Below, one piece after another: positions 1-64,000 of a stretch of DNA of 64,000 bases; the stretch's first letter is position 1; the number at the start of each line of letters is the position of its first letter. The translations under genes were made by a program, and so were the position numbers. This DNA is from Cryptosporangium aurantiacum (lineage in GTDB: Bacteria > Actinomycetota > Actinomycetes > Mycobacteriales > Cryptosporangiaceae). Below the pieces are notes generated by a model that worked only from the letters and a program-made list of their open reading frames with translations, was not told the DNA's origin and did no database searches. The stretch is from NCBI RefSeq assembly GCF_900143005.1, contig NZ_FRCS01000019.1:1-64000 (forward strand), written 5' to 3'.

Positions 1-87
1 GACCCGCGTGGGCAGCCGCAGTGGGAGCGACGGACCGGGCGCCTGGACGCTACCCCGCCGGGCACCGTCCTACCGCCCATTGAATAA
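1..87 (+). CDS. Possible 3' end of a gene cut by the left edge
   Basis: Frame 1 is open from the first base to a TAA at 85-87 and gives 28 residues rich in Arg, Pro and Gly. Third positions are mostly G or C, as expected for a coding frame in this genome. No family is recognisable from so short a tail. It could equally be chance, so this is weak. Confidence 0.22.
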   Translation, partial: DPRGQPQWERRTGRLDATPPGTVLPPIE

Positions 88-303
88 GTAGCCGCGATTA
101 GCCCGTGTCTCTGTGCCCGCGTCGCTGACCTCGCCGCTTGTGGCTGGGGTCGCGACGCCGGTGTACGGGCGCTGTGGACGCTTGGCTTGAGCGCACTCGA
201 TCAAGGGGTGATGACGAACAGATAAGGCGGCATTGCGCGAAACGGGCACTTTGGAACTATGCATTGACGGAGGTCTCGTTCCTCTGCACGCCGGAAGTCG
301 TCG

Positions 304-501
304 ATGGTGCGTACGCACTCGACGAAGATCTGGCGCGTGACCCGAACCGTCAACGCGACTGCGCCGTCGCAGGATGAGTGGTCCGCGCTTCGACTCCCGA
401 TTGAGTCCGTCCGCGCTGATCTGATCCACGCGATCCGTCGGCAATTCGATCCACGGGAGGTATTTGTCCTGGTGTGGCCACGGACTTGGGAGATGGCTTG
501 A
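304..501 (+). CDS. Hypothetical 65-residue protein, doubtful
   Basis: The predicted peptide ends in a plausible amphipathic stretch (residues about 33-65, containing FDPREVFVLVWPR) and the frame has moderate G/C third-position bias, so it may be a real small gene or the remnant of a longer one. There is no clear ribosome-binding site before the ATG. The rest of 88-835 shows overlapping open frames on both strands with none clearly favoured, and I see no recognisable gene there. Confidence 0.22.
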   Translation: MVRTHSTKIWRVTRTVNATAPSQDEWSALRLPIESVRADLIHAIRRQFDPREVFVLVWPRTWEMA

Positions 502-740
502 GCGGCACAGTGGTGCTGATGGAGAAGTGGCCGGTGCTCGGTCGGCACGAAGTCACTCCACGAGACACCCGGCAAGGCCAGCGGAGCGAGCACCAGGAGC
601 GGCGCCGACGGAACGAGTCGCGCAGCGGGGATCAACGCGCCGATCAGCTGTTCCTCGAACCCGACAGGCGGTTTCGACCGATTCACGGCGGCCATCCTGA
701 CCGCCCACCGGCAACCCCCTCAACCCCGGAAACACCGAAT

Positions 741-768
741 GAGTGACCGGCGAATCCACCGGTCACTC
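741..768. terminator. Perfect inverted repeat, terminator-like
   Basis: Arms GAGTGACCGG (741-750) and CCGGTCACTC (759-768) pair perfectly around an 8-nt loop. No T tract follows, so a factor-assisted terminator or a protein-binding site are both possible. It lies just outside the left copy of the element-end repeat. Confidence 0.4.
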
Positions 769-835
769 GGGCTACTGGTTCGCTTCTGCAAGCGTGCTGT
801 AAACCGTGTCCAATGGTGGATCTCCACCAGGACTG

Positions 836-906
836 GTGTCCGAGGACCGAGCCCAACCATGAGCACACCGTCGCTGATACTGACCAGCGAAATCGCGCTT
901 CACTGA
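836..906. repeat. Left copy of element-end repeat, candidate attachment site
   Basis: This stretch aligns with 3497-3566 over about 70 nt, with one gap near the start and a divergent block of about 9 nt in the middle. Both copies open with GTGTCCGAG, the sequence at the 3' end of the tRNA-Leu gene (22609-22617 region). Together with the position of the first recombinase, this suggests the left end of an integrated element. The attachment-site role is inferred. Confidence 0.45.
859..906 (+). CDS. 15-codon mini-ORF, copy 1
   Basis: ATG to TGA encodes MSTPSLILTSEIALH. The second copy at 3519-3566 encodes a peptide of identical length, MSTPLFALTAELALV. The two share start, stop and frame, and several differences are synonymous or conservative (GCG/GCA, CTT/CTG, Ile/Leu, Ser/Ala). 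That pattern favours selection on a peptide over a bare DNA site, although the sample is tiny. There is no obvious Shine-Dalgarno sequence. Confidence 0.25.
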   Translation: MSTPSLILTSEIALH

Positions 907-916
907 GCGGGACGGA

Positions 917-1559
917 TCAGCCGTCCAGTTCCTCGATCCATTGAGCAACTGTCTGCTGGGTGTGGTGGATCGCGCCCGCATCGACACCCGTGGCTGTCCA
1001 GTCCTCGGGATCGAATCGGCGGACGGCTCCCAGCGCGTCCCGGAACGTCGCGCGAGTGAAGCCGGCGTCCTTCTCCGCGGCGAGCCGGAGGAGTTGTTCC
1101 TTCGTGAATCGGTCCAGGAGCGCGACTACGTCGATGTAGTCACGGACTTCCGCCCGGCCCCACAGCGCGAGGACTTTTGTCGGCGGCGAGGTCGTCGAGA
1201 TGGAGTACTGCGCCGAGTTCAAGGTCGACGGTAGGGCGGAGGCGCCCGCCGTCGGGGAAGATCTCGACTTCGCAGGCCTACCCGGTCCGCGGGTCGTGCG
1301 CGATGAAGCGATTGGCGTGCGGCGGTCGCGCCGCTTGGGTGATTTTCAGGCCGGCGGCGGTGAGTGCGCCTCGCAATGCCTCGGCGACTTGGACGGCCTC
1401 GTCGGGATCGATCTCAGTGAACAGGTCGACGTCGTGCGTCGCGCGGTCGACGAGGCCGTGGGCGATCATCGCGCCGCCACCGGCGAGCGCCAGGGTGTGC
1501 GCCTGCGGCAGCGATAGCGCGGTCTGGGTGATCTGCTCCTGGAGCGGGTCGAGCGCCAT
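917..1559 (-). pseudogene. AbiEii/AbiGii-type nucleotidyltransferase toxin, decayed
   Basis: The N-terminal frame begins with an ATG at 1557-1559 and carries a nucleotidyltransferase core: a Gly-rich GGGAMIAHGL segment followed by THDVDLFTE, with the two acidic residues expected in this fold. It is interrupted by an in-frame TAG at 1278-1280. Coding resumes in the same frame (CEVEIFPDGGRLRP) and then shifts at a run of four T on the plus strand (1175-1178) into the frame that finishes at 917 (KVLALWGRAEVRDYIDVVAL). Two independent lesions argue for a true pseudogene, although the homopolymer shift alone could be a sequencing error. It starts 2 nt after the upstream partner gene, the usual toxin-antitoxin layout. 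In the AbiE family the toxin is a nucleotidyltransferase. Confidence 0.75.
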
Positions 1560-1561
1560 CT

Positions 1562-1888
1562 TCAGGCGAAGCCCGCGGCGTCGATCAGCGGTTGCCAGGC
1601 GCGCCGGAGGTGGACCGGTAGCCAGAGCCGGTCCCAGAGCCGTACGAGTTCCCGACCGTTGATCAGTGACCGGATGTCGTCGAGGGTGCCTTCGCGCAGC
1701 ACGATTTCGTACAGCCGTGCCCGGCGGCTTTCCCGGCCGAGATCCCAGGTGACCGCCTCCGGATCCGGGCCGGTCCAATACACCCGCAGCGGCAGGTGGA
1801 CCTCGCCGTCCAGGGGGCCGCGCAGATCATCGACCGCAGACGGTAGCTCCGGGTCCTGCACCCAGCCCGGCCGGGCCGCCTCACTCAT
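1562..1888 (-). CDS. Putative partner (antitoxin-like) of the AbiEii-type toxin
   Basis: A 108-residue protein encoded immediately upstream of the nucleotidyltransferase remnant and ending 2 nt before its start codon. It has acidic and aromatic patches (VYWTGPDPEAVTWDL near residue 40) and a C-terminal helix-rich segment (RELVRLWDRLWLPVHLRRAW). I see no clear winged-helix motif. Short genes of this kind commonly precede AbiEii-like toxins in actinobacteria, so an antitoxin role is inferred from position. The chosen start is ATG 1886-1888; an ATG four codons upstream (1898-1900) is an alternative. It appears intact although its toxin is broken. Confidence 0.5.
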   Translation of the reverse strand: MSEAARPGWVQDPELPSAVDDLRGPLDGEVHLPLRVYWTGPDPEAVTWDLGRESRRARLYEIVLREGTLDDIRSLINGRELVRLWDRLWLPVHLRRAWQPLIDAAGFA

Positions 1889-2014
1889 ACACACCAGCAT
1901 AGTCAGAATGCCTGCGGCGATAGGCCCGGAACATGACCCACCATGCCGACCGGCGCCGGACGCCGCTGCATGGTCAACTGCGGTCAAGGGCGCCCGCCGA
2001 TCGAGGACGTCACG

Positions 2015-3412
2015 ATGACCACGTTGAAGCCCATCCCTGCTGATCCGTTCACCACCTGGATGGCCAGGCGACGACCGCGGTTCCGCCTCGATCTCGCTAC
2101 CGCTACCGCTCCCGCGCAGGGCCGGCGATTTGCGTTCTACGCGCGGACCTCGACCGTCGGCTTTCAGGACCCTTCCTCGTCGGTCGCCTGGCAACGCGAG
2201 GCCGCCACAGCGCTGATCGCCGGATCCGAGCGGATCATCGCTGAGTACGTTGATCTCGGCTGCTCGCGCCGCGTCAGATGGGAGCAGCGCCCCGAGGCGT
2301 CTGCGCTGCTCGCTGCCATTGGGTCAGCCAGCGCGAGATTCGATGCAATCGTGGTTGGTGAATACGAACGAGCGTTCTCCGGCCGCCAGCTCCAACAGCT
2401 ACTTCCGTACCTCACCGATCACGACGTCGAGCTATGGCTCCCCGAGTTCGACGGACCGGTACACCCCTGCGATCCGACACACGTGGCCGTCATGTTGCTG
2501 CTCGGGACGCAGTCAACGCGTGAAGTGCAGCGCTCCCGGTTCCGTGTCTTGGCCGCGATGCGATGCCAGACCATCGACCAAGGCCGATATCTCGGCGGCC
2601 GCCCGCCCTACGGCTACCGGCTCGTGGACGCCGGTCCGCATCCCAACGCGGTCCACGCCCAATGGGGACGCCGGCTACACCGCCTGGATCCCGATCCGGC
2701 GCCCGCCCTGAACGTGAGATGGATCTTCGCGCAGCGACTCTCCGGCTGCAGCCTGGCCAGCATCGCCCGTCACCTCAACGACGCTGGTATCAAGAGTCCG
2801 TCCGGCGCCGATCCCGGACGCAACCGCAACCGGGTCGGTGGGCCGTGGACGGTGCAGACCGTCGCCAGCGTGCTCGGCAATCCGCGTTATACCGGCCGCC
2901 AGGTGTGGAACCGCCAGGCCCGTGTCGATAACGTCCCGCCGGCCGGGTCCAGGCCAGGCACGCGGCGCTGGAATCCCGGTTATGACTGGATCGTCAGCGA
3001 GACGATTGCACACCCCGGTCTGGTCAGCGAATCCGACTTCGTCGCCGCCCAAGCGATCGACGCGACCCCCGGCACGCCTGTTCCGGCCCGGCGATACGCC
3101 TTGATCGGTCTGCTGATCTGCGCCATCTGCGGCCGCCGTCTCGAAGCGCATTGGTCCCACGGCCGGCCCGGCTACCGCTGCCGGCACGGCCACACCAGTG
3201 CCCGACGCAAACCAGCCGGCCATCCGAAGAACGTGTACTGGCGTGAAGACCACATCATCGACCGCGCCGCCGCACGACTCCGTGGAACCGCCGGGTCCGC
3301 CGACGTGCTCGACGGCCCGGAGACAGCGGCTCAGCTTCTGCGCGACACCGGCCAGGCGATCGAATGCGGCCAGGACGACGTCGTCCTCACCGCTGGCGTC
3401 AGCATCTGGTAA
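2015..3412 (+). CDS. Serine recombinase, element 1
   Basis: A 465-residue large-serine-recombinase protein. The N-terminal resolvase-type catalytic domain contains FYARTSTVGFQD with the candidate nucleophile Ser46. The mid region carries the recombinase-domain signature GRYLGGRPPYGYRL and NPRYTGRQVWNRQ. A zinc-ribbon-like segment follows (CAICGRRLEAHW and a later CRHGH). The start at 2015 is preceded by GAGG at suitable distance; an ATG at 1943 is possible but has no such site. Compared with the second recombinase (20979-22628) the long C-terminal coiled-coil is absent, but the end resembles shorter family members, so I do not call it truncated. Its stop lies 84 nt from the right copy of the end repeat, consistent with a recombinase at the element boundary. 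Confidence 0.85.
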   Translation: MTTLKPIPADPFTTWMARRRPRFRLDLATATAPAQGRRFAFYARTSTVGFQDPSSSVAWQREAATALIAGSERIIAEYVDLGCSRRVRWEQRPEASALLAAIGSASARFDAIVVGEYERAFSGRQLQQLLPYLTDHDVELWLPEFDGPVHPCDPTHVAVMLLLGTQSTREVQRSRFRVLAAMRCQTIDQGRYLGGRPPYGYRLVDAGPHPNAVHAQWGRRLHRLDPDPAPALNVRWIFAQRLSGCSLASIARHLNDAGIKSPSGADPGRNRNRVGGPWTVQTVASVLGNPRYTGRQVWNRQARVDNVPPAGSRPGTRRWNPGYDWIVSETIAHPGLVSESDFVAAQAIDATPGTPVPARRYALIGLLICAICGRRLEAHWSHGRPGYRCRHGHTSARRKPAGHPKNVYWREDHIIDRAAARLRGTAGSADVLDGPETAAQLLRDTGQAIECGQDDVVLTAGVSIW

Positions 3413-3459
3413 TCGACCGAACGTCGGAGACCACGAGTTTCCAGCCGAAAACGACGAGA

Positions 3460-3490
3460 CCCCCACCAGCGAAAACATCGCTTGTGGGGG
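3460..3490 (+). terminator. Hairpin downstream of recombinase 1
   Basis: A 13-bp stem with one mismatch (3460-3472 against 3478-3490) around the loop AAACA, followed by GTTTCTGTG. It stands 48 nt after the recombinase stop and directly before the element-end repeat. It could stop transcription or form part of the attachment region. Apart from this hairpin and the repeat, 3413-3782 holds no gene I can support. Confidence 0.55.
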
Positions 3491-3496
3491 GTTTCT

Positions 3497-3566
3497 GTGT
3501 CCGAGACCGAGCCGAACTATGAGCACACCGCTATTTGCGCTGACCGCCGAACTCGCACTGGTCTGA
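3497..3566. repeat. Right copy of element-end repeat, candidate hybrid attachment site
   Basis: Second copy of the repeat at 836-906. The segment TGTGTCCGAG at 3496-3505 is identical over 10 nt to 22608-22617 at the tRNA-Leu 3' end. If two elements were inserted in tandem, this would be the junction between the right end of element 1 and the left end of element 2. Confidence 0.45.
3519..3566 (+). CDS. 15-codon mini-ORF, copy 2
   Basis: Encodes MSTPLFALTAELALV, matching copy 1 at 859-906 in length, frame and eight or more residues. The same DNA can also be read in another frame from GTG 3499, so coding status is uncertain. It may be a leader peptide or simply part of a conserved recombination site. 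Confidence 0.25.
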   Translation: MSTPLFALTAELALV

Positions 3567-3782
3567 TTCGGCGAATCCCGAAGCCGAGCGAGGAGCGCGT
3601 CAGGCGCGGCTCCCGTTGACGGTCAACTCACCACGACCTGCTCCGGCTCGGCGAGGCAACGCCACGCCGGGACCCGCCGAACCTCTGCGGCACCAGCAAC
3701 GATGTCCAGCCGCAACAGAACCTTGCGAAGGGTCCCCCCATCGGAGCCGCCTGCTGGGTCTTCCACCACGACCGCCGACACT

Positions 3783-6761
3783 TCATAGACTCTTTATGCC
3801 GACAACGATACCTAGCTCCGTAAGGCGTTCTTGTATCCTCGCTGCCGCATCTGCAGGTAGGACCAACTTCAGAGTTCCTTGAAGATAGCTAATCTGCTGC
3901 TCATCAAGGGCTAGATACAGAAGTTTGAACAGACTTGCGTACGAGTCGGCGCTGTGCGTATCGCCGAGAATGGAGCTTGTGAACGAGAAAGTCACCTGCT
4001 TCTCGTCTGCACCAGAGCTCTCATCGCGCGGAGTGAACGCAGAGTCGTCAACCCTTGCAATTCGATCGGATGACCCATCTTTGACCGTCGACGCACCTGC
4101 ACCCCCGCTATCCACGGCAGGAGAAACACATTCACCGTCGTGCGCCGAAAGACCGCACACTTCACAAAGGTCCGGCCGAGGTCGGGCGAGCCTAAGACCT
4201 GTGCTGGTCAGATTAACTTGTCCCGGTGCGGTTACGGCAGCAGTGCTTCCCGTCCCATATACAACGTCAAGCTTCCCCTCAACAACAGCGTCGTAGATCG
4301 CCTGCTGCAAGTCGCGATCACCACCGTACAACAAGGGCAATCTGGGCGCACTGTAGAAAGCGGAACGAATGTCTGCGAGGGTCTTCCCGTAGTCTTGATC
4401 GCGCAAATTGAAAATCAGCGCCTTCGAGCCAAACTGACCTTTGTCAAAGACCTTATCTCGCTCCGCGAGGCTTTTCCACACCAACGTTCCATCAAGAGCG
4501 GTGTAATTGTCCTCGTCAAACGTTACTTCGTCAATATAACGCTCGCCGTCGGGGCTCGGCTGAGCCAGATAGATAACATGCTGAAAGGCACGCTTGAGAG
4601 CCTTCTCCAACTGCTGTTTTGCTGCCGCGAGCTCCTTCGTTCCAGTAGCTTTGAGATCGTCATCGCTTTGAACTTCCGGCGCAGCCAGCGCCCTCTGGCG
4701 TGCCAAATACTCGACCGCGACACCTCGTGCGAGACTGCGTCGCTGCGTGTTCGCAACCGCATAGACCGCACTACTTGCCCACTGCACCGGAAGGTCCCGA
4801 GCACCCCTCCCGAGCCCCATTGAGACATTGATAGCCGTCAATGTCGGCTCCTCCATCCCATTACGGAGGCTGTATTGCGACGGATCCAGTACGACCAGCC
4901 TACAGGTATAGGCCCTGTCGATACCCGCGGTCGTCAGCACGTCAGTGGCGTTCCGAAGAAGATCAGCCTTAACAAAGACAACGTCGCGAAAAGGACCACT
5001 GGCAACCAGACGCTGCACAAACTCCGCTATCACCTCGTCCCGCTCAACGTCGGTAATAGTTCGCCGAATGCTATTAACCAGCATTCGATGAGTAAGGCGA
5101 GTGGACAGGTAATAGCGGGCCGGCTTATTGTTTCCTTGGCCAGGTATGACTTCCACAGCACTCATGCCACGCGTCGGGTCTACAAGCTCTTCCAGGACTG
5201 TGTCTGCGTCCGTCAAGCTGTAGGTGACATCCGGAACGCTCATGGCCGCTTTAACTTCTGGTGCGCTTGCTCCGCGTCCACGGCCCGGTCGCAACGTACC
5301 GACGATACTCGCAAGGAAGATAAAAGTCGCGGCACGTTCGGCAGCTCGCGGGTTACTTGTCTTCCATTGCTGCTCTCGATCCATGTCCTGCTTACGTGCG
5401 GTACCAGAGGTACCATCGTGATTAACGACTTCAATCTCCGCAAGGCTACGGTAGTTCGCGATAGTGCGTTCATCTTCCACAAGCCCACTACCTAGCAATG
5501 CCTCCCGCACAGCACTATCAGAAAGCGGAAGATCTCCCGGACCCAACAACGACGGGACCCATTCGCCAACCCTACCTCGTTGCTGCTGCGCAAAAACAGT
5601 TGCTGCAAAGATCCTAATGGTGGAGCGGACACGTTGGAACCCCGTTACCTTGCTCCACTCCTCCTTCGCAATGCTCATAAGCATGGGGTGGAACGGATAG
5701 CACTCTGCGACCTGCTTTTCCCAATCCTGCTGCCAGCTATTGCCGGTCGCATCCCAGACGTTCTTCGCCCATGCCTTTTCTTTGAAGATTGGACGGTACT
5801 CACTGGCAGTAGCCGACAGCACCTCGGCCGCTGGCTCGGCTTCAAATAGCCGCCGCCGAAGAATATCCGCGAAATCTCCAACTTCGGTCACCGTGGCCGG
5901 AAGACCATTCCTCTCAAGTAGACTATTGAGATCATCTCGACGATCTCGCGCCTCTTTTGCGAGGGCAGTCTTGTCTCGCTCCGACGCAATCATCACAACA
6001 AGAAGTGCGACGCGCGGTACATCATTGATTACGTCCAGCAGAGCCCGGAGGAAGGCCATATCTTGCGCCGCGAGATCCGGCCTGGAAACCCCCTCCAGTC
6101 CGTTTCCGACGTAGTCCATGATCTCATCGATAATGATCAGGACCGGCCGATTGATTGCCTTTATGGCTTCGGCGATCTTATTCTTATCGCTCCAGTACGG
6201 TGCGTACCGTTCATACAGCGAATAGTCCCGGCTAAACAACCGCCAAAGGAACCGCTCGTAGAGACTAGTCGCGGGCCCATCAAGCTCCTTAACGCCTGCG
6301 CCTGGAGTCATATTGTCGCAAGGCAGGACTACGACATGCGGGCGACCAAGGTCAGCATCGAGATCGTGGCCAAGACGCTGCTTGGCCCGAGATGAGATGC
6401 CGCGGCCGAGCTCGGTCTCCATTAGCGCTCGGGGGTTGGCCCCGAGGTGATAAGCGCCGATGCAAGCGTGTGACTTCCCGCCGCCCATTCCCTGGTCGAG
6501 GCGAGTTACGGCGCGAGCTTTCAAATAGCCCTCACCTCCACCGATACGGATAGCGATTTCCGACAGGAGGTCTATCAATCGCTCGGTAGGGTGCGTAATC
6601 TCGCCATAATAGCCGGCATCCGCATACAGGGGTCGACTGACGCCAGATGCATGGACGGCCTGGAAAAGCGACATCTGAACATCGTCAATCTGACCCGCAG
6701 CGGTGACGATCTCGGAGCGAATTTTAAGCACCTTCCACCAAGGTGTTACCTTCGCTGCCAT
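3783..6761 (-). CDS. DUF499 P-loop ATPase of a defence-type cassette
   Basis: A 992-residue protein. Visible features are a Walker A variant GMGGGKSH at residues 91-98, a Walker B stretch PVLIIIDE at 206-213, long helical regions, and a late CEVCGLSAHDGEC zinc-knuckle-like motif near residue 865. This is the layout of DUF499 proteins, ATPases found beside DUF1156 methylases in defence islands. It is the last gene of a three-gene operon and begins 57 nt after the methylase. The predicted role is ATP-dependent action on DNA or protein partners during discrimination of foreign DNA; no activity is shown by the sequence itself. The gene is visibly less G+C-rich than the flanking genes, a sign of transfer. 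Confidence 0.85.
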   Translation of the reverse strand: MAAKVTPWWKVLKIRSEIVTAAGQIDDVQMSLFQAVHASGVSRPLYADAGYYGEITHPTERLIDLLSEIAIRIGGGEGYLKARAVTRLDQGMGGGKSHACIGAYHLGANPRALMETELGRGISSRAKQRLGHDLDADLGRPHVVVLPCDNMTPGAGVKELDGPATSLYERFLWRLFSRDYSLYERYAPYWSDKNKIAEAIKAINRPVLIIIDEIMDYVGNGLEGVSRPDLAAQDMAFLRALLDVINDVPRVALLVVMIASERDKTALAKEARDRRDDLNSLLERNGLPATVTEVGDFADILRRRLFEAEPAAEVLSATASEYRPIFKEKAWAKNVWDATGNSWQQDWEKQVAECYPFHPMLMSIAKEEWSKVTGFQRVRSTIRIFAATVFAQQQRGRVGEWVPSLLGPGDLPLSDSAVREALLGSGLVEDERTIANYRSLAEIEVVNHDGTSGTARKQDMDREQQWKTSNPRAAERAATFIFLASIVGTLRPGRGRGASAPEVKAAMSVPDVTYSLTDADTVLEELVDPTRGMSAVEVIPGQGNNKPARYYLSTRLTHRMLVNSIRRTITDVERDEVIAEFVQRLVASGPFRDVVFVKADLLRNATDVLTTAGIDRAYTCRLVVLDPSQYSLRNGMEEPTLTAINVSMGLGRGARDLPVQWASSAVYAVANTQRRSLARGVAVEYLARQRALAAPEVQSDDDLKATGTKELAAAKQQLEKALKRAFQHVIYLAQPSPDGERYIDEVTFDEDNYTALDGTLVWKSLAERDKVFDKGQFGSKALIFNLRDQDYGKTLADIRSAFYSAPRLPLLYGGDRDLQQAIYDAVVEGKLDVVYGTGSTAAVTAPGQVNLTSTGLRLARPRPDLCEVCGLSAHDGECVSPAVDSGGAGASTVKDGSSDRIARVDDSAFTPRDESSGADEKQVTFSFTSSILGDTHSADSYASLFKLLYLALDEQQISYLQGTLKLVLPADAAARIQERLTELGIVVGIKSL

Positions 6762-6818
6762 TTCATCCCCTCACAGGCTAGCTCGCAGAGCAATCGGCAC
6801 CGACCACCTTGGTTGATC

Positions 6819-9572
6819 CTACAGAAGAGTAAGTTGCCCGTCACCACCGCCCTCGCCACGCAGGAAACGAGCCTCGGCAGCCGATGCCGCGGTCTCTGCC
6901 GCAGTCGCGATGCCCCCTCGACTGCGCAGGATCCGAGTGAACGCAATTGCATCAGGGTCGTTATCGGGGAGACGGTCAGCCAAGAACTGAATGGCTGCCC
7001 ATAGATATACGTCGTCGGCCGGACGCCCAGATGACGAAATGACCTCGCCCATAGCCCCGAGTCCTTGATCCGACGCAGCGGCCAATGCCAGAACCACATC
7101 GATTACTGCGGACTCACTTCCAACCCGACCCTTGAACGCACGTGCGGAAGTGAATCGAATTCCGCCATCGACGTCGTTCACTAGATCCCGAACATCCGCA
7201 ATTTCGAGCGAAGACGCAAGAGTTTGCCATCTCAGCTCCGACTTGGCTTGAACCTGTCGACCGTAGAGCCGAATCCACCAAAGCGCAAATCGCGTCCGCG
7301 AGTCAAAAGTCTCCAACGGATAGTGATCGACTTCTACAGCCATTGCAGACTGGACTGCGGCCCGAGCCAATGGAAGAAACTTATGAATCTCGACGGACTC
7401 ACCCTTTGCATCGAGAACGTTTGAATAGCGTCCTACCACCTCCATGGCAGGTCCAGCCGCAGCCATCAACATATCCGCCGGTGCTAGCCCCCATCGCTCC
7501 CAATCAAGGTAGCGGCGCTTGATTTCGGCCACAATTTCGGCTTCGACCGAACCTTTTCTACCTGGGAGGCGGCCTGACGGCGCAGGCCGACATGACATGG
7601 TCAAAGTGGTTTGTATATTGGCCTTACCTTGATGACTGCCAGACTCTGTATTAGCCGGCCAAGATGCAGTCATAATGAGGCCCGCCTTCTGAAATCCTTC
7701 GAGAAGGCGGCGCCAGACTTCAATATCGCCAGAGCCGAAGACTATCGTCACAAGCCCAACCGGCCGAACAACCCGCGCCATCTCCGTAAAGGACTCTACT
7801 ATCCTTCTGTCGTAGTGCTCACGCGTCCTATGCTCGCCTGGCGCTTCACCGCGCACGCGCTTGACAATAATTTCGTCCTGCTTCTCCTGCGCTCCATGCG
7901 GGTCGACACTGATCGCAATCTCTGGCATGAGCGAATGCAGCGCTCGCTTGGCCCATACGTACATCACATCCGACGAGTCCGCGTACGCAAGCATTTCATC
8001 GTAGGGAGGATCGGCAACTACCGCCGCGATACTCGAAGAGCGCAGTGAAAGCGCCGTTGCACTTCCCCTGGTGACGTCAGTTGGCGTCCCTTTGGGCAAG
8101 CCATCCATGAGGTTTCGAAGCGTTGACACCTCGCTGGCAGCGATTGAGTCCCAAGTTCCTTGACCAGATCCGATACCCACCTCAAGGAAATCATAAGAGT
8201 ACCCGATTGAACCTTGGTTCGAATAGATATCGTGTGCGGCTTGAACTTTGACGTCAAGCGTGCACGCTCGCCCCGAACGTCGTACTTTGCGAACCAGAAC
8301 AGCGACGCAATACGTGGCTAGCGCTTTCACATATTCTCTGCTAAGCCCGGCTGTTTCTAGATCGGCCCCCACGGCGCCGATAATCCGCGCCAGCCTTACA
8401 AACGCCAGTGTCTGCCTAGCGTTCATATACTGGCCAAAACTTTTTACACCATAAATAGAGGGACCGATAATGTTGTTATTTCCCGGGGCGATTCTTTCAT
8501 CTGGCACAGCTGGAATGCCTGGGGCGAACTCCGGTTCCTCTTGCAGCGCGCGACCTGCCGCCACTGCAGCGGTAAGCTCGGCAGGAGACGCGGCGCGATA
8601 TGATTTTCCAACGCGGCTATCTAGATCGGAGACGATTAGGAGTGCGTCCCTGCCAAAACCCTCGTCAGTTAGTCGGCGATGGAGGCTCACCGGATGAGGA
8701 TGCGAGCAGAAAATACACTTCGCCGACTTTCCGGCAATTTTGGTTCCGTCGGACTTGGTCAGGTTCGCCAGAGTCGGTTGCTCGCGCGGGGGACCGTCGT
8801 GGACGACGACCTCGAACGATCCGTGTTTGTGATCTGGCTTGACAAAGAATGACTGACCTGGGTCTTTAAAATCTGGTTCGCCCCTACGGCCCTTCTTTAC
8901 GCTCGGTTTGCGCAGCTCGTATGATGCAACGAGCGGAAACCGTCGCCCACAATCTTGACACGGCAACGTTACCGCCCACAAGTAGGCCCAGGGATGGAGG
9001 CCGGCCGCTTCCGGATAAAACTCCTGCATGGACGCGGAGTATTGCCTAGATACTTCCTGAAGAGTGATCTCTACATCTCGCACGAGGCGGGGCCGCGCAT
9101 CCAGCAGCGCATGCTGACCGGACTCAAACGGAAGCTCTGGTTCGCTATCCCAAGAGCGAAATGGATAGTCGGTTAGTGCCAAACTCGCCAGTACGGCGAT
9201 AGGGCTATAGTCGACTGCCAGCGACCGTAGCCCCAATCTTGCTGCCTCCAACGGAATCATGCCTCGCCCGCTAAACGGGTCCAAAACCTCGGCGCCGTCG
9301 GGGTTTGTCTCACGTATAAGCTTTTGCAGTTCGAACCTAGCGGCATATCGGCCCTGCATTGCTTCCGTAACAAGAGCCTGAATGCGCTTCTGCTCGTCGA
9401 TATCGTCCGGCCATGGAAGAAGTGAGCAGATGACCGCGGCCTTTGCCTGCGCCGGCGGCCGAGCAGCGAACCACGGAAAGAGCGTCTTTTCGACCTTTCC
9501 GTGCCCCCAACCGGTTGCGGCCGCCCGCGAAACCTCACTGCAAGGAAACCATCGTTCAATCAGGCGGGTCAT
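6819..9572 (-). CDS. DUF1156 DNA methyltransferase with zinc-ribbon
   Basis: A 917-residue protein. The N-terminus (RLIERWFPCSEVSRA... AARPPAQAKAAVICSLLP) is the DUF1156 signature. SAM-binding motif I is DPFSGRG at 98-104 and the catalytic motif IV is DPPY at 521-524, the spacing of an N6-adenine or N4-cytosine methylase. Cysteine pairs CQDC (205-208) and CIFC (286-289) look like a zinc ribbon inserted between the motifs. Its ATG overlaps the stop of the upstream helicase gene as ATGA, so the two are translationally coupled. In this context it probably marks host DNA or modifies DNA during defence. Target site unknown. The gene is A+T-rich relative to its surroundings. Confidence 0.88.
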   Translation of the reverse strand: MTRLIERWFPCSEVSRAAATGWGHGKVEKTLFPWFAARPPAQAKAAVICSLLPWPDDIDEQKRIQALVTEAMQGRYAARFELQKLIRETNPDGAEVLDPFSGRGMIPLEAARLGLRSLAVDYSPIAVLASLALTDYPFRSWDSEPELPFESGQHALLDARPRLVRDVEITLQEVSRQYSASMQEFYPEAAGLHPWAYLWAVTLPCQDCGRRFPLVASYELRKPSVKKGRRGEPDFKDPGQSFFVKPDHKHGSFEVVVHDGPPREQPTLANLTKSDGTKIAGKSAKCIFCSHPHPVSLHRRLTDEGFGRDALLIVSDLDSRVGKSYRAASPAELTAAVAAGRALQEEPEFAPGIPAVPDERIAPGNNNIIGPSIYGVKSFGQYMNARQTLAFVRLARIIGAVGADLETAGLSREYVKALATYCVAVLVRKVRRSGRACTLDVKVQAAHDIYSNQGSIGYSYDFLEVGIGSGQGTWDSIAASEVSTLRNLMDGLPKGTPTDVTRGSATALSLRSSSIAAVVADPPYDEMLAYADSSDVMYVWAKRALHSLMPEIAISVDPHGAQEKQDEIIVKRVRGEAPGEHRTREHYDRRIVESFTEMARVVRPVGLVTIVFGSGDIEVWRRLLEGFQKAGLIMTASWPANTESGSHQGKANIQTTLTMSCRPAPSGRLPGRKGSVEAEIVAEIKRRYLDWERWGLAPADMLMAAAGPAMEVVGRYSNVLDAKGESVEIHKFLPLARAAVQSAMAVEVDHYPLETFDSRTRFALWWIRLYGRQVQAKSELRWQTLASSLEIADVRDLVNDVDGGIRFTSARAFKGRVGSESAVIDVVLALAAASDQGLGAMGEVISSSGRPADDVYLWAAIQFLADRLPDNDPDAIAFTRILRSRGGIATAAETAASAAEARFLRGEGGGDGQLTLL

Positions 9573-12500
9573 ACGTTGCTCCCCGGAGCATTCTTGAGAC
9601 TAGTTCCTGGAACTCGGAAAATCGCGTCGCCAGTCATCTCTGCGGCGAATAGGAGCGCGGGGTCCTGATATGCCCCAAACATTCGTCCATGGCCGTCAGC
9701 GCATTTGTCCACGACATACAGCCAGTACTCATTACGTTGCTGGGTTGCGATTAGAACCTCGTTGCCAGTCATTCGGATGCCGTCGCTTGCAGCGTTTCCG
9801 AGGACGCCCTTCACCTCGATGTGCCGCGTTTGACTGTTCCGGCGGGCGTCCAAGTCATACCCGCGTCCCTCAAGATGAACATCTTCGACCGTCCATCCGT
9901 CGGACTGGAGCATATATTGGACATGCTTCATGGAAATCAGCTCAGAGTTCAGGTCGTCAGCGATACCTGAGTCCGCCGCGGCGTGCACGCGAATCCGGCC
10001 CACAAGCTTGGGCTCGGTAAGGTCCACTTCTGTCAGACGCTCGAGCTGAAGGATACGCGCCGTTGTTTGCAGCTGTAGTTGTCGGCGGAGTGCGAGGCGC
10101 GTACTGCGATCGGCTATCCCTTCAGTGAGACTGAGCGGTAGATTCGCCAGGTCCTTTCGTGCCTGAGAGAACCAGTCCGTTCGAACACGTCGGTGCTCGC
10201 CGATTGTCTGGCTCGCCATTCTTTCAGCTTCCGATTTGGAACTCTCAAATCGTGCCGGATGAACAGGCGTGCCAGTCCGAATGGATGGGACAAGGTTTGC
10301 AAGCGTCTCCCAACGAATGGCGCGAGCATTCCCGCTGTCGTCAACCTTGATAAGCACGGCCCATGTGCTTGCGCGCTTACCTTCGTTCTCAGAGAGCGTA
10401 GCTTCATAAGCATAGAGGTCGTAAGGTGTTAGGCTCGTTGGGTCGTCAACGCCGCCCGATTGATACATGTCCTCGGTAACAGACTGAGCGACCATTCCGA
10501 TTAGATCGGTGAAGCCGGGTTCTCCGGGGCCGAGGGTAATCGTGTCGGCTATATCTATCACGCCCGCAGCTGTACGGATCGCATCACCACTAGTTGCAAT
10601 GTGAACTCCCGTGCCACCGCCGAGGCCGGAGGGTAGCTCGCCGGAGTTCAGAGTCAATCGCCGGAAGCCTGCGCCTGCGGTCGTAAGTTCAACTTGCATA
10701 ATGCCAGCCGTAGAGAGGCGGTCCAAGTACGCTTCCACAATTGCTGGATTAATGCGAGCGAAGAGATCCCTCTGCAATAGAGTCAACGCGGCTACTGCGT
10801 CTACCTGGCTTGCAAGCTTACGTTCGGTGTCCCGAACCTTCCGAGCGGCCCTAGCCAGTTCCTGAGCTTGAATCGCTGTTGCTGCGTTTATCGCTGCTTG
10901 TTTCTTTCTATCGTCATTCCCGTAAAGGTCTGACAACCACTTTTCGTATTCAACCCCTGTTATCTCTGCCACTGCTGAGAGGCTGTCGAACATCTGGCCG
11001 CGCAACTCATTCGCAGCAGTCATAAAGTTGTCGAGGAGACGGATTAGGGTATCGCCTTCGCGGGTGTCCACCGCGACAAGGTTGTACAGATGGACGTCGC
11101 GGTTCTGGCCGACTCTATGAATTCTTCCCATCCGCTGCTCAAGCCGCACAAGGGACCATGGGATATCGTAGTTGATCAACACATGGGCGGCCTGAAGGTC
11201 GATTCCCTCGTTCCCAGCATCGGTGGTAACGATAATCTGGAACTCTTCTCGCATAAACGCGCTGCGGATCTCATCGCGCTCTGCTTTGCTCTGACGGCCG
11301 GAATATACCCGCGCAGTGAAATGCTCAGACGTCAGTCTATCAACGATCCAGGTCGCCGTATCGGCGTATTCGGTAAAAATCACGGCTTGCTCCGCACTTC
11401 CCGGAGTGATTCCGTGCGGTCGAAGACAATCGTCTATTGTGCGCTTCCATTTGGAAGCACGCCACTCGGCGGAGGCCATCGACTGTTCAATATTTTCGAT
11501 AAGAACTTTGATTGCACTGCGCTCTGCTCGAGCGGAGGTCGAGCCGGAGTGAACGACCCGCGCCTCATCGGCCTCGCTCTCATCGCCCAGATAATCTTGA
11601 TCCGCGTTGAGGGCAGCCTCCGCCTCGCTCATCTGCCCCATCAGGGCGCTTCGCCGGCGTAGTGTCTCCGCTAGCGCAAATAGGCTAGATGCCGCTCGCT
11701 TACCGTAAACCATCCGTGCGAGGGGTTGAGCAGTCGGCGCGAAGAATTGGTCAACCATATCCAGTGCGGACTGATAGTAACTGTATTCGACTTGCGACAG
11801 AGGAATGCTTTGATTTGAGGCGGTTCGTCCTTTGAAGAGGCGCGTCCTTCCATCGTAATCAACTAGATCTTCCTTCATTCGGCGCAAGAAGTGTATTGGT
11901 CCAGGACGCAGGGCGCTCAAGTCGACGTTCGGGTCACTACCAGGGTCGGGATAGATCTGTGGGTCAACTAGGTGGAGCAAGTGGCGAAACAACCACTCTT
12001 TCCCGCGGTGTGGCGTGGCGGTCATTAGTAGTGCACGCGGGGTGTTTTTAGCGAGCAGCCTACCGACCTGGTGGTATGCGGTTGCAGTCGGCGTGAGGCG
12101 GTGCGCTTCGTCGAAGACGACGAGATCCCATCCGGCTTTATCTGGGCGAATTGCTTCCAGGACCGCTGGATTCACGGCCGCAAGTTCGAGGCTAACTACC
12201 CACAGATCGGCGCTGTTCAGCGCGTCTTCGCGGATCGTTGCAGAAGTAAGCTGGCGAAGCCCACCATTGAGCAAGCGCGCAAAATCGTCTACCCACTTGG
12301 TCGCCAGATTTGCCGGGCATACAATGAGTGCGCGACGGACCAGCCCAAGACGCTGCATCTCTCGAATGTAGAGTCCCGCCATAATTGTCTTGCCGGTCCC
12401 CGGTTCATCTGCCAAGAGGAAGCGCAGTTGAGGCTGGGGAAGCATTGCACCGTACACGGCTGTTGTTTGGTGGGCGTAGGGCTTCAGAGGCGTAGACGCT

Positions 12501-12775
12501 ATCGCACTCGTCTCGGCATTCGCCGCTGCGGCACCCATCCATAGTGTCCACATCCCAGCGAGAACCCTCGCCGAGTCGGCCCTCCCATCGCTAGCGAGGA
12601 TGCGGACCGTGTGGTCATCGCCCGGTGAAAGGTTTATCTCATGACGGTGGCCTTCATCGTCCACGACGATGAGGTCAACTGCGCCCGGCTCGTCGGCTGG
12701 CAAGACGTAGCGGATCGTAGCAAATTCGGGCACGCCAACCGAACGAACCCGGACTCGCTGGCCCTTCTCGAACAC
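9569..12775 (-). CDS. SNF2-family helicase with C-terminal DUF3883-like domain
   Basis: A 1068-residue protein and first gene of the cassette. The SNF2/RapA-like ATPase has Walker A DEPGTGKT (123-130), DEAH (222-225), SATPHRG-type motif III (MTATPHRG) and a C-terminal helicase lobe with TDAGNEGIDLQ and EQRMGRIHRVGQ. The last ~120 residues (GRGYDLDAR...HIEVKG) look like a DUF3883/PD-(D/E)xK-like module, with D, then E-V-K spaced as in nuclease folds; catalytic activity is not assured. The start is a GTG (12773-12775) with GGGGAG just upstream. It may translocate on DNA to license cleavage or modification together with the methylase and DUF499 ATPase. Confidence 0.88.
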   Translation of the reverse strand: MFEKGQRVRVRSVGVPEFATIRYVLPADEPGAVDLIVVDDEGHRHEINLSPGDDHTVRILASDGRADSARVLAGMWTLWMGAAAANAETSAIASTPLKPYAHQTTAVYGAMLPQPQLRFLLADEPGTGKTIMAGLYIREMQRLGLVRRALIVCPANLATKWVDDFARLLNGGLRQLTSATIREDALNSADLWVVSLELAAVNPAVLEAIRPDKAGWDLVVFDEAHRLTPTATAYHQVGRLLAKNTPRALLMTATPHRGKEWLFRHLLHLVDPQIYPDPGSDPNVDLSALRPGPIHFLRRMKEDLVDYDGRTRLFKGRTASNQSIPLSQVEYSYYQSALDMVDQFFAPTAQPLARMVYGKRAASSLFALAETLRRRSALMGQMSEAEAALNADQDYLGDESEADEARVVHSGSTSARAERSAIKVLIENIEQSMASAEWRASKWKRTIDDCLRPHGITPGSAEQAVIFTEYADTATWIVDRLTSEHFTARVYSGRQSKAERDEIRSAFMREEFQIIVTTDAGNEGIDLQAAHVLINYDIPWSLVRLEQRMGRIHRVGQNRDVHLYNLVAVDTREGDTLIRLLDNFMTAANELRGQMFDSLSAVAEITGVEYEKWLSDLYGNDDRKKQAAINAATAIQAQELARAARKVRDTERKLASQVDAVAALTLLQRDLFARINPAIVEAYLDRLSTAGIMQVELTTAGAGFRRLTLNSGELPSGLGGGTGVHIATSGDAIRTAAGVIDIADTITLGPGEPGFTDLIGMVAQSVTEDMYQSGGVDDPTSLTPYDLYAYEATLSENEGKRASTWAVLIKVDDSGNARAIRWETLANLVPSIRTGTPVHPARFESSKSEAERMASQTIGEHRRVRTDWFSQARKDLANLPLSLTEGIADRSTRLALRRQLQLQTTARILQLERLTEVDLTEPKLVGRIRVHAAADSGIADDLNSELISMKHVQYMLQSDGWTVEDVHLEGRGYDLDARRNSQTRHIEVKGVLGNAASDGIRMTGNEVLIATQQRNEYWLYVVDKCADGHGRMFGAYQDPALLFAAEMTGDAIFRVPGTSLKNAPGSNV

Positions 12776-13202
12776 GTCGCTCCCCTGTGCCTGCGCTATG
12801 CGAACTTTGGCACACTACAGTCGCGCGTCCGACGGAGGATGGATCATCGCGGCCGCACCGCCCTCTGCGTCGGCTCGCTGCTCTCCAGGGCGGTCCTGAG
12901 CAGCTCACGATCGCGTGCGTGCACACGTCCGACCTTGGCGCTGGCGGTCGCCGACAAGCGCACGGACTTGGCCGCGGCCCTGCACGGCACGTCGCGGGGG
13001 TGATCGCAACGGCTCACGTTACGGAGATGTATGTGAAGACTGCAGGAGATCTGGCTGGTCGTCACGCGAGTAGTCGGGGAGATTGGCCCGCTGAAGTCGA
13101 GCAGCCGCTTGGCGGACGCTAGCCATCATGTATGCCGTATAGTGCATTTTGATTCCGATCGAACGGAGCAAATTCCGGTGCGGTCCCTTAAGTTGTGCCA
13201 GC
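12776..13202. other. Intergenic region upstream of the defence cassette
   Basis: No gene is well supported. On the minus strand a promoter-like pair (TTCGAT, 16 nt, TATACG) lies near 13135-13165, pointing toward the cassette, and is followed by a short doubtful frame starting MMASVRQAAARL. The cassette promoter may be here or nearer the GTG start. I see no direct repeats. Confidence 0.3.
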
Positions 13203-13505
13203 TCAACTGAAGGCGCCGGCCAGCATCGCGGCCGCCCGATCATTCGGGCAGACAGCCTCCGCCAGCGCCATGACCAACTCGTCGTCGCCAGTTTCGCCCA
13301 TCCAGTACGCCATGGCGTCCACGACCGCGATCCTCTGCACTGGCGTTAGGTGAGGCACGCGCTTCTCCAGGATCCGACCGGCGGCCTGGCGCTGTGCGAG
13401 CGTCACGACTCGTCCGACGCTGACGGTGTCCCCGTTCAGCGTCATGAGCGTGTAGGGCTCGAACTCGGTAGCCCCTGCATTGTCGGGGCGTGACTCGGCT
13501 GACAT
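13203..13505 (-). CDS. Hypothetical 100-residue protein
   Basis: Acidic small protein of unknown family: residues 1-30 are polar, then a helical section (VVTLAQRQAAGRILEKRV, LTPVQRIAVVDAMAYWMGETGDDELVMALAEAV). Start taken at ATG 13503-13505, preceded by GAAGGCGG, a weak ribosome-binding site; the same frame is open further upstream. The helical repeats resemble small regulatory or antitoxin-like proteins, but I cannot assign a function. It is encoded on the same strand as the neighbouring XRE-type gene. Confidence 0.5.
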   Translation of the reverse strand: MSAESRPDNAGATEFEPYTLMTLNGDTVSVGRVVTLAQRQAAGRILEKRVPHLTPVQRIAVVDAMAYWMGETGDDELVMALAEAVCPNDRAAAMLAGAFS

Positions 13506-13650
13506 CTGGCACCGCCTTCGGATAGTCCGGCCGCACATCGTTCGGTGCGTGCAGTCGATACCGAGGCCGGTGACGAATGAACCTCCCGCGGGGACGCTGG
13601 CCGGGACGTCCGCCACGTCCCAGGCGGTCCATAACGGATCGGCCGATCGT

Positions 13651-14364
13651 TCAGGTCGTGGGTGTCGAGCTGGCCCAGATGCGTTCGAAGCTCGCCAGGT
13701 ACGTGCTCGCCATCGAGTCCGGTCCTGCACGCCTGACATGGAGTACCGGCGCGCGCGATGCGCCCAAGCCGTAGATGTGCGCGTTGACGAGTACGTCGTC
13801 GTCGCCGCGGTACAGCGAGTTGTAGAGCACCGTGTCGTGCACCCGGGCCTCTACGCCCGGCATCTCCAGCAACGGTCGCGCCAGCACGAACGCGCTGCGT
13901 ACCTTCGCGCCGAGCGCAGCGCCGATGCCTTCCTCGGCGCCGCGCGCTTCAACGTCCGAACTCTCCGGGTCACCGAAAGCCATTCGTACGCGAACCCCGG
14001 ACTCCGCGCGTTCGGCGAGTACCCGGAGGAGTCCGCCGTCCTCGACGAGGAACAGTCCGCTGTAGACGAGTACATCGATGCTCTCGCGGGCCGAGACGAA
14101 CAGGCCGAGCCAGACATCTCGGGGTACGGCTCCGCGGTGCGGATAGACCGTTACCACGCCGTCTGCCCGGTCGCCCCCGGCCTCGGGCCATAGGGCGTTC
14201 TCTGCGACCTCCAGCAGGTCGGCTAATGCCCACCGATGCCGCTGTCGGGGCCGCCGGCCGTGGCACCACCGTTGGACGGTCTTGGGATCGACGCAAAGCG
14301 CGGTAGCGACGTCGACGTCTTGAAGGCGCTTGTTGGCTAACGCCTGCCGGAGCGCATGGTTCAC
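13651..14364 (-). CDS. XRE-type regulator with PLD-like C-terminal domain (DUF5919-like), paralogue 1
   Basis: A 237-residue protein. Residues 1-60 form an XRE/Cro helix-turn-helix (DVATALCVDPKTVQRWCHGR). Residues about 70-235 carry a second domain (VVTVYPHRGAVPRD, SIDVLVYSGLFL, RVRMAFGDPESS, HDTVLYNSLYRGDDDVLVNAHIYG), the layout annotated as DUF5919 and suggestive of a phospholipase-D-like fold, but without a clear HxK pair. The GTG start follows GGAGG at good spacing. A close paralogue lies at 16556-17293, and both share an upstream sequence box. Such genes recur in actinomycete integrative elements; a regulatory or nucleotide-sensing role is inferred. Confidence 0.75.
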   Translation of the reverse strand: MNHALRQALANKRLQDVDVATALCVDPKTVQRWCHGRRPRQRHRWALADLLEVAENALWPEAGGDRADGVVTVYPHRGAVPRDVWLGLFVSARESIDVLVYSGLFLVEDGGLLRVLAERAESGVRVRMAFGDPESSDVEARGAEEGIGAALGAKVRSAFVLARPLLEMPGVEARVHDTVLYNSLYRGDDDVLVNAHIYGLGASRAPVLHVRRAGPDSMASTYLASFERIWASSTPTT

Positions 14365-14410
14365 GGTTCCTCCACTGAGAGTGAGGAGTCAGGCGCAAGG
14401 TAGCACAAGA

Positions 14411-14428
14411 CGTCCCTAGAAGTCCCTG
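14411..14428. promoter_or_regulatory. Box shared by the two XRE/DUF5919-like genes, copy 1
   Basis: CGTCCCTAGAAGTCCCTG differs at only two positions from CGTCCCTAGACGTCGCTG at 17308-17325. Each box stands upstream of one paralogue in the same orientation, 47 nt from the start codon here. This suggests a common operator, perhaps for autoregulation. Confidence 0.5.
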
Positions 14429-14514
14429 CCCGTAGTAGGAGCGTCCGGGGCTATCGCCCAAACTCGAATCCCGCAGGGGGACCTGACTATTCACGTTCGA
14501 GAAGGGAACCGACG

Positions 14515-14979
14515 TTGGCCGGCACGCACACGGCATGGCGCGTCTACGTCGACATCGCAGCGGCCATTCAGCAGCGAATCACGAACGGCACGTACGGCCC
14601 GGGGCTGCGGATCCCGTCCGAAGCGAAGCTCAGTGCAGAGTTCGGCGTCGTCCGGAACACGGTCCGTCGGGCGCTGACCGCGCTGGAGCGAGAGGGCTTG
14701 ATAGTGACGGTCCCTGGCCACGGTCGCGTGGTGCCGCATCCTGGGGCGACGACGGAGGAGACATCCGCCAGCACCGGCTACCGGCTCATCGCGGCAGAGC
14801 TAAGGGCCAGCATCGGCCGTGGCGAAGTAGCACCGGGCGGGCGCCTTCCGTCGGAAGCATCGCTGGCCGCAGCCCATGGCGCCTCGCGCGCGACCGTGCG
14901 ACTCGCGCTGTCGGAGCTCATGCAGGAAGGGCTGGTCGAGCCGATCCAAGGCAAGGGGTGGTTCGTCCGTTCTGACTGA
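14515..14979 (+). CDS. Tandem GntR-type repressor (KorSA-like)
   Basis: A 154-residue protein made of two GntR winged helix-turn-helix units: residues about 10-70 (IPSEAKLSAEFGVVRNTVRRAL) and 85-152 (LPSEASLAAAHGASRATVRLAL). There is no separate effector domain, so the tandem wings make up the whole protein. It starts with TTG preceded by GAAGGGA. KorSA-type GntR repressors regulate transfer and integration genes in actinomycete integrative elements, and this gene sits in such a module. The near-perfect palindrome starting 12 nt after its stop and a related site at 17488-17508 are candidate operators. Confidence 0.8.
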   Translation: MAGTHTAWRVYVDIAAAIQQRITNGTYGPGLRIPSEAKLSAEFGVVRNTVRRALTALEREGLIVTVPGHGRVVPHPGATTEETSASTGYRLIAAELRASIGRGEVAPGGRLPSEASLAAAHGASRATVRLALSELMQEGLVEPIQGKGWFVRSD

Positions 14980-14990
14980 CCGGTCCTAAC

Positions 14991-15015
14991 CTTGCACATG
15001 TGCGACATGTGCAAG
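14991..15015. promoter_or_regulatory. Perfect 11-3-11 palindrome, candidate GntR operator
   Basis: Arms CTTGCACATGT (14991-15001) and ACATGTGCAAG (15005-15015) pair exactly around GCG. The GTG start of the HD-domain gene lies inside the palindrome at 15000, so repressor binding would block initiation directly. The half-sites recur at 17488-17508 before the transfer genes. Confidence 0.65.
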
Positions 15016-15563
15016 TGGACCGGGCACGCGCGCTCGCGGAGTCTCTACTCGCCGAGCCGCTACCCCGTCGGTGGGCGCATTCGCAGGCCGTTGGTGCTCA
15101 GGCCGAGACTCTCGCGCCGCTGTTGGGACCAGAGACCGCACTGCTGGAGTCGGCCGCCTGGTTGCATGACATCGGCTACGCACCATCGTTGGCTCATTCG
15201 GGCTTCCATCCGCTCGACGGCGCCCGCTATCTACGGGACGTCGAGCACGCGGACGAGTTGCTCTGTCGGCTGGTCGCGCACCACTCGTGTGCGGTAATCG
15301 AGGCGGAAGAGCGCGGGTTGGCCGCCGAGCTGACAGCGGAGTTCGCGCCGCCGCCGGCTCACCTCTCCGATGCGTTGCTCTACTGCGACATGACCACCGG
15401 CCCGTCCGGTGAGCGCCTCGACGTGGAACAGCGCCTAGCTGAGATTCACAGTCGCTATGGCGACGAAGACATCGTCAGCCGCTCCATCCGGCGGGCAACT
15501 CCGAGCATCGTCGCCGCGGTGGAGGCAACCACAGCGGCGTTGGCACGCGCGACAGCCGATTAG
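15000..15563 (+). CDS. HD-domain protein
   Basis: A 187-residue metal-dependent phosphohydrolase-type protein. The HD signature is visible: H in RRWAHSQAVG near residue 27, the HD pair in AAWLHDIGYAP near 55-56, H in VAHHS near 95, and a later acidic D in LYCDMTT. Such proteins hydrolyse nucleotides or phosphate esters; the substrate is unknown. The GTG start is embedded in the palindrome 14991-15015 and has no Shine-Dalgarno sequence, so translation may be leaderless. HD-domain genes are common cargo in actinomycete integrative elements. Confidence 0.78.
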   Translation: MRHVQVDRARALAESLLAEPLPRRWAHSQAVGAQAETLAPLLGPETALLESAAWLHDIGYAPSLAHSGFHPLDGARYLRDVEHADELLCRLVAHHSCAVIEAEERGLAAELTAEFAPPPAHLSDALLYCDMTTGPSGERLDVEQRLAEIHSRYGDEDIVSRSIRRATPSIVAAVEATTAALARATAD

Positions 15564-16054
15564 GCGTCCGGCCGGCTCGGTGCATCCGGGCGCATGCGCT
15601 CCGGGTTGCGGTAGAGGAATCCCTGCTCGTCGCGAGTCCAGAACCATCCGGCGCTGTCCAGAAACTCGATCTGGACAGGTTCAGGCGAGTAGTACGACTT
15701 GAGCCACTCCTCGGGCGCCGGTCGCTTGATCGTCTGGCCCGGCGGCACTAAGCCGACGAACTCTGACTCCGCCGCCTCGTCCGGTCGCGCAGGCAACGGA
15801 AGCGCCGTCTCGTAGATCGGCATCTCGCTGGCGTTGTGCACGTGGAACATCAACTCGGGCTTGCCGTCACGCGCGTGCTGGATGGCTACCCAGGCGCTGA
15901 CCTTCGCGGCTTGTGCTCGACGGTCTTCCTCGGCGTGGCTTTCCTCGCGTCGGTGTTCGCGTCGGAAGAGCACGAACCCGACGCCGAACGCGCCCACCGT
16001 GCCGAGCGCTGCAAACGCGTCCGCGCCGGCTTGGATCCAGTCGGTGACCGCCAT
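15560..16054 (-). CDS. Membrane-anchored hypothetical protein
   Basis: A 164-residue protein with one N-terminal membrane segment (residues 12-31, AFAALGTVGAFGVGFVLF), then a basic/acidic heptad-rich linker (RREHRREESHAEEDRR) and a soluble domain with conserved-looking SGWFWTRDEQGFLYRNP at the C-terminus. No enzyme motif. It begins 3 nt after the NUDIX gene and converges on the HD gene with a 4-nt overlap. The fold resembles small membrane proteins often encoded in actinomycete elements, but its function is unknown. Confidence 0.6.
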   Translation of the reverse strand: MAVTDWIQAGADAFAALGTVGAFGVGFVLFRREHRREESHAEEDRRAQAAKVSAWVAIQHARDGKPELMFHVHNASEMPIYETALPLPARPDEAAESEFVGLVPPGQTIKRPAPEEWLKSYYSPEPVQIEFLDSAGWFWTRDEQGFLYRNPERMRPDAPSRPDA

Positions 16055-16057
16055 CCG

Positions 16058-16534
16058 CTAGCCGAGGTACGGCGTCGGACGTTGTTCGAGGTAGTGACCA
16101 ATGCGCAGCCGCATTGACCGGTCCATCGTCAGGCCGTCGACATCGCTCGGCTTGACCCAGTGCACCTCGCGGGACTCGCTGCTCGTCGTCGGCTCGCCTC
16201 CGACATAGCGAGCGGTAAAGACGACGGAGAACTCCTGCCGCACCTCGTCATTGCTCGTGTAGTGGATGAGGTGCTTCGGGTCCGTGTAGATGCCGACGAG
16301 GCCGGTGATCTCGCAGTCGACGCCGGTCTCTTCCTTCGTCTCGCGGACGCCGCACGCGGGCAGTGATTCGCCGGGGTCCATGCCGCCACCCGGCACGGCC
16401 CAGTTGCCGTTGTCCGTGCGGAGGATCATGAGGATTTCGCCCGCGTCGTTGGTGACCACAACGTTCGCCGAGGGCACCACGCTGTTCGCGGCCGGCGCGT
16501 CCGGGTCGTCGTAGTAGTCAATCCGTGCGCCCAC
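16058..16534 (-). CDS. NUDIX hydrolase
   Basis: A 158-residue NUDIX protein. The NUDIX box is complete: it begins GGGMDPGESLPACGV and continues RETKEETGV (residues about 48-71), with the REXXEE metal-binding glutamates. NUDIX enzymes cleave nucleoside diphosphates linked to other groups; the substrate here is unknown. It is encoded between the second XRE/DUF5919-like gene (21 nt upstream) and the membrane protein, all on the minus strand, likely one transcript. A NUDIX gene (nud) is a recurring part of the regulatory module of pSAM2-like elements, which fits the transfer genes nearby. Confidence 0.88.
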   Translation of the reverse strand: MGARIDYYDDPDAPAANSVVPSANVVVTNDAGEILMILRTDNGNWAVPGGGMDPGESLPACGVRETKEETGVDCEITGLVGIYTDPKHLIHYTSNDEVRQEFSVVFTARYVGGEPTTSSESREVHWVKPSDVDGLTMDRSMRLRIGHYLEQRPTPYLG

Positions 16535-16555
16535 GCGGGCCGCCTCTCTGCTCGG

Positions 16556-17293
16556 CTACTCGACGCGACGGGACTCGGCCCAGACGCGTTCGAAGCTCTC
16601 CAAGTACGTGGTGACCATGCTGCCCCCTGCGACCTTGCGCAGGTGGAGCACCGGCGCGTTCCCGGCGGGTGAGCCGTAGATGTGGGTGTTGACGTAGAGC
16701 TCGTCGTCGGCCCGGTAGATCGAGTTGTAGAGCGTCGTGTCGTGCAACCCGATCTCGACGTTGTCGCGGCTGCGTAGCGGCCGGTAGAGCGCCAGCGCGG
16801 TACGGATTCGGGCTGACATGCCGTCGTCGATGCCCTCATCGGCGCCGCGCTGTGCGACGTGCGGGCTGTCCGGGTCGCCGAGCAGGAGGCGGACTCGGAC
16901 GCCTGCGTCGGCCTTATCGGCGAACAGTCGCACCATGCCGTTGTCGTCGGCGAGGAATGTGCCTGCGTAGACCAGCACGCTGATCTCGCTTTCGGCCGTG
17001 CGGAAGAGCCTGCCCCACGAGTCACGCGGCACGGCCCAGCGATGCGGGTAGACCGTGACGATCTCGCTCTCCGACGCGTCCGCGGCCTGCTCGGGGGTGA
17101 GGGCGTCCGGCCACAGGTAGTTCTCGTCGAGCTTGAGCAGCGCCGCGACGAGGTACCGGTGTCGCCGGTAGGGGATGCGCGCTTGGGTGACCCAGCGTTC
17201 CGCGGTCTTCGGATCGACGCCGGCCGCCGCAGCGACGCTGTCGGGGGTCAGTCCCTGCTCTAACAGTGCTGCCCGCAGCCGCTCGTTTGCCAT
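16556..17293 (-). CDS. XRE-type regulator with PLD-like C-terminal domain (DUF5919-like), paralogue 2
   Basis: A 245-residue paralogue of the 13651-14364 product with the same order of parts: an N-terminal helix-turn-helix (SVAAAAGVDPKTAERWVTQ), then VTVYPHRWAVPRD, ISVLVYAGTFL, RVRLLLGDPDSP and LHDTTLYNSIYRADDELYVNTHIYG. The ATG is preceded by a run of five G. It leads a minus-strand operon with NUDIX and membrane-protein genes. Upstream are the box at 17308-17325 and a further CTTGCACA half-site at 17348-17355. Two such paralogues within 4 kb suggest duplication or a cross-regulating pair. Confidence 0.78.
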   Translation of the reverse strand: MANERLRAALLEQGLTPDSVAAAAGVDPKTAERWVTQARIPYRRHRYLVAALLKLDENYLWPDALTPEQAADASESEIVTVYPHRWAVPRDSWGRLFRTAESEISVLVYAGTFLADDNGMVRLFADKADAGVRVRLLLGDPDSPHVAQRGADEGIDDGMSARIRTALALYRPLRSRDNVEIGLHDTTLYNSIYRADDELYVNTHIYGSPAGNAPVLHLRKVAGGSMVTTYLESFERVWAESRRVE

Positions 17294-17307
17294 TGCCCCC
17301 GGAACTC

Positions 17308-17325
17308 GTCCCTAGACGTCGCTGG
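17308..17325. promoter_or_regulatory. Box shared by the two XRE/DUF5919-like genes, copy 2
   Basis: CGTCCCTAGACGTCGCTG, 16 of 18 positions identical to 14411-14428. It is 15 nt upstream of the start codon of paralogue 2, close enough to overlap its ribosome-binding region or leader. Confidence 0.5.
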
Positions 17326-17404
17326 ACGCGCTCACGCTAGCGAGACGTCTTGCACACGTCTAGTCACGTGGTGAAGTCGTCCCCCTCCTTTGGCGGATTC
17401 TCGT

Positions 17405-17506
17405 TCACGTCCAGCCGAGAGGAACGGACGCGATCAGCCCCAGGAAATAGGCGCAGAGAATGCGCGCTGCTCCTGGCAGATCGAGTTCTTGCACATGCGT
17501 AGACAT
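17405..17506 (-). CDS. Possible 33-residue membrane peptide
   Basis: An ATG-started frame preceded by GAGAGAAAG encodes a peptide with one hydrophobic run (residues 13-30, ARILCAYFLGLIASVPLG). It starts inside the GntR-type half-site pair at 17488-17508. It could be a real regulated microprotein of the element or chance; there is no homology evidence. Confidence 0.25.
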   Translation of the reverse strand: MSTHVQELDLPGAARILCAYFLGLIASVPLGWT

Positions 17507-17508
17507 GT
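17488..17508. promoter_or_regulatory. Second GntR-type operator candidate
   Basis: CTTGCACATG (17488-17497) and ACATGT (17503-17508) repeat the half-sites of the palindrome at 14991-15015. It lies in the divergent region between the XRE/DUF5919-like operon and the transfer genes, where a KorSA-like repressor would be expected to act. Confidence 0.5.
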
Positions 17509-17546
17509 TCGCTTTCTCTCGGCAGCTCCTTCGAAAGGAAGCAGCC

Positions 17547-17708
17547 GTGAACTCCCTCGAATTAGGACTCCCGATCCGTCCGCTCTGCCCTTGCGGGCGC
17601 CCGGCCGAACCGTGCCGTGAGCAATGCCGCAAGTGCCTCGGCCGCACCCGCTGGCTCCGCCGTCGGGCCGGCCGAAAGCCCCGCCGGCTCGACGCCGACG
17701 AAGCCTGA
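17547..17708 (+). CDS. Small cysteine-rich protein, zinc-finger-like
   Basis: A 53-residue basic protein with CPCG near residue 13, C at 23 and CRKC near 27-30, a pattern that can bind one zinc ion, followed by an Arg-rich tail (RWLRRRAGRKPRRL). The GTG start is preceded by GAAAGGAAG. Small zinc-finger-like proteins of this kind open the transfer operon of many actinomycete integrative elements. DNA binding is plausible from the charge but not shown. First of five closely spaced plus-strand genes. Confidence 0.6.
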   Translation: MNSLELGLPIRPLCPCGRPAEPCREQCRKCLGRTRWLRRRAGRKPRRLDADEA

Positions 17709-17738
17709 CCCACCCGACTCGCAAAGGAGGTCCTTCTG

Positions 17739-17921
17739 TTGGTTCTGACTCTCTCCGCCGTCCTCGTCCTCGGCGCACTCGTCGTCTTCCTCATCCGCTA
17801 CGCCGGCCTGCGCGTCTGGCACGCGATCCTCTGCACCCTGTTCGGCTTCTACCTCGCGACCTCGGCCGCCGCGCCGTTCGTCCGCGAAGCCGTCGCCGCC
17901 GTCCTCCGGTTCCTGTCCTGA
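17739..17921 (+). CDS. Small membrane protein of the transfer operon
   Basis: A 60-residue hydrophobic protein with two likely membrane segments (residues 2-19 and 27-45), starting with TTG 9 nt after a strong AAAGGAGG. It overlaps the following spdB-like gene by 4 nt. Small Spd-type membrane proteins assist spread of conjugative actinomycete plasmids between mycelial compartments; this function is inferred from position and size. Confidence 0.6.
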   Translation: MVLTLSAVLVLGALVVFLIRYAGLRVWHAILCTLFGFYLATSAAAPFVREAVAAVLRFLS

Positions 17922-18715
17922 GCACGGACCCGAAGGCGTCGGGTACGACGCGACGGGACTGGTGGGTGATGGGCGGCATGGTCGTCTCGGCCGCATCCGC
18001 CGCGGTGGCGAGCTTCTCCGGACTCCGCGGCCTGGCCGACGCTTCAGGATGGGCGCCTGAGTTGGCCTGGCTGTTGCCACTCACGGTTGACGCCTACGCC
18101 ACCACGTCCGCCCGGGTCTGGCTTGCCGCCTCGACGCGCTCGACGGAAGCCCGCCGGTTCGCCCGAGCGAACGCACTCGGTGCGATCACGGTCAGCATCG
18201 CTGGCAACGCCGTCTACCACGCGGCCGAGACCGGACTCCTTGAGATCACTTGGCCGGTCGTCGTTGTGGTCGGTGCCATCCCGGCCGCCGTGCTCGGCCT
18301 TACCTCCCACCTGCATGCACTCCGATCGCGGCCCCCATCCGAACCCATGAGTACGGGTCCGGTCTCCAACGAGTCGGCCTCTGACGAACTGGCCCGCATC
18401 GACGGTTCGAACGGAGCCGATCCGTCCGCCCTACCGAATCCCGTCGAGCCCGGCTGGCCGGTCCGCCGGACTCCCGAGCGGCCCCGGTCGAACGACGATC
18501 TGCTCGCTGCCGCTCAACTCGCGGACCGGCGGTACCGCGTAGAGCACGACGGCCGGCCGATCACCCGCGATGCGCTCCGCGCAGCGCTGCACATCGGCGG
18601 ACGCCGAGCCACCGAACTCCGCCGCCAGCTCGCCGAACTCCCCGCCGGACCCACCGAGTCCGACCCGGTACCGACAGTCCATGTCCCCGAACGAGAGGAG
18701 AACGATGACGCCTGA
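17918..18715 (+). CDS. SpdB-like DUF2637 spread protein
   Basis: About 265 residues. The N-terminal half holds the DUF2637 core with four hydrophobic segments (VMGGMVVSAASAAVASF, WLLPLTVDAYATTSA, AITVSIAGNAVYH, ITWPVVVVVGAIPAAVLGL); the C-terminal third is soluble and includes a helix-turn-helix-like stretch (ITRDALRAALHIGGRRATEL). DUF2637/SpdB proteins act in intramycelial plasmid spread, probably with TraB at the septum. I placed the start at a CTG (17918) that overlaps the upstream stop as CTGA, because no ATG, GTG or TTG fits there; GTG 17966 or ATG 17969 are alternatives. Confidence 0.72.
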   Translation: MSTDPKASGTTRRDWWVMGGMVVSAASAAVASFSGLRGLADASGWAPELAWLLPLTVDAYATTSARVWLAASTRSTEARRFARANALGAITVSIAGNAVYHAAETGLLEITWPVVVVVGAIPAAVLGLTSHLHALRSRPPSEPMSTGPVSNESASDELARIDGSNGADPSALPNPVEPGWPVRRTPERPRSNDDLLAAAQLADRRYRVEHDGRPITRDALRAALHIGGRRATELRRQLAELPAGPTESDPVPTVHVPEREENDDA

Positions 18716-18899
18716 GCCCGACGAGAACACGCGCCTCCGCGCCGCACTGACCGAGACCCGCCTGCGCTATGCCTTCCTACTTGCTGCCGCCCGCTCGACG
18801 TTGGCCGCGGACCGGGACGGCGAACCGGACCCGCTGTACTACCTGCGCGACGAACTCTCGGCGAACCCGAGCCTGCCCCCGTACTCGGACGCACGATGA
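18705..18899 (+). CDS. Small hypothetical protein of the transfer operon
   Basis: A 64-residue acidic protein starting at ATG 18705 behind GAGAGGAGAA and overlapping the spdB-like gene by 11 nt and traB by 4 nt. The centre is a helix (RLRAALTETRLRYAFLLAAARSTLAADR) and the tail is acidic and proline-rich. No family recognised. The tight coupling with spdB and traB suggests an accessory transfer role. Confidence 0.55.
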   Translation: MTPEPDENTRLRAALTETRLRYAFLLAAARSTLAADRDGEPDPLYYLRDELSANPSLPPYSDAR

Positions 18900-20680
18900 G
18901 GCGCCGCGACTACCGCCGCGCTCGTCGGCAACTCCGCCGCCGATATGGCACCCGGACCGCACCGGTCGTCCTCATCGGCGAGCCGTACCCAGGCGCCGGA
19001 CTCGCCGCCGCCGGACGGCTCCTCTTCTGGTACCGATCCGAACTCGCACCCCTCGCACTCGCCGCTACGGCCGGACTCGTCGCGCTCTTCCTGCATACGA
19101 GGCACCCGGGTTGGTGGCCCGGCCTTATCGTCGCCACGGTCCTCGGTACGGCATCCGTCGCCTCGCTCGGTCGGCGTTGGCTGCCGCGACTGATCGAGCG
19201 CGCCTACGCGGCCGGCATCATATTCGCCACCGGTACCTGGGTGGTACTCGCGACCGTCTACGGACCGGGCGCCGGACCGCTGCCCAAAGTTCTCGGAATC
19301 GGCACAGTCGTGGCCGGGGTTCCGTGGTGGTGGCACCGACGGCGCCGCGCTCGGGTCCAGGTCGAGCGGACTCTGGAGGCGTGGCCAGAGGTCGGCGAAC
19401 AGGTCGGGCTCGCCGGTTCACGGGTGATGTCAGCGCTTGTCGATGCGTGGGGGTGGCGAGCCCGCATCGCGCTTCGCAAGGGGCAGACCGTTGCTGATGC
19501 GCTCAACCGCCTACCAGCGCTCGAATCCGGGCTCGGCACTCGGCCGGGTGCGCTCCGGATCGAGGCCGACCCACACCGCGCCGATCACGTGCTGCTGCGC
19601 GTTCTCAACCGCGATCCGCATGCCGAGCCGCTGCCCTGGCCCGGGGGCACGGCGCGCAGCATCAATGAGCCCGCCGAACTCGGCATCTACGAGGACGCCG
19701 GCCCGGTGCGCGTCTCGCTGCTGCGTCGGCATGGCCTCATCGGTGGTGTGGCCGGCTCCGGCAAGAGCGGAGTTCTGAACGTCGTCCTCGCGATCCTCAC
19801 GGGCTGTCGAGACGTCGTGCTCTGGGGCATCGACCTCAAGGGCGGCATGGAGCTACAACCGTGGGCGCGCTGCCTTGACCGGCTCGCCACCACTCCACGG
19901 GATGCCGCCGAGCTGCTCGCCGATGCCGTCCGCGTCCTCGACGCACGGGCCGCCGAACTCGCCCAGCGCGGAGCACGCGTCTGGGAACCATCAGCAGATC
20001 GGCCAGCGTTGGTGATCGTCGTCGACGAGTACGCCGAACTCGACGACAAGGCGCTCCGCTACGCCGACTCGCTCGCCCGGCGAGGACGAGCGCCCGCGGT
20101 GACGCTGCTCGCCGCGACCCAGCGGCCGACCCAGGACGCAATGGGCAACGGCGCTGTCCGCTCGCAGATGGACGTTCGTATCTGCCTCCGCGTCCGGGAG
20201 CGTCGGGACGTCGACTTGGTGCTCGGGCAAGGGATGCTCGCCGCCGGATGGAATGCTCACGCGCTCGACGCCGCAGGCAAGTTCCTGCTCTCAGCACCAG
20301 GCCTCGACGTCCCGCACCGAGCGCGCGCTTACCTCGTCGACGACGCCGCAGTGACGCGAACCGCTGCCCGTCATACGGCGATCCGTCCGGCGCTCGACGC
20401 GCACTCGGCGCAGGCGCTCCGCAGCCACCCCAACGGGCGCGAGCGCACCGCGGAAGTCGTCGACGCCGAGATCGTTGATGAGGCCTCGGGCGACCCAGCA
20501 CAGGCTCTCTGGGGCGCGTTACTCACCGCGCCGGCCGACGGGCTCGGACTGCCCGATCTGATGGCCGTGACCGGGCTTGGCCGCTCCTGGGTCTACGCCC
20601 GACTCCATGAGCACGCCAACGCCGGCCGCGCCTACCAAGTCACACGCGGACGCTGGCGCGCACGCTCCGTCCATCACTAA
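18896..20680 (+). CDS. traB: FtsK/SpoIIIE-like TraB transfer ATPase
   Basis: A 594-residue DNA translocase. Two N-terminal membrane segments (residues about 50-66 and 76-92) precede further hydrophobic stretches near 107-145, then the motor: Walker A GGVAGSGKS (283-291) and Walker B ALVIVVDE (371-378), followed by LLAATQRPT typical of FtsK. The last ~60 residues form a winged-helix-like domain (DLMAVTGLGRSWVYARLHEH), matching the DNA-recognition domain by which Streptomyces TraB binds short repeats at clt. In that family a hexamer pumps double-stranded DNA between mycelia. The ATG overlaps the preceding stop as ATGA. A repeat-rich segment that could be clt follows directly at 20691-20761. Confidence 0.88.
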   Translation: MRRRDYRRARRQLRRRYGTRTAPVVLIGEPYPGAGLAAAGRLLFWYRSELAPLALAATAGLVALFLHTRHPGWWPGLIVATVLGTASVASLGRRWLPRLIERAYAAGIIFATGTWVVLATVYGPGAGPLPKVLGIGTVVAGVPWWWHRRRRARVQVERTLEAWPEVGEQVGLAGSRVMSALVDAWGWRARIALRKGQTVADALNRLPALESGLGTRPGALRIEADPHRADHVLLRVLNRDPHAEPLPWPGGTARSINEPAELGIYEDAGPVRVSLLRRHGLIGGVAGSGKSGVLNVVLAILTGCRDVVLWGIDLKGGMELQPWARCLDRLATTPRDAAELLADAVRVLDARAAELAQRGARVWEPSADRPALVIVVDEYAELDDKALRYADSLARRGRAPAVTLLAATQRPTQDAMGNGAVRSQMDVRICLRVRERRDVDLVLGQGMLAAGWNAHALDAAGKFLLSAPGLDVPHRARAYLVDDAAVTRTAARHTAIRPALDAHSAQALRSHPNGRERTAEVVDAEIVDEASGDPAQALWGALLTAPADGLGLPDLMAVTGLGRSWVYARLHEHANAGRAYQVTRGRWRARSVHH

Positions 20681-20690
20681 CCGTCCGCGA

Positions 20691-20761
20691 CCACGTGGAC
20701 GTCCACGGCCTCGCGCGCCTGCGCGCGTAGGGACACGCGCGCTCCGTGGACGTCCACGTGG
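20691..20761. repeat. Paired palindromic repeats, candidate clt or operator
   Basis: CCACGTGGACGTCCACGG (20691-20708) and CCGTGGACGTCCACGTGG (20744-20761) are perfect inverted repeats 35 nt apart, and each contains the 12-nt palindrome GTGGACGTCCAC. The spacer is G+C-only-like with GCGCGC tracts. Directly downstream of traB, this is where TraB recognition sequences are often found, but it may instead control the downstream genes. Confidence 0.5.
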
Positions 20762-20796
20762 ACGAGCACCCACCGTCACCGAGTGAAGGGAGACCC

Positions 20797-20982
20797 ACGA
20801 CGCCAAAGAACACGCGCCACCTCGACCCGTCGCGTTACCCTGCCGAGGAGTCAACCGAGAACCTGATCCGGGTGACGATGCCCGATCAGCCTCCGGTGCT
20901 GTCGCCCCGGGCCGCCGCAGCACTCCTTCGCCTCATCCGCTCAGCCGCCGCACGGCGTAGCCGACCCGAGGAGTCCGCGTGA
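20797..20982 (+). CDS. Small protein before recombinase 2, unusual start
   Basis: A frame of about 61 residues, overlapping the recombinase start by 4 nt, ending in a helix (LSPRAAAALLRLIRSAAARR) typical of small proteins placed before recombinases in actinomycete elements. The good ribosome-binding site GAAGGGAG is followed by ACG-ACG instead of ATG. GTG codons at 20746 and 20758 lie inside the inverted repeat; ATG 20878 would give only 34 residues. Either ACG serves as start or an ATG was mutated. An excisionase-type role is only a guess from position. Confidence 0.45.
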   Translation, partial: TTPKNTRHLDPSRYPAEESTENLIRVTMPDQPPVLSPRAAAALLRLIRSAAARRSRPEESA

Positions 20983-22628
20983 GGTTCGCATTCGCCGGCC
21001 GCGTCTCGACCGAAGACCAGCAGGACCCCGAAGCGTCCCGACTCTGGCAACGCTCCCGCTCCGAGGCGCTGATCGCTCCGGTCGGTGGCGAGATCGTGGC
21101 CGAGTTCTTCGACATCGGCATGTCGCGGTCGCTCCCGTGGTCTCGACGCCCACAGGCCGCCGCGCTGCTCACCGCCCTCCGCGATCCGGACCGCGGATTC
21201 GAGGCCGTCGTCATCGGCGAACCGCAACGCGCGTTCTACGGCAACCAGTTCGGCCTGACGTTCCCGCTCTTCGTCCACTACGGCGTCGAGCTATGGGTGC
21301 CCGAGGTCGGTGGCGCAATCGACCCGGGCTCAGACGCTCACGATCTCGTCATGCAGATTTACGGGGGCATGAGCAAGGGCGAGCGCAACCGGATCAAGAT
21401 TCGCGTCCGCTCGACGATGGCCGCGCAGGCAGCGACCGAGGGCCGGTACCTCGGTGGGCGCCCGCCGTACGGCTACCGACTCGGTGACGCCGGCCCGCAC
21501 CCCAACCCCGCTAAGGCCGCGGACGGCAAGCGGCTCCATGTGCTCGAACTCGACCCGGTCGCCGCGCCGATCGTCGCTCGGATCTACGCGGAGTACCTCG
21601 ACGGTATGGGCTTCTTCGCGATCGCCCAGGGACTCACCCGAGACGGCATTCCGTGCCCCTCAGCCCACGACCGGAAGCGCAACAGCCACCGAACGGGCGT
21701 CGCGTGGAGCAAGTCCGCCGTCCGCGCGATCCTGCTCAACCCGCGCTACACGGGTCGGGAGGTCTGGAACAAGCAGCGCAAGGACGAGGTACTGATCGAC
21801 GTCGAAGACGTCGCACTCGGCCACGAGACCAAGATGCGCTGGAACGACAAGGACACCTGGATCTGGTCCGCCAAGCCGACGCATCCCGCGATCGTCACGC
21901 CCGAGGACTTCGAGGGCGTTCAGGCACTCGCCGCCGCGGGAGCCCGCCGGCCGAACGTCCGGAAGACCCGCACCATGCAGCGGCACTACCTGTTCTCCGG
22001 CCGAGTTCGGTGCGGGCTATGCGGCCGGCTGATGCAGGGCAACTTCAACAACGGCCGCAACCACTACCGGTGCCGCTACCCGGCCGACTACGCCGCCGCC
22101 AATCACGTTGAGCACCCGAAGGCGGTCTACCTCCGGGAGGACGTCCTCGCAGGCCCGGTCGACGAGTGGCTCACCCAGGCGTTCGCGCCGGCCAAGCTAA
22201 CCGAGACGCTCACCGCAATGAGCGAGGCACAAGACAGCACGGACGACAGTGCACTCGCTGCCGCGAAGGAAACCATCCAGTCTTGCGGACAGCGGCTCCA
22301 GCGGTACCGCGCCGCGCTGGAAGCCGGCACCGATCCGATACTCATCCAGCAATGGACAGCCGAGGTCCAGGCCGAACGCGTCCAGGCCGAGGCCAAGATC
22401 CGCGAACTGACGGGACGTCAGCGAATGACGACCGAAGAAATAGAAGCGCTGGTCAGCGCTCTAGGCGGTATCCGCCGAATCCTGATCGATGCCGACCCGG
22501 CCGACCGGGCACAGGTCTACCGAAGCCTGAACTTGGATTTGACCTACCACCCGGGCCGGCGAACCGTCACGGCCGCAGCCAGGCCCGAAGGCCATGTGCT
22601 TATGGGTTGTGTCCGAGGGGGGACTTGA
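20979..22628 (+). CDS. Large serine recombinase, element 2, overlapping tRNA-Leu
   Basis: A 549-residue serine recombinase. Catalytic Ser10 lies in AFAGRVSTEDQQD; SKGERNRIKIRVRS is the end of the catalytic domain and connecting helix; GRYLGGRPPYGYRL and NPRYTGREVWNKQ mark the recombinase domain; CGLCGRLMQG and a later CRYP form the zinc-ribbon region; residues about 425-500 are a coiled coil as used for synapsis by large serine integrases. GTG start with GAGGAG upstream. The last six codons overlap the 3' end of the tRNA-Leu gene on the other strand, so integration at this site would restore or alter the recombinase C-terminus. The related protein at 2015-3412 is a second, shorter homologue. 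Confidence 0.88.
   Translation: MRFAFAGRVSTEDQQDPEASRLWQRSRSEALIAPVGGEIVAEFFDIGMSRSLPWSRRPQAAALLTALRDPDRGFEAVVIGEPQRAFYGNQFGLTFPLFVHYGVELWVPEVGGAIDPGSDAHDLVMQIYGGMSKGERNRIKIRVRSTMAAQAATEGRYLGGRPPYGYRLGDAGPHPNPAKAADGKRLHVLELDPVAAPIVARIYAEYLDGMGFFAIAQGLTRDGIPCPSAHDRKRNSHRTGVAWSKSAVRAILLNPRYTGREVWNKQRKDEVLIDVEDVALGHETKMRWNDKDTWIWSAKPTHPAIVTPEDFEGVQALAAAGARRPNVRKTRTMQRHYLFSGRVRCGLCGRLMQGNFNNGRNHYRCRYPADYAAANHVEHPKAVYLREDVLAGPVDEWLTQAFAPAKLTETLTAMSEAQDSTDDSALAAAKETIQSCGQRLQRYRAALEAGTDPILIQQWTAEVQAERVQAEAKIRELTGRQRMTTEEIEALVSALGGIRRILIDADPADRAQVYRSLNLDLTYHPGRRTVTAAARPEGHVLMGCVRGGT
22608..22628. other. Candidate attachment site at the tRNA-Leu 3' end
   Basis: TGTGTCCGAG (22608-22617) is identical to 3496-3505 and nine of its bases recur at 836-844. 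It covers the discriminator base and acceptor stem of the tRNA and the last codons of the recombinase. The match is short, so the exact crossover cannot be set from this sequence. Confidence 0.45.
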
Positions 22629-22692
22629 ACCCCCACGCCCTTGCGGGCACTAGCACCTCAAGCTAGCGCGTCTGCCATTCCGCCACCCGGAC
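22610..22692 (-). tRNA. tRNA-Leu(GAG)
   Basis: Read on the minus strand, GTCCGGG at the 5' end pairs with CTCGGAC at the 3' end, with discriminator A and no encoded CCA. The anticodon arm is CTAGC-TTGAGGT-GCTAG, giving anticodon GAG, which reads CUC leucine codons. A long variable arm (GTGCCCGCAAGGGCGT) and the T arm GGGGGTTCAAGTCCCCC are as expected for tRNA-Leu. About 83 nt. Confidence 0.95.
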
Positions 22693-22824
22693 GCGGGACC
22701 GCCTCTCGGCGACCGCTGGTGAAACCTTACCCAATGCCCGAACGAACTCCCAAGTCGGGGATCCCCCTCCCCCGGAGCACGTCCACCTGCTCTTCCCAGG
22801 CCACCCCGGGGACCACCTCCGCGC

Positions 22825-23283
22825 TCAGGACCGCCCGAGCCCCGCCTCCCGTGCCCGCACGATCGCCTCCGCCCGGTCGGTCACGTGCAACTTGGCGAAG
22901 ATGTTCGACACGTTGTTCCGCACGGTCTTCGGTGACAGGTACAGCGCTGCCGCGATCTGCGGGTTCGACCGCCCGGCCGCGACCAACTCGAGGATCTCCC
23001 GCTCCCGCGCGGTGAGCCCGGGAAACGCCTCCGTAGGCGCTGGGCCCGCAGCGAAGAAGTCGGCGATCCGGCGGGTGGCGTCGATGCCGTTGAGCGTTGG
23101 CATCTGCACGTCCATGATGACGACGTCCGGCTGCAACTCCAGCGCGAGCTCGACGGCTTCGACGCCGGTGGCGGCCACGCCGACGACGTCCAAGCCTGGC
23201 ACCGAGGTGAGCAAGACCGCTAGACCGTCGCGGAAGACGGGGTGATCGTCGGCGACCACGATCCGGATCGGCTCCTCAGCCAC
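22825..23283 (-). pseudogene. NarL/LuxR response regulator with internal deletion
   Basis: The receiver starts normally (RIVVADDHPVFRDGL) and includes the phospho-acceptor Asp in VVIMDVQMP, but after TRRIADF it passes directly to FAAGPAPTEAFPGLTAREREILELVAAG, the LuxR-type DNA-binding domain. About 60 residues, the second half of the receiver with its conserved Thr and Lys, are missing, although the frame is kept. Total length is 152 residues against a usual ~215. The GTG start overlaps the kinase gene stop by 8 nt. A residual DNA-binding function without normal phosphorylation control is possible. Confidence 0.7.
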
Positions 23284-24814
23284 CGGCCACCTCCAGCTCG
23301 GCGAGCGGCAGCCTGGCACGAACAATGGTGCCGCCGCTCGCGGGGGACAGGATCTCGCACCGGCCGCCGAGCTCCGCGGCGCGCTCACGCAGCGAAACTA
23401 GCCCGACCCCGGTCGGCGTCGCCGCCGGGATTCCGATCCCGTTATCGGTGATTTCGACGACCAAGGCGTCCGCGTCGACCGCCAAAGATACGTGGCACGA
23501 GGACGCCTTAGCGTGCCGGACGACGTTGGTGAGCGCCTCGGACGCGACCCGGTACGCGGCCACTTCGACCGCGGCGGGCAGGCCCTCGAGGGTCGACCCG
23601 GCGTCGACCTCGATGGTGAGTCCCGGTCCGCGCAGCCGCTCGGCTTGCTGGCGGACGGCGCCGAGCAGGCCGACGTCGTCCAGCGCGGGCGGCCGCAGGT
23701 CGTGCACGAGACGGCGGACGTCGGCGACGGCGGTGGTCACGTCGTCGCGCGCCTGACGGAGCAGTTCGTCCGCTTTTTCCGGTGCGGACGATGCCAGGTT
23801 CCGGGCGGCGTCGATACGCAGCGCGACGGCACCCAGGCTCGGCCCGAGCCCGTCGTGCAGGTCCCGGCGTAGCCGGCGTCGCTCCTCCTCGCGTGCGGTG
23901 ACCAGCCGTTCGCGGCTGCGCTGCAGCTCGGCCGCGAGGTAGCCGGCGCGAGAGGCTGCGGCGGCTTGCCGCACGACGTCCCCCAGCAGTTTTTCGTCGC
24001 GGGGCGACAATGCGGCCCGCGGGCCGCCGCTCGGCAGCACCAGCCGCCCGACCTCCTCGCCCCGGAACGTGATCGGCAACGCCGGGGTGGACGCCGGCCG
24101 ACGGCCGTGCGAAGCCACCAGGCGTTCGCCGCCGGACCGGTCGACCTCGACCGCGACGTACGGGGAGCGGAACGCCTCGGCGACGGTGCGGACCACCGTG
24201 AGCAGTTGCTCCTAGGGTTCGTCGGAGCGCTCGAGCTGCTCGGCGAGCCCTGCGACGACACCGTACGGATCGTCGCGGCGTCCGAGCGCGAACCGGCGGA
24301 TCACCCGCCAGAGCCGGTCCCGCAACGGAGCGTAGAAGACCAGGACGACGGTGAGCGCGAGCAGCACCACGTCACGCCTGCCGAGTAGGGCGGTGGTGCC
24401 TCCGACGACGGCGAGGTCGACGAGCACGACGGCGATCGCCAAGCCACCGTAGAGCAGCGTCCCGCCGAGCAGACGGTCGATGTCGAGCAGCCCCGGACGG
24501 GCGATGCCCGCCACCGCCGCGCCGGTCAGGCCGACCGCGACCGGCAGCGCGACGTCGGTCCAGCCCTGCGGAAACACCAACAACGAAAGCATGACGAGGA
24601 CGTCGACGACGGCGGCCCACAGCAGCCAGCGCATCCGGACACGGTCGGTGCCGGTCGCGCGCGGGTAGCGGCGTACCACCACGGCGAACGGCACGAGCAG
24701 GCTGAGTCCCGCGCACAGGGTGGAGATCCGGAGCAGGGCGGTCCAGACGTCGGCCGGAGGGCCGGTGATCGTGGTGAGGTCCAGGTCGAGACCCCGCAGC
24801 GGGACACCGCCGGT
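23276..24814 (-). pseudogene. NarL-type sensor histidine kinase, broken
   Basis: The membrane part (several hydrophobic segments from 24800 to 24300) ends in VVAGLAEQLERSDEP and meets an in-frame TAG at 24212-24214. The same frame continues EQLLTVVRTVAEAF into a GAF-like region, the HisKA_3 box with RRLRRDLHDGLGPSLG (His as phospho-acceptor) and a HATPase domain ending GGTIVRARLPL. One nonsense codon therefore splits the gene. Its N-terminus is also missing: upstream of about 24814 there is an in-frame stop and no start. The partner regulator is damaged too, so the pair looks dead or dying. Confidence 0.72.
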
Positions 24815-25106
24815 TCATCGGCGCGTACCGACCGCCCGGCATCCAGGCACCTCTACTGGACATCGTGGTGCGCGACCTCCGCCCGAACTGACTTCCCGTC
24901 AGCGCCCGGCCACCCCAACGGTCGGGCGTCCACTGACCGTCATCGACATCGAGGACGCGGTCTCGCCGGACGCCGAAAATGCCGCGCTTCGAGATACCGA
25001 GACGCCCCAAGCCGCTGTCGCGGGCGGCGTCCCTGAGTCCGTCGAGCAGATCGTCGGTCAAGCCGGGGAGCCAGTCTTGTCGGTCCTCGGACCTAATATG
25101 CGGAGC
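24815..25106. other. Intergenic stretch without a supported gene
   Basis: Between the truncated kinase and the DinB-like gene. Long open frames cross it on both strands but none has a start, domain or consistent bias. A minus-strand peptide (LTDDLLDGLRDAARDSGLGRLG) might be the remnant of a lost gene; I cannot support that further. Confidence 0.3.
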
Positions 25107-25826
25107 ATGAAGCGGTACGTCGACGAGGATCTGCACGGTGCGGAGTTCCGCGAGTGCGATTTGACCGGGGCACGCCTGATCGGCGTCGTCATGCAGGATG
25201 CCGTGATCGACGGGCTCATCACCAACCTGGTGGTCAACGGTGTCGAGGTCACCGAATACGTCGAGGCGGAGCTCGACCGGCGTCACCCGGTGCGGGCGCT
25301 GATCCGCTCCGAGGACCCTGCCGATCTGCGCGAGGCATCGCGTCAGCTCCATGCCGGCTGGGCCGCCACGATCGAGCGAATCCGCCGTACGCCCGGCATC
25401 GAGCGCCGCAGCGTGAACGGCGAGTGGTCGGCCGTGCAGACGATGCGCCACCTCGTCTTCGTCCACGACTCGTGGTTCCGCCGCTGCTGTCTGGGCTCGA
25501 CGGAGCTGTTCACGCCGATGGGCATCGGGACGACCGTCGAGCCCTACCGTGGAGCGCACGGGCTTGACCTCTCGCTCGAGCCCGCTCTCGACGAGATCGT
25601 GAGCGTGCGGAACGCGCAGGCCGCCGAGCTCGAGGCCTGGCTCGACGAGGTCACCACTGCGCAGCTCGCGGCGCGAGCGCCGGTGCCCGACGACGACGTC
25701 TGGCCGCCGTACGCCCGGGGCCGCTCGGTGCGGCAGTGCCTCGGCACGGTGCTCAACGAGACGTTCGAGCACCACGGCTTCTGCGTCCGAGACCTCGACC
25801 TGATCGAGGCACTGGACGCTGAGTAA
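25107..25826 (+). CDS. Pentapeptide-repeat plus DinB-like protein
   Basis: A 239-residue protein. The first ~50 residues resemble a short pentapeptide-repeat-like segment (HGAEFRECDLTGARLIGVVM). Residues from about 85 on form a DinB/mycothiol-maleylpyruvate-isomerase-like four-helix bundle, with metal-ligand-type histidines in TMRHLVFVHDSWF and FEHHGFC. DinB-like enzymes often use mycothiol or bacillithiol; the reaction here is unknown. Start ATG 25107 is chosen at the domain boundary; ATG 25098 is three codons upstream. This combination of domains recurs in actinobacteria. Confidence 0.75.
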   Translation: MKRYVDEDLHGAEFRECDLTGARLIGVVMQDAVIDGLITNLVVNGVEVTEYVEAELDRRHPVRALIRSEDPADLREASRQLHAGWAATIERIRRTPGIERRSVNGEWSAVQTMRHLVFVHDSWFRRCCLGSTELFTPMGIGTTVEPYRGAHGLDLSLEPALDEIVSVRNAQAAELEAWLDEVTTAQLAARAPVPDDDVWPPYARGRSVRQCLGTVLNETFEHHGFCVRDLDLIEALDAE

Positions 25827-25966
25827 GGTCAGCTACCGACTCGGCGAGGCATCTTGCGCGGTGCCGAGCGGGTGCGCGATCGGCGGCGATGGTCCTGTCC
25901 AGCTCGTGGCGTTCGAGGACCTGGAGACCCTCGACGCCCTGGCCCGGCTCGGCCGCTGAGGTCCTG

Positions 25967-26728
25967 CTAATGGATGTGCGAGCCGCCGTTGACGTCGTAC
26001 GTGGCTCCCGTGATGTAGCCGGATTCCTCGCGGCAGAGGTAGGTGATCAGGTCCGCGACGTCGGCGACCCGGCCGTTGCGCCCGACCGGGATGCCGGCGA
26101 TCAGCGCGTCCTTGCGGTCGCCCTCCAGGGCCCCGCCGGTGATGTCGGTATCGATCAGACCGGGTGCCACGCAGTTCACCGTCACACCGCTCGGCCCGAG
26201 TTCGCGGGCCAGAGCGCGTGCGAAGCCGAGCTGAGCCGCCTTGGCCGCGGAGTAGGCGACACCCCCGAACACTCCCCCGCCGCGTTCGGCGGACACCGAC
26301 GACAGGAAGACGATGCGGCCGTAGCCCCGCTCGGCCATCCCGGGCGCGAGGCGCCTGGTGATGTTGTAAGCGCCTCGGACGTTGACCGCGAAGATGCGAT
26401 CCCACTCCGCGCCCTCGACCTCCAGAAACCGGGTCGGCGAGGTGACACCCGCGTTGTTGATCAGCGCCCCGACCGGTGGCGCGCCGGCGGCAAGTGCGTC
26501 GACCGCCGCGGCGACCGCGTCCTCGTCGGTGACGTCACAGGCGAGCCCGAAGGTCTGTACGCCGCTCTCGGCGGCGATCTCGTCGGCGGTGGCTTTCGCG
26601 GCAGCCTCGTCGAGATCGAGGATCGCGACGTTCCAGCCGGCCGACGCGAGGGCCTGGGCGGTGGCCCGGCCGATGCCCCGGCGCGAGGCGGCGCCGGTGA
26701 CGACGGCGGTGCGGTCGCTGACGGTCAT
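25967..26728 (-). CDS. Short-chain dehydrogenase/reductase of the transketolase operon
   Basis: A 253-residue classical SDR. The Rossmann motif is TGAASRRGIGRA (residues about 11-22), then NNAG, the catalytic Ser in SSVSAE and YSAAK, and the C-terminal GGSHIH. NAD(P)-dependent oxidation or reduction of a sugar or keto-acid intermediate is expected. The ATG overlaps the transketolase C-subunit stop (ATGA), last gene of an operon with a split transketolase, a transporter and a GntR regulator, so it likely acts in the same catabolic route. Confidence 0.88.
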   Translation of the reverse strand: MTVSDRTAVVTGAASRRGIGRATAQALASAGWNVAILDLDEAAAKATADEIAAESGVQTFGLACDVTDEDAVAAAVDALAAGAPPVGALINNAGVTSPTRFLEVEGAEWDRIFAVNVRGAYNITRRLAPGMAERGYGRIVFLSSVSAERGGGVFGGVAYSAAKAAQLGFARALARELGPSGVTVNCVAPGLIDTDITGGALEGDRKDALIAGIPVGRNGRVADVADLITYLCREESGYITGATYDVNGGSHIH

Positions 26729-27714
26729 TGCAGCTCCTTCTTGACCCGAGCGCAGAGCGCGTCGGTGGACAGGCCGTAGCGGTCGTGCAGGGTGGGGAGC
26801 GCACCGGCGGCGAGGAACTCGTCGGGCAGTGCGGCGGGCACGATCCGGGTGGCGATGCCGGCGTAGGCGACGGCGGCCGCGACGGCTTCGGACAGGCCGC
26901 CGATCCGGGTGTGGTTCTCGCAGGTCACTACGAGCCGATCGCCCCGGACGGCGTTCAGGATCGCGGCGGTGTCCAGCGGTTTGATCGTCGGAACGTGCAG
27001 CACCGCGGCGTCCACATGGTCTTTCTGCAGACGCTCCGCGGCCTGCAGGGCGCGCATCGTCATCAGCCCGGTGGAGATGAAGACGACGTCGTTGCCGTCG
27101 CGCAGCGAAGCGGCGCGGCCGAGTTCGAAGCGGTAGTCGTACTCGTCGAGGACGGTGGGCACCTTGCCGCGCAGCAGGCGCAGGTACGTGGGCCCCGGGT
27201 GGTCGGCGAGCGCTGGGACCGCCTGCTCGATGTCGACCGAGTCGCAGGGGTCGACGATCGTCAGGTTCGGGCAGGCGCGCAGGATCGCCAGGTCCTCGGT
27301 GGCCTGGTGGCTGGGGCCGTATCCGGTGGTCAGGCCGGGTAGCGCGCCGACGACGTTGACGTTGAGGTACGGCTCGGCGATGTCCAAGCAGAGGAAGTCG
27401 TAGGCCCGGCGGGTGGCGAACACCGAGTACGTGGACGCGAACGGCACCAGCCCGACTTCGGCGAGCCCGGCGGCTGCTCCGAGCATGGCCTGCTCGGCCA
27501 TGCCCATCTGGAAGAACCGGTTGGGGTGGGCGTCGCGGAAGACGTGCATGTCGGTGTACTTGGCCAGGTCAGCCGAGAGCCCGACGATCTCCGGACGCTC
27601 GTCGGCGAGCCGGGCGAGCGCGTGCCCGAACGGGGCGGAGTTCGTGCGCTGGTCCGCGTCGGCGAACGAGGCGATCATCGCCGACGTGGTCAGCCGCTTG
27701 ACCGGTGCGCTCAC
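26725..27714 (-). CDS. Transketolase C-terminal subunit
   Basis: A 329-residue protein with the pyrimidine-binding and C-terminal domains of transketolase. The catalytic Glu lies in FFQMGMAEQAMLGAAAGLA; PSHQATEDLAILRACPN is the conserved loop, and the C-terminal domain has VVTCENHTRIGGLSEAV. It pairs with the N-terminal subunit encoded upstream; the GTG start overlaps that gene's stop by 4 nt. Together they form a thiamine-diphosphate enzyme that moves two-carbon units. Split transketolases occur in pathways for unusual sugars such as apiose derivatives or sulfoquinovose, but the substrate here is unknown. Confidence 0.9.
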   Translation of the reverse strand: MSAPVKRLTTSAMIASFADADQRTNSAPFGHALARLADERPEIVGLSADLAKYTDMHVFRDAHPNRFFQMGMAEQAMLGAAAGLAEVGLVPFASTYSVFATRRAYDFLCLDIAEPYLNVNVVGALPGLTTGYGPSHQATEDLAILRACPNLTIVDPCDSVDIEQAVPALADHPGPTYLRLLRGKVPTVLDEYDYRFELGRAASLRDGNDVVFISTGLMTMRALQAAERLQKDHVDAAVLHVPTIKPLDTAAILNAVRGDRLVVTCENHTRIGGLSEAVAAAVAYAGIATRIVPAALPDEFLAAGALPTLHDRYGLSTDALCARVKKELQ

Positions 27715-28562
27715 GAGCGGTCTCCTTCCAGGGCGTGGCGGGCGGCGTCCCATTCGTGTTCGGCGACCGGCATGAAATGCGCCTTCTCCCGGGTCTCCAG
27801 GAACGGCACGCCATGGCCGATGCGGGTGTCGCAGATCAGCACCGACGGCGCGTCGGGGTGGGCGCGGATCTCGTCCAACCCGGCGAGCAGCGCTGGCACG
27901 TCGTTGCCATCGACCCGGACCGCGTGCCAGCCGAACGCCTCCCACTTGGCGGTCACCGGTTCGGTGCGCAGCACGCCTGTCGTCGGGCCGTCGGCCTGCA
28001 AGCCGTTGACATCGACGATCGCGGTCACGTTGGACAGGCCGTGGTGCGCGCAGGCCATCGCGGCCTCCCAGGTCGAACCCTCGTCGAGCTCTCCGTCGGA
28101 GAGCAGGTTGAAAACCCGCGCGGGGTTCCCGCGGTGCCGCAAGCCCAGGCCCATTCCGCAGGCGACGCCGAGCCCGTGGCCGAGTGAGCCACCGGAGATC
28201 TCCATGCCGGGTGTGTAGGAGGCCATGCCGGACATGGGCAACCGGGACTCGTCCGCACCGTAGGTCTCCAACTCCTCGGGCGGGATCGTGCCCGCCTCGG
28301 CGAGCGCGGCGTACAGCGCGATCGCGTAGTGCCCGATCGAGAGCAGGAACCGGTCGCGGCCGTCCCAGTGCGGGTCGTCCGGCCGCAGCCGCAACTCGCC
28401 GTCACCGCGGGTGTAGAAAACCGCGAGGACGTCAGCCACGCCGAGGGCCTGGCCGATGTAGCCCTGGCCCTGCACCTCCCCCATCAGCAAGGCGCTGCGG
28501 CGAATGCGGGTCGCGGCCTGGGCGATCCGAGTCGCCTTCGTCTCGATGGTCGTTGTCGTCAT
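27711..28562 (-). CDS. Transketolase N-terminal subunit
   Basis: A 283-residue ThPP-binding half of transketolase. GGSLGHGLGVACGMGLG and SDGELDEGSTWEAAM (the GDGE-type motif ending in a Mg/ThPP ligand region near residues 155-170) are clear. Starts with ATG behind GGAGAAACC and is followed by the C-subunit with a GTGA overlap. Both parts together equal one complete enzyme. The operon context (MHS transporter, SDR, FCD-type GntR) suggests catabolism of a carbohydrate acid or polyol. Confidence 0.9.
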   Translation of the reverse strand: MTTTTIETKATRIAQAATRIRRSALLMGEVQGQGYIGQALGVADVLAVFYTRGDGELRLRPDDPHWDGRDRFLLSIGHYAIALYAALAEAGTIPPEELETYGADESRLPMSGMASYTPGMEISGGSLGHGLGVACGMGLGLRHRGNPARVFNLLSDGELDEGSTWEAAMACAHHGLSNVTAIVDVNGLQADGPTTGVLRTEPVTAKWEAFGWHAVRVDGNDVPALLAGLDEIRAHPDAPSVLICDTRIGHGVPFLETREKAHFMPVAEHEWDAARHALEGDRS

Positions 28563-28588
28563 GGCGGTTTCTCCAGGGTCGGCAAGGC

Positions 28589-29947
28589 TCATGCGCTGGT
28601 CACAGAGTTCGGCCGCACGACGTCCGGCGCGGCCGCTGCCCGCTCCAGCGCCGCGATCTCGGCGCGCTTGGCCGCGCCCCAGGTTTCCGGCGTCAGCACG
28701 GCGGCGAACAGGCCGAGCAGCCCGTACCCGGTGAACAGCAGCGCCGGGCCGATCCAGCCGACTCCGGCGAACAACGCGGTGGCGATCAACGGCGTGAATC
28801 CGGAAACGACGGCCGAGAGCTGGTAGGCCAGCGACGCGCCGGTCGTGCGGGTGCGGGCGGCGAACAGCTCGGAGAACCAGGCTCCCTGCACGCCGGCCAG
28901 GCAGTTCTGGCAGATCGCGTAGCTGATGACGAAGGCCAGTACGATCGCGAACGCCGCACCGGTGTTGAGCATCAGGAACAACGGCACGCCCCATGCGACG
29001 GTGATCGCGGTCCCGAACAGGTACACCGGACGACGCCCGACCCGGTCGGTCAGCGCACCCCACGCCGTCGTCGCGAAAATGCCGATCCCGGCGGCGAGCA
29101 TCAGCGAGAACAGCGTCAGCGATCGATCGGCGAGGTCCTCACTGGATAGGTACGACAGGACGAACGTCACCGAGATCGCGTAGCCGGCGGTCTCGGTGAT
29201 CCGCAGGCAGAACGCGCGGAGGATGTCGCGCCACCCGGTGCGCAGCACCTCGAGCAGCGGATTGTGCGAGACGTCGCCCTCGGCCTTGAGCTCCTCGAAC
29301 TCCGGCGACTCTTCGACCTTCAGCCGGATGATGATGCCGACGACGATCAGGACGGCGCTGAGCAGGAACGGAACCCGCCACGCCCACTGATCACCGAGGG
29401 GGACGCTGACCAGGAACGCGGTGTTGGCCAGCAGCAGCCCCAGCGGGAACCCGGCCTGGGTGATGCCGGTGTAGAGGCCGCGTTTGCGCCACGGCGCGTG
29501 TTCGAACGTCATCAGGATCGCGCCGCCCCATTCGGCGCCGAACGCCAGGCCCTGGACGACCCGGACGGCGACCAGCAGCACCGCAGCCCAGATGCCGATC
29601 ATCTGGTAGGTGGGGAGAAGTCCGATCAGGACGGTGGCGACTCCCATCAGCAGGAGCGAGCCGACGAGCACCGGCTTGCGGCCGATCCGGTCGCCCAGGT
29701 AGCCGCCGACGATGCCGCCGAGCGGCCGGACGGCGAACCCGATCCCGAGAGTCGCGAACGACAGCAGCGTGCCGGACAACGGGTCGGACGAGGGGAAGAA
29801 GACCTCGTTGAAGTAGAGGGCCGCGGCGGTGCCGAAGCCGATGAAGTCATACGTCTCGATCGTCGCGCCGACCGAGGAACCGATCGCGACTCTGCGTCGC
29901 GCGGGCGTGCCGTGCACCGCGGCACGGGGGGTTTCCAGTCCGGACAT
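28589..29947 (-). CDS. MFS transporter, metabolite:H+ symporter type
   Basis: A 452-residue protein with about 12 membrane segments. The N-terminal signature ATIETYDFIGFGTAAALYF and the loop GYLGDRIGRKPVLV place it in the MHS family, which imports organic acids, osmolytes or sugar acids with protons; the second-half loop is DRVGRRPVYL. It begins the structural part of the operon. A 14-bp palindrome 52 nt upstream (29999-30012) may be the operator of the GntR regulator encoded next upstream. Substrate inferred only as a small organic compound. Confidence 0.88.
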   Translation of the reverse strand: MSGLETPRAAVHGTPARRRVAIGSSVGATIETYDFIGFGTAAALYFNEVFFPSSDPLSGTLLSFATLGIGFAVRPLGGIVGGYLGDRIGRKPVLVGSLLLMGVATVLIGLLPTYQMIGIWAAVLLVAVRVVQGLAFGAEWGGAILMTFEHAPWRKRGLYTGITQAGFPLGLLLANTAFLVSVPLGDQWAWRVPFLLSAVLIVVGIIIRLKVEESPEFEELKAEGDVSHNPLLEVLRTGWRDILRAFCLRITETAGYAISVTFVLSYLSSEDLADRSLTLFSLMLAAGIGIFATTAWGALTDRVGRRPVYLFGTAITVAWGVPLFLMLNTGAAFAIVLAFVISYAICQNCLAGVQGAWFSELFAARTRTTGASLAYQLSAVVSGFTPLIATALFAGVGWIGPALLFTGYGLLGLFAAVLTPETWGAAKRAEIAALERAAAAPDVVRPNSVTSA

Positions 29948-29998
29948 GGTGATCTCCGCTGATCGTTGTCGGGGCGGTCACGATGGCGGTGCTCTGCC

Positions 29999-30012
29999 GA
30001 CTGTTAACAGTC
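29999..30012. promoter_or_regulatory. 14-bp perfect palindrome, candidate GntR operator
   Basis: GACTGTTAACAGTC is a perfect palindrome with the TGTTAACA-type centre common for FadR-subfamily operators. It lies between the regulator gene and the transporter gene, so the GntR product could repress the catabolic operon there until its ligand binds. Confidence 0.6.
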
Positions 30013-30123
30013 AACAATGTCTCGCCACGATGAACCCCTTTCCACGGTCTGTCAATAGGCGGCCCGCTCGACGGGTCGAGCTGAACGGTCAGCGGCGCCG
30101 GCGGAGAGCGGAGGCTCGCCGGG

Positions 30124-30780
30124 TCAGCGTTCGGGGGCCGTGAAGTGCTCGGCAGCGCCGGTCATGTGGTCCTCGACCACAGCAATCGCCGCGTCCACAT
30201 CGCCCCGCTCGATCGCGCCCACGATGAGCGCATGCCGTTCCGGAGTCATCATGGCCGGCGCATCTTCCGGATCGCGGTTCATGATCGTCACCCGGATCCG
30301 GCCCTCGAGATGCCGCCACGACTCGACGAGCATCGTATTGCCGGTGAGTTCACACAGCCGAACATGAAAGCCGAGGTCAGCCTCGACCTGGGCCGAGAAG
30401 TCGCCGGCCGCCTCGATCGCGCGGAGCGAGACGCGGAGAGCAGCCACCGCCGACGCGCGATCCGGCAGCGCGATGATCTCGCGCACCGCGAGACCCTCCA
30501 ACGCGGCCCGGACGCGGAACAGTCCGCGGATCTCGTCCTCGGACAACGAGTTGACCCGGAGCATGGATCGGTGGCTGACAGTCACCAATCCTTCTTGCTG
30601 GAGATGCCGCAGAGCCTCACGGACCGTCCCGCGGCTCACTCCGAGACGGCCGGCGAGCTCCACCTCGCCCAGGTGATCCCCGGGCCGGTACGCACCTGAC
30701 GTGATCGCCGATCGCAAGGCTTGGAGGGCCCGCTCTCGCAGGGTGGTGCGATCCAGGTTCGGCAACGGCTCGACGGACAC
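30124..30780 (-). CDS. GntR regulator, FadR/FCD subfamily
   Basis: A 218-residue protein. The winged helix (residues about 13-75) contains HLGEVELAGRLGVSRGTVREALRHL. The C-terminal FCD domain is helical and carries metal/ligand-type residues (DLGFHVRLCELTGN, HALIVGAIERGDVDAA). The GTG start has GGAGGGA upstream. It is the first gene in the direction of the transketolase operon and most likely its regulator, sensing a pathway metabolite. Confidence 0.88.
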   Translation of the reverse strand: MSVEPLPNLDRTTLRERALQALRSAITSGAYRPGDHLGEVELAGRLGVSRGTVREALRHLQQEGLVTVSHRSMLRVNSLSEDEIRGLFRVRAALEGLAVREIIALPDRASAVAALRVSLRAIEAAGDFSAQVEADLGFHVRLCELTGNTMLVESWRHLEGRIRVTIMNRDPEDAPAMMTPERHALIVGAIERGDVDAAIAVVEDHMTGAAEHFTAPER

Positions 30781-30838
30781 GCGACTCCCTCCGACTGCCG
30801 ACAGACTACCTGCGAGCGACGCCGCCACAGCGGCCCGG

Positions 30839-31357
30839 CTACGCCGCCGCGGCCCGCCGCGCCCGCCGGGTCGCCCGCGCGCAGCGCAGCAGATACCCCG
30901 GCGACGGCGGGATCCAGCCGAGTTGCAACGCCTGCGACTGATCGTCGCGGACCGCCCAGTGTTCGACGATCAACCCGTCCCGCATCCGGACGAAGTGCGC
31001 GTGGTGCACCTCGAAGCGCCGCCCGGTCGGGGCGAACGCGCGCTCGACCCGTCCGTCCGGCGTCCAGATCACGAAGTCGCCGGTGTGGCGGCCGGACATC
31101 GTGCCGTGGGTGGCGGCGAGGTCACCGTCCACGAGCACGGTGTCGACGGTGAACGCCAGGTCGTCGAACGCCGAGCGCAGCCACTGCGCGGTGGCCCAGA
31201 ACGCTTCCGGACCGCTCCCCCGGCAGTCCGGCGGCTCCTGGGCGGCCTCGCGGTTGCGCGCCTCCGGATGGATCACCGCACGCAGGTCGTCGAGCGTGCC
31301 GTCGGCCATCAATCCGATCGACCGGCTTACGGCGTCGGCCGTGGCAGCAGAAGTCAT
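30839..31357 (-). CDS. SnoaL-like / NTF2-fold protein
   Basis: A 172-residue SnoaL-like protein. Features include IHPEARNREAAQEPPDCRG, HGTMSGRHTGDFVIW and HHAHFVRMRDGLIVEHWAVRDD, the last being typical of the ester-cyclase branch. The tail is Arg/Ala-rich. The enzyme class and substrate cannot be deduced; relatives include polyketide cyclases and epoxide hydrolases. It is divergent from the TetR gene at 31448 with a probable operator between, so that regulator probably controls it. Confidence 0.8.
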   Translation of the reverse strand: MTSAATADAVSRSIGLMADGTLDDLRAVIHPEARNREAAQEPPDCRGSGPEAFWATAQWLRSAFDDLAFTVDTVLVDGDLAATHGTMSGRHTGDFVIWTPDGRVERAFAPTGRRFEVHHAHFVRMRDGLIVEHWAVRDDQSQALQLGWIPPSPGYLLRCARATRRARRAAAA

Positions 31358-31373
31358 CGTTGCCTCCTATTCA

Positions 31374-31414
31374 ATACACCGGACTGTACCGAAATCTGGG
31401 ACAGTACGCTGTAT
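31374..31414. promoter_or_regulatory. Inverted repeat between SnoaL-like and tetR genes
   Basis: Arms at 31374-31387 (ATACACCGGACTGT) and 31401-31414 (ACAGTACGCTGTAT) pair at 12 of 14 positions with a 13-nt spacer. Its place in the divergent region fits a TetR operator controlling both genes. Confidence 0.6.
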
Positions 31415-31447
31415 CGAAAATCCGACAGGCGAATTCCCCGGAGCCCC

Positions 31448-32071
31448 ATGCCCTACGACAACCGCGGCCGCGCCGCCGCTGCCCACCGCACCCGCTCCGC
31501 GATCCTGGCCGCGGCCCGGGACTCGTTCCTCGAGAGCGGCTACGCGGGCACGACGATCCGGGCGGTCGCCGAGGCGGCCGGGGTGTCCCAGGAGACCGTC
31601 TACAAGCGCTTCGGTAACAAGGCGCGCCTGCTGAAGGACGTCTACGACGTCGCGATGGCCGGCGACGAGGAGCCGGTGCCGATCGCCGCCCGGCCGCAGG
31701 CGCTGGCGGTCCGGAACGCCGCGGGCCCGGCGGAGGCCGCGCGCGCGTACGCGGCGCTCTCGGCCTGGCTGGTCAGCCGCGCCGGTGACCTCATGCGGGT
31801 GGTGTCGTCGGCGCGCGGGAGTGATCCCGACCTGGACGCGTTCATGACGACGGTCGACGCCGAGCGCCTCACCGGGACGACGATGGCCACCACCGCCTGG
31901 GACGAACGCGGCTGGCTGCGACCCGGCCTGGACCGGGACCGCGCCCGCGACCTGGTGTGGACGCTGAACTCACCGGCCGTCTGGATGCTGCTCACCGAGC
32001 GCGGATGGACGAACGAGGAGTACGAGGCGTGGATGGCCGGCGCACTCGCCGCGCTGGTTCTCGCGGCCTAG
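31448..32071 (+). CDS. TetR-family regulator
   Basis: A 207-residue protein. N-terminal helix-turn-helix: [19 protein letters not shown] then [20 protein letters not shown] (residues about 20-58). The C-terminal ligand domain is variable, so the inducer is unknown. The gene is divergent from the SnoaL-like gene across a good inverted repeat. Start ATG 31448-31450 at the natural beginning of the domain. Its 3' end overlaps the convergent chemoreceptor gene by 4 nt. Confidence 0.88.
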
Positions 32072-33675
32072 ACGCGGAACTTCTCGACGACCGACCGCAG
32101 TTCTCGCGCCGCGGCATCCAGCGACGACGCCGCTGCCGTCACCTCGGCCAGCTCCGCCGCCGTCCGCTCGCTCGCCTGCGCCACCCCGGACACGTTCGCG
32201 GCGATCTCGCCGGACCCCTCGGCGGCCCCGGAGACGTTGCGGGCCATCTCGGCGGTGGTCGCGGTCTGCTCCTCGACAGCGGCGGCGATCGTGTTCTGGA
32301 ACGCGCTGATCTGACCGATGATGTCCGAGATCTCAGCGATCGCGACCACCGCGGCGTTCGTGTCCCCCTGGATCGCGTCGACCTGGCCGACGATGTCCTC
32401 GGTCGCCTTGGCGGTCTCCTGGGACAGTTCCTTGACCTCGTTCGCGACCACCGCGAACCCCTTGCCCGACTCGCCGGCGCGCGCGGCCTCGATCGTCGCG
32501 TTCAACGCCAGCAGGTTCGTCTGTTCCGCGATCGACGTGATCGCCCGCACGACCGACGCGATCTCGGTCGAGGAGTCGCCGAGCCGGGAGACGATCGACG
32601 TCGTCGACTCGGCGGTCGTGACGGCGTGCGCGGCGACCCTCGCCGCTTCCGCGGCGTTGTGGGCGATCTCCTGGATCGACTGACCCATCTCCTCGCTTCC
32701 CGCCGCAACCGTTTGGACGTTCGTCGAGACGTGCTCGGCGGCGCTCGAGACGCGACCGGCCTGAGCAGCGGTTTCGTGGTTGCTGGCGGTGAGCGTCTGC
32801 GCGGTCGTCGACAATCCACCCGCGAGGCCGGTCAGCGTGGCCGCGCCGTGGCTGAGCGCGGTGACCGCGGCCCGGGTGTTGTCGACCGCCTCGGCGAGCG
32901 CGCGGTCGGCGGTGGTGACCTCGTCGGCTCCGTTCGGCTCCGGCGTCGCGGTGAGGTCTCCGGCGGCCACGCGGCGCAGCGTCTCGACGGTGCGGTCGAG
33001 CGGCCGGGTGATGCTCCGGGTGACGACGAAGGCCAGTAGCGCAGCGAGGATGATCGCGACGACGAGCGCGGTCAGCACCGCGGTCTTCACGGCCCTGGCG
33101 GCCGAGTTCGCGTCGGCCTGCTCGCTCTCCAACCGGCTGTTCAGCGACGACACCATCTTGTCGACGTCCTCGACCAGCTGGAAGTAGATCTCGTATCCCG
33201 GCCCCAGCACGATCGCGTCGCCGGCCGCCAGCGAACCGGCCGCGTACGCGGCGACGGCCTTGTCATCCTGCTCGAAGTACTCGACCCAGGCCGCGCGGAT
33301 CCCGTCGAACAGCTCCCGCTCGGCCGACGTCAGGTCGCCGGTCGGCATCGAGTCCAGCACCGCCTCCAGCTTCTCCCGGGCGGCCAGGAACCCGGCCCGG
33401 TTCCCGGACGACGCGGCGACGGCCTGCGCGGGTCCGATCCGGCGGGTGTCCCAGGCGTAGGCGACCTGCCATCCGCTGACGTCGGCGTCGTAGAACTTGA
33501 TCGATTCCGAGACCCGCACGACGTTCTCCAGCGTCCGGGCGCGCGACGCGGACGACTGCTGGGCGTTGATGCCGAGCACGGCACCGACGACCGCGGTGCT
33601 CAGGATCACTACGACGACGACGAACGCCACCGACAACCGCGTGCCGATACGGAGCTTGCGCAGTAGCCCGGACAC
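32068..33675 (-). CDS. Methyl-accepting chemotaxis protein 1
   Basis: A 535-residue receptor. Membrane segment 1 is at residues about 14-36, a periplasm-equivalent helical sensor spans 37-195, membrane segment 2 is at 197-219, HAMP at 220-272, and the cytoplasmic signalling hairpin tip is at about 381-416 ([34 protein letters not shown]). The end RSVVEKFRV resembles that of receptor 2 (39025-40641), without a CheR-tethering pentapeptide. It implies a chemotaxis system and motility elsewhere in the genome; the ligand is unknown. GTG start. Confidence 0.93.
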
Positions 33676-33759
33676 CCGACCCCCACCGATGAGATGACGC
33701 AGTTCCCTATCGACGGGCGATCACCGGAGTGAAGATTTACGCGCCACTAGGCTGACGGC

Positions 33760-34572
33760 ATGAGCCTGACGCTGATGGCTGTGCACGCCCACCCGGACGA
33801 CGAAGCCACCGGCACGGGCGGGATCCTCGCCCGGTACGCGGCCGAGGGAGTCACCACGATCGTCGTCACCTGCACGGACGGCAGCTGCGGGGACGGGCCG
33901 GGCGGCGTCAAGCCGGGTGAGCCCGGCCACGATCCGGACGCCGTCGCCGCGGTCCGGCGCACCGAACTGGCGGCGAGTTGCGCCGCGCTCAAGGTCACCC
34001 ACTCCGAGATGCTCGGCTACCGCGACTCCGGGATGCCGGGCTGGCCAACCAACGACGCTCCCGGTTCGTTCTGGTCGACGCCGGTCGCCGAGGCCGCCGC
34101 GCGCCTGGCGGCGCTGATCACGCAGTACCGGCCCGACGTGATCGTCACCTACGACGAGAACGGCGGCTACCCGCACCCCGACCACCTCCAGACGCACCGC
34201 GTGACGATGGCCGCGGTCGACCTGGTCGGCGACGTCCCGAAGGTGTACTGGGGCGCGACGCCCCGGTCGTGGATGGCGAACATCGTCGAGCAGATGCGGG
34301 AGCTCGGCGTCGAGTGGGACGAGTCGGAGACGGCCGATGCGCCGCAGGGCGTGCCGGACGAGCAGATCTCGGCGTGGATCGACGTCAGCGCGGTGACCGA
34401 CCAGAAGTACGACGCGCTGGCCGCGCATGCCAGCCAGAGTGACGGCGCGTTCTTACTCGACCTGGGCCGGGAGCGGTTCGGCCAGATCATGGGCACCGAG
34501 ACGTTCGTCCGGGTGCGGGACACCACGAACGCTCCGACGCCGGAGACCGACCTGTTCGCCGGCTTGCGCTGA
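33760..34572 (+). CDS. PIG-L family deacetylase (MshB/Mca-like)
   Basis: A 270-residue protein with the zinc motif AHPDDE at residues 10-15 and HPDH at 139-142, giving the three metal ligands of the LmbE/PIG-L family. In actinobacteria, members act on mycothiol: MshB removes acetate from GlcNAc-Ins and Mca splits mycothiol conjugates. The length and start (MSLTLMAVHAHPDDEA) fit these better than sugar deacetylases, but which one cannot be told by eye. Single gene with a strong hairpin after it. Confidence 0.85.
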   Translation: MSLTLMAVHAHPDDEATGTGGILARYAAEGVTTIVVTCTDGSCGDGPGGVKPGEPGHDPDAVAAVRRTELAASCAALKVTHSEMLGYRDSGMPGWPTNDAPGSFWSTPVAEAAARLAALITQYRPDVIVTYDENGGYPHPDHLQTHRVTMAAVDLVGDVPKVYWGATPRSWMANIVEQMRELGVEWDESETADAPQGVPDEQISAWIDVSAVTDQKYDALAAHASQSDGAFLLDLGRERFGQIMGTETFVRVRDTTNAPTPETDLFAGLR

Positions 34573-34608
34573 CCCGCCTCGGGCGACGCACTCACTCACA
34601 GCGAATTC

Positions 34609-34642
34609 AGCGGGCCACGTATCAGCGGATACGTGGCCCGCT
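34609..34642 (+). terminator. Strong hairpin after the PIG-L gene
   Basis: A perfect 15-bp stem, AGCGGGCCACGTATC (34609-34623) with GATACGTGGCCCGCT (34628-34642), loop of 4 nt. Followed by CTGTGTCT rather than a long T tract. A second smaller repeat (CACGCCGT...ACGGCGTG) follows before the next gene. Confidence 0.7.
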
Positions 34643-34710
34643 CTGTGTCTGCGGAGGAGACACGCCGTCTGCCGGATACGGCGTGCCGAACGACCGGGCG
34701 AGGAGCAGAG

Positions 34711-34944
34711 ATGGATTACGCGATGACCCTGGAAGTGGTCCGGCGGGCCGAACAGTTCCACGAGGTGTTCGACGAGGCTCGCCGGATCGGCCGGTTCGAC
34801 GGGGTGGCCGACGCCCGCCGGAAAGCGGCCGAGGCACTGCCGTTCGGCGCGGAGGCCCTGTTCCGGCGGCTGACGACGCTGCCGTGCCTGATGAGCCGCC
34901 CGGACCTCGCCGAGCACTTCCTGGACGGCAACTTATCCGACTGA
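34711..34944 (+). CDS. Hypothetical 77-residue protein
   Basis: Small helical protein beginning MDYAMTLEVVRRAEQFHEVFDEARR, then DARRKAAEALPFGAEALFRRL. ATG with AGGAG upstream. No recognised domain, membrane segment or signal. Its 3' end overlaps that of the convergent acetyltransferase gene by 12 nt. Confidence 0.6.
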   Translation: MDYAMTLEVVRRAEQFHEVFDEARRIGRFDGVADARRKAAEALPFGAEALFRRLTTLPCLMSRPDLAEHFLDGNLSD

Positions 34945-35490
34945 AGGCCGCCGGCGGCGCATGCGGACGCGGGTCAGGACCTGGCCGTCGAGGTGCACGG
35001 TCTCGACCTCCTCGCGCGTGTACCCGTGCCGTTCGAACACCGGTGCCGCCCGCCACGACGCGTGGGTGACCAGCGCGTCGAGGCCGTGCCCGGCGGCCGC
35101 CTCGTCGACGGCGGTGAGCAGGGCGCGGGCCACGCCGCGTCCGCCGTGGGCGGGGTCGACGAACAGCTGGTCGACTTCGCCGCGTTCCAGCTTCGTCCAG
35201 GGTTCGAGCGCGACGCTCGCGAAGCCCGCGACCGCGCCGTCGTGCTCGGCGACGAGCGTGAGCGTGTGGTCGATCAGCGTGCGGTGTTGCGGAATCGAGC
35301 GTGCGCCCGCCCAGGCCTCGAGCTGGGCGGCGTCGTAGTGCGTGGCGGCGGACTGCCGGATCGCGCGCAGGCTCAGCGCGCAGAGGTCGGCGGCGTCCGC
35401 GGCCGAGGCCCGCCGGACGGTGACCCCGCCGGTGTCAGCTCGGCGGACGGTTGCCGGCCCGCCGCCAGAAGGTCCCGGATCGCTCGTCAC
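34933..35490 (-). CDS. GNAT-family N-acetyltransferase
   Basis: A 185-residue GNAT protein. The acetyl-CoA-binding motif is VDQLFVDPAHGGRGVARALL (residues about 108-127), followed by the YTREE helix. The N-terminal 25 residues are disordered and the fold starts at VTVRRASAADAADLCAL. Substrate unknown. A later start at GTG in front of TVRRA would drop the tail. It converges on the small gene at 34711. Confidence 0.85.
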   Translation of the reverse strand: MTSDPGPSGGGPATVRRADTGGVTVRRASAADAADLCALSLRAIRQSAATHYDAAQLEAWAGARSIPQHRTLIDHTLTLVAEHDGAVAGFASVALEPWTKLERGEVDQLFVDPAHGGRGVARALLTAVDEAAAGHGLDALVTHASWRAAPVFERHGYTREEVETVHLDGQVLTRVRMRRRRPSVG

Positions 35491-35562
35491 CCCGCGACCC
35501 TACGCTGCCTGCCGGTTTCGCCCGACCGCCCCCGGGAACCCGCGCCGGAGGAGGTACCGACG

Positions 35563-35917
35563 ATAACCACGCAACGAACGCTCGCGGTCGCCGTCACCGG
35601 CTCGACGGCACGCTGGCCTCGGGTCTCCTCCCGCTGCTGACCGCGGACGACCGGATCGGCCGCGTGGTCGGCCTCGCGCGCCACCCGCCGCGCGCCGACG
35701 GTGCGGTCGAGCAACTCCGGGGCGACGTCCGTGACCCCGACGCCCTGCGCACCGCCTTCGACGGCGCCGACGTCGTCGTCCACCTGGCGTTCGTGGTGCG
35801 CCCGTGCGCGGTGGCCGGCCCGCGGTTCGTCGGCGCGAAGGGGCCGGCCCGTTCGTGCATACCGACGACGTCGGGCAGGCGCTGCACCGGTGTGCACTGG
35901 GCACCGTCACTCCGTAG
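35563..35917 (+). pseudogene. NAD-dependent epimerase/dehydratase remnant
   Basis: After a good GGAGGAGG the expected start is ATA instead of ATG. The first frame reads LAVAVTGST, then one base appears lost near 35608 and coding moves to a second frame: GTLASGLLPLL, GDVRDPDALRTAFDGADVVVHLAF. This jumps from about residue 75 of a normal epimerase straight to the C-terminal part (VVRPCAVAGPRFVGAKG), then shifts again to FVHTDDVGQALHRCALGT and a TAG at 35915-35917. The middle ~130 residues are gone. Start loss, frameshifts and an internal deletion make this a clear pseudogene of the Rossmann NDP-sugar epimerase type. Confidence 0.78.
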
Positions 35918-35959
35918 CACTCCCTGACGGTTCCGCGCCGTGTCCGGGTGGAAAGCTGG

Positions 35960-37048
35960 ATGATTGTGACCGACGCTCCCGTTCCCGCACCCCGGCCCGC
36001 CGAGGGCGATCCGCAGACGCCCGGCGCGCCCGACCACAGCGTCAGCAGCGCGGTCCCGCCGCAGTGCCCGACGCGCACCCGCCTCTATCAGGACGGCCGC
36101 GTGATCGCCGAGGGTTTCCCGGCCGAGGAGATCAGCGACCGGCTGGCGTCCACGCCGGACGGTGTCGTCTGGCTGGACCTGCACGAACCGGACGAGGCCG
36201 ACCTCGGCATCGTCGTCCAGGAGTTCGGCCTGCACCCGCTCGCGGTCGAGGACGCCGTCCAGCAGGAGCAGCGTCCCAAGCTCGATCGTTACCCCACCCA
36301 CCTGTTCGCGAACATGCACGCGGTCGCGTTCGACGTCGACGGCGCGGAGCTGACCACCAGCGAGGTCAGCGCGTTCATCACCCCGCGAGCGTTGATCACC
36401 GTGCGCAAGGCCGCGTTCGACATCGACGCGCTACAGGCCCGGTGGGACGCCAGCCCGGAGCTCGCCTCCGGCGGCGTCGGGTTCCTCGTGCACGGCTTGT
36501 TGGACGCCGTGGTCGACGGCCAGTACGACGTTTCCGAGCAGCTGGACGACACGCTCGACGATCTCGAGGACCAGCTGTTCGCGGCGCGCCGCGAGCCGGG
36601 CGTCGACGTGCGGCGCCGGGCGTTCGAGCTGCGCCGGGTCGTCCTGCAGCTGCGCCGGGTGGTCGCGCCGATGCGGGAGGTCGTCGAGCGGATCCTGCGC
36701 AACGCCGGCGAGCACCACCTCGCGCACGACCTCCTGACGCCGTACTTCGAGGACGTCCACGACCACGTGCTCCGGGCCGCCGAGACCGTGGAGAACGCCC
36801 GCGACCGGATCGCGAGCATCCTGGAGAGCGAACAGAACTTCCAGGGTCAGCAGCTCAACGAGGTGACGAAGAAGCTGGCCGCGTGGGCCGCGATCATCGC
36901 GGTGCCGACCGCGGTGACCGGGTACTACGGCCAGAACGTCCCGTACCCCGGGTTCGAGCACCACGCCGGCTGGATCGTCAGCACGACGGTGATCGTCGTC
37001 CTCTCGACCGGCCTCTGGCTGCTGCTGCGCCGCCGCGGCTGGCTCTGA
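35960..37048 (+). CDS. corA: CorA-like magnesium/cobalt transporter
   Basis: A 362-residue protein with a long cytoplasmic alpha/beta funnel (residues 1-290), a helix bundle rich in charged residues, and two C-terminal membrane segments (about 301-318 and 333-353). The pore motif reads GYYGQN where many CorA proteins have YGMN; GQN variants are known in actinobacterial branches. Transports divalent metal. The ATG at 35960 is preferred over GTG 35948. It ends in RRRG, the usual basic tail. Confidence 0.88.
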   Translation: MIVTDAPVPAPRPAEGDPQTPGAPDHSVSSAVPPQCPTRTRLYQDGRVIAEGFPAEEISDRLASTPDGVVWLDLHEPDEADLGIVVQEFGLHPLAVEDAVQQEQRPKLDRYPTHLFANMHAVAFDVDGAELTTSEVSAFITPRALITVRKAAFDIDALQARWDASPELASGGVGFLVHGLLDAVVDGQYDVSEQLDDTLDDLEDQLFAARREPGVDVRRRAFELRRVVLQLRRVVAPMREVVERILRNAGEHHLAHDLLTPYFEDVHDHVLRAAETVENARDRIASILESEQNFQGQQLNEVTKKLAAWAAIIAVPTAVTGYYGQNVPYPGFEHHAGWIVSTTVIVVLSTGLWLLLRRRGWL

Positions 37049-37049
37049 G

Positions 37050-37520
37050 CTAGGTACCGGGGAGGTAGGGCGGCGCGACGCCCCAGCCCCAGCGCGGCAC
37101 CGGGGCCTGCTGCACGATCTCGGCGCCCGGGGCCGCGTTCGCCAGCGCGATGCGCGTCCCCCATTCGACGTAGCCGACGAACGCGGCGCGGAACTCCGGG
37201 TCGGCCGGAAGGCCGGCGTCGTCGGCCGCCAGGCTCATCAGCGACGCGAAGCGGAAGCGCTGCTCGTTCGTGATGCCGAGGTTGACGTGCTTGTTCACCA
37301 TGTGGTGGTAGCCGCCGTGGTGATCGGTGTAGTCGGCAGGCCCGCCGAACACCTCGCTCCACCAGGCGGTGACGTGGGTTCGGTGCTCATCGGACACCCC
37401 GCCGGGGAACAGCGGAGACAGGAGTTCGTCGCCCTCCACCCGGTTGTAGAAGGCGTTGATCAGGCGCTCGAACGCGGGACGGCCGCCCGCCCAGTCGTAC
37501 AGCGTGGGGATCTCTGACAC
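37050..37520 (-). CDS. Group II truncated haemoglobin (GlbO type)
   Basis: A 156-residue globin. TLYDWAGGRPAFERLINAFY is the A/B helix start; Tyr in AFYNRV, then LSPLFPGG, the EF region HVTAWWSEVFGGP with the group II Trp pattern, and the proximal His in HHMVNKHVNLGI. Probably binds O2 or NO. The C-terminus is extended by RWGWGVAPPYLPGT. The start at GTG 37518-37520 matches the family; an upstream ATG adds six residues. Confidence 0.9.
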   Translation of the reverse strand: MSEIPTLYDWAGGRPAFERLINAFYNRVEGDELLSPLFPGGVSDEHRTHVTAWWSEVFGGPADYTDHHGGYHHMVNKHVNLGITNEQRFRFASLMSLAADDAGLPADPEFRAAFVGYVEWGTRIALANAAPGAEIVQQAPVPRWGWGVAPPYLPGT

Positions 37521-37538
37521 GTGTAACACTGTAATCAA

Positions 37539-37566
37539 TCGCGCCCCCGCGTGGGCGGGGGCGCGA
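37539..37566 (-). terminator. Terminator of the aldo/keto reductase gene
   Basis: A perfect 12-bp stem, TCGCGCCCCCGC (37539-37550) with GCGGGGGCGCGA (37555-37566), loop of 4 nt. It stands 13 nt after the stop of the gene at 37579-38589 read on the minus strand; GATTGATTAC follows on that strand. Confidence 0.75.
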
Positions 37567-37578
37567 AAGAAAGTCCGC

Positions 37579-38589
37579 TCAGCGATCGGTGATGATGTCC
37601 CGCATCGTCCCGTCGTACGGGTACTGCCCGTGGACCGCGCTGACCGTCGCCAGCCGGTCGAGCTCGGAGTCGGTCAGGTTCCAGCCGACCGCCCCGAGGT
37701 TCGCCTCGAGCTGGTCGAACCGGGAGGCCCCGATGATCGGCGCGGTGACGCCCGGCTGCTGCACGACCCAGCGGATCGCGACCTGGGCGATGGTTTTCCC
37801 GCGCGCGGCGGCCACCTCCTGCAGCGCGTCGACGATGCCCCAGGTGTGCTCGTTCGCGTACACGTCCCAGGTCTCGCTCCAGCCCTCCTTCTCCGCGGTC
37901 TCGACCCGCGAGCCGGCGGGCGGCCCGGTCAGCTCCCGGGTGTAGCGGCCGGAGAGCCATCCGCCGCGCAGCGGCGCCCAGGGCACCATGCCGACGCCCT
38001 CTTCCAGGCAGACCGGCACCAGCTCCCACTCGGTGGCGCGCGCCAGCAGGTTGTACTGCGGCTGCAGCGTGAGGAACCGCTCGTAACCGAGCGCGCGGCT
38101 GAGGTCGAGGGCCTTCTGCAGCTGCCAGCCGGTGACGTTGCTCGCGCCGAGGTAGCGGACCTTGCCGGCGGTGACCAGCGCGTCGAGTGTCGAGAGTGTC
38201 TCCTCCAGCGGCGTGGCCCGGTCCCAGCCGTGGATCTGGTAGAGGTCGACGTAGTCGGTCTGCAGGCGGCGCAGGCTGGCGTCGATCGACGCGATGAGGT
38301 GCTTGCGCCCGAGCCCCACGTCGTTGACGCCGGGGCCGGTCGGGAAGCGCACCTTGGTGGCGATCACCCATTGATCGCGGTCCCGGCCCTTCAGCCAGCG
38401 GCCGGTGATCTCCTCGGAGGCGCCGCCGCCGTAGACGTCGGCGGTGTCGATGAAGTTGCCTCCGGCGTCGGCGTAGGCATCGAGCATGCGGCGGCTGTCG
38501 GGCTCGTCGGCCTCGCGGCCGAACGTCATCGCGCCCAGGCAGAGTTCACTGACGGTGGTTCCGGACCGTCCTAGGTATCGGTACTCCAT
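37579..38589 (-). CDS. Aldo/keto reductase
   Basis: A 336-residue AKR with the beta/alpha barrel order visible: [36 protein letters not shown] with catalytic Asp and Tyr, VIATKVRFP with Lys, [13 protein letters not shown] with His, and [17 protein letters not shown] near the NADP site. Resembles the YghZ/Kvbeta-like branch acting on aldehydes. Substrate unknown. Single gene ending in a clear hairpin. Confidence 0.92.
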
Positions 38590-38623
38590 GGCGACGAGTC
38601 AAACCCCTGGAGCGCACTCCAGG

Positions 38624-39010
38624 TCAAGCGGTCGAGTCCGGCGTCGTCAACGCCGACGTGGACGCGCAGACCCGGCTCACCTGTTGGGAGAGTTCCTGTG
38701 CCCGGTCGAGCCGGGCGCGGGTGATCTCGGTCCACTCGTCGACGACCCGCAACTGCGCCCGCATGACGTCGGCCCTGGCGTCGTCCACGGCCGACGTCGC
38801 CGCCGACACGTCCGCGCGGCTCCCACCGGCACGGGTCACCGCGGCGAGGTCGGCGGCGCGTACGGCGAGCCGCCGCACGGTGGTGGCGAACTCGTCGAGG
38901 ATCGCCGCGCACCGGGCCTGCGCGACGCCGTCCTCGGCGTCGGCGACCACGCAGGCCTCGGTGAGGGCCGCGCGCTGGGTCTCCAGCGACTCCTCCGACG
39001 GACGTTCCAT
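38624..39010 (-). CDS. Hypothetical helical protein after chemoreceptor 2
   Basis: A 128-residue protein predicted to be almost wholly alpha-helical (Ala, Arg, Glu and Val-rich, e.g. LRVVDEWTEITRARLDRAQELSQQV), with single cysteines near 20, 34 and 117. No signal peptide. It starts 14 nt after the chemoreceptor 2 stop and is probably cotranscribed. A role in signalling is conjecture from position. Confidence 0.6.
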   Translation of the reverse strand: MERPSEESLETQRAALTEACVVADAEDGVAQARCAAILDEFATTVRRLAVRAADLAAVTRAGGSRADVSAATSAVDDARADVMRAQLRVVDEWTEITRARLDRAQELSQQVSRVCASTSALTTPDSTA

Positions 39011-39024
39011 GCTTCCCGCCTCCC

Positions 39025-40641
39025 TCAGACCCGGAATCGGCTGACCAGCGCTTGGAGGTCCGACGACATGCGCGCCAGCTCCTCGGCCGAGCGCTGGGTC
39101 TCGCCGACGGTGGCCGTGGTGGTCTGTGCCGCCGCCGCGACGCTGGCGATGTTGTCGGCGATGCTGGTCGAGCCGGTCGACGCCTCGGTGATCGATCGCG
39201 TCATCTCGTTGGTCGTCGCGGTCTGCTCCTCGACGGCCGAGGCGATCGTCATCTGATAGTCGTTGATCTGCGCGATGATCGTCGAGATCTGCTCGATCGC
39301 GGCCACGGCACTCTCCGTGTCGGCCTGGATCGCCTCGACGCGTTTGGAGATGTCCTCGGTCGCCTTCGCGGTCTCCTGCGCGAGGTCTTTCACCTCGTTG
39401 GCGACGACCGCGAAGCCCTTACCGGCCTCACCGGCGCGCGCGGCCTCGATCGTGGCGTTGAGCGCCAGCAGGTTGGTCTGCTCCGCGATCGACGTGATGA
39501 CCTTGACGACGTTGCCGATCTCGACCGACGACTCACCCAGCTTCGCCACCGTCGCGTTGGTCTGCGCGGCAGCGTCCACCGCCCGCGACGCCACGCCGGC
39601 CGCGTCGTTCGCCGACTGCGAGATCTCCCGGATCGCCGAACCCATCTCCTCGGTACCCGCGGCCACCGTCTGCACGCTCCGCGACACGTCCTCCGACGCC
39701 GACGCCAGCACGCTCGTCTGCGCGGAGGTGTCCTGGGCCGTTCCGGAGATGGCCTCGGCCGAGGCGGTGAGCTGCAGGGAGGAGTCGGACAGCGTCCGCG
39801 CGGAGCTCGCCAGCGCCGCCACGGTCTGCCGGATCGACTCGATCGCCCGGTTCACCGACTGCGCCATCCGCCCGACCTCGTCGCCGGAGTCGACCCGCGC
39901 GTGCTGGGTCAGGTCACCGTCGGCGACCCGGTCCAGCACGTCCTTGACGTGGGTCAACCGCCGGGCGATGCCCCGCCCGACCAGCGTCGCCAGCACCGCC
40001 GCGGCGATCAGACCCACGATCAGCACGAGGACGATCAGCGTCCGGGCACTCACCGCCGCGGAGTGCGCGTCGTCGGCGGAGTCGGTCGCCTCGGTGGCGT
40101 CGAGTTCGGTCAACGTGGAGATCGTCGTCGTGAACGCCTTCTCGACGCGCGCGAACTCGGTGGTCCGGGCCGTCCCCTCGGCCGGCACCGACACGCCGGA
40201 CGGGACCGGGTCCTGGAACAGCAGGAAGTTCGCCAGCGCGACGTACGTGGTGAACGCCTCGTCGAACGCCGCGACCTGCGTCTTCCACTCGGACGAGCTG
40301 CTGGGGTGGGACTGGAACTCCGCGAACGCGGTGGTGACCGCCTCCTGCCCGGCCTTGACCATCTGTTCGCTGTCGGTCGCGGTCGGCACCACGTAGATGT
40401 TGAGGATCCCGCGGTACATCGACGCGAGGCCGGCCTCGATGCCGACCAGCGCGTTGAGCCGGGCGATGTTCTCGTTCTTGACGTTCTGGATCCGGTCGTC
40501 CAGCGAACCGAGCCGCTGCCAGGCCAACCCTCCGGTGACCAGCGCGACGACGGCGACGACCGCCACCGCCAGCAGGATCTTCTGCCCCACCCCGACGCCC
40601 GAGAGCTTGCCCCCGGTTTCCGTGTCCCCCGCTGTCGTCAT
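39025..40641 (-). CDS. Methyl-accepting chemotaxis protein 2
   Basis: A 538-residue receptor with membrane segments at about 22-40 and 200-222, a helical ligand region between them (a four-helix-bundle-like MCP sensor), HAMP at about 223-275, and the signalling tip [20 protein letters not shown] / [14 protein letters not shown]. It differs from receptor 1 mostly in the extracellular part. ATG at 40639-40641. An upstream frame extension exists but looks non-coding. Followed by a small cotranscribed gene. Confidence 0.93.
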
Positions 40642-40819
40642 GCGCGCCTCGACCTCGTGTACCGACCGGTGACCGGCCACTCGACAGTTGTCCGTTCCGA
40701 TCGGCCGGCCGGGCGCCCGGCTGAAGGTTTCTGCTCCGAGCTGCACCTGAGCAGCACTCCGCGCGCGGTTTGAGAGAATCGAGAGGTACGCCCCCTCACC
40801 ACGCGGAGTTGACCCCGGC

Positions 40820-41497
40820 ATGCGCCTGATCCTGATCCGCCACGGCCAGACTCCGTCGAACGTCGCCCACCTGCTCGACACCGCCGTCCCCGGACCCGGC
40901 CTGACCGAGCTGGGCCACGAGCAGGCCGCGGCGCTGCCTGCCGCGCTGGCGGACGAGGACATCGAGGCGCTGTACGTCTCCACGCTCGTGCGCACGCACC
41001 TGACCGCGGCCCCGCTGGCGGCAGCGCGCGGCCTGGAGCCGGTGGTCCGCGACGGCATCCGCGAGGTCGCGGCCGGTGACCTGGAGATGCTCGGCGACAA
41101 CGAGTCGGTGCGGATCTATCTGACGACGGTGTTCGGCTGGTCGAAGGGCGAGCTCGACGTCCGGATGCCCGGCGGTGAGGACGGACACGAGACGATGGGC
41201 CGGTTCGACGCGGTGGTGGCCGAGGCGGCTGGCACCGACGCCGGCACGGTGGCAATGGTCAGCCACGGTGCGGCGATCCGGGCGTGGGTCGCGGCGCGCG
41301 CGGACAACGTCGAGGTCGACTGGGCGGCCGAGAACGCGCTGAGCAACACCGGCATCGTCGTCCTGGAGGGCTCCCCCACCGACGGCTGGAAGGCGCTGAC
41401 CTGGGAGGGCAAGGCCGTCGAGCTGCCGGAGGACACCGGGACCGGCGCCGACAGCGGCCCGGCGGGCCGTCCGGTGCACGACCCTACGAGCCGGTAG
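40820..41497 (+). CDS. Histidine-phosphatase family protein
   Basis: A 225-residue phosphoglycerate-mutase-like enzyme. LIRHGQT at residues 5-11 carries the catalytic His, [14 protein letters not shown] the conserved Arg, and [11 protein letters not shown] the second His. The C-terminal 25 residues are a polar tail. Acts on a phosphomonoester; the substrate (sugar phosphate, phosphoglycerate or other) is not shown. The end overlaps the convergent nuclease-like gene by 14 nt. Confidence 0.9.
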
Positions 41498-42263
41498 TCA
41501 CATCGAGGTCGGCCAGCACGCCGTAGTGGTCGCTGAGCCAGACGCCGTCCACCGGGCGGTCGCCGACCAGCTGGACACCCTCGATCCGCGCGTTCGCGAC
41601 GAACACGTAGTCGATCCGCTGCCGGATGCCGGGCTGCCCGATCAGCCGCTCGATCTCGGCGGCGCCCAGCGGGTTGTCGACCGTCCAGGTGTGTCCGGGT
41701 CCGTCACCCGCGACCGCCCACGCATCCTGGTACCGCCCGGCGAGGTAGCGGATACTCGGGCTCTCCGGCTCCGCGTTGAAGTCCCCGGCGACGATCGTCG
41801 GCAGCGCGGTGCGGTGGCGGGCGTCGAGGTCGGCCACCTCCCGCACCTGACGCTCCCGATACGCCTCGGCGTCCGGCTTCCAGAACGTCGTCGGATGAAG
41901 CAGCAGCACCGGACCGAGGCCGGGAAGTCCGACGGACGCGGCGAGCGTGTACCAGTACAGGCCGTCCGCCGTGCGGCCCTCGACGACCTCCAGCACACGA
42001 TGCGGCCAGCGGGTCGCGATCGCGCTGCCGCCGTACACGTCGGCGTCCGGTGGCAGCTGGTCGAGGACGGCCTCCTGGTGCGTGGTGCGCAGCCCGACGC
42101 CGTCGACCAGTTCGGCGAGCTGATCCCGCTCACCGGGGTAGCAGACCTCTTGGAACACCACGAGGTCCGGCGCCAGCCGGCGCAGTTCGGCGTTGATCCG
42201 CGCGGTCCGGCGCGGGTCACCGGCGTCGTGTTGGACGTTGATCGTCAGGACGCGTAGGCGCAT
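41484..42263 (-). CDS. Endonuclease/exonuclease/phosphatase family protein
   Basis: A 259-residue EEP-fold protein. TINVQHD and VVFQEVCYPGE give the Asn and Glu of the metal site; IVAGDFNAEPES has the GDFN motif; IDYVFV and LSDHYGVLADL complete the active site. Members cut nucleic acids, phosphoinositides or sphingomyelin; no signal peptide is visible, so a cytoplasmic substrate is more likely. Start at ATG 42261-42263. Confidence 0.9.
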   Translation of the reverse strand: MRLRVLTINVQHDAGDPRRTARINAELRRLAPDLVVFQEVCYPGERDQLAELVDGVGLRTTHQEAVLDQLPPDADVYGGSAIATRWPHRVLEVVEGRTADGLYWYTLAASVGLPGLGPVLLLHPTTFWKPDAEAYRERQVREVADLDARHRTALPTIVAGDFNAEPESPSIRYLAGRYQDAWAVAGDGPGHTWTVDNPLGAAEIERLIGQPGIRQRIDYVFVANARIEGVQLVGDRPVDGVWLSDHYGVLADLDVTTGS

Positions 42264-42299
42264 GGGTCCGGTGTTACCCCTCACGGGTAGCGTGCAGCC

Positions 42300-43205
42300 A
42301 TGGGGATAGCCGATGGGAGTGGCGAGATCCTGCTACTGGGGCTCACGCCTCCGCGGCGAAGCGTCTCGCCGGACGAGGCGGCGCGGATCGCCGACGTCAC
42401 GCTGGGCCGGCTGGACGGGCTCGACCTCGACGGCCTGGTGCTCTACGACATCGACGACGAGAGCGACCGCAACCCCGAGCAGCGGCCGTTCCCCTACTTG
42501 CCGACGATGGACCCCGCGGTGTTCCACGCCGAGTACCTGTCCGCGTGGGAGCGGCCGGTCGTCGTCTACCGCTGCGTCGGCAAATACCCGGAGGCCGAGC
42601 TGACCGGCTGGCTCCGCACGGTCGACGCCGATCGGGTGCTGACCGTGTTCGTCGGCTCCTCGTCGTCGGTGAAGCCGGTGCAGACGCGCCTCACCCGGGC
42701 CCAGGAGCTGCGCGAGCAGTTGCGGCCGGACCTGCCGCTCGGCGCGGTCACGATTCCCGAGCGGTACTCGGCGCGCGGTGACGAGCACCTGCGGATGCTG
42801 ACCAAGCAGGAGCGCGGCTGTTCGTTCTTCATCTCCCAGGTCGTCTACAACGTCGACGCGACGAAGAGCCTGGTCTCGGACTACTTCTACGCCTGCGACG
42901 AGCGGGGCGTGGCACCGCGCCCGGTGGTGTTCACGCTGTCGGTCTGCGGGTCGCCGAAGACGCTGGCGTTCCTGCAGTGGCTCGGGGTCGACGTCCCCCG
43001 CTGGCTGGTGAACTCGCTGCAGCGGACCCCGGACCCGCTGACCGAGTCCTACCGGCAGTGCCTGGCCAACGCCCGCGAGCTGATCGACTTCTGCCGGAAC
43101 CTGGGGATCCCGTTCGGGTTCAACGTCGAGAGCGTCTCTATCCGGAAGGTGGAGATCGACGCGTCGGTGCTGCTGGCCAAGGAGATCCGGACGCTGCTGC
43201 GCTGA
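42300..43205 (+). CDS. Methylenetetrahydrofolate-reductase-like protein
   Basis: A 301-residue protein with a MetF-like TIM barrel: ADVTLGRLDGLDLDGLVLYDI, PVVVYRCVGKYPEAE, SFFISQVVYNVDA (equivalent to the substrate-binding Q of MetF) and PVVFTLSVCGSPKTL. It is divergent from canonical MetF and has no obvious folate neighbours, so it may reduce a related substrate or use another electron donor. The 3' end overlaps the convergent alpha/beta hydrolase gene by 68 nt. Confidence 0.65.
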   Translation: MGIADGSGEILLLGLTPPRRSVSPDEAARIADVTLGRLDGLDLDGLVLYDIDDESDRNPEQRPFPYLPTMDPAVFHAEYLSAWERPVVVYRCVGKYPEAELTGWLRTVDADRVLTVFVGSSSSVKPVQTRLTRAQELREQLRPDLPLGAVTIPERYSARGDEHLRMLTKQERGCSFFISQVVYNVDATKSLVSDYFYACDERGVAPRPVVFTLSVCGSPKTLAFLQWLGVDVPRWLVNSLQRTPDPLTESYRQCLANARELIDFCRNLGIPFGFNVESVSIRKVEIDASVLLAKEIRTLLR

Positions 43206-44562
43206 GCGCGGTGATCTCCTCGAGGTCCTCGGCGAGCAGGAAGCCCGCGTCCACGGCGGCGCGGGCCGCGGCCGCGAACCGGGTCAGGTACTCCGGCCGG
43301 CCGCCCGGGTAGCGCTCGGCGAGCCGGTCGGCGTCGAAGAACCGGGTCGAGCCGAACAGCATGGCGCCGCCGCCGCTCTCCTCCTGCCCGAGCCCGGACA
43401 GGACCGCGACCGGAACGTCCACCCAGGGCGTCCGGACGCCACCGCGGGCGATGCCGTCCTCGTCCAGGTCCAGCGGGCCCGGGTCGCTGGTGGCCAGCCG
43501 GGGGGCGCGCGCCGGCGGCTCGCCGCCGCGCACCCAGCGGTCGAGCGCCGCCACCGCCGCCTGCCCGACGTAGTGCTGCTGCGGGCCGCCGTTGACCGGC
43601 GCCGCGAACCGGACGCCGAACGGGTCGGCGGACGGCGTCAGCGAGCCAGCCAGCTCCTCGGCCGTGAGCGCGCCGGAGTCTCCGAACGCCGCCGCGATCG
43701 TGTACGTGTCGGCGTGCGCGGCGCCGGCCAGCTCCCAGAGCCGCACGCGGTCGTCGTCCGGCTGCCGGGAACCGATCGCCTGCAGCAGGCCGACGACGTC
43801 GGTCTCGGTCTGCAGGATCAGCACGGGCACCGGCACGTCCGCGCGGATCCGGACCGCACCGGCGCGGGTCCCGGCGTCCCAGCCGTCGAGACCCGCCGGA
43901 TTGCCCGGACGCCCGTGGATCAGGAACCCGTCGTAGACCTGCGCCGACCGGGTGATCGCGTTGACGTACGTGACCAGGTACGCCGCCGACTGCGACGCGC
44001 CGACCGCGAGTAACCGCTGCGGATCGAGCCCGCAGCGGCGGACCGCCCGGCCGGCCTGGGTGAAGATGTCGAACGCGTAGGCGTCGCCCGGGTGGTCGAG
44101 CGCGCCGTACCGCTCGGGATCACTCTGGACGAGCGGCGGCAGGCCCGGCGCCCACCCGTTCGGGCCGTCGGCCGACACCCGCGCCGAGCCCTGCCCGTCG
44201 ATGCCGCCGCGCTGCGCCGAGACGCCGACCCACGCGTGCCCGGCCCGGATCAGGTGGCGGTGGGTGGTCAGCCACTCGGCGGCGACGTCCGCTCCGGACG
44301 AGACGTTGAGCCACTCCACCATGACCGTGCCGCTGAACACCGCGGCGTCGACCGGCCGGTAGACGACCAGTCGCGTGCGGAACGGCGCGCGGGTGCTCTC
44401 GCGGACCGGCCAGTCGCCGTCGTCGGTGGCCGGTCCGGTGTGTTCGTAGGCGGTGGCCTCACCGGACAGGAAGTACTCGTCGGCGCGGTAGCCCACGGCG
44501 GCGAGGTCGAAGAACGTCGAGATCAGTCCGGTGCGGCCGGGAATCGGGCCGGTCAGCTCCAC
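43138..44562 (-). CDS. Alpha/beta-hydrolase-like protein
   Basis: A 474-residue protein of the alpha/beta-hydrolase-domain family. VGASQSAAYLVTYVNA has the G-x-S-x-S nucleophile elbow (Ser near 193-195); ILQTETDVVGL carries a candidate Asp and AGAAHADTYT a candidate His. No signal peptide. The last ~20 residues (SGSPWPAAPTRRSPPSG) are low-complexity and are read from DNA that codes the MTHFR-like protein on the other strand, which suggests an original stop was lost and translation now runs on. Substrate unknown. Confidence 0.82.
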   Translation of the reverse strand: MELTGPIPGRTGLISTFFDLAAVGYRADEYFLSGEATAYEHTGPATDDGDWPVRESTRAPFRTRLVVYRPVDAAVFSGTVMVEWLNVSSGADVAAEWLTTHRHLIRAGHAWVGVSAQRGGIDGQGSARVSADGPNGWAPGLPPLVQSDPERYGALDHPGDAYAFDIFTQAGRAVRRCGLDPQRLLAVGASQSAAYLVTYVNAITRSAQVYDGFLIHGRPGNPAGLDGWDAGTRAGAVRIRADVPVPVLILQTETDVVGLLQAIGSRQPDDDRVRLWELAGAAHADTYTIAAAFGDSGALTAEELAGSLTPSADPFGVRFAAPVNGGPQQHYVGQAAVAALDRWVRGGEPPARAPRLATSDPGPLDLDEDGIARGGVRTPWVDVPVAVLSGLGQEESGGGAMLFGSTRFFDADRLAERYPGGRPEYLTRFAAAARAAVDAGFLLAEDLEEITALSAAASGSPWPAAPTRRSPPSG

Positions 44563-44598
44563 GGGACTTATCGTGCCGTTCCCGCGGGCCCCGTGGGG

Positions 44599-45201
44599 CT
44601 ACTTCGGTGGGGCCGGTTCGAGAGGTTCGTCGTTGAGCGTGGTGGCGCCGGTGAGGTCCCACCACAGTGTCCCGTCGGGCCGCAGGAACGGTGACCACGC
44701 GCCGACCGTGCCTCCGGCGTCGAGGGCGTCCGCGACCGCGGTGAGGTAGGCGGTCAGCGACGGCCAGGCGTCGGCGAACGTGCCCGGGTTGTCGTGCGGC
44801 GCCCAGCCCAGCCGCGCCGGTTCCCGGCGGAGGTCGAAGACCTGCAGATCACCTTCGGCGTCGCCGAACGGTAACCAGCGCGGGTGCCACCACGGTTCGT
44901 TCTCCGGCCCGGCGGGGGTGAACCCGTCGACGTCCGGGGCGACGTCCATCCGCTCGCGGTAGCTCTCGACGATCCCGGCGACCGCCAGCGGACGCGCCTC
45001 GGGCAGCACGTTCGCCCATTCGGTGAGCCCGTCGTGCCTGCGTAGCGACTGTGTCAGCTCATTCGGGAAGGCCAGGCCCAACGCGGCTTCGGCGGCGGCG
45101 ATCGCGTCCGGATCCGCTGGGGGCGCCAGCACCGCGGCGCTGGCCGGGGCGTGCGCCGCCATCCAGTCCTCGATCCGGGCCCAGGCGTCGGTCACGGTCA
45201 C
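44599..45201 (-). CDS. SMI1/KNR4-family protein
   Basis: A 200-residue SMI1/KNR4 (SUKH) domain protein: AAAEAALGLAFPNELTQSLRRHDGL at residues 34-58 is the hallmark start, followed by WLPFGDAEGDLQVFDL and WPSLTAYLTAVADAL. In bacteria SUKH proteins often act as immunity proteins against toxins, but also stand alone as here. No toxin gene is adjacent. GTG start. Confidence 0.85.
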   Translation of the reverse strand: MTVTDAWARIEDWMAAHAPASAAVLAPPADPDAIAAAEAALGLAFPNELTQSLRRHDGLTEWANVLPEARPLAVAGIVESYRERMDVAPDVDGFTPAGPENEPWWHPRWLPFGDAEGDLQVFDLRREPARLGWAPHDNPGTFADAWPSLTAYLTAVADALDAGGTVGAWSPFLRPDGTLWWDLTGATTLNDEPLEPAPPK

Positions 45202-45299
45202 AAATCTTAAGGGTCCTCCGGATGGAGGACCCCGGGATCCATCGGCGGGCGGCCACCTGGTGCCTGCCCGCGACGCCGCGACCGGCCGAGGCTAGAGGC

Positions 45300-46208
45300 A
45301 TGCCAGCCATCACTGCACGCGGACTACGGAAGAGCTACTCCGGTCGCACCGTCGTCGACGGGATCGACCTCGACGTCGAGGAGGGCGAGATCTTCGCCGT
45401 ACTCGGCCCCAACGGCGCGGGAAAGACCACCACGGTCGAGATGCTGACCGGTGTCCGCCACCGGGACGGCGGTGAGATCAGCGTGCTGGGCCTGGACCCC
45501 GACCGCGACGGCGACCGGCTCTCCCACCTGGTCGGCGTGCAGCTGCAGGACTCCCAGCTGCCGGACAAGATGCGGGTCGGCGAGGCGATCGAGCTGTTCT
45601 CGTCGTTCTACCGCGACCCGGTCGACGGCGACGAGCTGCTCGAGCGTCTGCACCTCGCCGAGGCGCGCAAGCGGCCGTTCGCCGCGCTCTCCGGCGGCCA
45701 GAAGCAGCGGCTCGCGATCGCGCTGGCGCTGGTCGGGCGTCCGCGGGTGGCCGTACTCGACGAGCTGACCACCGGGCTGGACCCGAAGGCGCGGCGGGAG
45801 ACCTGGGGGCTGATCTCCGGCCTGCGCGACTCCGGCGTCACGGTCGTGCTCGTCACGCACTTCATGGAGGAGGCCGAGTACCTCGCCGACCGGCTCGCGC
45901 TGATCGAGGCCGGCCGGATCGTCACGGTCGATACACCGGCCGGCTTGATCGCCGACCGGACCGCGGGACGGCAGGAGATCCGGTTCCGCCTCGACGGTGA
46001 CGCCGACGCCGCAGCCGACGCGCTGCGCGCGCTGCCCGACGTCCACAGCGTCGCCGTGCAGGGCACCACGCTCGTGGTCACCGGCACCGGCGACGTCATC
46101 CTCGCCGTCACCGCCCACATCGCCCGCGCCGGGCTGACCGCCCGCGACCTGCGGGTCCACCAGGCCACCCTCGACGACGCCATGCTGACCACCGGGAGCG
46201 ACGCGTGA
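45300..46208 (+). CDS. ABC transporter ATP-binding protein
   Basis: A 302-residue ATPase: Walker A GPNGAGKT (36-43), signature LSGGQKQRL (130-138), Walker B VAVLDE with LTTGLDP where proline is replaced by leucine (usual LDEPTTGLDP), and the H-loop VTHFMEEAE. The C-terminal part (DLRVHQATLDDAMLTTG) is of the DrrA type. It pairs with the permease that overlaps by 4 nt; together an exporter of drugs or lipids. A two-component system follows, perhaps its regulator. Confidence 0.92.
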   Translation: MPAITARGLRKSYSGRTVVDGIDLDVEEGEIFAVLGPNGAGKTTTVEMLTGVRHRDGGEISVLGLDPDRDGDRLSHLVGVQLQDSQLPDKMRVGEAIELFSSFYRDPVDGDELLERLHLAEARKRPFAALSGGQKQRLAIALALVGRPRVAVLDELTTGLDPKARRETWGLISGLRDSGVTVVLVTHFMEEAEYLADRLALIEAGRIVTVDTPAGLIADRTAGRQEIRFRLDGDADAAADALRALPDVHSVAVQGTTLVVTGTGDVILAVTAHIARAGLTARDLRVHQATLDDAMLTTGSDA

Positions 46209-46960
46209 CCACCCTCGCAGCACACCCCCTGCGGACGCTGTTCCGCACCGAGATCCGCCTCTTCCTCCGCGAGCCGCTACTGCTGCTCTGGACCACCGGG
46301 CTGCCGATCGTCGCGTTCACCGTGCTCGCGGTGGTGCCCGGGACCAGCAGGCCCACCGACGTGCTGGGCGGCCTGAGCTACGCGCAGGTGTACCTGGGCA
46401 TCATCGCGCTGATCGCGCTCGCGCTGCTGGCGACGATGAGCCTGCCGCAGGTGCTCGGCAGCTATCGGGAGCGCGGGATCCTGCGCCGCCTGTCGGTGAC
46501 GCCGATGCGACCGTGGCGGCTGCTGGCCACCCAGATCGGCATCCACCTCGCCTGCGCGCTGGCCACGATGGTCGGGTTGCTGATCGTCGCCACGGCGACG
46601 TTCGACGACGGGTTCCCCGGCAACGTCCTGGGCTGGCTGGTCACCTACCTGCTGGCGGCCGCGGCGCTCCTCGGCCTCGCGGCGCTGGTCGCGGCGCTGG
46701 CGCCGTCGGCGAAGATCGCGAACGCGATCACCAGCATCCTGTTCTTCCCGCTGATGTTCTTCGCCGGCCTGTGGCTGCCGCAGCAGCAGATGCCCGACCT
46801 GCTGCGGACGATCTCCGAGTACACGCCGCTCGGCGCCGCCGGTCAGGCGCTGACCGCGAGCATCGACGGTCACTTCCCGCCGGTTACGCCGCTCGTCGTA
46901 CTGGCCGCCTACGCCGTTGTGTTCGTGGGACTGGCGGTACGCACGTTCCGCTGGGAGTGA
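46205..46960 (+). CDS. ABC-2 type permease
   Basis: A 251-residue membrane protein with six hydrophobic segments: about 27-44, 62-82, 109-130, 140-160, 176-192 and 231-247. GSYRERGILRRLSVTPMRPWRLL is the typical ABC-2 loop before segment three. The GTG start overlaps the ATPase stop (GTGA). DrrB-like exporter subunit. Confidence 0.9.
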   Translation: MTTLAAHPLRTLFRTEIRLFLREPLLLLWTTGLPIVAFTVLAVVPGTSRPTDVLGGLSYAQVYLGIIALIALALLATMSLPQVLGSYRERGILRRLSVTPMRPWRLLATQIGIHLACALATMVGLLIVATATFDDGFPGNVLGWLVTYLLAAAALLGLAALVAALAPSAKIANAITSILFFPLMFFAGLWLPQQQMPDLLRTISEYTPLGAAGQALTASIDGHFPPVTPLVVLAAYAVVFVGLAVRTFRWE

Positions 46961-47001
46961 GCAGGCGTTCAGAATGGGATCGACCGGGGATGGAGGCGGC
47001 A

Positions 47002-48231
47002 GTGAACGAATCGTGGACGAACCCGATGAGCAGGCAGGGGCTCCGGTGGATGCCGCTGGTGCTGCTGGCCGCCGCCTCCCTGGTCTCGATCGTCGACACC
47101 GAGCTCACCGGCTCCAGCCCGCGGCGGCTCGCGCTGACCCTCGCCGTCGCCGCGGTCGCCGCCGTCTGGGCCCTGGTCGCCCACCCCTACGGGCGGCTGC
47201 GCGGCAACCCGATCGTGTACCTCTCGGTTCGCGTCGTCCTCACGGCGATCCTCGTCGGGCTGAACCCGTGGTTCGGCATCTACACGTGGTACGGCTACAT
47301 CGAGACGCCGGAGTTCGTTCCGAAGCGCCTGATGTATCCGAGCATCGGAGCGTTCGCGCTGATCGCGGCCGCCAGCTACATCGGTGGTTATCCGACGACG
47401 CCCGTGCTGTTCGTGGTCTGGCTGGTGCTGGGCGCCGGCGGCTTCCTGCTCGTGCGGCTGATCACCGTCGCCGCGCTGAAAGCGAGCGAGAAGGAGCTGG
47501 AGCGGGAGCGGATGCTCGAGGAGCTGACCGTCGCCAACCGCCGCCTGGAGGAAGCGCTGACCGAGAACCGCGGGCTGCAGTCGCAGCTGATCATCCAGGC
47601 CCGCGAGGCCGGTGTGCTGGACGAGCGGGCCCGGCTGGCCGGCGAGATCCACGACACGCTCGCCCAGGCCCTCACCGGGATCATCCGCCAGCTGGAGGCC
47701 GCCGACCGCAGCGGCGAACTGACCGGCGGTGAGCGTCCGCACGTCGACCAGGTCGCCGAACTCGCCCGCGAGGGCCTCGCCGAGGCCCGCCGCTCGCTGG
47801 GCGCGCTGCGCCCCGGCCAGCTGGAGGGTTCGACGCTGCCGGACGCGATCGCCGACGTCGCGGGCCGCGCCGGGCTTCCGGTGGACGTGGACGTGACCGG
47901 TGCGGTGCGTCCACTGCCCACCGACCACGAGGTGGTCCTGCTGCGGGTGGTCCAGGAAGCGCTGACCAACGTGGGTAAACATGCCGGGGCCTCCCGCGTC
48001 GGCGTGACGCTCACCTACTTCGAGGACGCCGTGATCGTGGACGTCCGGGACGACGGCGTGGGCTTCCGGCCGGAGGTCGTCGGTGCCCGGACGGACGGCA
48101 CCGGCGTGGGGCTGGAAGCGATGCGCGACCGGCTGGCCCGAGTCGAGGGTTCGCTGGTCGTGGAGAGCGCGCCGGGCGAGGGCACCGCGCTGGTGGCCAC
48201 CGTGCCGTGCCCGGCAGTGGTGGCCGCGTGA
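47002..48231 (+). CDS. NarL-type sensor histidine kinase
   Basis: A 409-residue kinase. Five membrane segments (residues about 16-155), a short coiled coil (SEKELERERMLEELTVANRRL), then the HisKA_3 box with ARLAGEIHDTLAQALTGI (phospho-acceptor His) and a HATPase domain with EALTNVGKHAGA and GVGLEAMRDR. Start at GTG 47002 behind GGAGG. Its stop overlaps the response regulator start by 4 nt. Lies just after an ABC exporter, suggesting control of it, as in DesK/LiaS-like systems. Confidence 0.9.
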   Translation: MNESWTNPMSRQGLRWMPLVLLAAASLVSIVDTELTGSSPRRLALTLAVAAVAAVWALVAHPYGRLRGNPIVYLSVRVVLTAILVGLNPWFGIYTWYGYIETPEFVPKRLMYPSIGAFALIAAASYIGGYPTTPVLFVVWLVLGAGGFLLVRLITVAALKASEKELERERMLEELTVANRRLEEALTENRGLQSQLIIQAREAGVLDERARLAGEIHDTLAQALTGIIRQLEAADRSGELTGGERPHVDQVAELAREGLAEARRSLGALRPGQLEGSTLPDAIADVAGRAGLPVDVDVTGAVRPLPTDHEVVLLRVVQEALTNVGKHAGASRVGVTLTYFEDAVIVDVRDDGVGFRPEVVGARTDGTGVGLEAMRDRLARVEGSLVVESAPGEGTALVATVPCPAVVAA

Positions 48232-48854
48232 TCCGGCTGCTGCTCGTCGACGACCACCCGGTGGTGCGCGACGGCCTTCGCGCGATGTTCGACACGATCG
48301 AGGACATCACGGTGGTCGGCGAAGCCTCGGACGGTGATCAGGCCGTGGCGCGTGCGGTCGCCGAGTCCCCCGACGTCGTCGTGATGGACCTGCGGATGCC
48401 CGGCACGGGCGGGGTCGAGGCCATCCGGGAACTGCGCCGCCGCGGCGTCGCCGCGCGGGTCCTGGTGCTGACGACGTTCGACGCGGACGCCGACCTGCTG
48501 GACGCGGTGGCCGCGGGCGCCACCGGATACCTGCTGAAGGACGCGCCGGGTGAGGAGCTCGTCCGGGCGGTGCGCAGCGCGCACCGCGGTGAGGCCGTGC
48601 TGTCCCCCGCGGTCGCGAGCCGGTTGATGACCCGTGCCGCCGCACCCGCCGTCGCGGCGCCGACGCTCAGCAAACGGGAGCTGGAGGTGCTGCGGCTGGT
48701 CGCCGGTGGCGCGACGAACCGCGAGGCGGCCCGGACGCTCTTCATCTCGGAGACGACCGTGAAGACGCACCTGCTGCACCTGTTCGACAAGCTCGGCGTC
48801 CGCGACCGGGCGGCAGCCGTCGACGCCGCCCACCGCGCGGGCCTACTCGAATAG
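48228..48854 (+). CDS. NarL/LuxR-type response regulator
   Basis: A 208-residue regulator. Receiver: LLLVDDHPVVRDGL, phospho-acceptor Asp in VVVMDLRMPG, Thr in VLTTF and Lys in YLLKDA. LuxR helix-turn-helix: LSKRELEVLRLVAGGATNREAA and ISETTVKTHLLHLFDKL. Complete, unlike the broken homologue at 22825-23283. GTG start overlapping the kinase stop. Confidence 0.93.
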   Translation: MIRLLLVDDHPVVRDGLRAMFDTIEDITVVGEASDGDQAVARAVAESPDVVVMDLRMPGTGGVEAIRELRRRGVAARVLVLTTFDADADLLDAVAAGATGYLLKDAPGEELVRAVRSAHRGEAVLSPAVASRLMTRAAAPAVAAPTLSKRELEVLRLVAGGATNREAARTLFISETTVKTHLLHLFDKLGVRDRAAAVDAAHRAGLLE

Positions 48855-50168
48855 GTCCCAGCAGGCGTCGCGGGCCGCGGTGAGTTGCGGCGCGTCGAGG
48901 CCGTCGAACAGCCAGGCGTACTGCTCCACCGGCGGCGGCACCGGGGCGTCACGGATGCCCGAGACCGCCTCGGCGACCATCGGCGCGCCGCGGACCACCA
49001 CCAGGCCGGTCTCGAAGCACAGCAGCAGCGCGGCGTCGATCGTGTTCTCCGCGTGCTCGCGGACGTCCGCGGCGTACAGATAGCCGTCGTCGTCGGGCAC
49101 CAGGGTCAGCCCGGACGGACGGCCCCGCCGCCCCGAGGCCAAGAGGTTCGAGATCATCGTCAGGCAGACGTGGCGCAGGAGCGTCAGCTGCTCCGGCGTG
49201 AGCCGGCCGAGCACCGGCGCGAACCGGTCCGCGAGCGTCGTCAGATCACCCCGGGCGCCGCGGCGGCCGGGCCCGGCATGGAGCAGCCCGCTGAGGGTGT
49301 GGGCCGCGGTGGCCAGCGCGATGACCGCCTCGTATCCGGGGACGAGCGGTTCCGGTACCAGGAATTCGGCCAGCTCACGCGCGGCCTCACGTCCGCTCGG
49401 CACCGGGCGGCGGTCGGGTGTCTCGTCCGGCTCGACCGGAGTAGTCGGCGGTCGGGCCTCCGGCTGCCAGACGACGCTCACGTACCAGGCCTGCAGTCCG
49501 GAGTGGTAGAGCCGGACGCGGCCCCCGGCGCCGTCCCGCCACAGCGTGTACCGCGCGATCTCGCCCGGGCCGCTGTTCACCGTGGCGAGCCGCGGGACCT
49601 CGCCGAACGTACAACCGTAGGCGCGGAGCTGCGCGAGGTAGCCGGTGAACGGCTCGGACCGGCGCCACGTCGCGTGCTCGGCGTCGCCACCGGGCGTCCG
49701 TTCGGCGCGGACCAGCGTGGCGTCGGGCGGCACCGGGAACCCGTCGGGGAAGCCGGGCGGCAGGCCGCGGTGGTCGAGTTCGATCAGCGGCTCGGTGCCG
49801 ACGAACAGCTGGGCGTTCGGGTCGTTCTCGAAGGGCTCGGCCGGTCGCCGCCTGGGTTCGAGCCGCCCGTCGACACCGGCGCGCGCCAGGTGGTCCTGCA
49901 CGATCCGGACGATCAGCGCGGAGTAGCGGATCTCGTCCTTCATGTCGATACGCAGGACGGAGACGCCGTCCTCGTCGAGGACCGCGCACCAGTTCGGCAG
50001 CGACCAGTCCGGCTCGTCGGGGTGCGGGATCCGGCTGATCTCCTCCGCCGCGCTCTGTAGCGCGGTGCGCGCGGCGGCCGGGTCACTCGCGTCGTACACC
50101 GCCAGCGCGACGGCGGACGAGTGGTCGGCCACATAGGAGACCAGTGCCGGGTCGTCAACGGACGCCAT
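48843..50168 (-). CDS. Hypothetical protein, 441 residues
   Basis: A soluble, acidic protein of unknown family. The N-terminal half contains IRYSALIVRIVQDHLARAGVDG and a central block (RYTLWRDGAGGRVRLYHSGLQAWYVSVVWQPE) that looks like a beta-rich domain; the C-terminal half is helical (LTPEQLTLLRHVCLTMISNLLASG). No enzyme motif, signal or membrane segment. Start ATG 50166-50168. It overlaps the convergent response regulator gene by 12 nt. Confidence 0.6.
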   Translation of the reverse strand: MASVDDPALVSYVADHSSAVALAVYDASDPAAARTALQSAAEEISRIPHPDEPDWSLPNWCAVLDEDGVSVLRIDMKDEIRYSALIVRIVQDHLARAGVDGRLEPRRRPAEPFENDPNAQLFVGTEPLIELDHRGLPPGFPDGFPVPPDATLVRAERTPGGDAEHATWRRSEPFTGYLAQLRAYGCTFGEVPRLATVNSGPGEIARYTLWRDGAGGRVRLYHSGLQAWYVSVVWQPEARPPTTPVEPDETPDRRPVPSGREAARELAEFLVPEPLVPGYEAVIALATAAHTLSGLLHAGPGRRGARGDLTTLADRFAPVLGRLTPEQLTLLRHVCLTMISNLLASGRRGRPSGLTLVPDDDGYLYAADVREHAENTIDAALLLCFETGLVVVRGAPMVAEAVSGIRDAPVPPPVEQYAWLFDGLDAPQLTAARDACWDLFE

Positions 50169-50219
50169 CCCGCGATCCTGCCAGCAACCGACCCCGAGGC
50201 GCGGGGTTACGGTGGGGCC

Positions 50220-50642
50220 GTGGGCGATGATCGGAGCCGGCCCGCCCGGGTCGAGGACGTGCATGAGCTGGCGCTGGCCATGCCGCACGTCACGGTCGTA
50301 CCCGGCAGCTCGGGTAACCCCGTCTACCAGGTCGGCGGCAAGTCGTTCGTCTTCTTCCGCACGCGCCGACCCGACGCCGTCGACCCTGCGACGGGCGAGC
50401 GGTACCCGGACGTGATCATGTTCTGGGTGGAGTCCGAGGGCGACAAGCACGCGCTGGTCCAGGATGAGACGACGCCGTTCTTCACCACACCGCACTTCGA
50501 CGGGCACCCGTCGGTCCTGGTGCGGGCCGCCAGGCTCGGTGAGCTGACCTACGAGGAACTGGCGGAGGTGGTCCAGGACGCGTGGCTGTCCCGCGCCTCG
50601 GCGCGCCGCGCCACCGCCTGGCTGCGCGCCCAGGGCGCCTGA
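50220..50642 (+). CDS. MmcQ/YjbR-family protein
   Basis: A 140-residue protein: VEDVHELALAMPHVTVVPGSSG at the start and KSFVFFRTRR, then VLVRAARLGELTYEELAEVVQDAWLSRASAR, the typical YjbR layout. This family has a CyaY-like fold and is often described as DNA-binding; its role is not known. GTG start 50220-50222. Divergent from the 48843-50168 gene. Confidence 0.82.
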   Translation: MGDDRSRPARVEDVHELALAMPHVTVVPGSSGNPVYQVGGKSFVFFRTRRPDAVDPATGERYPDVIMFWVESEGDKHALVQDETTPFFTTPHFDGHPSVLVRAARLGELTYEELAEVVQDAWLSRASARRATAWLRAQGA

Positions 50643-50702
50643 CCCCGCGGGCTCGGCGGCGCCGCCCCTTCCGTGGTTCCGTGGCGGCACCGCCGCCCGG
50701 GG

Positions 50703-51821
50703 TTACTTCGGGGCCACCGCGAACGTGTTCACGTCCCGGCCGATGACCTCGGCCTTCCCGTCCTCGACCACCTGCAACGTCGCACCGGATGAGCGCCGGA
50801 TCCCGCCGGGCGCGACCGTGAGCGGTCCGGTCAGCTCGAGCACGCGCCGATCGCCGAGGTCGGCACCGTCCTGAGCCTTGCGGTCGGTTTCCTTCCACGC
50901 GTTCCCGCCGCGCTCGTACACGGTCGCCGCGGTCGAGTGCGTCGGGGTCTCCGGCTGCTCGGCGAGCTCCGGCCGGCACGGGATCGGCCCGGGGACGTAC
51001 GCGACGAACAGCTTCCCCTCCGCGTCGAACCACAGCCCGGCGACGAACAGCGCCGCGGTCGAGGGCGGCGGCGTCAACGTCACGGTCCCCCGCGACCGCA
51101 GATTGACCACGACGACGCTGTCGGTCGCCGGGCAGGTCGTGCCGGCCTTGTCGAGCGTGTACGCCAGCTGGGCGCCGTCCGGGCTCACGGTGCCGTTGAT
51201 CGGCACGCTCGTCGACTTCTCCTCGAACGCCACCGTCGCCTTGCGGTCGCTGCCGACCCGATAGACGGTCTTGGGTGAATCGATCGAACGGGCGGCGACG
51301 AAGTAGATCGCGTCACCCTTCGGCGCCCCGGCGAGCAGACCCAGATAGGTCGGCCCGCCGGACAGGTCGAACCCCGCCGGTAAGCCATCCGACTCGAATG
51401 CTTGCGGTTCGCCGCCCGCGCGCGGATAGGTATCCGGACCGCCGAGCGAGCCCTCGCCGACCAGGTCGGCACCGAGGAACGCCTGCGAGCCGCAGAACAC
51501 CGTGCATTCCCAGTGCCGGACGGGGTTGCCGGTGACCGCCGCCCGGTAGATCCGGCTCTCGCTGAGGTCGGGCTTGCCGGCCACCCAGGTCAGCTCCGAT
51601 CCGTCACCGGACCACTGCAGCGCCTCCGCGCGCCAGCCGGCCGGGAGTGCCGCGACCCGGGTGACCTTCCCGTCGGCGGCGCGCACCGAGACCGCCGCCC
51701 CGTCGGCCAGCGCGATCCGCGGCGTCGTCGGGGGCTTCGCGTCGGGCTCCGGGTCGGACCCGCCGCACGCTCCGGCTGCGAGCAGCAGCACCACAACCAC
51801 AACGGCTCGACTCCACGCCAC
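50703..51821 (-). CDS. Secreted lipoprotein with beta-propeller-like repeats
   Basis: A 372-residue protein. The signal peptide MAWSRAVVVVVLLLAAGAC ends in a lipobox LAAGAC (Cys about 19), so it is likely lipid-anchored outside the membrane. The mature part has repeated short beta units (VTRVAALPAGWRAEALQWSGDGSELTWVAG, VSPDGAQLAYTLD) like WD40/TolB propellers, and four cysteines that may pair. Start at GTG 51819-51821 behind GGAGG; the same frame is open upstream. Function unknown. Confidence 0.78.
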   Translation of the reverse strand: MAWSRAVVVVVLLLAAGACGGSDPEPDAKPPTTPRIALADGAAVSVRAADGKVTRVAALPAGWRAEALQWSGDGSELTWVAGKPDLSESRIYRAAVTGNPVRHWECTVFCGSQAFLGADLVGEGSLGGPDTYPRAGGEPQAFESDGLPAGFDLSGGPTYLGLLAGAPKGDAIYFVAARSIDSPKTVYRVGSDRKATVAFEEKSTSVPINGTVSPDGAQLAYTLDKAGTTCPATDSVVVVNLRSRGTVTLTPPPSTAALFVAGLWFDAEGKLFVAYVPGPIPCRPELAEQPETPTHSTAATVYERGGNAWKETDRKAQDGADLGDRRVLELTGPLTVAPGGIRRSSGATLQVVEDGKAEVIGRDVNTFAVAPK

Positions 51822-51924
51822 TCCGACCTCCGGAACCACCGACACCCGTGGTGGTCCATTGTGGCCCGCACCGGCGCCCCGGGGTGCCCGAACTCGCCCG
51901 CTGCCGCGCTTCCGGCCCGTGTCG

Positions 51925-51964
51925 AACGCGGATCGGTCCAGCCAGGGCTGGACCGATCCGCGTT
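51925..51964. terminator. 18-bp perfect hairpin
   Basis: AACGCGGATCGGTCCAGC (51925-51942) pairs with GCTGGACCGATCCGCGTT (51947-51964), loop of 4 nt. One of two strong hairpins in the gap between the microprotein gene and the lipoprotein gene. It may insulate both; no T tract is present on the minus strand. Confidence 0.6.
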
Positions 51965-52009
51965 TCATCCGGAGCGGCCGGTCGGCACCGGGCAGGCGTC
52001 AAGCACGCG

Positions 52010-52046
52010 ACGGGGCCCGGAGTGCGGTGTGCACTCCGGGCCCCGT
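52010..52046. terminator. 16-bp perfect hairpin after the microprotein gene
   Basis: ACGGGGCCCGGAGTGC (52010-52025) pairs with GCACTCCGGGCCCCGT (52031-52046) around a 5-nt loop; TATCTATT follows on the plus strand. It lies 18 nt downstream of the microprotein stop and is a likely terminator for it. Confidence 0.7.
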
Positions 52047-52064
52047 TATCTATTGCCCTACGAC

Positions 52065-52193
52065 TCAGTAACCGTAGTCCCAGCAGTAGTCGCGCTTCTT
52101 GTGGTGACGCCGACGGCGACGCGGCTTGTAGCAGTCGTCGTAGTCGTAGTCGCGCTTGTAACCACAGTCGTAGTCGTAGTCGTAGCCGCTCAT
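52065..52193 (-). CDS. 42-residue Tyr/Asp-rich microprotein
   Basis: ATG at 52191-52193 follows GGAGG at ideal spacing. The peptide starts MSGYDYDYDCGYKRDYDYDD, has a basic middle (KPRRRRRHHKKR) and ends RDYCWDYGY. It contains 13 Tyr, 9 or 10 Asp and three Cys, so the two ends are acidic-aromatic and flank a basic core. Strong hairpins follow. No family recognised; binding of metal or nucleic acid, or a cell-surface role, are possible. Codons are used consistently (TAC, GAC), which argues for a real gene. Confidence 0.65.
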   Translation of the reverse strand: MSGYDYDYDCGYKRDYDYDDCYKPRRRRRHHKKRDYCWDYGY

Positions 52194-52225
52194 GTCGTCC
52201 AGCCTCCTGAGGCTTTGTCGTCCGG

Positions 52226-52292
52226 GGCCGTTCCCCGTGTGCCACTAGATTCGCCCGGATCGCCGCGGAGTTCGATCGGCCGGGGAACGGCC
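52226..52292. promoter_or_regulatory. Inverted repeat upstream of the microprotein gene
   Basis: GGCCGTTCCCCG (52226-52237) and CGGGGAACGGCC (52281-52292) are perfect inverted copies 43 nt apart in the divergent region between the microprotein and redoxin genes. Spacing suits looping or a dimer-of-dimers operator. Confidence 0.45.
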
Positions 52293-52373
52293 ACACCGTT
52301 CCGTTGCGAACACTCGCGGTGACCGGTCGGTGGCGATTGCCCCGGTGCGGGTTTGGCCCGAGCATGAGTCACC

Positions 52374-53321
52374 ATGGCCGACCGTCAGCACCTGCCCTCG
52401 TTCAGCGGCGCCACCGCGTGGCTCAACTCCGAACCGCTCGACCCCGACGGGCTGCGCGGCCACGTCGTCCTGGTGAACTTCTGGACGCTGACGTGCATCA
52501 ACTGGCTCCGGCAGGAGCCGTACGTCCGCGCCTGGGCGCAGGCCTACCGCGACGACGGGCTGGTCGTCGTCGGCGTCCACACGCCGGAGTTCTCGTTCGA
52601 GCACGACGTCGATCGGATCCGCCTGGCGATCGCGGAGCGGGCGATCGACTACCCGGTCGCGGTCGACAGCGACTACGGGGTCTGGCGCGCGTTCGACAAC
52701 CACTACTGGCCGGCCCTCTACGTCGCCGACACCGACGGTGTGCTCCGCGACCACCACTTCGGCGAGGGACGCTACGCGCAATCGGAACGGGTGCTCCAGC
52801 GGCTGCTCGGCGTCACGCGCGACCACGTCCACGTCGAGGGCCGAGGCGTCGAGGCGGAAGCCGACTGGAACCACCTGCGGACACCCGAGACCTACCTCGG
52901 CTACACCCGCGGCGAGCACTTCGCGTCACCCGGCGGTCCGGCGTTCGCCCGGCGCCGCACGTACACGCTGCCCGAGCACCTGCCGCTCAACCACTGGGCG
53001 CTCTCCGGCGAGTGGACGATCGGGCCGGAGAGCGCCGTCCTGCACGAATCGGGCGGCACCCTCGCCTACCGGTTCCACGCCCGCGACGCGCACCTCGTGC
53101 TCTGCGGTGAGACGCCCGAGCCGATCGGGTTCCGCGTGCTGCTCGACGGTGCGGCGCCCGGTGCGGCGCACGGCGACGATGTGGACGAGGAAGGTCACGG
53201 CGTGCTCCGGGACGGCCGCCTCTACCAGCTCGTCCGGGAACACGACGCGGTGCGCGACCGGACGCTGGAGATCACGTTCGATCGTCCCGGCGCCGGGGCC
53301 TACGTGTTCACGTTCGGCTGA
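52374..53321 (+). CDS. Thioredoxin-fold redoxin with C-terminal sandwich domain
   Basis: A 315-residue protein. Residues 1-150 form a thioredoxin/AhpC-like fold: VVLVNFWTLTCINWLRQEPYV carries one Cys, with Trp where the second CxxC cysteine would be. GVHTPEFSFEHD and AVDSDYGVWRAFDNHYWPALYVAD follow. Residues 165-315 resemble the carbohydrate-module-like C-terminal domain of DipZ proteins. No signal peptide is seen. Single-Cys chemistry suggests a peroxidase or mixed-disulphide role rather than dithiol exchange. A P450 gene follows 20 nt later. Confidence 0.82.
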   Translation: MADRQHLPSFSGATAWLNSEPLDPDGLRGHVVLVNFWTLTCINWLRQEPYVRAWAQAYRDDGLVVVGVHTPEFSFEHDVDRIRLAIAERAIDYPVAVDSDYGVWRAFDNHYWPALYVADTDGVLRDHHFGEGRYAQSERVLQRLLGVTRDHVHVEGRGVEAEADWNHLRTPETYLGYTRGEHFASPGGPAFARRRTYTLPEHLPLNHWALSGEWTIGPESAVLHESGGTLAYRFHARDAHLVLCGETPEPIGFRVLLDGAAPGAAHGDDVDEEGHGVLRDGRLYQLVREHDAVRDRTLEITFDRPGAGAYVFTFG

Positions 53322-53341
53322 TTCTCCCGGACACTGGTCGG

Positions 53342-54556
53342 ATGCCGGAGATCGTGCAGAGTCTCGAAGCGCACCAACTGCTGAACGAACTGACCACGAC
53401 GGCGGGCCGGGAGGATCCCTACTCTCGGTACGCACGGCTCCGGGAGATCTCCCCGATCGTGCGGGCGCCCGACGGCGCGCTGGTGGTGACCACCTACGCC
53501 GACTGCGGCACCGTGCTGCGCGACGCACGGTTCCGAAAGCTGCCGCCGGACCTGCTCGCGTTCGTCGGCGTCGCTACCTGGCGTGACCATCCGGCGCTGC
53601 GGCAGCTGTTCACCAGCATGCTGATGCTCGACCCGCCGGACCACACCCGGCTGCGCCGGCTGGTCAGCTCCGCGTTCACGCCACGACGGGTGGAGGCCCT
53701 GCGTCCGGCGATCGAGCGCATGGTCGACGAGTTGCTCGCCGACCTCGACGGCGAGCACGACTTCGTCGCGTCGTTCGCCTTCCCGCTGCCGGTGAACGTC
53801 ATCGGCGAGCTGCTCGGCGTACCGGCCGCCGACCGGCCCCGGTTCCAGTTGCTGGTGCGCGACTGGACGCAGATCCTCGAGGTCCTCACGCCAGAGGTCC
53901 TGAGCCGCGCCGACCCGGCCGCCGCCACGATCCGCGACTACCTCGCCGACCTCCTCGACGAGCGCCGGCGCCACCCGGCCGACGACCTGCTCAGCGCGCT
54001 GGTCCAGGCCCAGGCCGCCGACGACCGGCTCACCGACGACGAGGTGGTGGCCAACGCCGCCCTGCTGTTCGCGGCCGGGTTCGAGACGACCACGAACCTC
54101 CTCGCCAACGGTCTCGCCGCGCTCCTGGAGCACCCGGACCAGGCCCGGCTCCTCGCCGAGCGCCCGGACCTGGCCCGCTCGGGCGTCGAGGAGCTGCTGC
54201 GGTTCGACAGCCCGGTCCAGCTCAGCCCCCGGATCGTGGCCGAGCCGATCGAGCTCGCCGGGGTGACCGTCGCGCCGGGTGAGCGGGTCGTGGCCTACCT
54301 CGGGGCGGGCAACCACGACCCGGCGCGGTTCGCGCAGCCGGATCAGCTGCAGCTGGACCGCGCGGACAACGCGCCGCTGTCGTTCGGTGGCGGCATCCAC
54401 TACTGCCTGGGCGCTCCGCTGGCCCGCCTGGAGGCCCAGATCGCGCTGCCCGCACTACTTCGCCGGTTCCCGAAGCTGGCGCCGGCCGGTCCCGCCCGGC
54501 GCCGGGAGAGCCTGAGCCTGAAGGGCTTCACCACCCTCCCGGTACTCGCGGCCTAA
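53342..54556 (+). CDS. Cytochrome P450
   Basis: A 404-residue soluble bacterial P450. The I-helix oxygen motif is AGFETT (245-250), ExxR is E284-LL-R287, and the haem-binding loop FGGGIHYCLGAPLARLE has Cys355. Sequence order fits the CYP107-like group. Substrate unknown; no ferredoxin gene is adjacent. Starts 20 nt after the redoxin gene and may be cotranscribed; its end overlaps the HxlR gene by 4 nt. Confidence 0.94.
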   Translation: MPEIVQSLEAHQLLNELTTTAGREDPYSRYARLREISPIVRAPDGALVVTTYADCGTVLRDARFRKLPPDLLAFVGVATWRDHPALRQLFTSMLMLDPPDHTRLRRLVSSAFTPRRVEALRPAIERMVDELLADLDGEHDFVASFAFPLPVNVIGELLGVPAADRPRFQLLVRDWTQILEVLTPEVLSRADPAAATIRDYLADLLDERRRHPADDLLSALVQAQAADDRLTDDEVVANAALLFAAGFETTTNLLANGLAALLEHPDQARLLAERPDLARSGVEELLRFDSPVQLSPRIVAEPIELAGVTVAPGERVVAYLGAGNHDPARFAQPDQLQLDRADNAPLSFGGGIHYCLGAPLARLEAQIALPALLRRFPKLAPAGPARRRESLSLKGFTTLPVLAA

Positions 54557-55041
54557 CGCCCGCCGATGAGGACGTCGTGGGCGATCGCGTCCCGCTCGGC
54601 GGCCTGTAGTGCGGCGTCCCGTCGCTCGGCGTCCGCCCGCACGTCGTAGGCCGCGCGAGCGGTCGCGATCTCCGTCTGGTGCGCTTCGGTCCAGGTCACC
54701 AGCGCCTGGATCGTCGCGTGCAGCGTCGTGCCGAGCGGCGTCAGCGCGTAGTCGACGCGGGGCGGCACGCTCGGGTACACGCTCCGGCTGACCAGCCCGT
54801 CGCGCTCGAGATGACGCAACGTCCGGGCGAGCATGCGCTGGCTGATCCCGTCGATCTCCCGCCGCAGTTCGGTGAAGCGCAACGTGCGCTGATCCAGCAG
54901 CGCGATGACGAGCAGCGACCACTTGTCGGCGATCCGGTCGAGGATCTGCCGGACCTCGCAGCCCTCCCGCGGATCCCATTGAGCGACGTTGTCGTCGGTA
55001 ATCGCGCAGTAACCAGGGGACTGCGAAGTTCCGTCTTCCAT
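54553..55041 (-). CDS. HxlR-family regulator
   Basis: A 162-residue winged-helix protein of the HxlR type: CEVRQILDRIADKWSLLVIALL, FTELRREIDGISQRMLARTLRHLERDGLVSR, and YALTPLG. A C-terminal extension of about 40 residues is charged. The conserved Cys near 28 (GCEV) may sense oxidants or electrophiles. Divergent from the MFS gene with an inverted repeat between; it most likely regulates that exporter. Confidence 0.92.
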   Translation of the reverse strand: MEDGTSQSPGYCAITDDNVAQWDPREGCEVRQILDRIADKWSLLVIALLDQRTLRFTELRREIDGISQRMLARTLRHLERDGLVSRSVYPSVPPRVDYALTPLGTTLHATIQALVTWTEAHQTEIATARAAYDVRADAERRDAALQAAERDAIAHDVLIGGR

Positions 55042-55067
55042 GCCTACCGAGGCTGCCTCACGATTCG

Positions 55068-55090
55068 GTCGGTTACAAGAAGGAACCGAC
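55068..55090. promoter_or_regulatory. Inverted repeat between hxlR-type and MFS genes
   Basis: GTCGGTT (55068-55074) and AACCGAC (55084-55090) with a 9-nt spacer, in the 79-nt divergent region. Candidate HxlR operator. Confidence 0.55.
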
Positions 55091-55120
55091 TAACGGTTGA
55101 GAACCGTGAAGGAGTCGACT

Positions 55121-56539
55121 GTGGCTACATCGAGCGACCGGATCAACGGCCGGTCGTGGGGTGTGTTGTCCGTCCTGTGCGGCGCGATCTTTCTGGAGGG
55201 CATCGACGTCGCGATGCTCAACGTCGCGTTGCCATCCATCCGCGACGACCTGGGCCTGTCGACCGGGGCACTCAGCGGCCTGGTGAGCGCCTACGTCCTC
55301 GGGTACGGCGGGTTCATGCTGCTCGGCGGGCGCGCCGCCGACCTCCTGGGCCGGCGCCGGATGTTCCTCGGGTGGATGGTGGTCTTCCTGGTGTTCTCCG
55401 GCCTGGGCGGCCTCGCCACCGAGGGCTGGATGCTGCTGGTGGCGCGCTTCCTCACCGGCGTCGCCGCCGCCTTCCTCGCACCGGCCGGGTTGGCGCTGAT
55501 CACCGGCTTGTTCCCGGAGGGTCCGCAGCGCACCAAGGCGCTGGGGTTCTACGCCGGGACGGGCGCGGGCGGGTACTCCCTCGGATTGGTCGCCGGTGGG
55601 GTGCTGGCGTCGGCCGGCTGGCGCTGGGTGTTCTTCGCGCCGGTGATCATGGCCGCGGTCATCCTGGTGGCGGCACTCGTGCTGCTGCGGGACACCGAGG
55701 AGCGAACCGCCCGCACCGGATCCTTCGACATCGCGGGGGCACTGACGATCACTGGTGCGATGCTGCTGCTCGCCTACGCCGTCGTCCGGCTCGAGCACGG
55801 CGCCGACGGCCTGCCGACGACGCTGAGCGTGGCCGCCGCCGGGCTGGTGCTCCTCGCGCTCTTCGTCGCCATCGAACGGCGCGCGATCGACCCGCTGGTG
55901 CGGCTCGCGGTCCTCCGGTCGGCGGCGCTGGCGCGCACCAACGTCGCCGCGCTGCTGTTCCTCGGCGCGTTCGCCGGGTTCCAGTTCCTCGTCACGCTGT
56001 ACCTGCAGGAAATCCGCGGCTGGAGCCCGCTGCAGACCGGGCTGGCGATGCTGGTGGTCGGCCTCGACACGGTGCTCGCGCCGACGCTGACCCCGTGGCT
56101 GGTCGGCCGGTTCGGCAACGCCCGCGTGCTGTTCGTGGGCCTCGGCACGGCCGGGCTGTCATATCTGCTCTTCCTGCCGGTGGCGCCGGACTGGACCTAC
56201 GCGGCGATGCTGCCGAGCTTCGTGCTGCTCGGGCTCGCGTTCGCGCTGGTCTACGGGCCGCTCACGATGGCAGCGACCGCGGAACTCGACGAGCGCGAGC
56301 ACGGGCTGGCCGGTGGGCTGCTCTACACCGCGATCCAGTTCGGTACGGCGCTCGGGATCTCGGGGGCGACCGCGGTCACGGTGGCCGCCGGTGGGGTCGG
56401 GACGACGCTGGACGGGATCCGCGCCGGGCTGGTGCTGCCGGTGGCCGCCGCGCTGCTCGCCGTGGTCGTCATGGCGTTCGGTCTGCGCGACCGCGCCGGC
56501 ACACCACCGACACCCGAACCGGTGTCGGTGGGCGTCTGA
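55121..56539 (+). CDS. MFS drug exporter, DHA2-like
   Basis: A 472-residue MFS protein with about 14 membrane segments. Motif A reads GGRAADLLGRRRMFL, motif C-like APAGLALITGLFP, with a second-half charged loop. Likely exports drugs in exchange for protons. GTG start at 55121 preceded by AAGGAG; a TTG at 55097 is an alternative. Divergently encoded HxlR regulator upstream; a strong hairpin downstream. Confidence 0.9.
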   Translation: MATSSDRINGRSWGVLSVLCGAIFLEGIDVAMLNVALPSIRDDLGLSTGALSGLVSAYVLGYGGFMLLGGRAADLLGRRRMFLGWMVVFLVFSGLGGLATEGWMLLVARFLTGVAAAFLAPAGLALITGLFPEGPQRTKALGFYAGTGAGGYSLGLVAGGVLASAGWRWVFFAPVIMAAVILVAALVLLRDTEERTARTGSFDIAGALTITGAMLLLAYAVVRLEHGADGLPTTLSVAAAGLVLLALFVAIERRAIDPLVRLAVLRSAALARTNVAALLFLGAFAGFQFLVTLYLQEIRGWSPLQTGLAMLVVGLDTVLAPTLTPWLVGRFGNARVLFVGLGTAGLSYLLFLPVAPDWTYAAMLPSFVLLGLAFALVYGPLTMAATAELDEREHGLAGGLLYTAIQFGTALGISGATAVTVAAGGVGTTLDGIRAGLVLPVAAALLAVVVMAFGLRDRAGTPPTPEPVSVGV

Positions 56540-56560
56540 CGGCGGGCACTACCGCCGGGC

Positions 56561-56596
56561 GGATGACGTTCGGGAGACTTCTCCCGAACGTCATCC
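56561..56596. terminator. Bidirectional hairpin between convergent genes
   Basis: A perfect 16-bp stem, GGATGACGTTCGGGAG (56561-56576) with CTCCCGAACGTCATCC (56581-56596), loop ACTT. It sits in the 64-nt gap between the convergent MFS and MerR-PP2C genes and can serve both. Confidence 0.78.
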
Positions 56597-56603
56597 ACGC
56601 GCT

Positions 56604-57656
56604 CTACCCGGCGTCGACCACGTCCGCCACGACGCAGACGACGTTGTCCGGCGCACCGGCCGCGCGAACGAGCCCGACCAGCCGCTCCACGGCCCGCGCC
56701 GGATCGTCCCCGGCGGTCAGCACGGCCGTGATTTCCGCCTGCGCGACGACCGCCCACAAGCCGTCCGAGCACAGCAGGTACCGGTCACCCGGCACCGCCG
56801 TCCGCAGCGCCAGGTCCGCCTCGACCGGAGGCTCACCGGCCCCCAGCGCCCGCACGAGCAGCGCCCGGTCCGGATGCGCACCCGCCTCCGCCGGGCTCAG
56901 CGCGCCCCGGTCCACCTGCGACTGCACCCACGTGTGGTCGGCCGTCAGGCGGAACAGCTCGCCGCCACGCACCAGGTAAGCCCGGGTATCGCCGATGTGC
57001 AGCAGCGCCAGCTGTGTCCCCGACCGCAGCAGCGCGGTCAGCGTCGTCGCCGGCCGGGCGTCACCGGTGGCCGCTGCCCGGACCGCCCGATCCGCCTCGG
57101 CCACCGCACCGGCCAGCATCGTCAGCAGTTCAGCCGCCGGTGCGTCGGTCAGCTCGAGCGTGGTGACAGCGTCGATCGCGGCGGCGCTTGCCGCCGCCCC
57201 GCCGGGCCCGCGGACCCCGTCGGCCACGGCCAGCAGCCGATCGCCCGCGTGGACGGCGTCCTCAGTGGTGTCGCGCGCTCCGGCGTCAGCAGCCGTCGCG
57301 TAGTTGAAGGTCACAGACATGGTTGCCCTTCCCGAGAGGTGCTCGACGAGCAGGGCTGCCACCCGGGCCCGGGCCGCGTTCTCGACCGTGACCCGCTGCC
57401 AGTACTCGGCGATCGCCTCGGCCGCAGCCGGGGCGTCCAACGCGCAGATCGTCCGGATCGTCGCCAGCGGCACGCCCACCCGACGCAGCTCGGCGATCAG
57501 CCGCGCGGTCTCCAGCTGCGCCGGGTCGTAGTACCGGTAACCCGACTCCGGATCGACCGCGGCGGGCGTCAGCAGCCCGCACTCGTCGTAGTGGCGCAGC
57601 GCCTTGGGCGTCAGCCCGGCGGCCCGGGCGAAGGCTCCGATTGTGATCAGCCGCAC
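56604..57656 (-). CDS. MerR regulator fused to PP2C phosphatase
   Basis: A 350-residue fusion. Residues 1-110 are a MerR protein (TIGAFARAAGLTPKALRHYD, YRYYDPAQLETARLIAELRRVGVPL, then a dimerisation helix). Residues about 114-350 are a PP2C-type Ser/Thr phosphatase: TTEDAV, VADGVRG, LLHIGDTRAYLVRGG, LLCSDGLW and APDNVVCVV, with the metal-binding Asp residues present. GTG start behind GGAGG. This fusion is known in actinobacteria and could couple dephosphorylation to transcription. No Cys cluster for metal sensing is seen. Confidence 0.88.
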   Translation of the reverse strand: MRLITIGAFARAAGLTPKALRHYDECGLLTPAAVDPESGYRYYDPAQLETARLIAELRRVGVPLATIRTICALDAPAAAEAIAEYWQRVTVENAARARVAALLVEHLSGRATMSVTFNYATAADAGARDTTEDAVHAGDRLLAVADGVRGPGGAAASAAAIDAVTTLELTDAPAAELLTMLAGAVAEADRAVRAAATGDARPATTLTALLRSGTQLALLHIGDTRAYLVRGGELFRLTADHTWVQSQVDRGALSPAEAGAHPDRALLVRALGAGEPPVEADLALRTAVPGDRYLLCSDGLWAVVAQAEITAVLTAGDDPARAVERLVGLVRAAGAPDNVVCVVADVVDAG

Positions 57657-57732
57657 GGTGGCATCCTCCTCGCACCGGCCACGGTGACCGGCACGCCCCA
57701 CGCTGCGGCTTCCCCGAAGGGCAAGGTCAAGC

Positions 57733-59076
57733 ATGGTTCTTCCGGAACCCGTCCCCGGCACGAAACTCCGGATCCTGGCCACCACCGACCTCGGCGCCGC
57801 GTTCGTCCCGGTCCCGACCAGCGTGGGTCCGGCAGGCACCTGCGACGGCGTCGCGGCGCTGCTGGCCGCCGAACGTGCCCGGCTGCCGACCGTCTGGCTG
57901 GACGCGGGCGACCTCGCGGTCGGGCCGGTGCAGGCCCTGCTGGGCCGTCGGCCGTGGGCCGAACTCGGTGCGCTGCCGCTGTCCGCGGCCGCGGCCGGCA
58001 ACCACGAGTTCGACGACGGGGTCGAGGCCCTGCGGTCGGCCGCGGGCCTCCTGGGATTTCCGTTGCTCTGCGCGGACGTTGACGTCGGCCTGCCCGGCGC
58101 GGCCCTGATTCATACGGACGCCGGGCCGCTCGGCGTCGTCGGCCTGACCCACCCGGCGACCCACCGCTTCGCCCCGGCACCACCACCGGTGACCGACCGG
58201 GCAGCCCGCGTCCGGGATCATGCCGCGCGGCTGCGGGCCGAGGGCGCCGAGCGCGTCGTCGTCCTGCTGCACGACGGCGCCGACTGGTGGCCTTCCGGCA
58301 CCGCGTCGACCAGCGCCAGGACCACCCGGCTCGCCCGGACGACGGCGCCCTGGGCCTCGGACGTCGATCTGATCCTGGGTGGCCATACGCCGGGCGGCTG
58401 GACCGGCACGCTGTCCGGCACGCCCGCCGGACACGCGCCGATCTTCGCGTCCACCGTGCTGGTCGTCGACGTGCCGGACGTCCCCCGGAAGGTTGTTCTC
58501 CGCGGGGTGCACCCGGTGCCGGCCGTCCGGCCGGACCGCAACCCGGCCGTCGAGACACTCGACGCCGCCGACGACGACGTTGTCGGCGAGAGCCGACACA
58601 CCTGGCTGTCTCGCACCGGAGCACCGCACTACCTGCCCGACCTGATCGCCGCCGGGTTCCGCGCGGCCACCGGCGCGGACGCCGGGCTGGTCCTGGCCAG
58701 CCAGCACACCACGCAGGGTGCGGTGGACGGCACGGTGGCGGCGCTACCCGCCGGGCCGGTCACGACGCTGGACCTCTACCGGCTGTTCGGTACGCCCGAC
58801 GACCGGCTCGCGGTACTTCGGCTGCGGCGGGGCGAGCTGCCGCGCCTGCGGCGCGCGCTGGCCGACATCGCCGACCCGCGCTCGGTGCACGCGGACGACG
58901 TCTGGTGGAACTGGTGCCGGATGCCGAACGCAATCGACGCTGATTCAGACGACGCCCGGACGGTCGCGGTGCTGCCGAACGTGGTCGACCGGATCGGCGA
59001 CGTGCTGGGCCGGGACGTCGAGAGCGAACTGGCCGATGTAGGCGCTCGCCGGTCGCTACTGGACGTCCTGCGGTAG
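57733..59076 (+). CDS. 5'-nucleotidase-like metallophosphatase
   Basis: A 447-residue calcineurin-like phosphoesterase in the 5'-nucleotidase branch. AAGNHEFDDG (about 92-101) and LGGHTPGGW are standard metal motifs. The first motif reads ATTDLGAAF where the family has D-x-H, so one ligand may be changed. The C-terminal part (ALPAGPVTTLDLYRLFGTPDDRLAVLRL) is the substrate-specificity domain. No signal peptide is visible, unlike most secreted 5'-nucleotidases. Divergent from the MerR-PP2C gene. Confidence 0.82.
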   Translation: MVLPEPVPGTKLRILATTDLGAAFVPVPTSVGPAGTCDGVAALLAAERARLPTVWLDAGDLAVGPVQALLGRRPWAELGALPLSAAAAGNHEFDDGVEALRSAAGLLGFPLLCADVDVGLPGAALIHTDAGPLGVVGLTHPATHRFAPAPPPVTDRAARVRDHAARLRAEGAERVVVLLHDGADWWPSGTASTSARTTRLARTTAPWASDVDLILGGHTPGGWTGTLSGTPAGHAPIFASTVLVVDVPDVPRKVVLRGVHPVPAVRPDRNPAVETLDAADDDVVGESRHTWLSRTGAPHYLPDLIAAGFRAATGADAGLVLASQHTTQGAVDGTVAALPAGPVTTLDLYRLFGTPDDRLAVLRLRRGELPRLRRALADIADPRSVHADDVWWNWCRMPNAIDADSDDARTVAVLPNVVDRIGDVLGRDVESELADVGARRSLLDVLR

Positions 59077-59120
59077 ACGCGTACGCTCTCGACCGGCGGG
59101 GCCCGCCGAAAGGAGTGCTT

Positions 59121-59552
59121 GTGCGCTCACTCGCAGTGGCGATGTACGTGGTGTGCGTCGGTGCACTGCTGCTCGTCGCCGCCCTCTTCCTGCCCCGGTC
59201 ACGCTCCGTCGACTTCCTGTCGGGTCAGCAGTCCGACCGGCCGGACGGCGTGGAGGGCGGGCTGCTGGTCCTCGCGGCGGTCGTGGCCGTGGCGCTCGCG
59301 GTGCTGGGGTCGGTCCGGTCGCGGCCGTGGCTCGTGGTGGCCGCTGCGGTGCCGGGTCTGGTCGTCGCGGGGCTCTGGCTCTGGTACGTCTTCGACCTGC
59401 GGAACGGCAACCGGGACATCCAGTCGTGCACCGACGCGTTCGCCTGCACGGACCTGCTGATCGTCCGCCCGGCGGCCGGCGCGTACCTGATGGTCGCCGG
59501 CGGTCTGGTGATCGCGCTCGGCGGCGCCCTCGCGTTACGGAGCCGCCGCTAG
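59121..59552 (+). CDS. Four-segment membrane protein
   Basis: A 143-residue protein with hydrophobic segments at about 4-24, 46-64, 70-88 and 117-137. Two cysteines (IQSCTDAFACTD) in the outside-predicted loop may form a disulphide. GTG start 6 nt after AGGAG. No known family; its end overlaps the EI24 gene by 4 nt. Confidence 0.65.
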   Translation: MRSLAVAMYVVCVGALLLVAALFLPRSRSVDFLSGQQSDRPDGVEGGLLVLAAVVAVALAVLGSVRSRPWLVVAAAVPGLVVAGLWLWYVFDLRNGNRDIQSCTDAFACTDLLIVRPAAGAYLMVAGGLVIALGGALALRSRR

Positions 59553-60328
59553 ATCCGCTCCCCGTGGACGTAGCGGGTGAGCAGCGTGCCGCCGGCGATC
59601 GCGGCGGGGATCACCAGGATGTTCGCGAACGGAACCAGCGAGAGCGCCGCGACCGGGATACCGAACCCGAGCGCCAGCGCCCGGTGCTGCCGGAGCACCT
59701 TCCGGCGTTCCCGCAGGAACGTGCCGCGCCGGTTGAACGGGATGCCGGTGAGGTCGACGCTCAGCAGCCAGCCGCCGATGAGCAGCCCGACGATCGGTGC
59801 GAGCAGCTGGCCGGCGAACGGCACGAAGCCGAGCAGCAGCACCGGGATCGACAGCACGAGCTGGGTGCCGATCACCCGGACCGAGTCCATGGCGTTGCGC
59901 GGCAGCGTGCGGTACCAGGGCAGGTCAGGGTAGTTACTCGCGCCGAGGCGGTGCTCGATCTGCTCCGAGATCTTCTCGTAGAACGGGTCGCCGATGATCA
60001 GCGTCAGCGACGTGTAGGTGACGACCGCGAGCCAGATCGCGCCGACCGCGATCGCGGCCTGGGCGAGGAGCCGGGCCGCGTTCCGCGCGTCGGTCGACCA
60101 CTCCTCGGCGAACCAGTTCGTGGTCCATGCGCCGAGGTCACCGAGGAACACGACCAGCACGACGAACGCCGCCAGCAGGATCAGGAACGCGATGACGGCC
60201 GGGATCAGGCCGAGCAGGAGCTGCCCCGGGTACTTCGCGTACATGCCGAAGCCGCGTCCGAGCAGCTTGAGGCCCAGGAGGAACTCGGAGCCGGTGGACG
60301 TACGGACCGGCGGTGTCACGGCGCTCAC
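59549..60328 (-). CDS. EI24/CysZ-like membrane protein
   Basis: A 259-residue protein with four or more membrane segments and the EI24 signature (LGRGFGMYAKYPGQLLLGLIPAVI, LIIGDPFYEKISEQIE, and RALALGFGIPVAALSLVPFANILVIPAAIAGG). CysZ relatives import sulphate, but the actinobacterial EI24 group is of unknown function. Predicted to sit in the inner membrane. Confidence 0.85.
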   Translation of the reverse strand: MSAVTPPVRTSTGSEFLLGLKLLGRGFGMYAKYPGQLLLGLIPAVIAFLILLAAFVVLVVFLGDLGAWTTNWFAEEWSTDARNAARLLAQAAIAVGAIWLAVVTYTSLTLIIGDPFYEKISEQIEHRLGASNYPDLPWYRTLPRNAMDSVRVIGTQLVLSIPVLLLGFVPFAGQLLAPIVGLLIGGWLLSVDLTGIPFNRRGTFLRERRKVLRQHRALALGFGIPVAALSLVPFANILVIPAAIAGGTLLTRYVHGERI

Positions 60329-60411
60329 GCGCGGCAGCCTAGCGTCCGGATCGGCCGTACCGCCCCACCAGGCGAAATCGTCGGGGGGTGAGGTTAATGT
60401 GCTTCCGGGGA

Positions 60412-60435
60412 CCTGAGCGGTTGTTGCTGCTCAGG
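60412..60435 (+). promoter_or_regulatory. Leader hairpin before the coiled-coil gene
   Basis: CCTGAGC (60412-60418) pairs with GCTCAGG (60429-60435), 45 nt before the GTG start of the coiled-coil gene. Weak; may be a leader structure or chance. Confidence 0.3.
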
Positions 60436-60479
60436 AACCGACCACTACTGGGGTCGGCGGGGGGAAATGGGGGCAGATC

Positions 60480-61748
60480 GTGGCACGACGTCGTGGCTTT
60501 TTTGCTGAGCTCAACCATCAGGCGCAGTTAGCCGAACGGCGCCGCCAGCAGCAGGCGCGGGCGCTCGCCCGGCAGCAGGTGGCCGCGTTCCGCGAGGCCG
60601 AACGGGCGCAGCGGGCGGCGGAGCGTGCTCGTGCCGCGGCCGTCCGCGCCGACGCGGCGGCCCGCCGGGAGGCCGAGCGGGAGTCCGCGCGGCTGTACGC
60701 GGAGGCGGTCAACGCCGTCGTCGCGGCCAAGAACGCCGAACTGGCCGACACGTACGCCCAGATCGACTCGTTGCTCGCAGCGACGCTCGACGTCGACGAC
60801 TACGTCGACCTGGAGCGCTTGCGCATCACCCGGGTGGACCATCCGCCGTTCGAGCCTGGTGACCTCGCCACTCCGCTGGCGCCCCCGCCGCCGCCCGTCT
60901 ACCCGCCGCAGCCCGAGTGGTGGGAGCCCAAACCGCCGGGCGTGCTGGGCGGGCGCCGCCGGTACGAGGAGGCGCTGGCGCAGGCCAGGGCGCAGTACGA
61001 GCGCGCGTGTTTCGAGGTGCGCCAGCAGGCCGAACAGGCTCACGCCGAGTACCAGGGACGGTACGCCGCGTACCAGCGGGCCGAGCAGCAGCGCCTGGCG
61101 GCGCTGGGTGACCTCCGGCGGCGGTACGAGACCGACTGCCGGCGGCGCGAACTGGAAGCGTCCGATCACAACGCGGACCTCGACCGGCTGATCAACGACC
61201 TGGCGTTCGACGTCGAGGCCGCGATCGACGAGTACGTGCGGATCGTGCTCTCGAACTCCGTGTATCCGGACTGCTTCCCGATCAGCCACGAGCACCAGTT
61301 CGACCTGGAGAGCCGCGAGCTGACGCTGACCGTCGAGGTGCCTTCTCCGGACAGCATGCCGACGGCGAAGGAGTACCGCTACGTCAAGGCGCGCGACGAG
61401 GTCGCGCCGACCGCGCTGCCGGTGCGCGAGCAGAAGGAGCGGTACGCGTCCGCGGTCTGGCAGGTCGCGATCCGCTCGCTGCACGAGGTGTTCGAGGCCG
61501 ACCGCGCCGGCCGAATCCGGTCGATCGCGCTGCGGGTGACCACCGCGAGCAACGACCCGGCGACCGGCCGGACCGTCTCCGTGCCGCTGGTGGTCGTCGG
61601 AGCCGACCGTTCGACGTTCTCGACGTTCGACCTCGCCAACGTCGTCCCGGCCGCAACGCTCGAGCATCTCGGCGCGGCGGTGTCCCGCAACCCGTTCGAC
61701 CTGTCCCCCGCCGACAGCGGCCGGGGCGTCCGCAGCCGGAGCCGCTGA
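60480..61748 (+). CDS. Coiled-coil protein with a C-terminal domain found beside nucleases
   Basis: A 422-residue protein. Residues 1-100 are an Arg/Ala/Glu-rich coiled coil; 125-155 a Pro-rich linker (PPPPPVYPPQPEWWEPKPPG); 160-225 a second coiled coil; 245-420 a globular domain (FPISHEHQFDLESRELTLTV, EYRYVKARDEVAPT, AVWQVAIRSLHEVFEADRAG, FDLANVVPAATLEHLGAAVS). I recall this last domain from actinobacterial proteins that carry a Mrr-type endonuclease, but no nuclease motif is present here. The next gene, 1 nt away, supplies a GIY-YIG-like domain. GTG start. A defence or DNA-processing role is conjecture. Confidence 0.65.
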   Translation: MARRRGFFAELNHQAQLAERRRQQQARALARQQVAAFREAERAQRAAERARAAAVRADAAARREAERESARLYAEAVNAVVAAKNAELADTYAQIDSLLAATLDVDDYVDLERLRITRVDHPPFEPGDLATPLAPPPPPVYPPQPEWWEPKPPGVLGGRRRYEEALAQARAQYERACFEVRQQAEQAHAEYQGRYAAYQRAEQQRLAALGDLRRRYETDCRRRELEASDHNADLDRLINDLAFDVEAAIDEYVRIVLSNSVYPDCFPISHEHQFDLESRELTLTVEVPSPDSMPTAKEYRYVKARDEVAPTALPVREQKERYASAVWQVAIRSLHEVFEADRAGRIRSIALRVTTASNDPATGRTVSVPLVVVGADRSTFSTFDLANVVPAATLEHLGAAVSRNPFDLSPADSGRGVRSRSR

Positions 61749-61749
61749 G

Positions 61750-63195
61750 ATGCGTTTTAATCCCCCGCCCGGTTGGCCGACGCCCCCGCCGGGCTGGACT
61801 CCGCCGAACGGGTGGCAGCCCGATCCGTCCTGGCCGACGCCGCCGCCCGGGTGGCAGCTCTGGGTTCCCGAGGCACCCACCGCACCGCCGCCCAGCGGCA
61901 CCGCTCCGGTGCCTCGTCCCCGCGTCGACCAGCCCGAGCGACGGCCGGAGTGGCGGCCGGAGCCGCAGGCGGAGCGGCGGCCGGAGCCGGAGTGGCGGCT
62001 GGACCCGCGGCCCGAGCCGGCCGCCCGGCCGGCGGAAACGACCGGAGGGCGGCACGCGGCTCCGGACAGCCCGGCGGACGACCGGGCGGCGCTGCTGGCC
62101 AGGATCACGGAGCTCGACCAGCAGCTCGCCACGGCCCGCGCGGGCGGGGGCGCCGTCGAGCTGGACGACCAGTTGGTCCTCCAGGAAGTCGGCATCTACC
62201 GCTACCACCATCCGCTGGAGGACGCCCCGGCCTACAAGGCGCGGCTGCGCGACCTCAACGACCGCGTCAAGGAGTTCGTCAAGCAGGGCGACGCGGTGCT
62301 CGCGGCCGACCTGTTCACGTTCGACGGCAGCCTCGCCAAAGGCCGCAAGATGGTCAAGGACCTGTCCCGGCTGATGCTGCGCGCCTACAACGCCGAAGCG
62401 GAGAACTGCGTCCGGTCGCTCCGCTCGGGCAACGTCACCACCGCCGTGCGCCGCTTGACGACGGCCGTCGACGCCATCGAGAAGCTCGGCGTCATCATGG
62501 AGATGCGGATCAACCCCGAGTATCACGCTCTGCGGATCGAGGAGCTCGAACTCACCGCGGACCACCAGATGAAGGTCCAGGAGGAGCGCGAGCGCGCCCG
62601 GGAGGAACGCGAAGCGCTGCGCGAGCAGAAGCGCGTCGAGCAGGAGCTGGCAGCGGAACGCGAGCGGCTGGAGAAGGAGCGGCAGCACTACCGGTCCGCG
62701 CTCGCGGCGCTGCAGGCCAAGGGTGACACGGAGGCCGCCGCGAACCTCGCCGAACGGCTCACCCAGATCGACGCGGCGATCGAGCAGAACGACTACCGCG
62801 CCGCCAATATCCGGGCTGGCTACGTCTACGTCATCTCGAACGTCGGCGCTTTCGGTCCCTCGGTGGTCAAGATCGGGATGACCCGCCGCGTCGAGCCCTA
62901 CGACCGCGTCCGGGAACTCGGCGACGCGTCGGTGCCGTTCCCGTTCGACGTGCACATCCTCTTCTTCTCCGACGACGCGGTCTCGCTGGAGAACGAGCTG
63001 CACAAGGCGTTCGCGCACCGGCGGCTGAACCTGGTCAACGAGCGTCGGGAGTTCTTCTTCGCCTCCCCCGCGGAGGTCCAGGAGGTGTTCGCGGAGAAGG
63101 TCGGCGGGCTGCTGGAGTTCCGGGAACAGCCCGAAGCCGATCAGTACTTCCAGAGCCGGGGCCAGTGGCCGCCGGTGACCACCGGGCCGCGATAG
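61750..63195 (+). CDS. DUF4041 plus T5orf172 (GIY-YIG-like) protein
   Basis: A 481-residue protein. Residues 1-100 are low-complexity, with repeated PPPGW-type and RRPEPEWR-type units. About 110-265 is DUF4041-like (LQEVGIYRYHHPLEDAPAYK, LSRLMLRAYNAEAENCVRSL); 270-345 a charged coiled coil; 355-440 the T5orf172 domain (GYVYVISNVGAFGP, VKIGMTRRVEP, SLENELHKAFAHRR), which carries GIY-YIG-type residues, including the Tyr, the Arg region and Glu in ENELH. Such domains also occur in phages. It forms a tight two-gene unit with the upstream coiled-coil gene. Confidence 0.78.
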   Translation: MRFNPPPGWPTPPPGWTPPNGWQPDPSWPTPPPGWQLWVPEAPTAPPPSGTAPVPRPRVDQPERRPEWRPEPQAERRPEPEWRLDPRPEPAARPAETTGGRHAAPDSPADDRAALLARITELDQQLATARAGGGAVELDDQLVLQEVGIYRYHHPLEDAPAYKARLRDLNDRVKEFVKQGDAVLAADLFTFDGSLAKGRKMVKDLSRLMLRAYNAEAENCVRSLRSGNVTTAVRRLTTAVDAIEKLGVIMEMRINPEYHALRIEELELTADHQMKVQEERERAREEREALREQKRVEQELAAERERLEKERQHYRSALAALQAKGDTEAAANLAERLTQIDAAIEQNDYRAANIRAGYVYVISNVGAFGPSVVKIGMTRRVEPYDRVRELGDASVPFPFDVHILFFSDDAVSLENELHKAFAHRRLNLVNERREFFFASPAEVQEVFAEKVGGLLEFREQPEADQYFQSRGQWPPVTTGPR

Positions 63196-63309
63196 CAGCC
63201 AACCGTCTACATTGCCAGGGAGTGTCGGGAGAGTTACATTTGGTAGCCCGGCTTCCGATTCGCACATGCCGTGTCGGTTGGTTCGCGGGTCGGTAGGAGG
63301 TGATCGGTA

Positions 63310-64000
63310 GTGGTCGCCGCCGAAGCCCCCGACCGGACGGTGGTCACCGTCGCAGCGCGGTCGCTCCGCGCCCGGCTGCCCGAACTCACCGACCGCCTGG
63401 TCGGCGAGTTCGCCGTCCGCGAGGAACTCGTCCTGGCCGACGAGGTCCGCAAGGCCCTCTGCCGGCTGTGTACCGACGGCCTCCGGGCCGCGATCGCGAT
63501 CCTCGAACATCCCGACGGCGACCGGGCCGACCTGCGGTTAGCCGCCGAGACCGGCACGCTCTGGGCCGCCCGCGGCCTTCCGCTGGACTCGCTGCTGCGC
63601 CTCTACCGGCTGGCCGGCCGGCTGCTCTGGGAGAACCTGCTGCAAGCCGCCGGCCCGGCCGGGGCGAGCACGCTCGTCCACCAGGCCGGGGCCGTCCTGC
63701 GCGGGATCGACCAGGAGTCCACCGCCGCTGCGGCCGCGTACCGGCAGGCCGAGCGTCGTCTGCTCCCCCGCGGCCAGCTGCGCGTCGCCGCGGCGATCGA
63801 CGCGCTACTGAGCGCCCGCCCGCCCGACGCCGCCGAGCTGGAGACCGCCGCCGACCTGCTCGACCTACCGGCGGCCGGACCGTACGTGGTCGCGGTGCAG
63901 CGTCCGGGCGCGCAGCGTTCGCTGGTCGCCGGGCACGGCCGCACCGGCCACCGCGGCATGCGATTCTGCTGGCGCCGGGGCCGGGACGCCGACCGCGTGC
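63310..64000 (+). CDS. PucR-like regulator, N-terminal part, cut by the right edge
   Basis: The frame from GTG 63310 stays open to the last base, 230 codons without a stop. It follows AGGAGGTG, a good ribosome-binding site. The N-terminal ~165 residues fit the RsbRD-like/PucR N-terminal helical domain (LPELTDRLVGEFAVREELVLADEVRKAL, LDSLLRLYRLAGRLLWENLL). Sequence beyond (LDLPAAGPYVVAVQRPG) begins the GGDEF-like linker of CdaR/PucR regulators; the C-terminal helix-turn-helix lies outside the window. Confidence 0.72.
   Translation, partial: MVAAEAPDRTVVTVAARSLRARLPELTDRLVGEFAVREELVLADEVRKALCRLCTDGLRAAIAILEHPDGDRADLRLAAETGTLWAARGLPLDSLLRLYRLAGRLLWENLLQAAGPAGASTLVHQAGAVLRGIDQESTAAAAAYRQAERRLLPRGQLRVAAAIDALLSARPPDAAELETAADLLDLPAAGPYVVAVQRPGAQRSLVAGHGRTGHRGMRFCWRRGRDADRV

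Follow-up and report, generated by a model that had tools for sequence, protein, structure and literature searches.

What does an A+T-rich three-gene cassette do in an actinobacterial genome, and is it complete in itself or a reduced form of something larger? The 64,000-nucleotide stretch of DNA analysed here (the window) carries, on its minus strand at 3783–12775, an operon for a helicase, a DNA methylase and an ATPase. An earlier note on this DNA had read it as a transferred defence cassette of DUF499, DUF1156 and SNF2/DUF3883 proteins, one of them possibly joining motor and nuclease, and had taken it for a compact version of a larger system.

The cassette and its proposed working

Every reading frame lies where the earlier note had placed it, and Pfam and PADLOC agree on the three proteins. 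Membership in a defence family holds as well, the top PADLOC matches being HmaA (5.5e-92), HmaB (3.6e-42) and HmaC (4.6e-32), the helicase, methylase and ATPase of the Hma system described by Payne et al. (2021, PMC8565338). The GC content of the cassette is 56–57% versus 72% in the remainder of the window, and its genes have a GC3 of 57–60% versus 75–83% for the genes of the host element described below. hmaA and hmaB overlap by 4 bp and a 57-bp gap separates hmaB from hmaC; promoter and terminator scans gave nothing informative. The genes and their parts are as follows.

9569–12775, minus strand: hmaA, SNF2/Swi2 helicase with a C-terminal NOV_C (DUF3883) PD-(D/E)XK-type nuclease domain, 1068 aa, GTG start (Pfam, PADLOC)
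11108–12484, minus strand: HmaA helicase core, residues 98–556, with intact motifs DEPGTGKT, DEAH, TAT and QRMGRIHR
9695–9943, minus strand: HmaA NOV_C putative nuclease domain, residues 945–1027, with E945, D974, E987-x-K989 and E1006 (Pfam)
6819–9572, minus strand: hmaB, DUF1156-like N6-adenine-type DNA methylase, 917 aa (Pfam, PADLOC, NCBIfam, motif alignment)
8001–9212, minus strand: HmaB residues 121–524, from just after motif I through motif IV, containing the presumed target-recognition domain and corresponding to the part exchanged between relatives
6873–7625, minus strand: HmaB C-terminal part, residues 650–900, a proposed docking region that stays with its HmaA/HmaC partners
3783–6761, minus strand: hmaC, DUF499 AAA+ ATPase (BrxC-like), 992 aa, without an N-terminal HEPN domain (Pfam DUF499 6.8e-20; PADLOC)
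6468–6491, minus strand: HmaC Walker A, GMGGGKSH, residues 91–98, invariant in the alignment
3786–3989, minus strand: HmaC C-terminal domain, residues 925–992, beyond a hypervariable linker (sequence comparison); RRM-like according to the published family description (PMC12839542)

In Pfam, HmaA matched SNF2-rel_dom (4.7e-14), Helicase_C (8.5e-22) and NOV_C (6.6e-17), and HmaB matched N6_N4_Mtase (3.4e-7). Of the profile matches expected from the earlier note, those to DUF499, SNF2 and DUF3883 were obtained, and DUF1156 stayed under the Pfam cut-off in HmaB (15.4 vs 24 bits), its backing coming from PADLOC and from the NCBIfam model DUF1156_antiphage (1.4e-21, itself under the model cut-off). 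Motif I of HmaB is DPFSGRG (98–104) and motif IV is DPPY (521–524); D98..R103, D521-PPY524 and the four cysteines C205, C208, C286 and C289 are invariant in the alignment. The DPPY motif and the family description in PMC12839542 indicate an N6-adenine methylase; Payne et al. labelled HmaB an m5C methylase. Walker B of HmaC (D212-E213) is likewise invariant. AlphaFold models of HmaB and of HmaA 590–1068, each built from only three sequences, had pLDDT values of 37 and 42, too low for use.

How might these proteins work together? Judging from sequence comparison, the cassette is quite probably an actinobacterial Hma system that lacks HEPN (Hma is also named Type-1 BREX-related; Rakesh & Krishnan 2026, PMC12839542), restriction-modification-like and complete with three genes. 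HmaB would recognise a short DNA site and methylate adenine in the host copies, and HmaC would build or gate the complex on DNA. When HmaB meets an unmodified site, HmaA would translocate along the DNA and cut with its C-terminal PD-(D/E)XK domain. The constant C-terminal third of HmaB would dock to HmaA and HmaC. In this way, the window copy may defend its host against phages.

Cutting by HmaA presupposes a nuclease, an assignment supported by the family match and by conserved catalytic residues. The D...E-V-K spacing seen earlier in the helicase C-terminus corresponds to D974 and E987-V988-K989, and the whole signature (E945, D974, E987-x-K989, E1006) is unchanged across 12 homologues with identities down to 20%, which indicates selection for activity. 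Motor and putative nuclease do appear united in one chain, as had been proposed. RapA is the closest solved relative of HmaA; the profile of the nuclease domain gave no more than a chance match against solved structures. Alternatively, the nuclease domain could be dispensable, and the system could block replication without cutting, as is thought for BREX, or act by abortive infection. All three components are homologous to Type-3 BREX parts, and 21% of Type-1 BREX-related helicases lack the nuclease fusion that the other 79% carry (PMC12839542). Moreover, in one related locus (L056, HmaA 48% identical), E945 is replaced by D and E987 by V in the alignment; because the motif glutamate E987 is missing from an otherwise intact operon, cutting may be dispensable at times. 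Against this stands the invariance of the same residues in the 12 homologues, and we regard a mechanism without cutting as unlikely.

A cargo slot in an integrative element

The cassette is cargo just inside the left end of a 19.1-kb integrative element (about 3496–22617) at a tRNA-Leu gene, with the following features.

3496–3529, plus strand: left element end, consisting of the att core TGTGTCCGAG (3496–3505) and the element-end motif ACCGAGCCGAACTATGAGCACACC (0 matches in shuffled windows)
17624–18715, plus strand: DUF2637 membrane protein of the element (Pfam; comparison with relatives)
18896–20680, plus strand: FtsK/SpoIIIE-type transfer ATPase of the element (Pfam; comparison with relatives)
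20979–22628, plus strand: large serine recombinase, the integrase of the element (Pfam; congener G002 has a 96% identical homologue at this site)
22608–22617, plus strand: right att core TGTGTCCGAG, at the 3' end of tRNA-Leu
22609–22692, minus strand: tRNA-Leu(gag), the integration site

The left end was located through the end of a sister element in congener G003; a long tRNA repeat, sought as the left attachment site, was not found. Both congeners, G002 and G003, carry the same backbone at the same tRNA without the Hma cassette, and their cargo slot holds other nuclease and ATPase genes. The element resembles actinobacterial integrative and conjugative elements (AICEs) in its tRNA site, serine integrase, FtsK-type transfer ATPase and Nudix and HTH regulators, and differs from them in that no replication initiator was identified in it. 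Its probable assignment to the AICEs is by genes and ends: site-specific integration at a tRNA, an integrase, an FtsK-type transfer protein and defined ends. Composition and mobile-element setting together support transfer of the cassette, as the earlier note had it. On this map, one tRNA-Leu has a slot whose cargo is exchangeable, and the place of the cassette in it goes beyond the literature that we found.

At least ten relatives have the same trio of helicase, methylase and DUF499 genes, and no additional gene is conserved among them. Its order is kept in a Pseudonocardiales MAG, four Rhodococcus plasmids, one Mycolicibacterium plasmid, four further genomes and one contig from a viral collection. 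Most other viral-collection loci (apart from L070) matched generic helicase motifs only, and a search of phage records found nothing. Strong full-length homologues occur seldom (3 of 299 order-mates; 2 of 401 in the family of G010).

Does the operon mainly serve the element, whether by keeping out rival plasmids and elements or through addiction, rather than protect the host against phages? Its place as cargo, the mostly plasmid-borne relatives and the alternative cargo in congeners all speak for such a role. However, this role is compatible with phage defence, and antiphage activity is reported for the helicase-nuclease of the family (Liu 2024, as cited in PMC12839542). We therefore give little weight to service to the element as the main function.

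Divergence and proposed exchange of the HmaB core

Sharply divergent HmaB cores, differing chiefly between motifs I and IV, occur in systems that are otherwise near-identical (HmaA, where available, 96–98%; HmaC 94–100%), and they do so in three clades: (i) loci L038 and L039 share 96% identity in HmaA, 98% in the HmaC core and 96% in the HmaB C-terminus, and about 57% in HmaB 141–640, a stretch whose edges are sharp at the DNA level; (ii) in five HEPN-type Rhodococcus systems (HmaA 97–98%, HmaC 94–98%), HmaB bins fall as low as 45%, and one pair has the same HmaB; and (iii) in Thermus, where the comparison rests on HmaC and HmaB, HmaA being incomplete in most fetched regions, HmaC is 99–100% identical and HmaB drops to 24% in two 25-aa stretches that both lie between motifs I and IV. 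In the close set (28 non-independent pairs from 8 taxa), identity of the HmaB core is uncorrelated with that of the other modules (rho -0.21 to 0.17); HmaA helicase and HmaC core, in contrast, correlate with rho = 0.65. The divergence of HmaB cores is thus independent of HmaA and HmaC, which are otherwise near-identical.

From their position and divergence, the cores probably have different targets. On balance, we favour HmaB as the sole interchangeable specificity subunit of Hma: recombination would swap its core, unchanged HmaA and HmaC would follow the new target, and restriction would depend on HmaB to find the site, as in Type I restriction-modification. If HmaB alone is sequence-specific, a change of core alters modification and restriction together. 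Alternatively, HmaA itself could recognise unmethylated sites, as in Type II or III restriction, with HmaB merely protecting the host by matching methylation. The union of motor and nuclease in a single HmaA chain would suit such a mechanism, but HmaA remains 96–98% identical where the HmaB core is replaced, and a host that acquired a new methylation specificity would lose its protection if HmaA recognised sites independently; we find independent recognition highly doubtful.

Independent exchange of the methylase core between near-identical systems is not mentioned in PMC12839542, and this result, too, goes beyond the literature found. No usable Thermus methylome with an assigned motif turned up in a search. 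Natural pairs on plasmids of Rhodococcus (such as NZ_CP120358, NZ_CP015530, NZ_CP103310 and NZ_CP113801) and Thermus (such as pVV8 of Thermus thermophilus HB8), with near-identical HmaA and HmaC and different HmaB cores, make the question of the specificity subunit in BREX-related systems testable with existing strains.

Comparison with known systems

Several related systems were considered and rejected. DISARM was rejected since HmaA scores 229 bits against DrmD (equivalog cut-off 610) and no further DISARM gene lies among the scanned neighbours. For Type-3 BREX (BrxC, BrxXI, BrxHII), BrxHII models match HmaA at 5.3e-53, but no PglZ (PF08665) occurs anywhere in the genome (98.5% complete), and Type-3 BREX-related systems and BREX were rejected. 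Type-2 BREX-related systems (PLD-helicase with DUF3780) have DUF499 and DUF1156 relatives in common with the window operon; they were rejected because DUF3780 is absent from the scanned region and the helicase lacks an HKD (PLD) domain. The earlier note was right that DUF3780, HerA and a phospholipase-D partner are missing (none among the neighbouring proteins scanned with Pfam), and the lack of DUF3780 and phospholipase-D is expected because both define this sister type. That the cassette is a new compact version of the larger DUF499/DUF1156/DUF3780/phospholipase-D system can be dismissed as extremely improbable: the DUF499 protein and DUF1156-like methylase are shared and the anti-phage NCBIfam models detectable, yet at 63–76 bits against cut-offs of 1000–1200, and helicase, methylase and DUF499 ATPase make up the whole published system, the three-gene form being the commonest of the published subtypes (2446 taxa, PMC12839542) and homologous operons needing no further genes.

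An SNF2 helicase-DUF3883 fusion beside a DUF499 ATPase was described by Anantharaman et al. (2013, PMC3710099), with DUF3883 as a novel REase domain; these HEPN-DUF499 restriction-modification operons share SNF2-DUF3883 and DUF499 with the window operon, whose protein lacks their HEPN RNase domain. With Hma (PMC8565338) the operon shares all three genes and their order, further genes being unneeded; it differs as a divergent branch whose HmaC lacks the HEPN domain present in many members. The published description of Type-1 BREX-related systems includes a helicase N-terminal TUDOR domain, an ATPase C-terminal RRM, a methylase C-terminal HTH triad and a 4-Cys finger in the TRD insert of the DUF1156 methylase (PMC12839542). 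By gene content, methylase motifs with the four cysteines, Walker A and B, and a helicase nuclease predicted from motif and family, the window operon matches this subtype: an SNF2 helicase whose C-terminus bears a putative PD-(D/E)XK nuclease stands with a DUF499 ATPase and a DUF1156 methylase that has the 4-Cys insert, there is nothing else, and no difference was found. The window operon adds one more example to a defence system that is already published and widespread.

The hma operon and its carrier element

The three-gene cassette that the earlier note placed at 3783-12775 consists of minus-strand genes at exactly these coordinates:

12775-9569, minus strand: hmaA, SNF2 helicase with a C-terminal NOV_C/DUF3883 domain
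9572-6819, minus strand: hmaB, DNA methylase whose motif I is DPFSGRG and whose motif IV is DPPY
6761-3783, minus strand: hmaC, DUF499 AAA+ ATPase

The cassette is A+T-rich, as had been noticed: GC is 56–57% in the three genes versus 72% in the rest of the window, and GC3 is 57–60% versus 75–83% for the other genes of the carrier element. Thus, it is compositionally foreign even relative to its carrier. Its proposed location in a mobile element was borne out, since a 19.1-kb element with a serine integrase at a tRNA-Leu holds it. Genes for this integrase, an FtsK-type ATPase and DUF2637, Nudix, HD and HTH proteins lie between the cassette and the tRNA-Leu. The same backbone occupies the same tRNA-Leu in two congeners, G002 and G003 (DNA identity 68–93% by segment), and neither of these elements contains hma genes.

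20979-22628: serine integrase of the element
22608-22617 and again 3496-3505: att core TGTGTCCGAG
directly after the core copy at 3496-3505: element-end motif ACCGAGCCGAACTATGAGCACACC
L118:4713-18566: G002 element
L119:582-15106: G003 element

Besides this copy, the motif ACCGAGCCGAACTATGAGCACACC is present at position 836 of the window and marks the left ends of both sister elements (L118:4713, L119:15106), with 0 occurrences in shuffled windows. Because the core is present at both places and the end motif is common to the sister elements, the element spans about 3496-22617 and carries hma as cargo immediately inside its left boundary. In the corresponding slot, G002 carries an AAA_21 (OLD-like) ATPase and a NucS_C nuclease-domain protein; G003, whose element has part of ftsK and integrase deleted, carries a DUF6119 protein and an unknown 845-aa protein. 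It is a defence-type cargo slot. Left of the element, a tandem remnant (836-3496, 2.7 kb to the next att site) starts with the att-type left-end motif and holds a serine recombinase (1943-3412) that shares 42.5% identity with the element integrase but has no counterpart of its C-terminal part.

Relatives of the operon and the predicted HmaA nuclease domain

A survey of gene neighbourhoods, suggested in the earlier note, showed that the three-gene form recurs. The trio keeps its gene order, and no further gene is conserved alongside it, in a Pseudonocardiales MAG (L035), Rhodococcus plasmids (L038-L040, L042), a Mycolicibacterium plasmid (L041), four more genomes (L044, L045, L055, L056) and a viral-collection contig (L070). 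In more distant actinobacterial relatives, whose ATPase has a HEPN domain, the helicase likewise has NOV_C. Strong homologues are rare (3/299 genomes of the order). On R. rhodochrous pGD02.2.1 (L038:5023-13956), hmaA and hmaB are each broken by one IS256 copy, so this operon is dead. An ISL3-type element splits hmaB on R. pyridinivorans pNAPH (L128:4249-8488). On the M. vanbaalenii plasmid (L041:7757-11207), the HmaA match begins only at residue 222, so its Walker A part appears to be missing; TIR- and HIT-domain genes adjoin the match. T. thermophilus plasmids (L129-L134) carry HEPN-type hma with a divergent helicase, and Fic, HicAB-type and HTH genes are inserted around hmaB and hmaC.

The D...E-V-K spacing noticed earlier in the helicase C-terminus held up in an alignment of 12 homologues other than L056, some only 20% identical in the domain: invariant residues include E945, G972, D974, E987, V988, K989 and E1006 (window numbering). 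The pattern E945/D974/E987-V988-K989/E1006 forms the PD-(D/E)XK signature. AlphaFold models were of no use, so support for the nuclease fold comes from the match to the NOV_C family, residue conservation and the 2013 assignment of the domain. In genome G931, HmaA (L056:3919-7170) has V for E987 and D for E945 in an otherwise intact operon, possibly a natural nuclease-dead member.

Divergence of the HmaB core

Between the plasmids of R. rhodochrous (L038) and R. pyridinivorans (L039), HmaA is 96% identical, the HmaC core 98% and the HmaB C-terminus 96%, but HmaB residues 141-640 are only about 57% identical. The DNA flanks are mostly 85–99% identical and identity falls within about 100–200 bp at either edge; by residue, HmaB is 96% identical over 1-25, mostly 32–88% over about 26-575 and 84–100% from 601 onward. 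Because two IS256 copies interrupt the L038 operon, this pair taken alone could reflect decay, so two further clades were checked for the same pattern. In five HEPN-type Rhodococcus operons, identity is 97–98% for HmaA and 94–98% for HmaC, but 100-residue bins of HmaB at about 200-700 go down to 45–80%, except in one pair that has HmaB in common; the least conserved 25-residue bins fall within 351-525. Five T. thermophilus plasmids were compared in HmaC and HmaB, HmaA being truncated by the boundaries of most retrieved regions. Their HmaC is 99–100% identical, and HmaB falls in some pairs to 24% around 351-375 and 451-475, two stretches flanked by motif I (135) and motif IV (539). The HmaB recognition region of Thermus has two separate variation hot spots. 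In the window's clade (28 non-independent pairs from 8 taxa), HmaB-core identity shows no correlation with that of the remaining modules (rho -0.21 to 0.17), against a rho of 0.65 for HmaA helicase versus HmaC core.

What do the divergent cores do? They probably recognise different sites, to judge from sequence. In the simplest reading, HmaB would provide recognition for modification and restriction alike, and its constant C-terminal third would bind HmaA and HmaC. Were HmaA to read unmethylated sites by its own means, a new HmaB specificity would expose host DNA, which argues for recognition supplied by HmaB to both activities. We infer both the nuclease step and HmaB-centred recognition, and consider the mechanism as stated probable. 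Fast divergence of target-recognition domains is mentioned in general by Rakesh & Krishnan 2026 (PMC12839542), who do not mention 'swap' or 'recombination'; we found no description of HmaB-core exchange for BREX-related systems.

Comparison with known systems

The top PADLOC models for the three proteins were HmaA (5.5e-92), HmaB (3.6e-42) and HmaC (4.6e-32). Payne et al. 2021 (PMC8565338) gave Hma, a three-gene system, its name, and Type-1 BREX-related (BR) systems have the same gene set, ATPase, methylase and helicase only, with the helicase fused to an active PD-(D/E)XK nuclease in 79% (Rakesh & Krishnan 2026, PMC12839542). The SNF2-DUF3883 fusion adjoining DUF499 has been known since Anantharaman et al. 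2013, where DUF3883 was named a novel REase domain (PMC3710099). Both points of novelty in the earlier note are therefore known features: the supposedly compact version is the published Hma/Type-1 BR form, and motor and nuclease do share one chain, through NOV_C on the helicase, but as a published feature of the system. In Type-2 systems DUF3780 is added and the helicase carries an HKD domain, whereas Type-3 systems add PglZ (Rakesh & Krishnan 2026, PMC12839542). In contrast, the scanned neighbours of the window operon include neither DUF3780 nor a phospholipase-D gene, in line with the earlier observation, and its genome has no PglZ. The observation is confirmed, and the operon very likely belongs to Hma/Type-1 BR, a known system.
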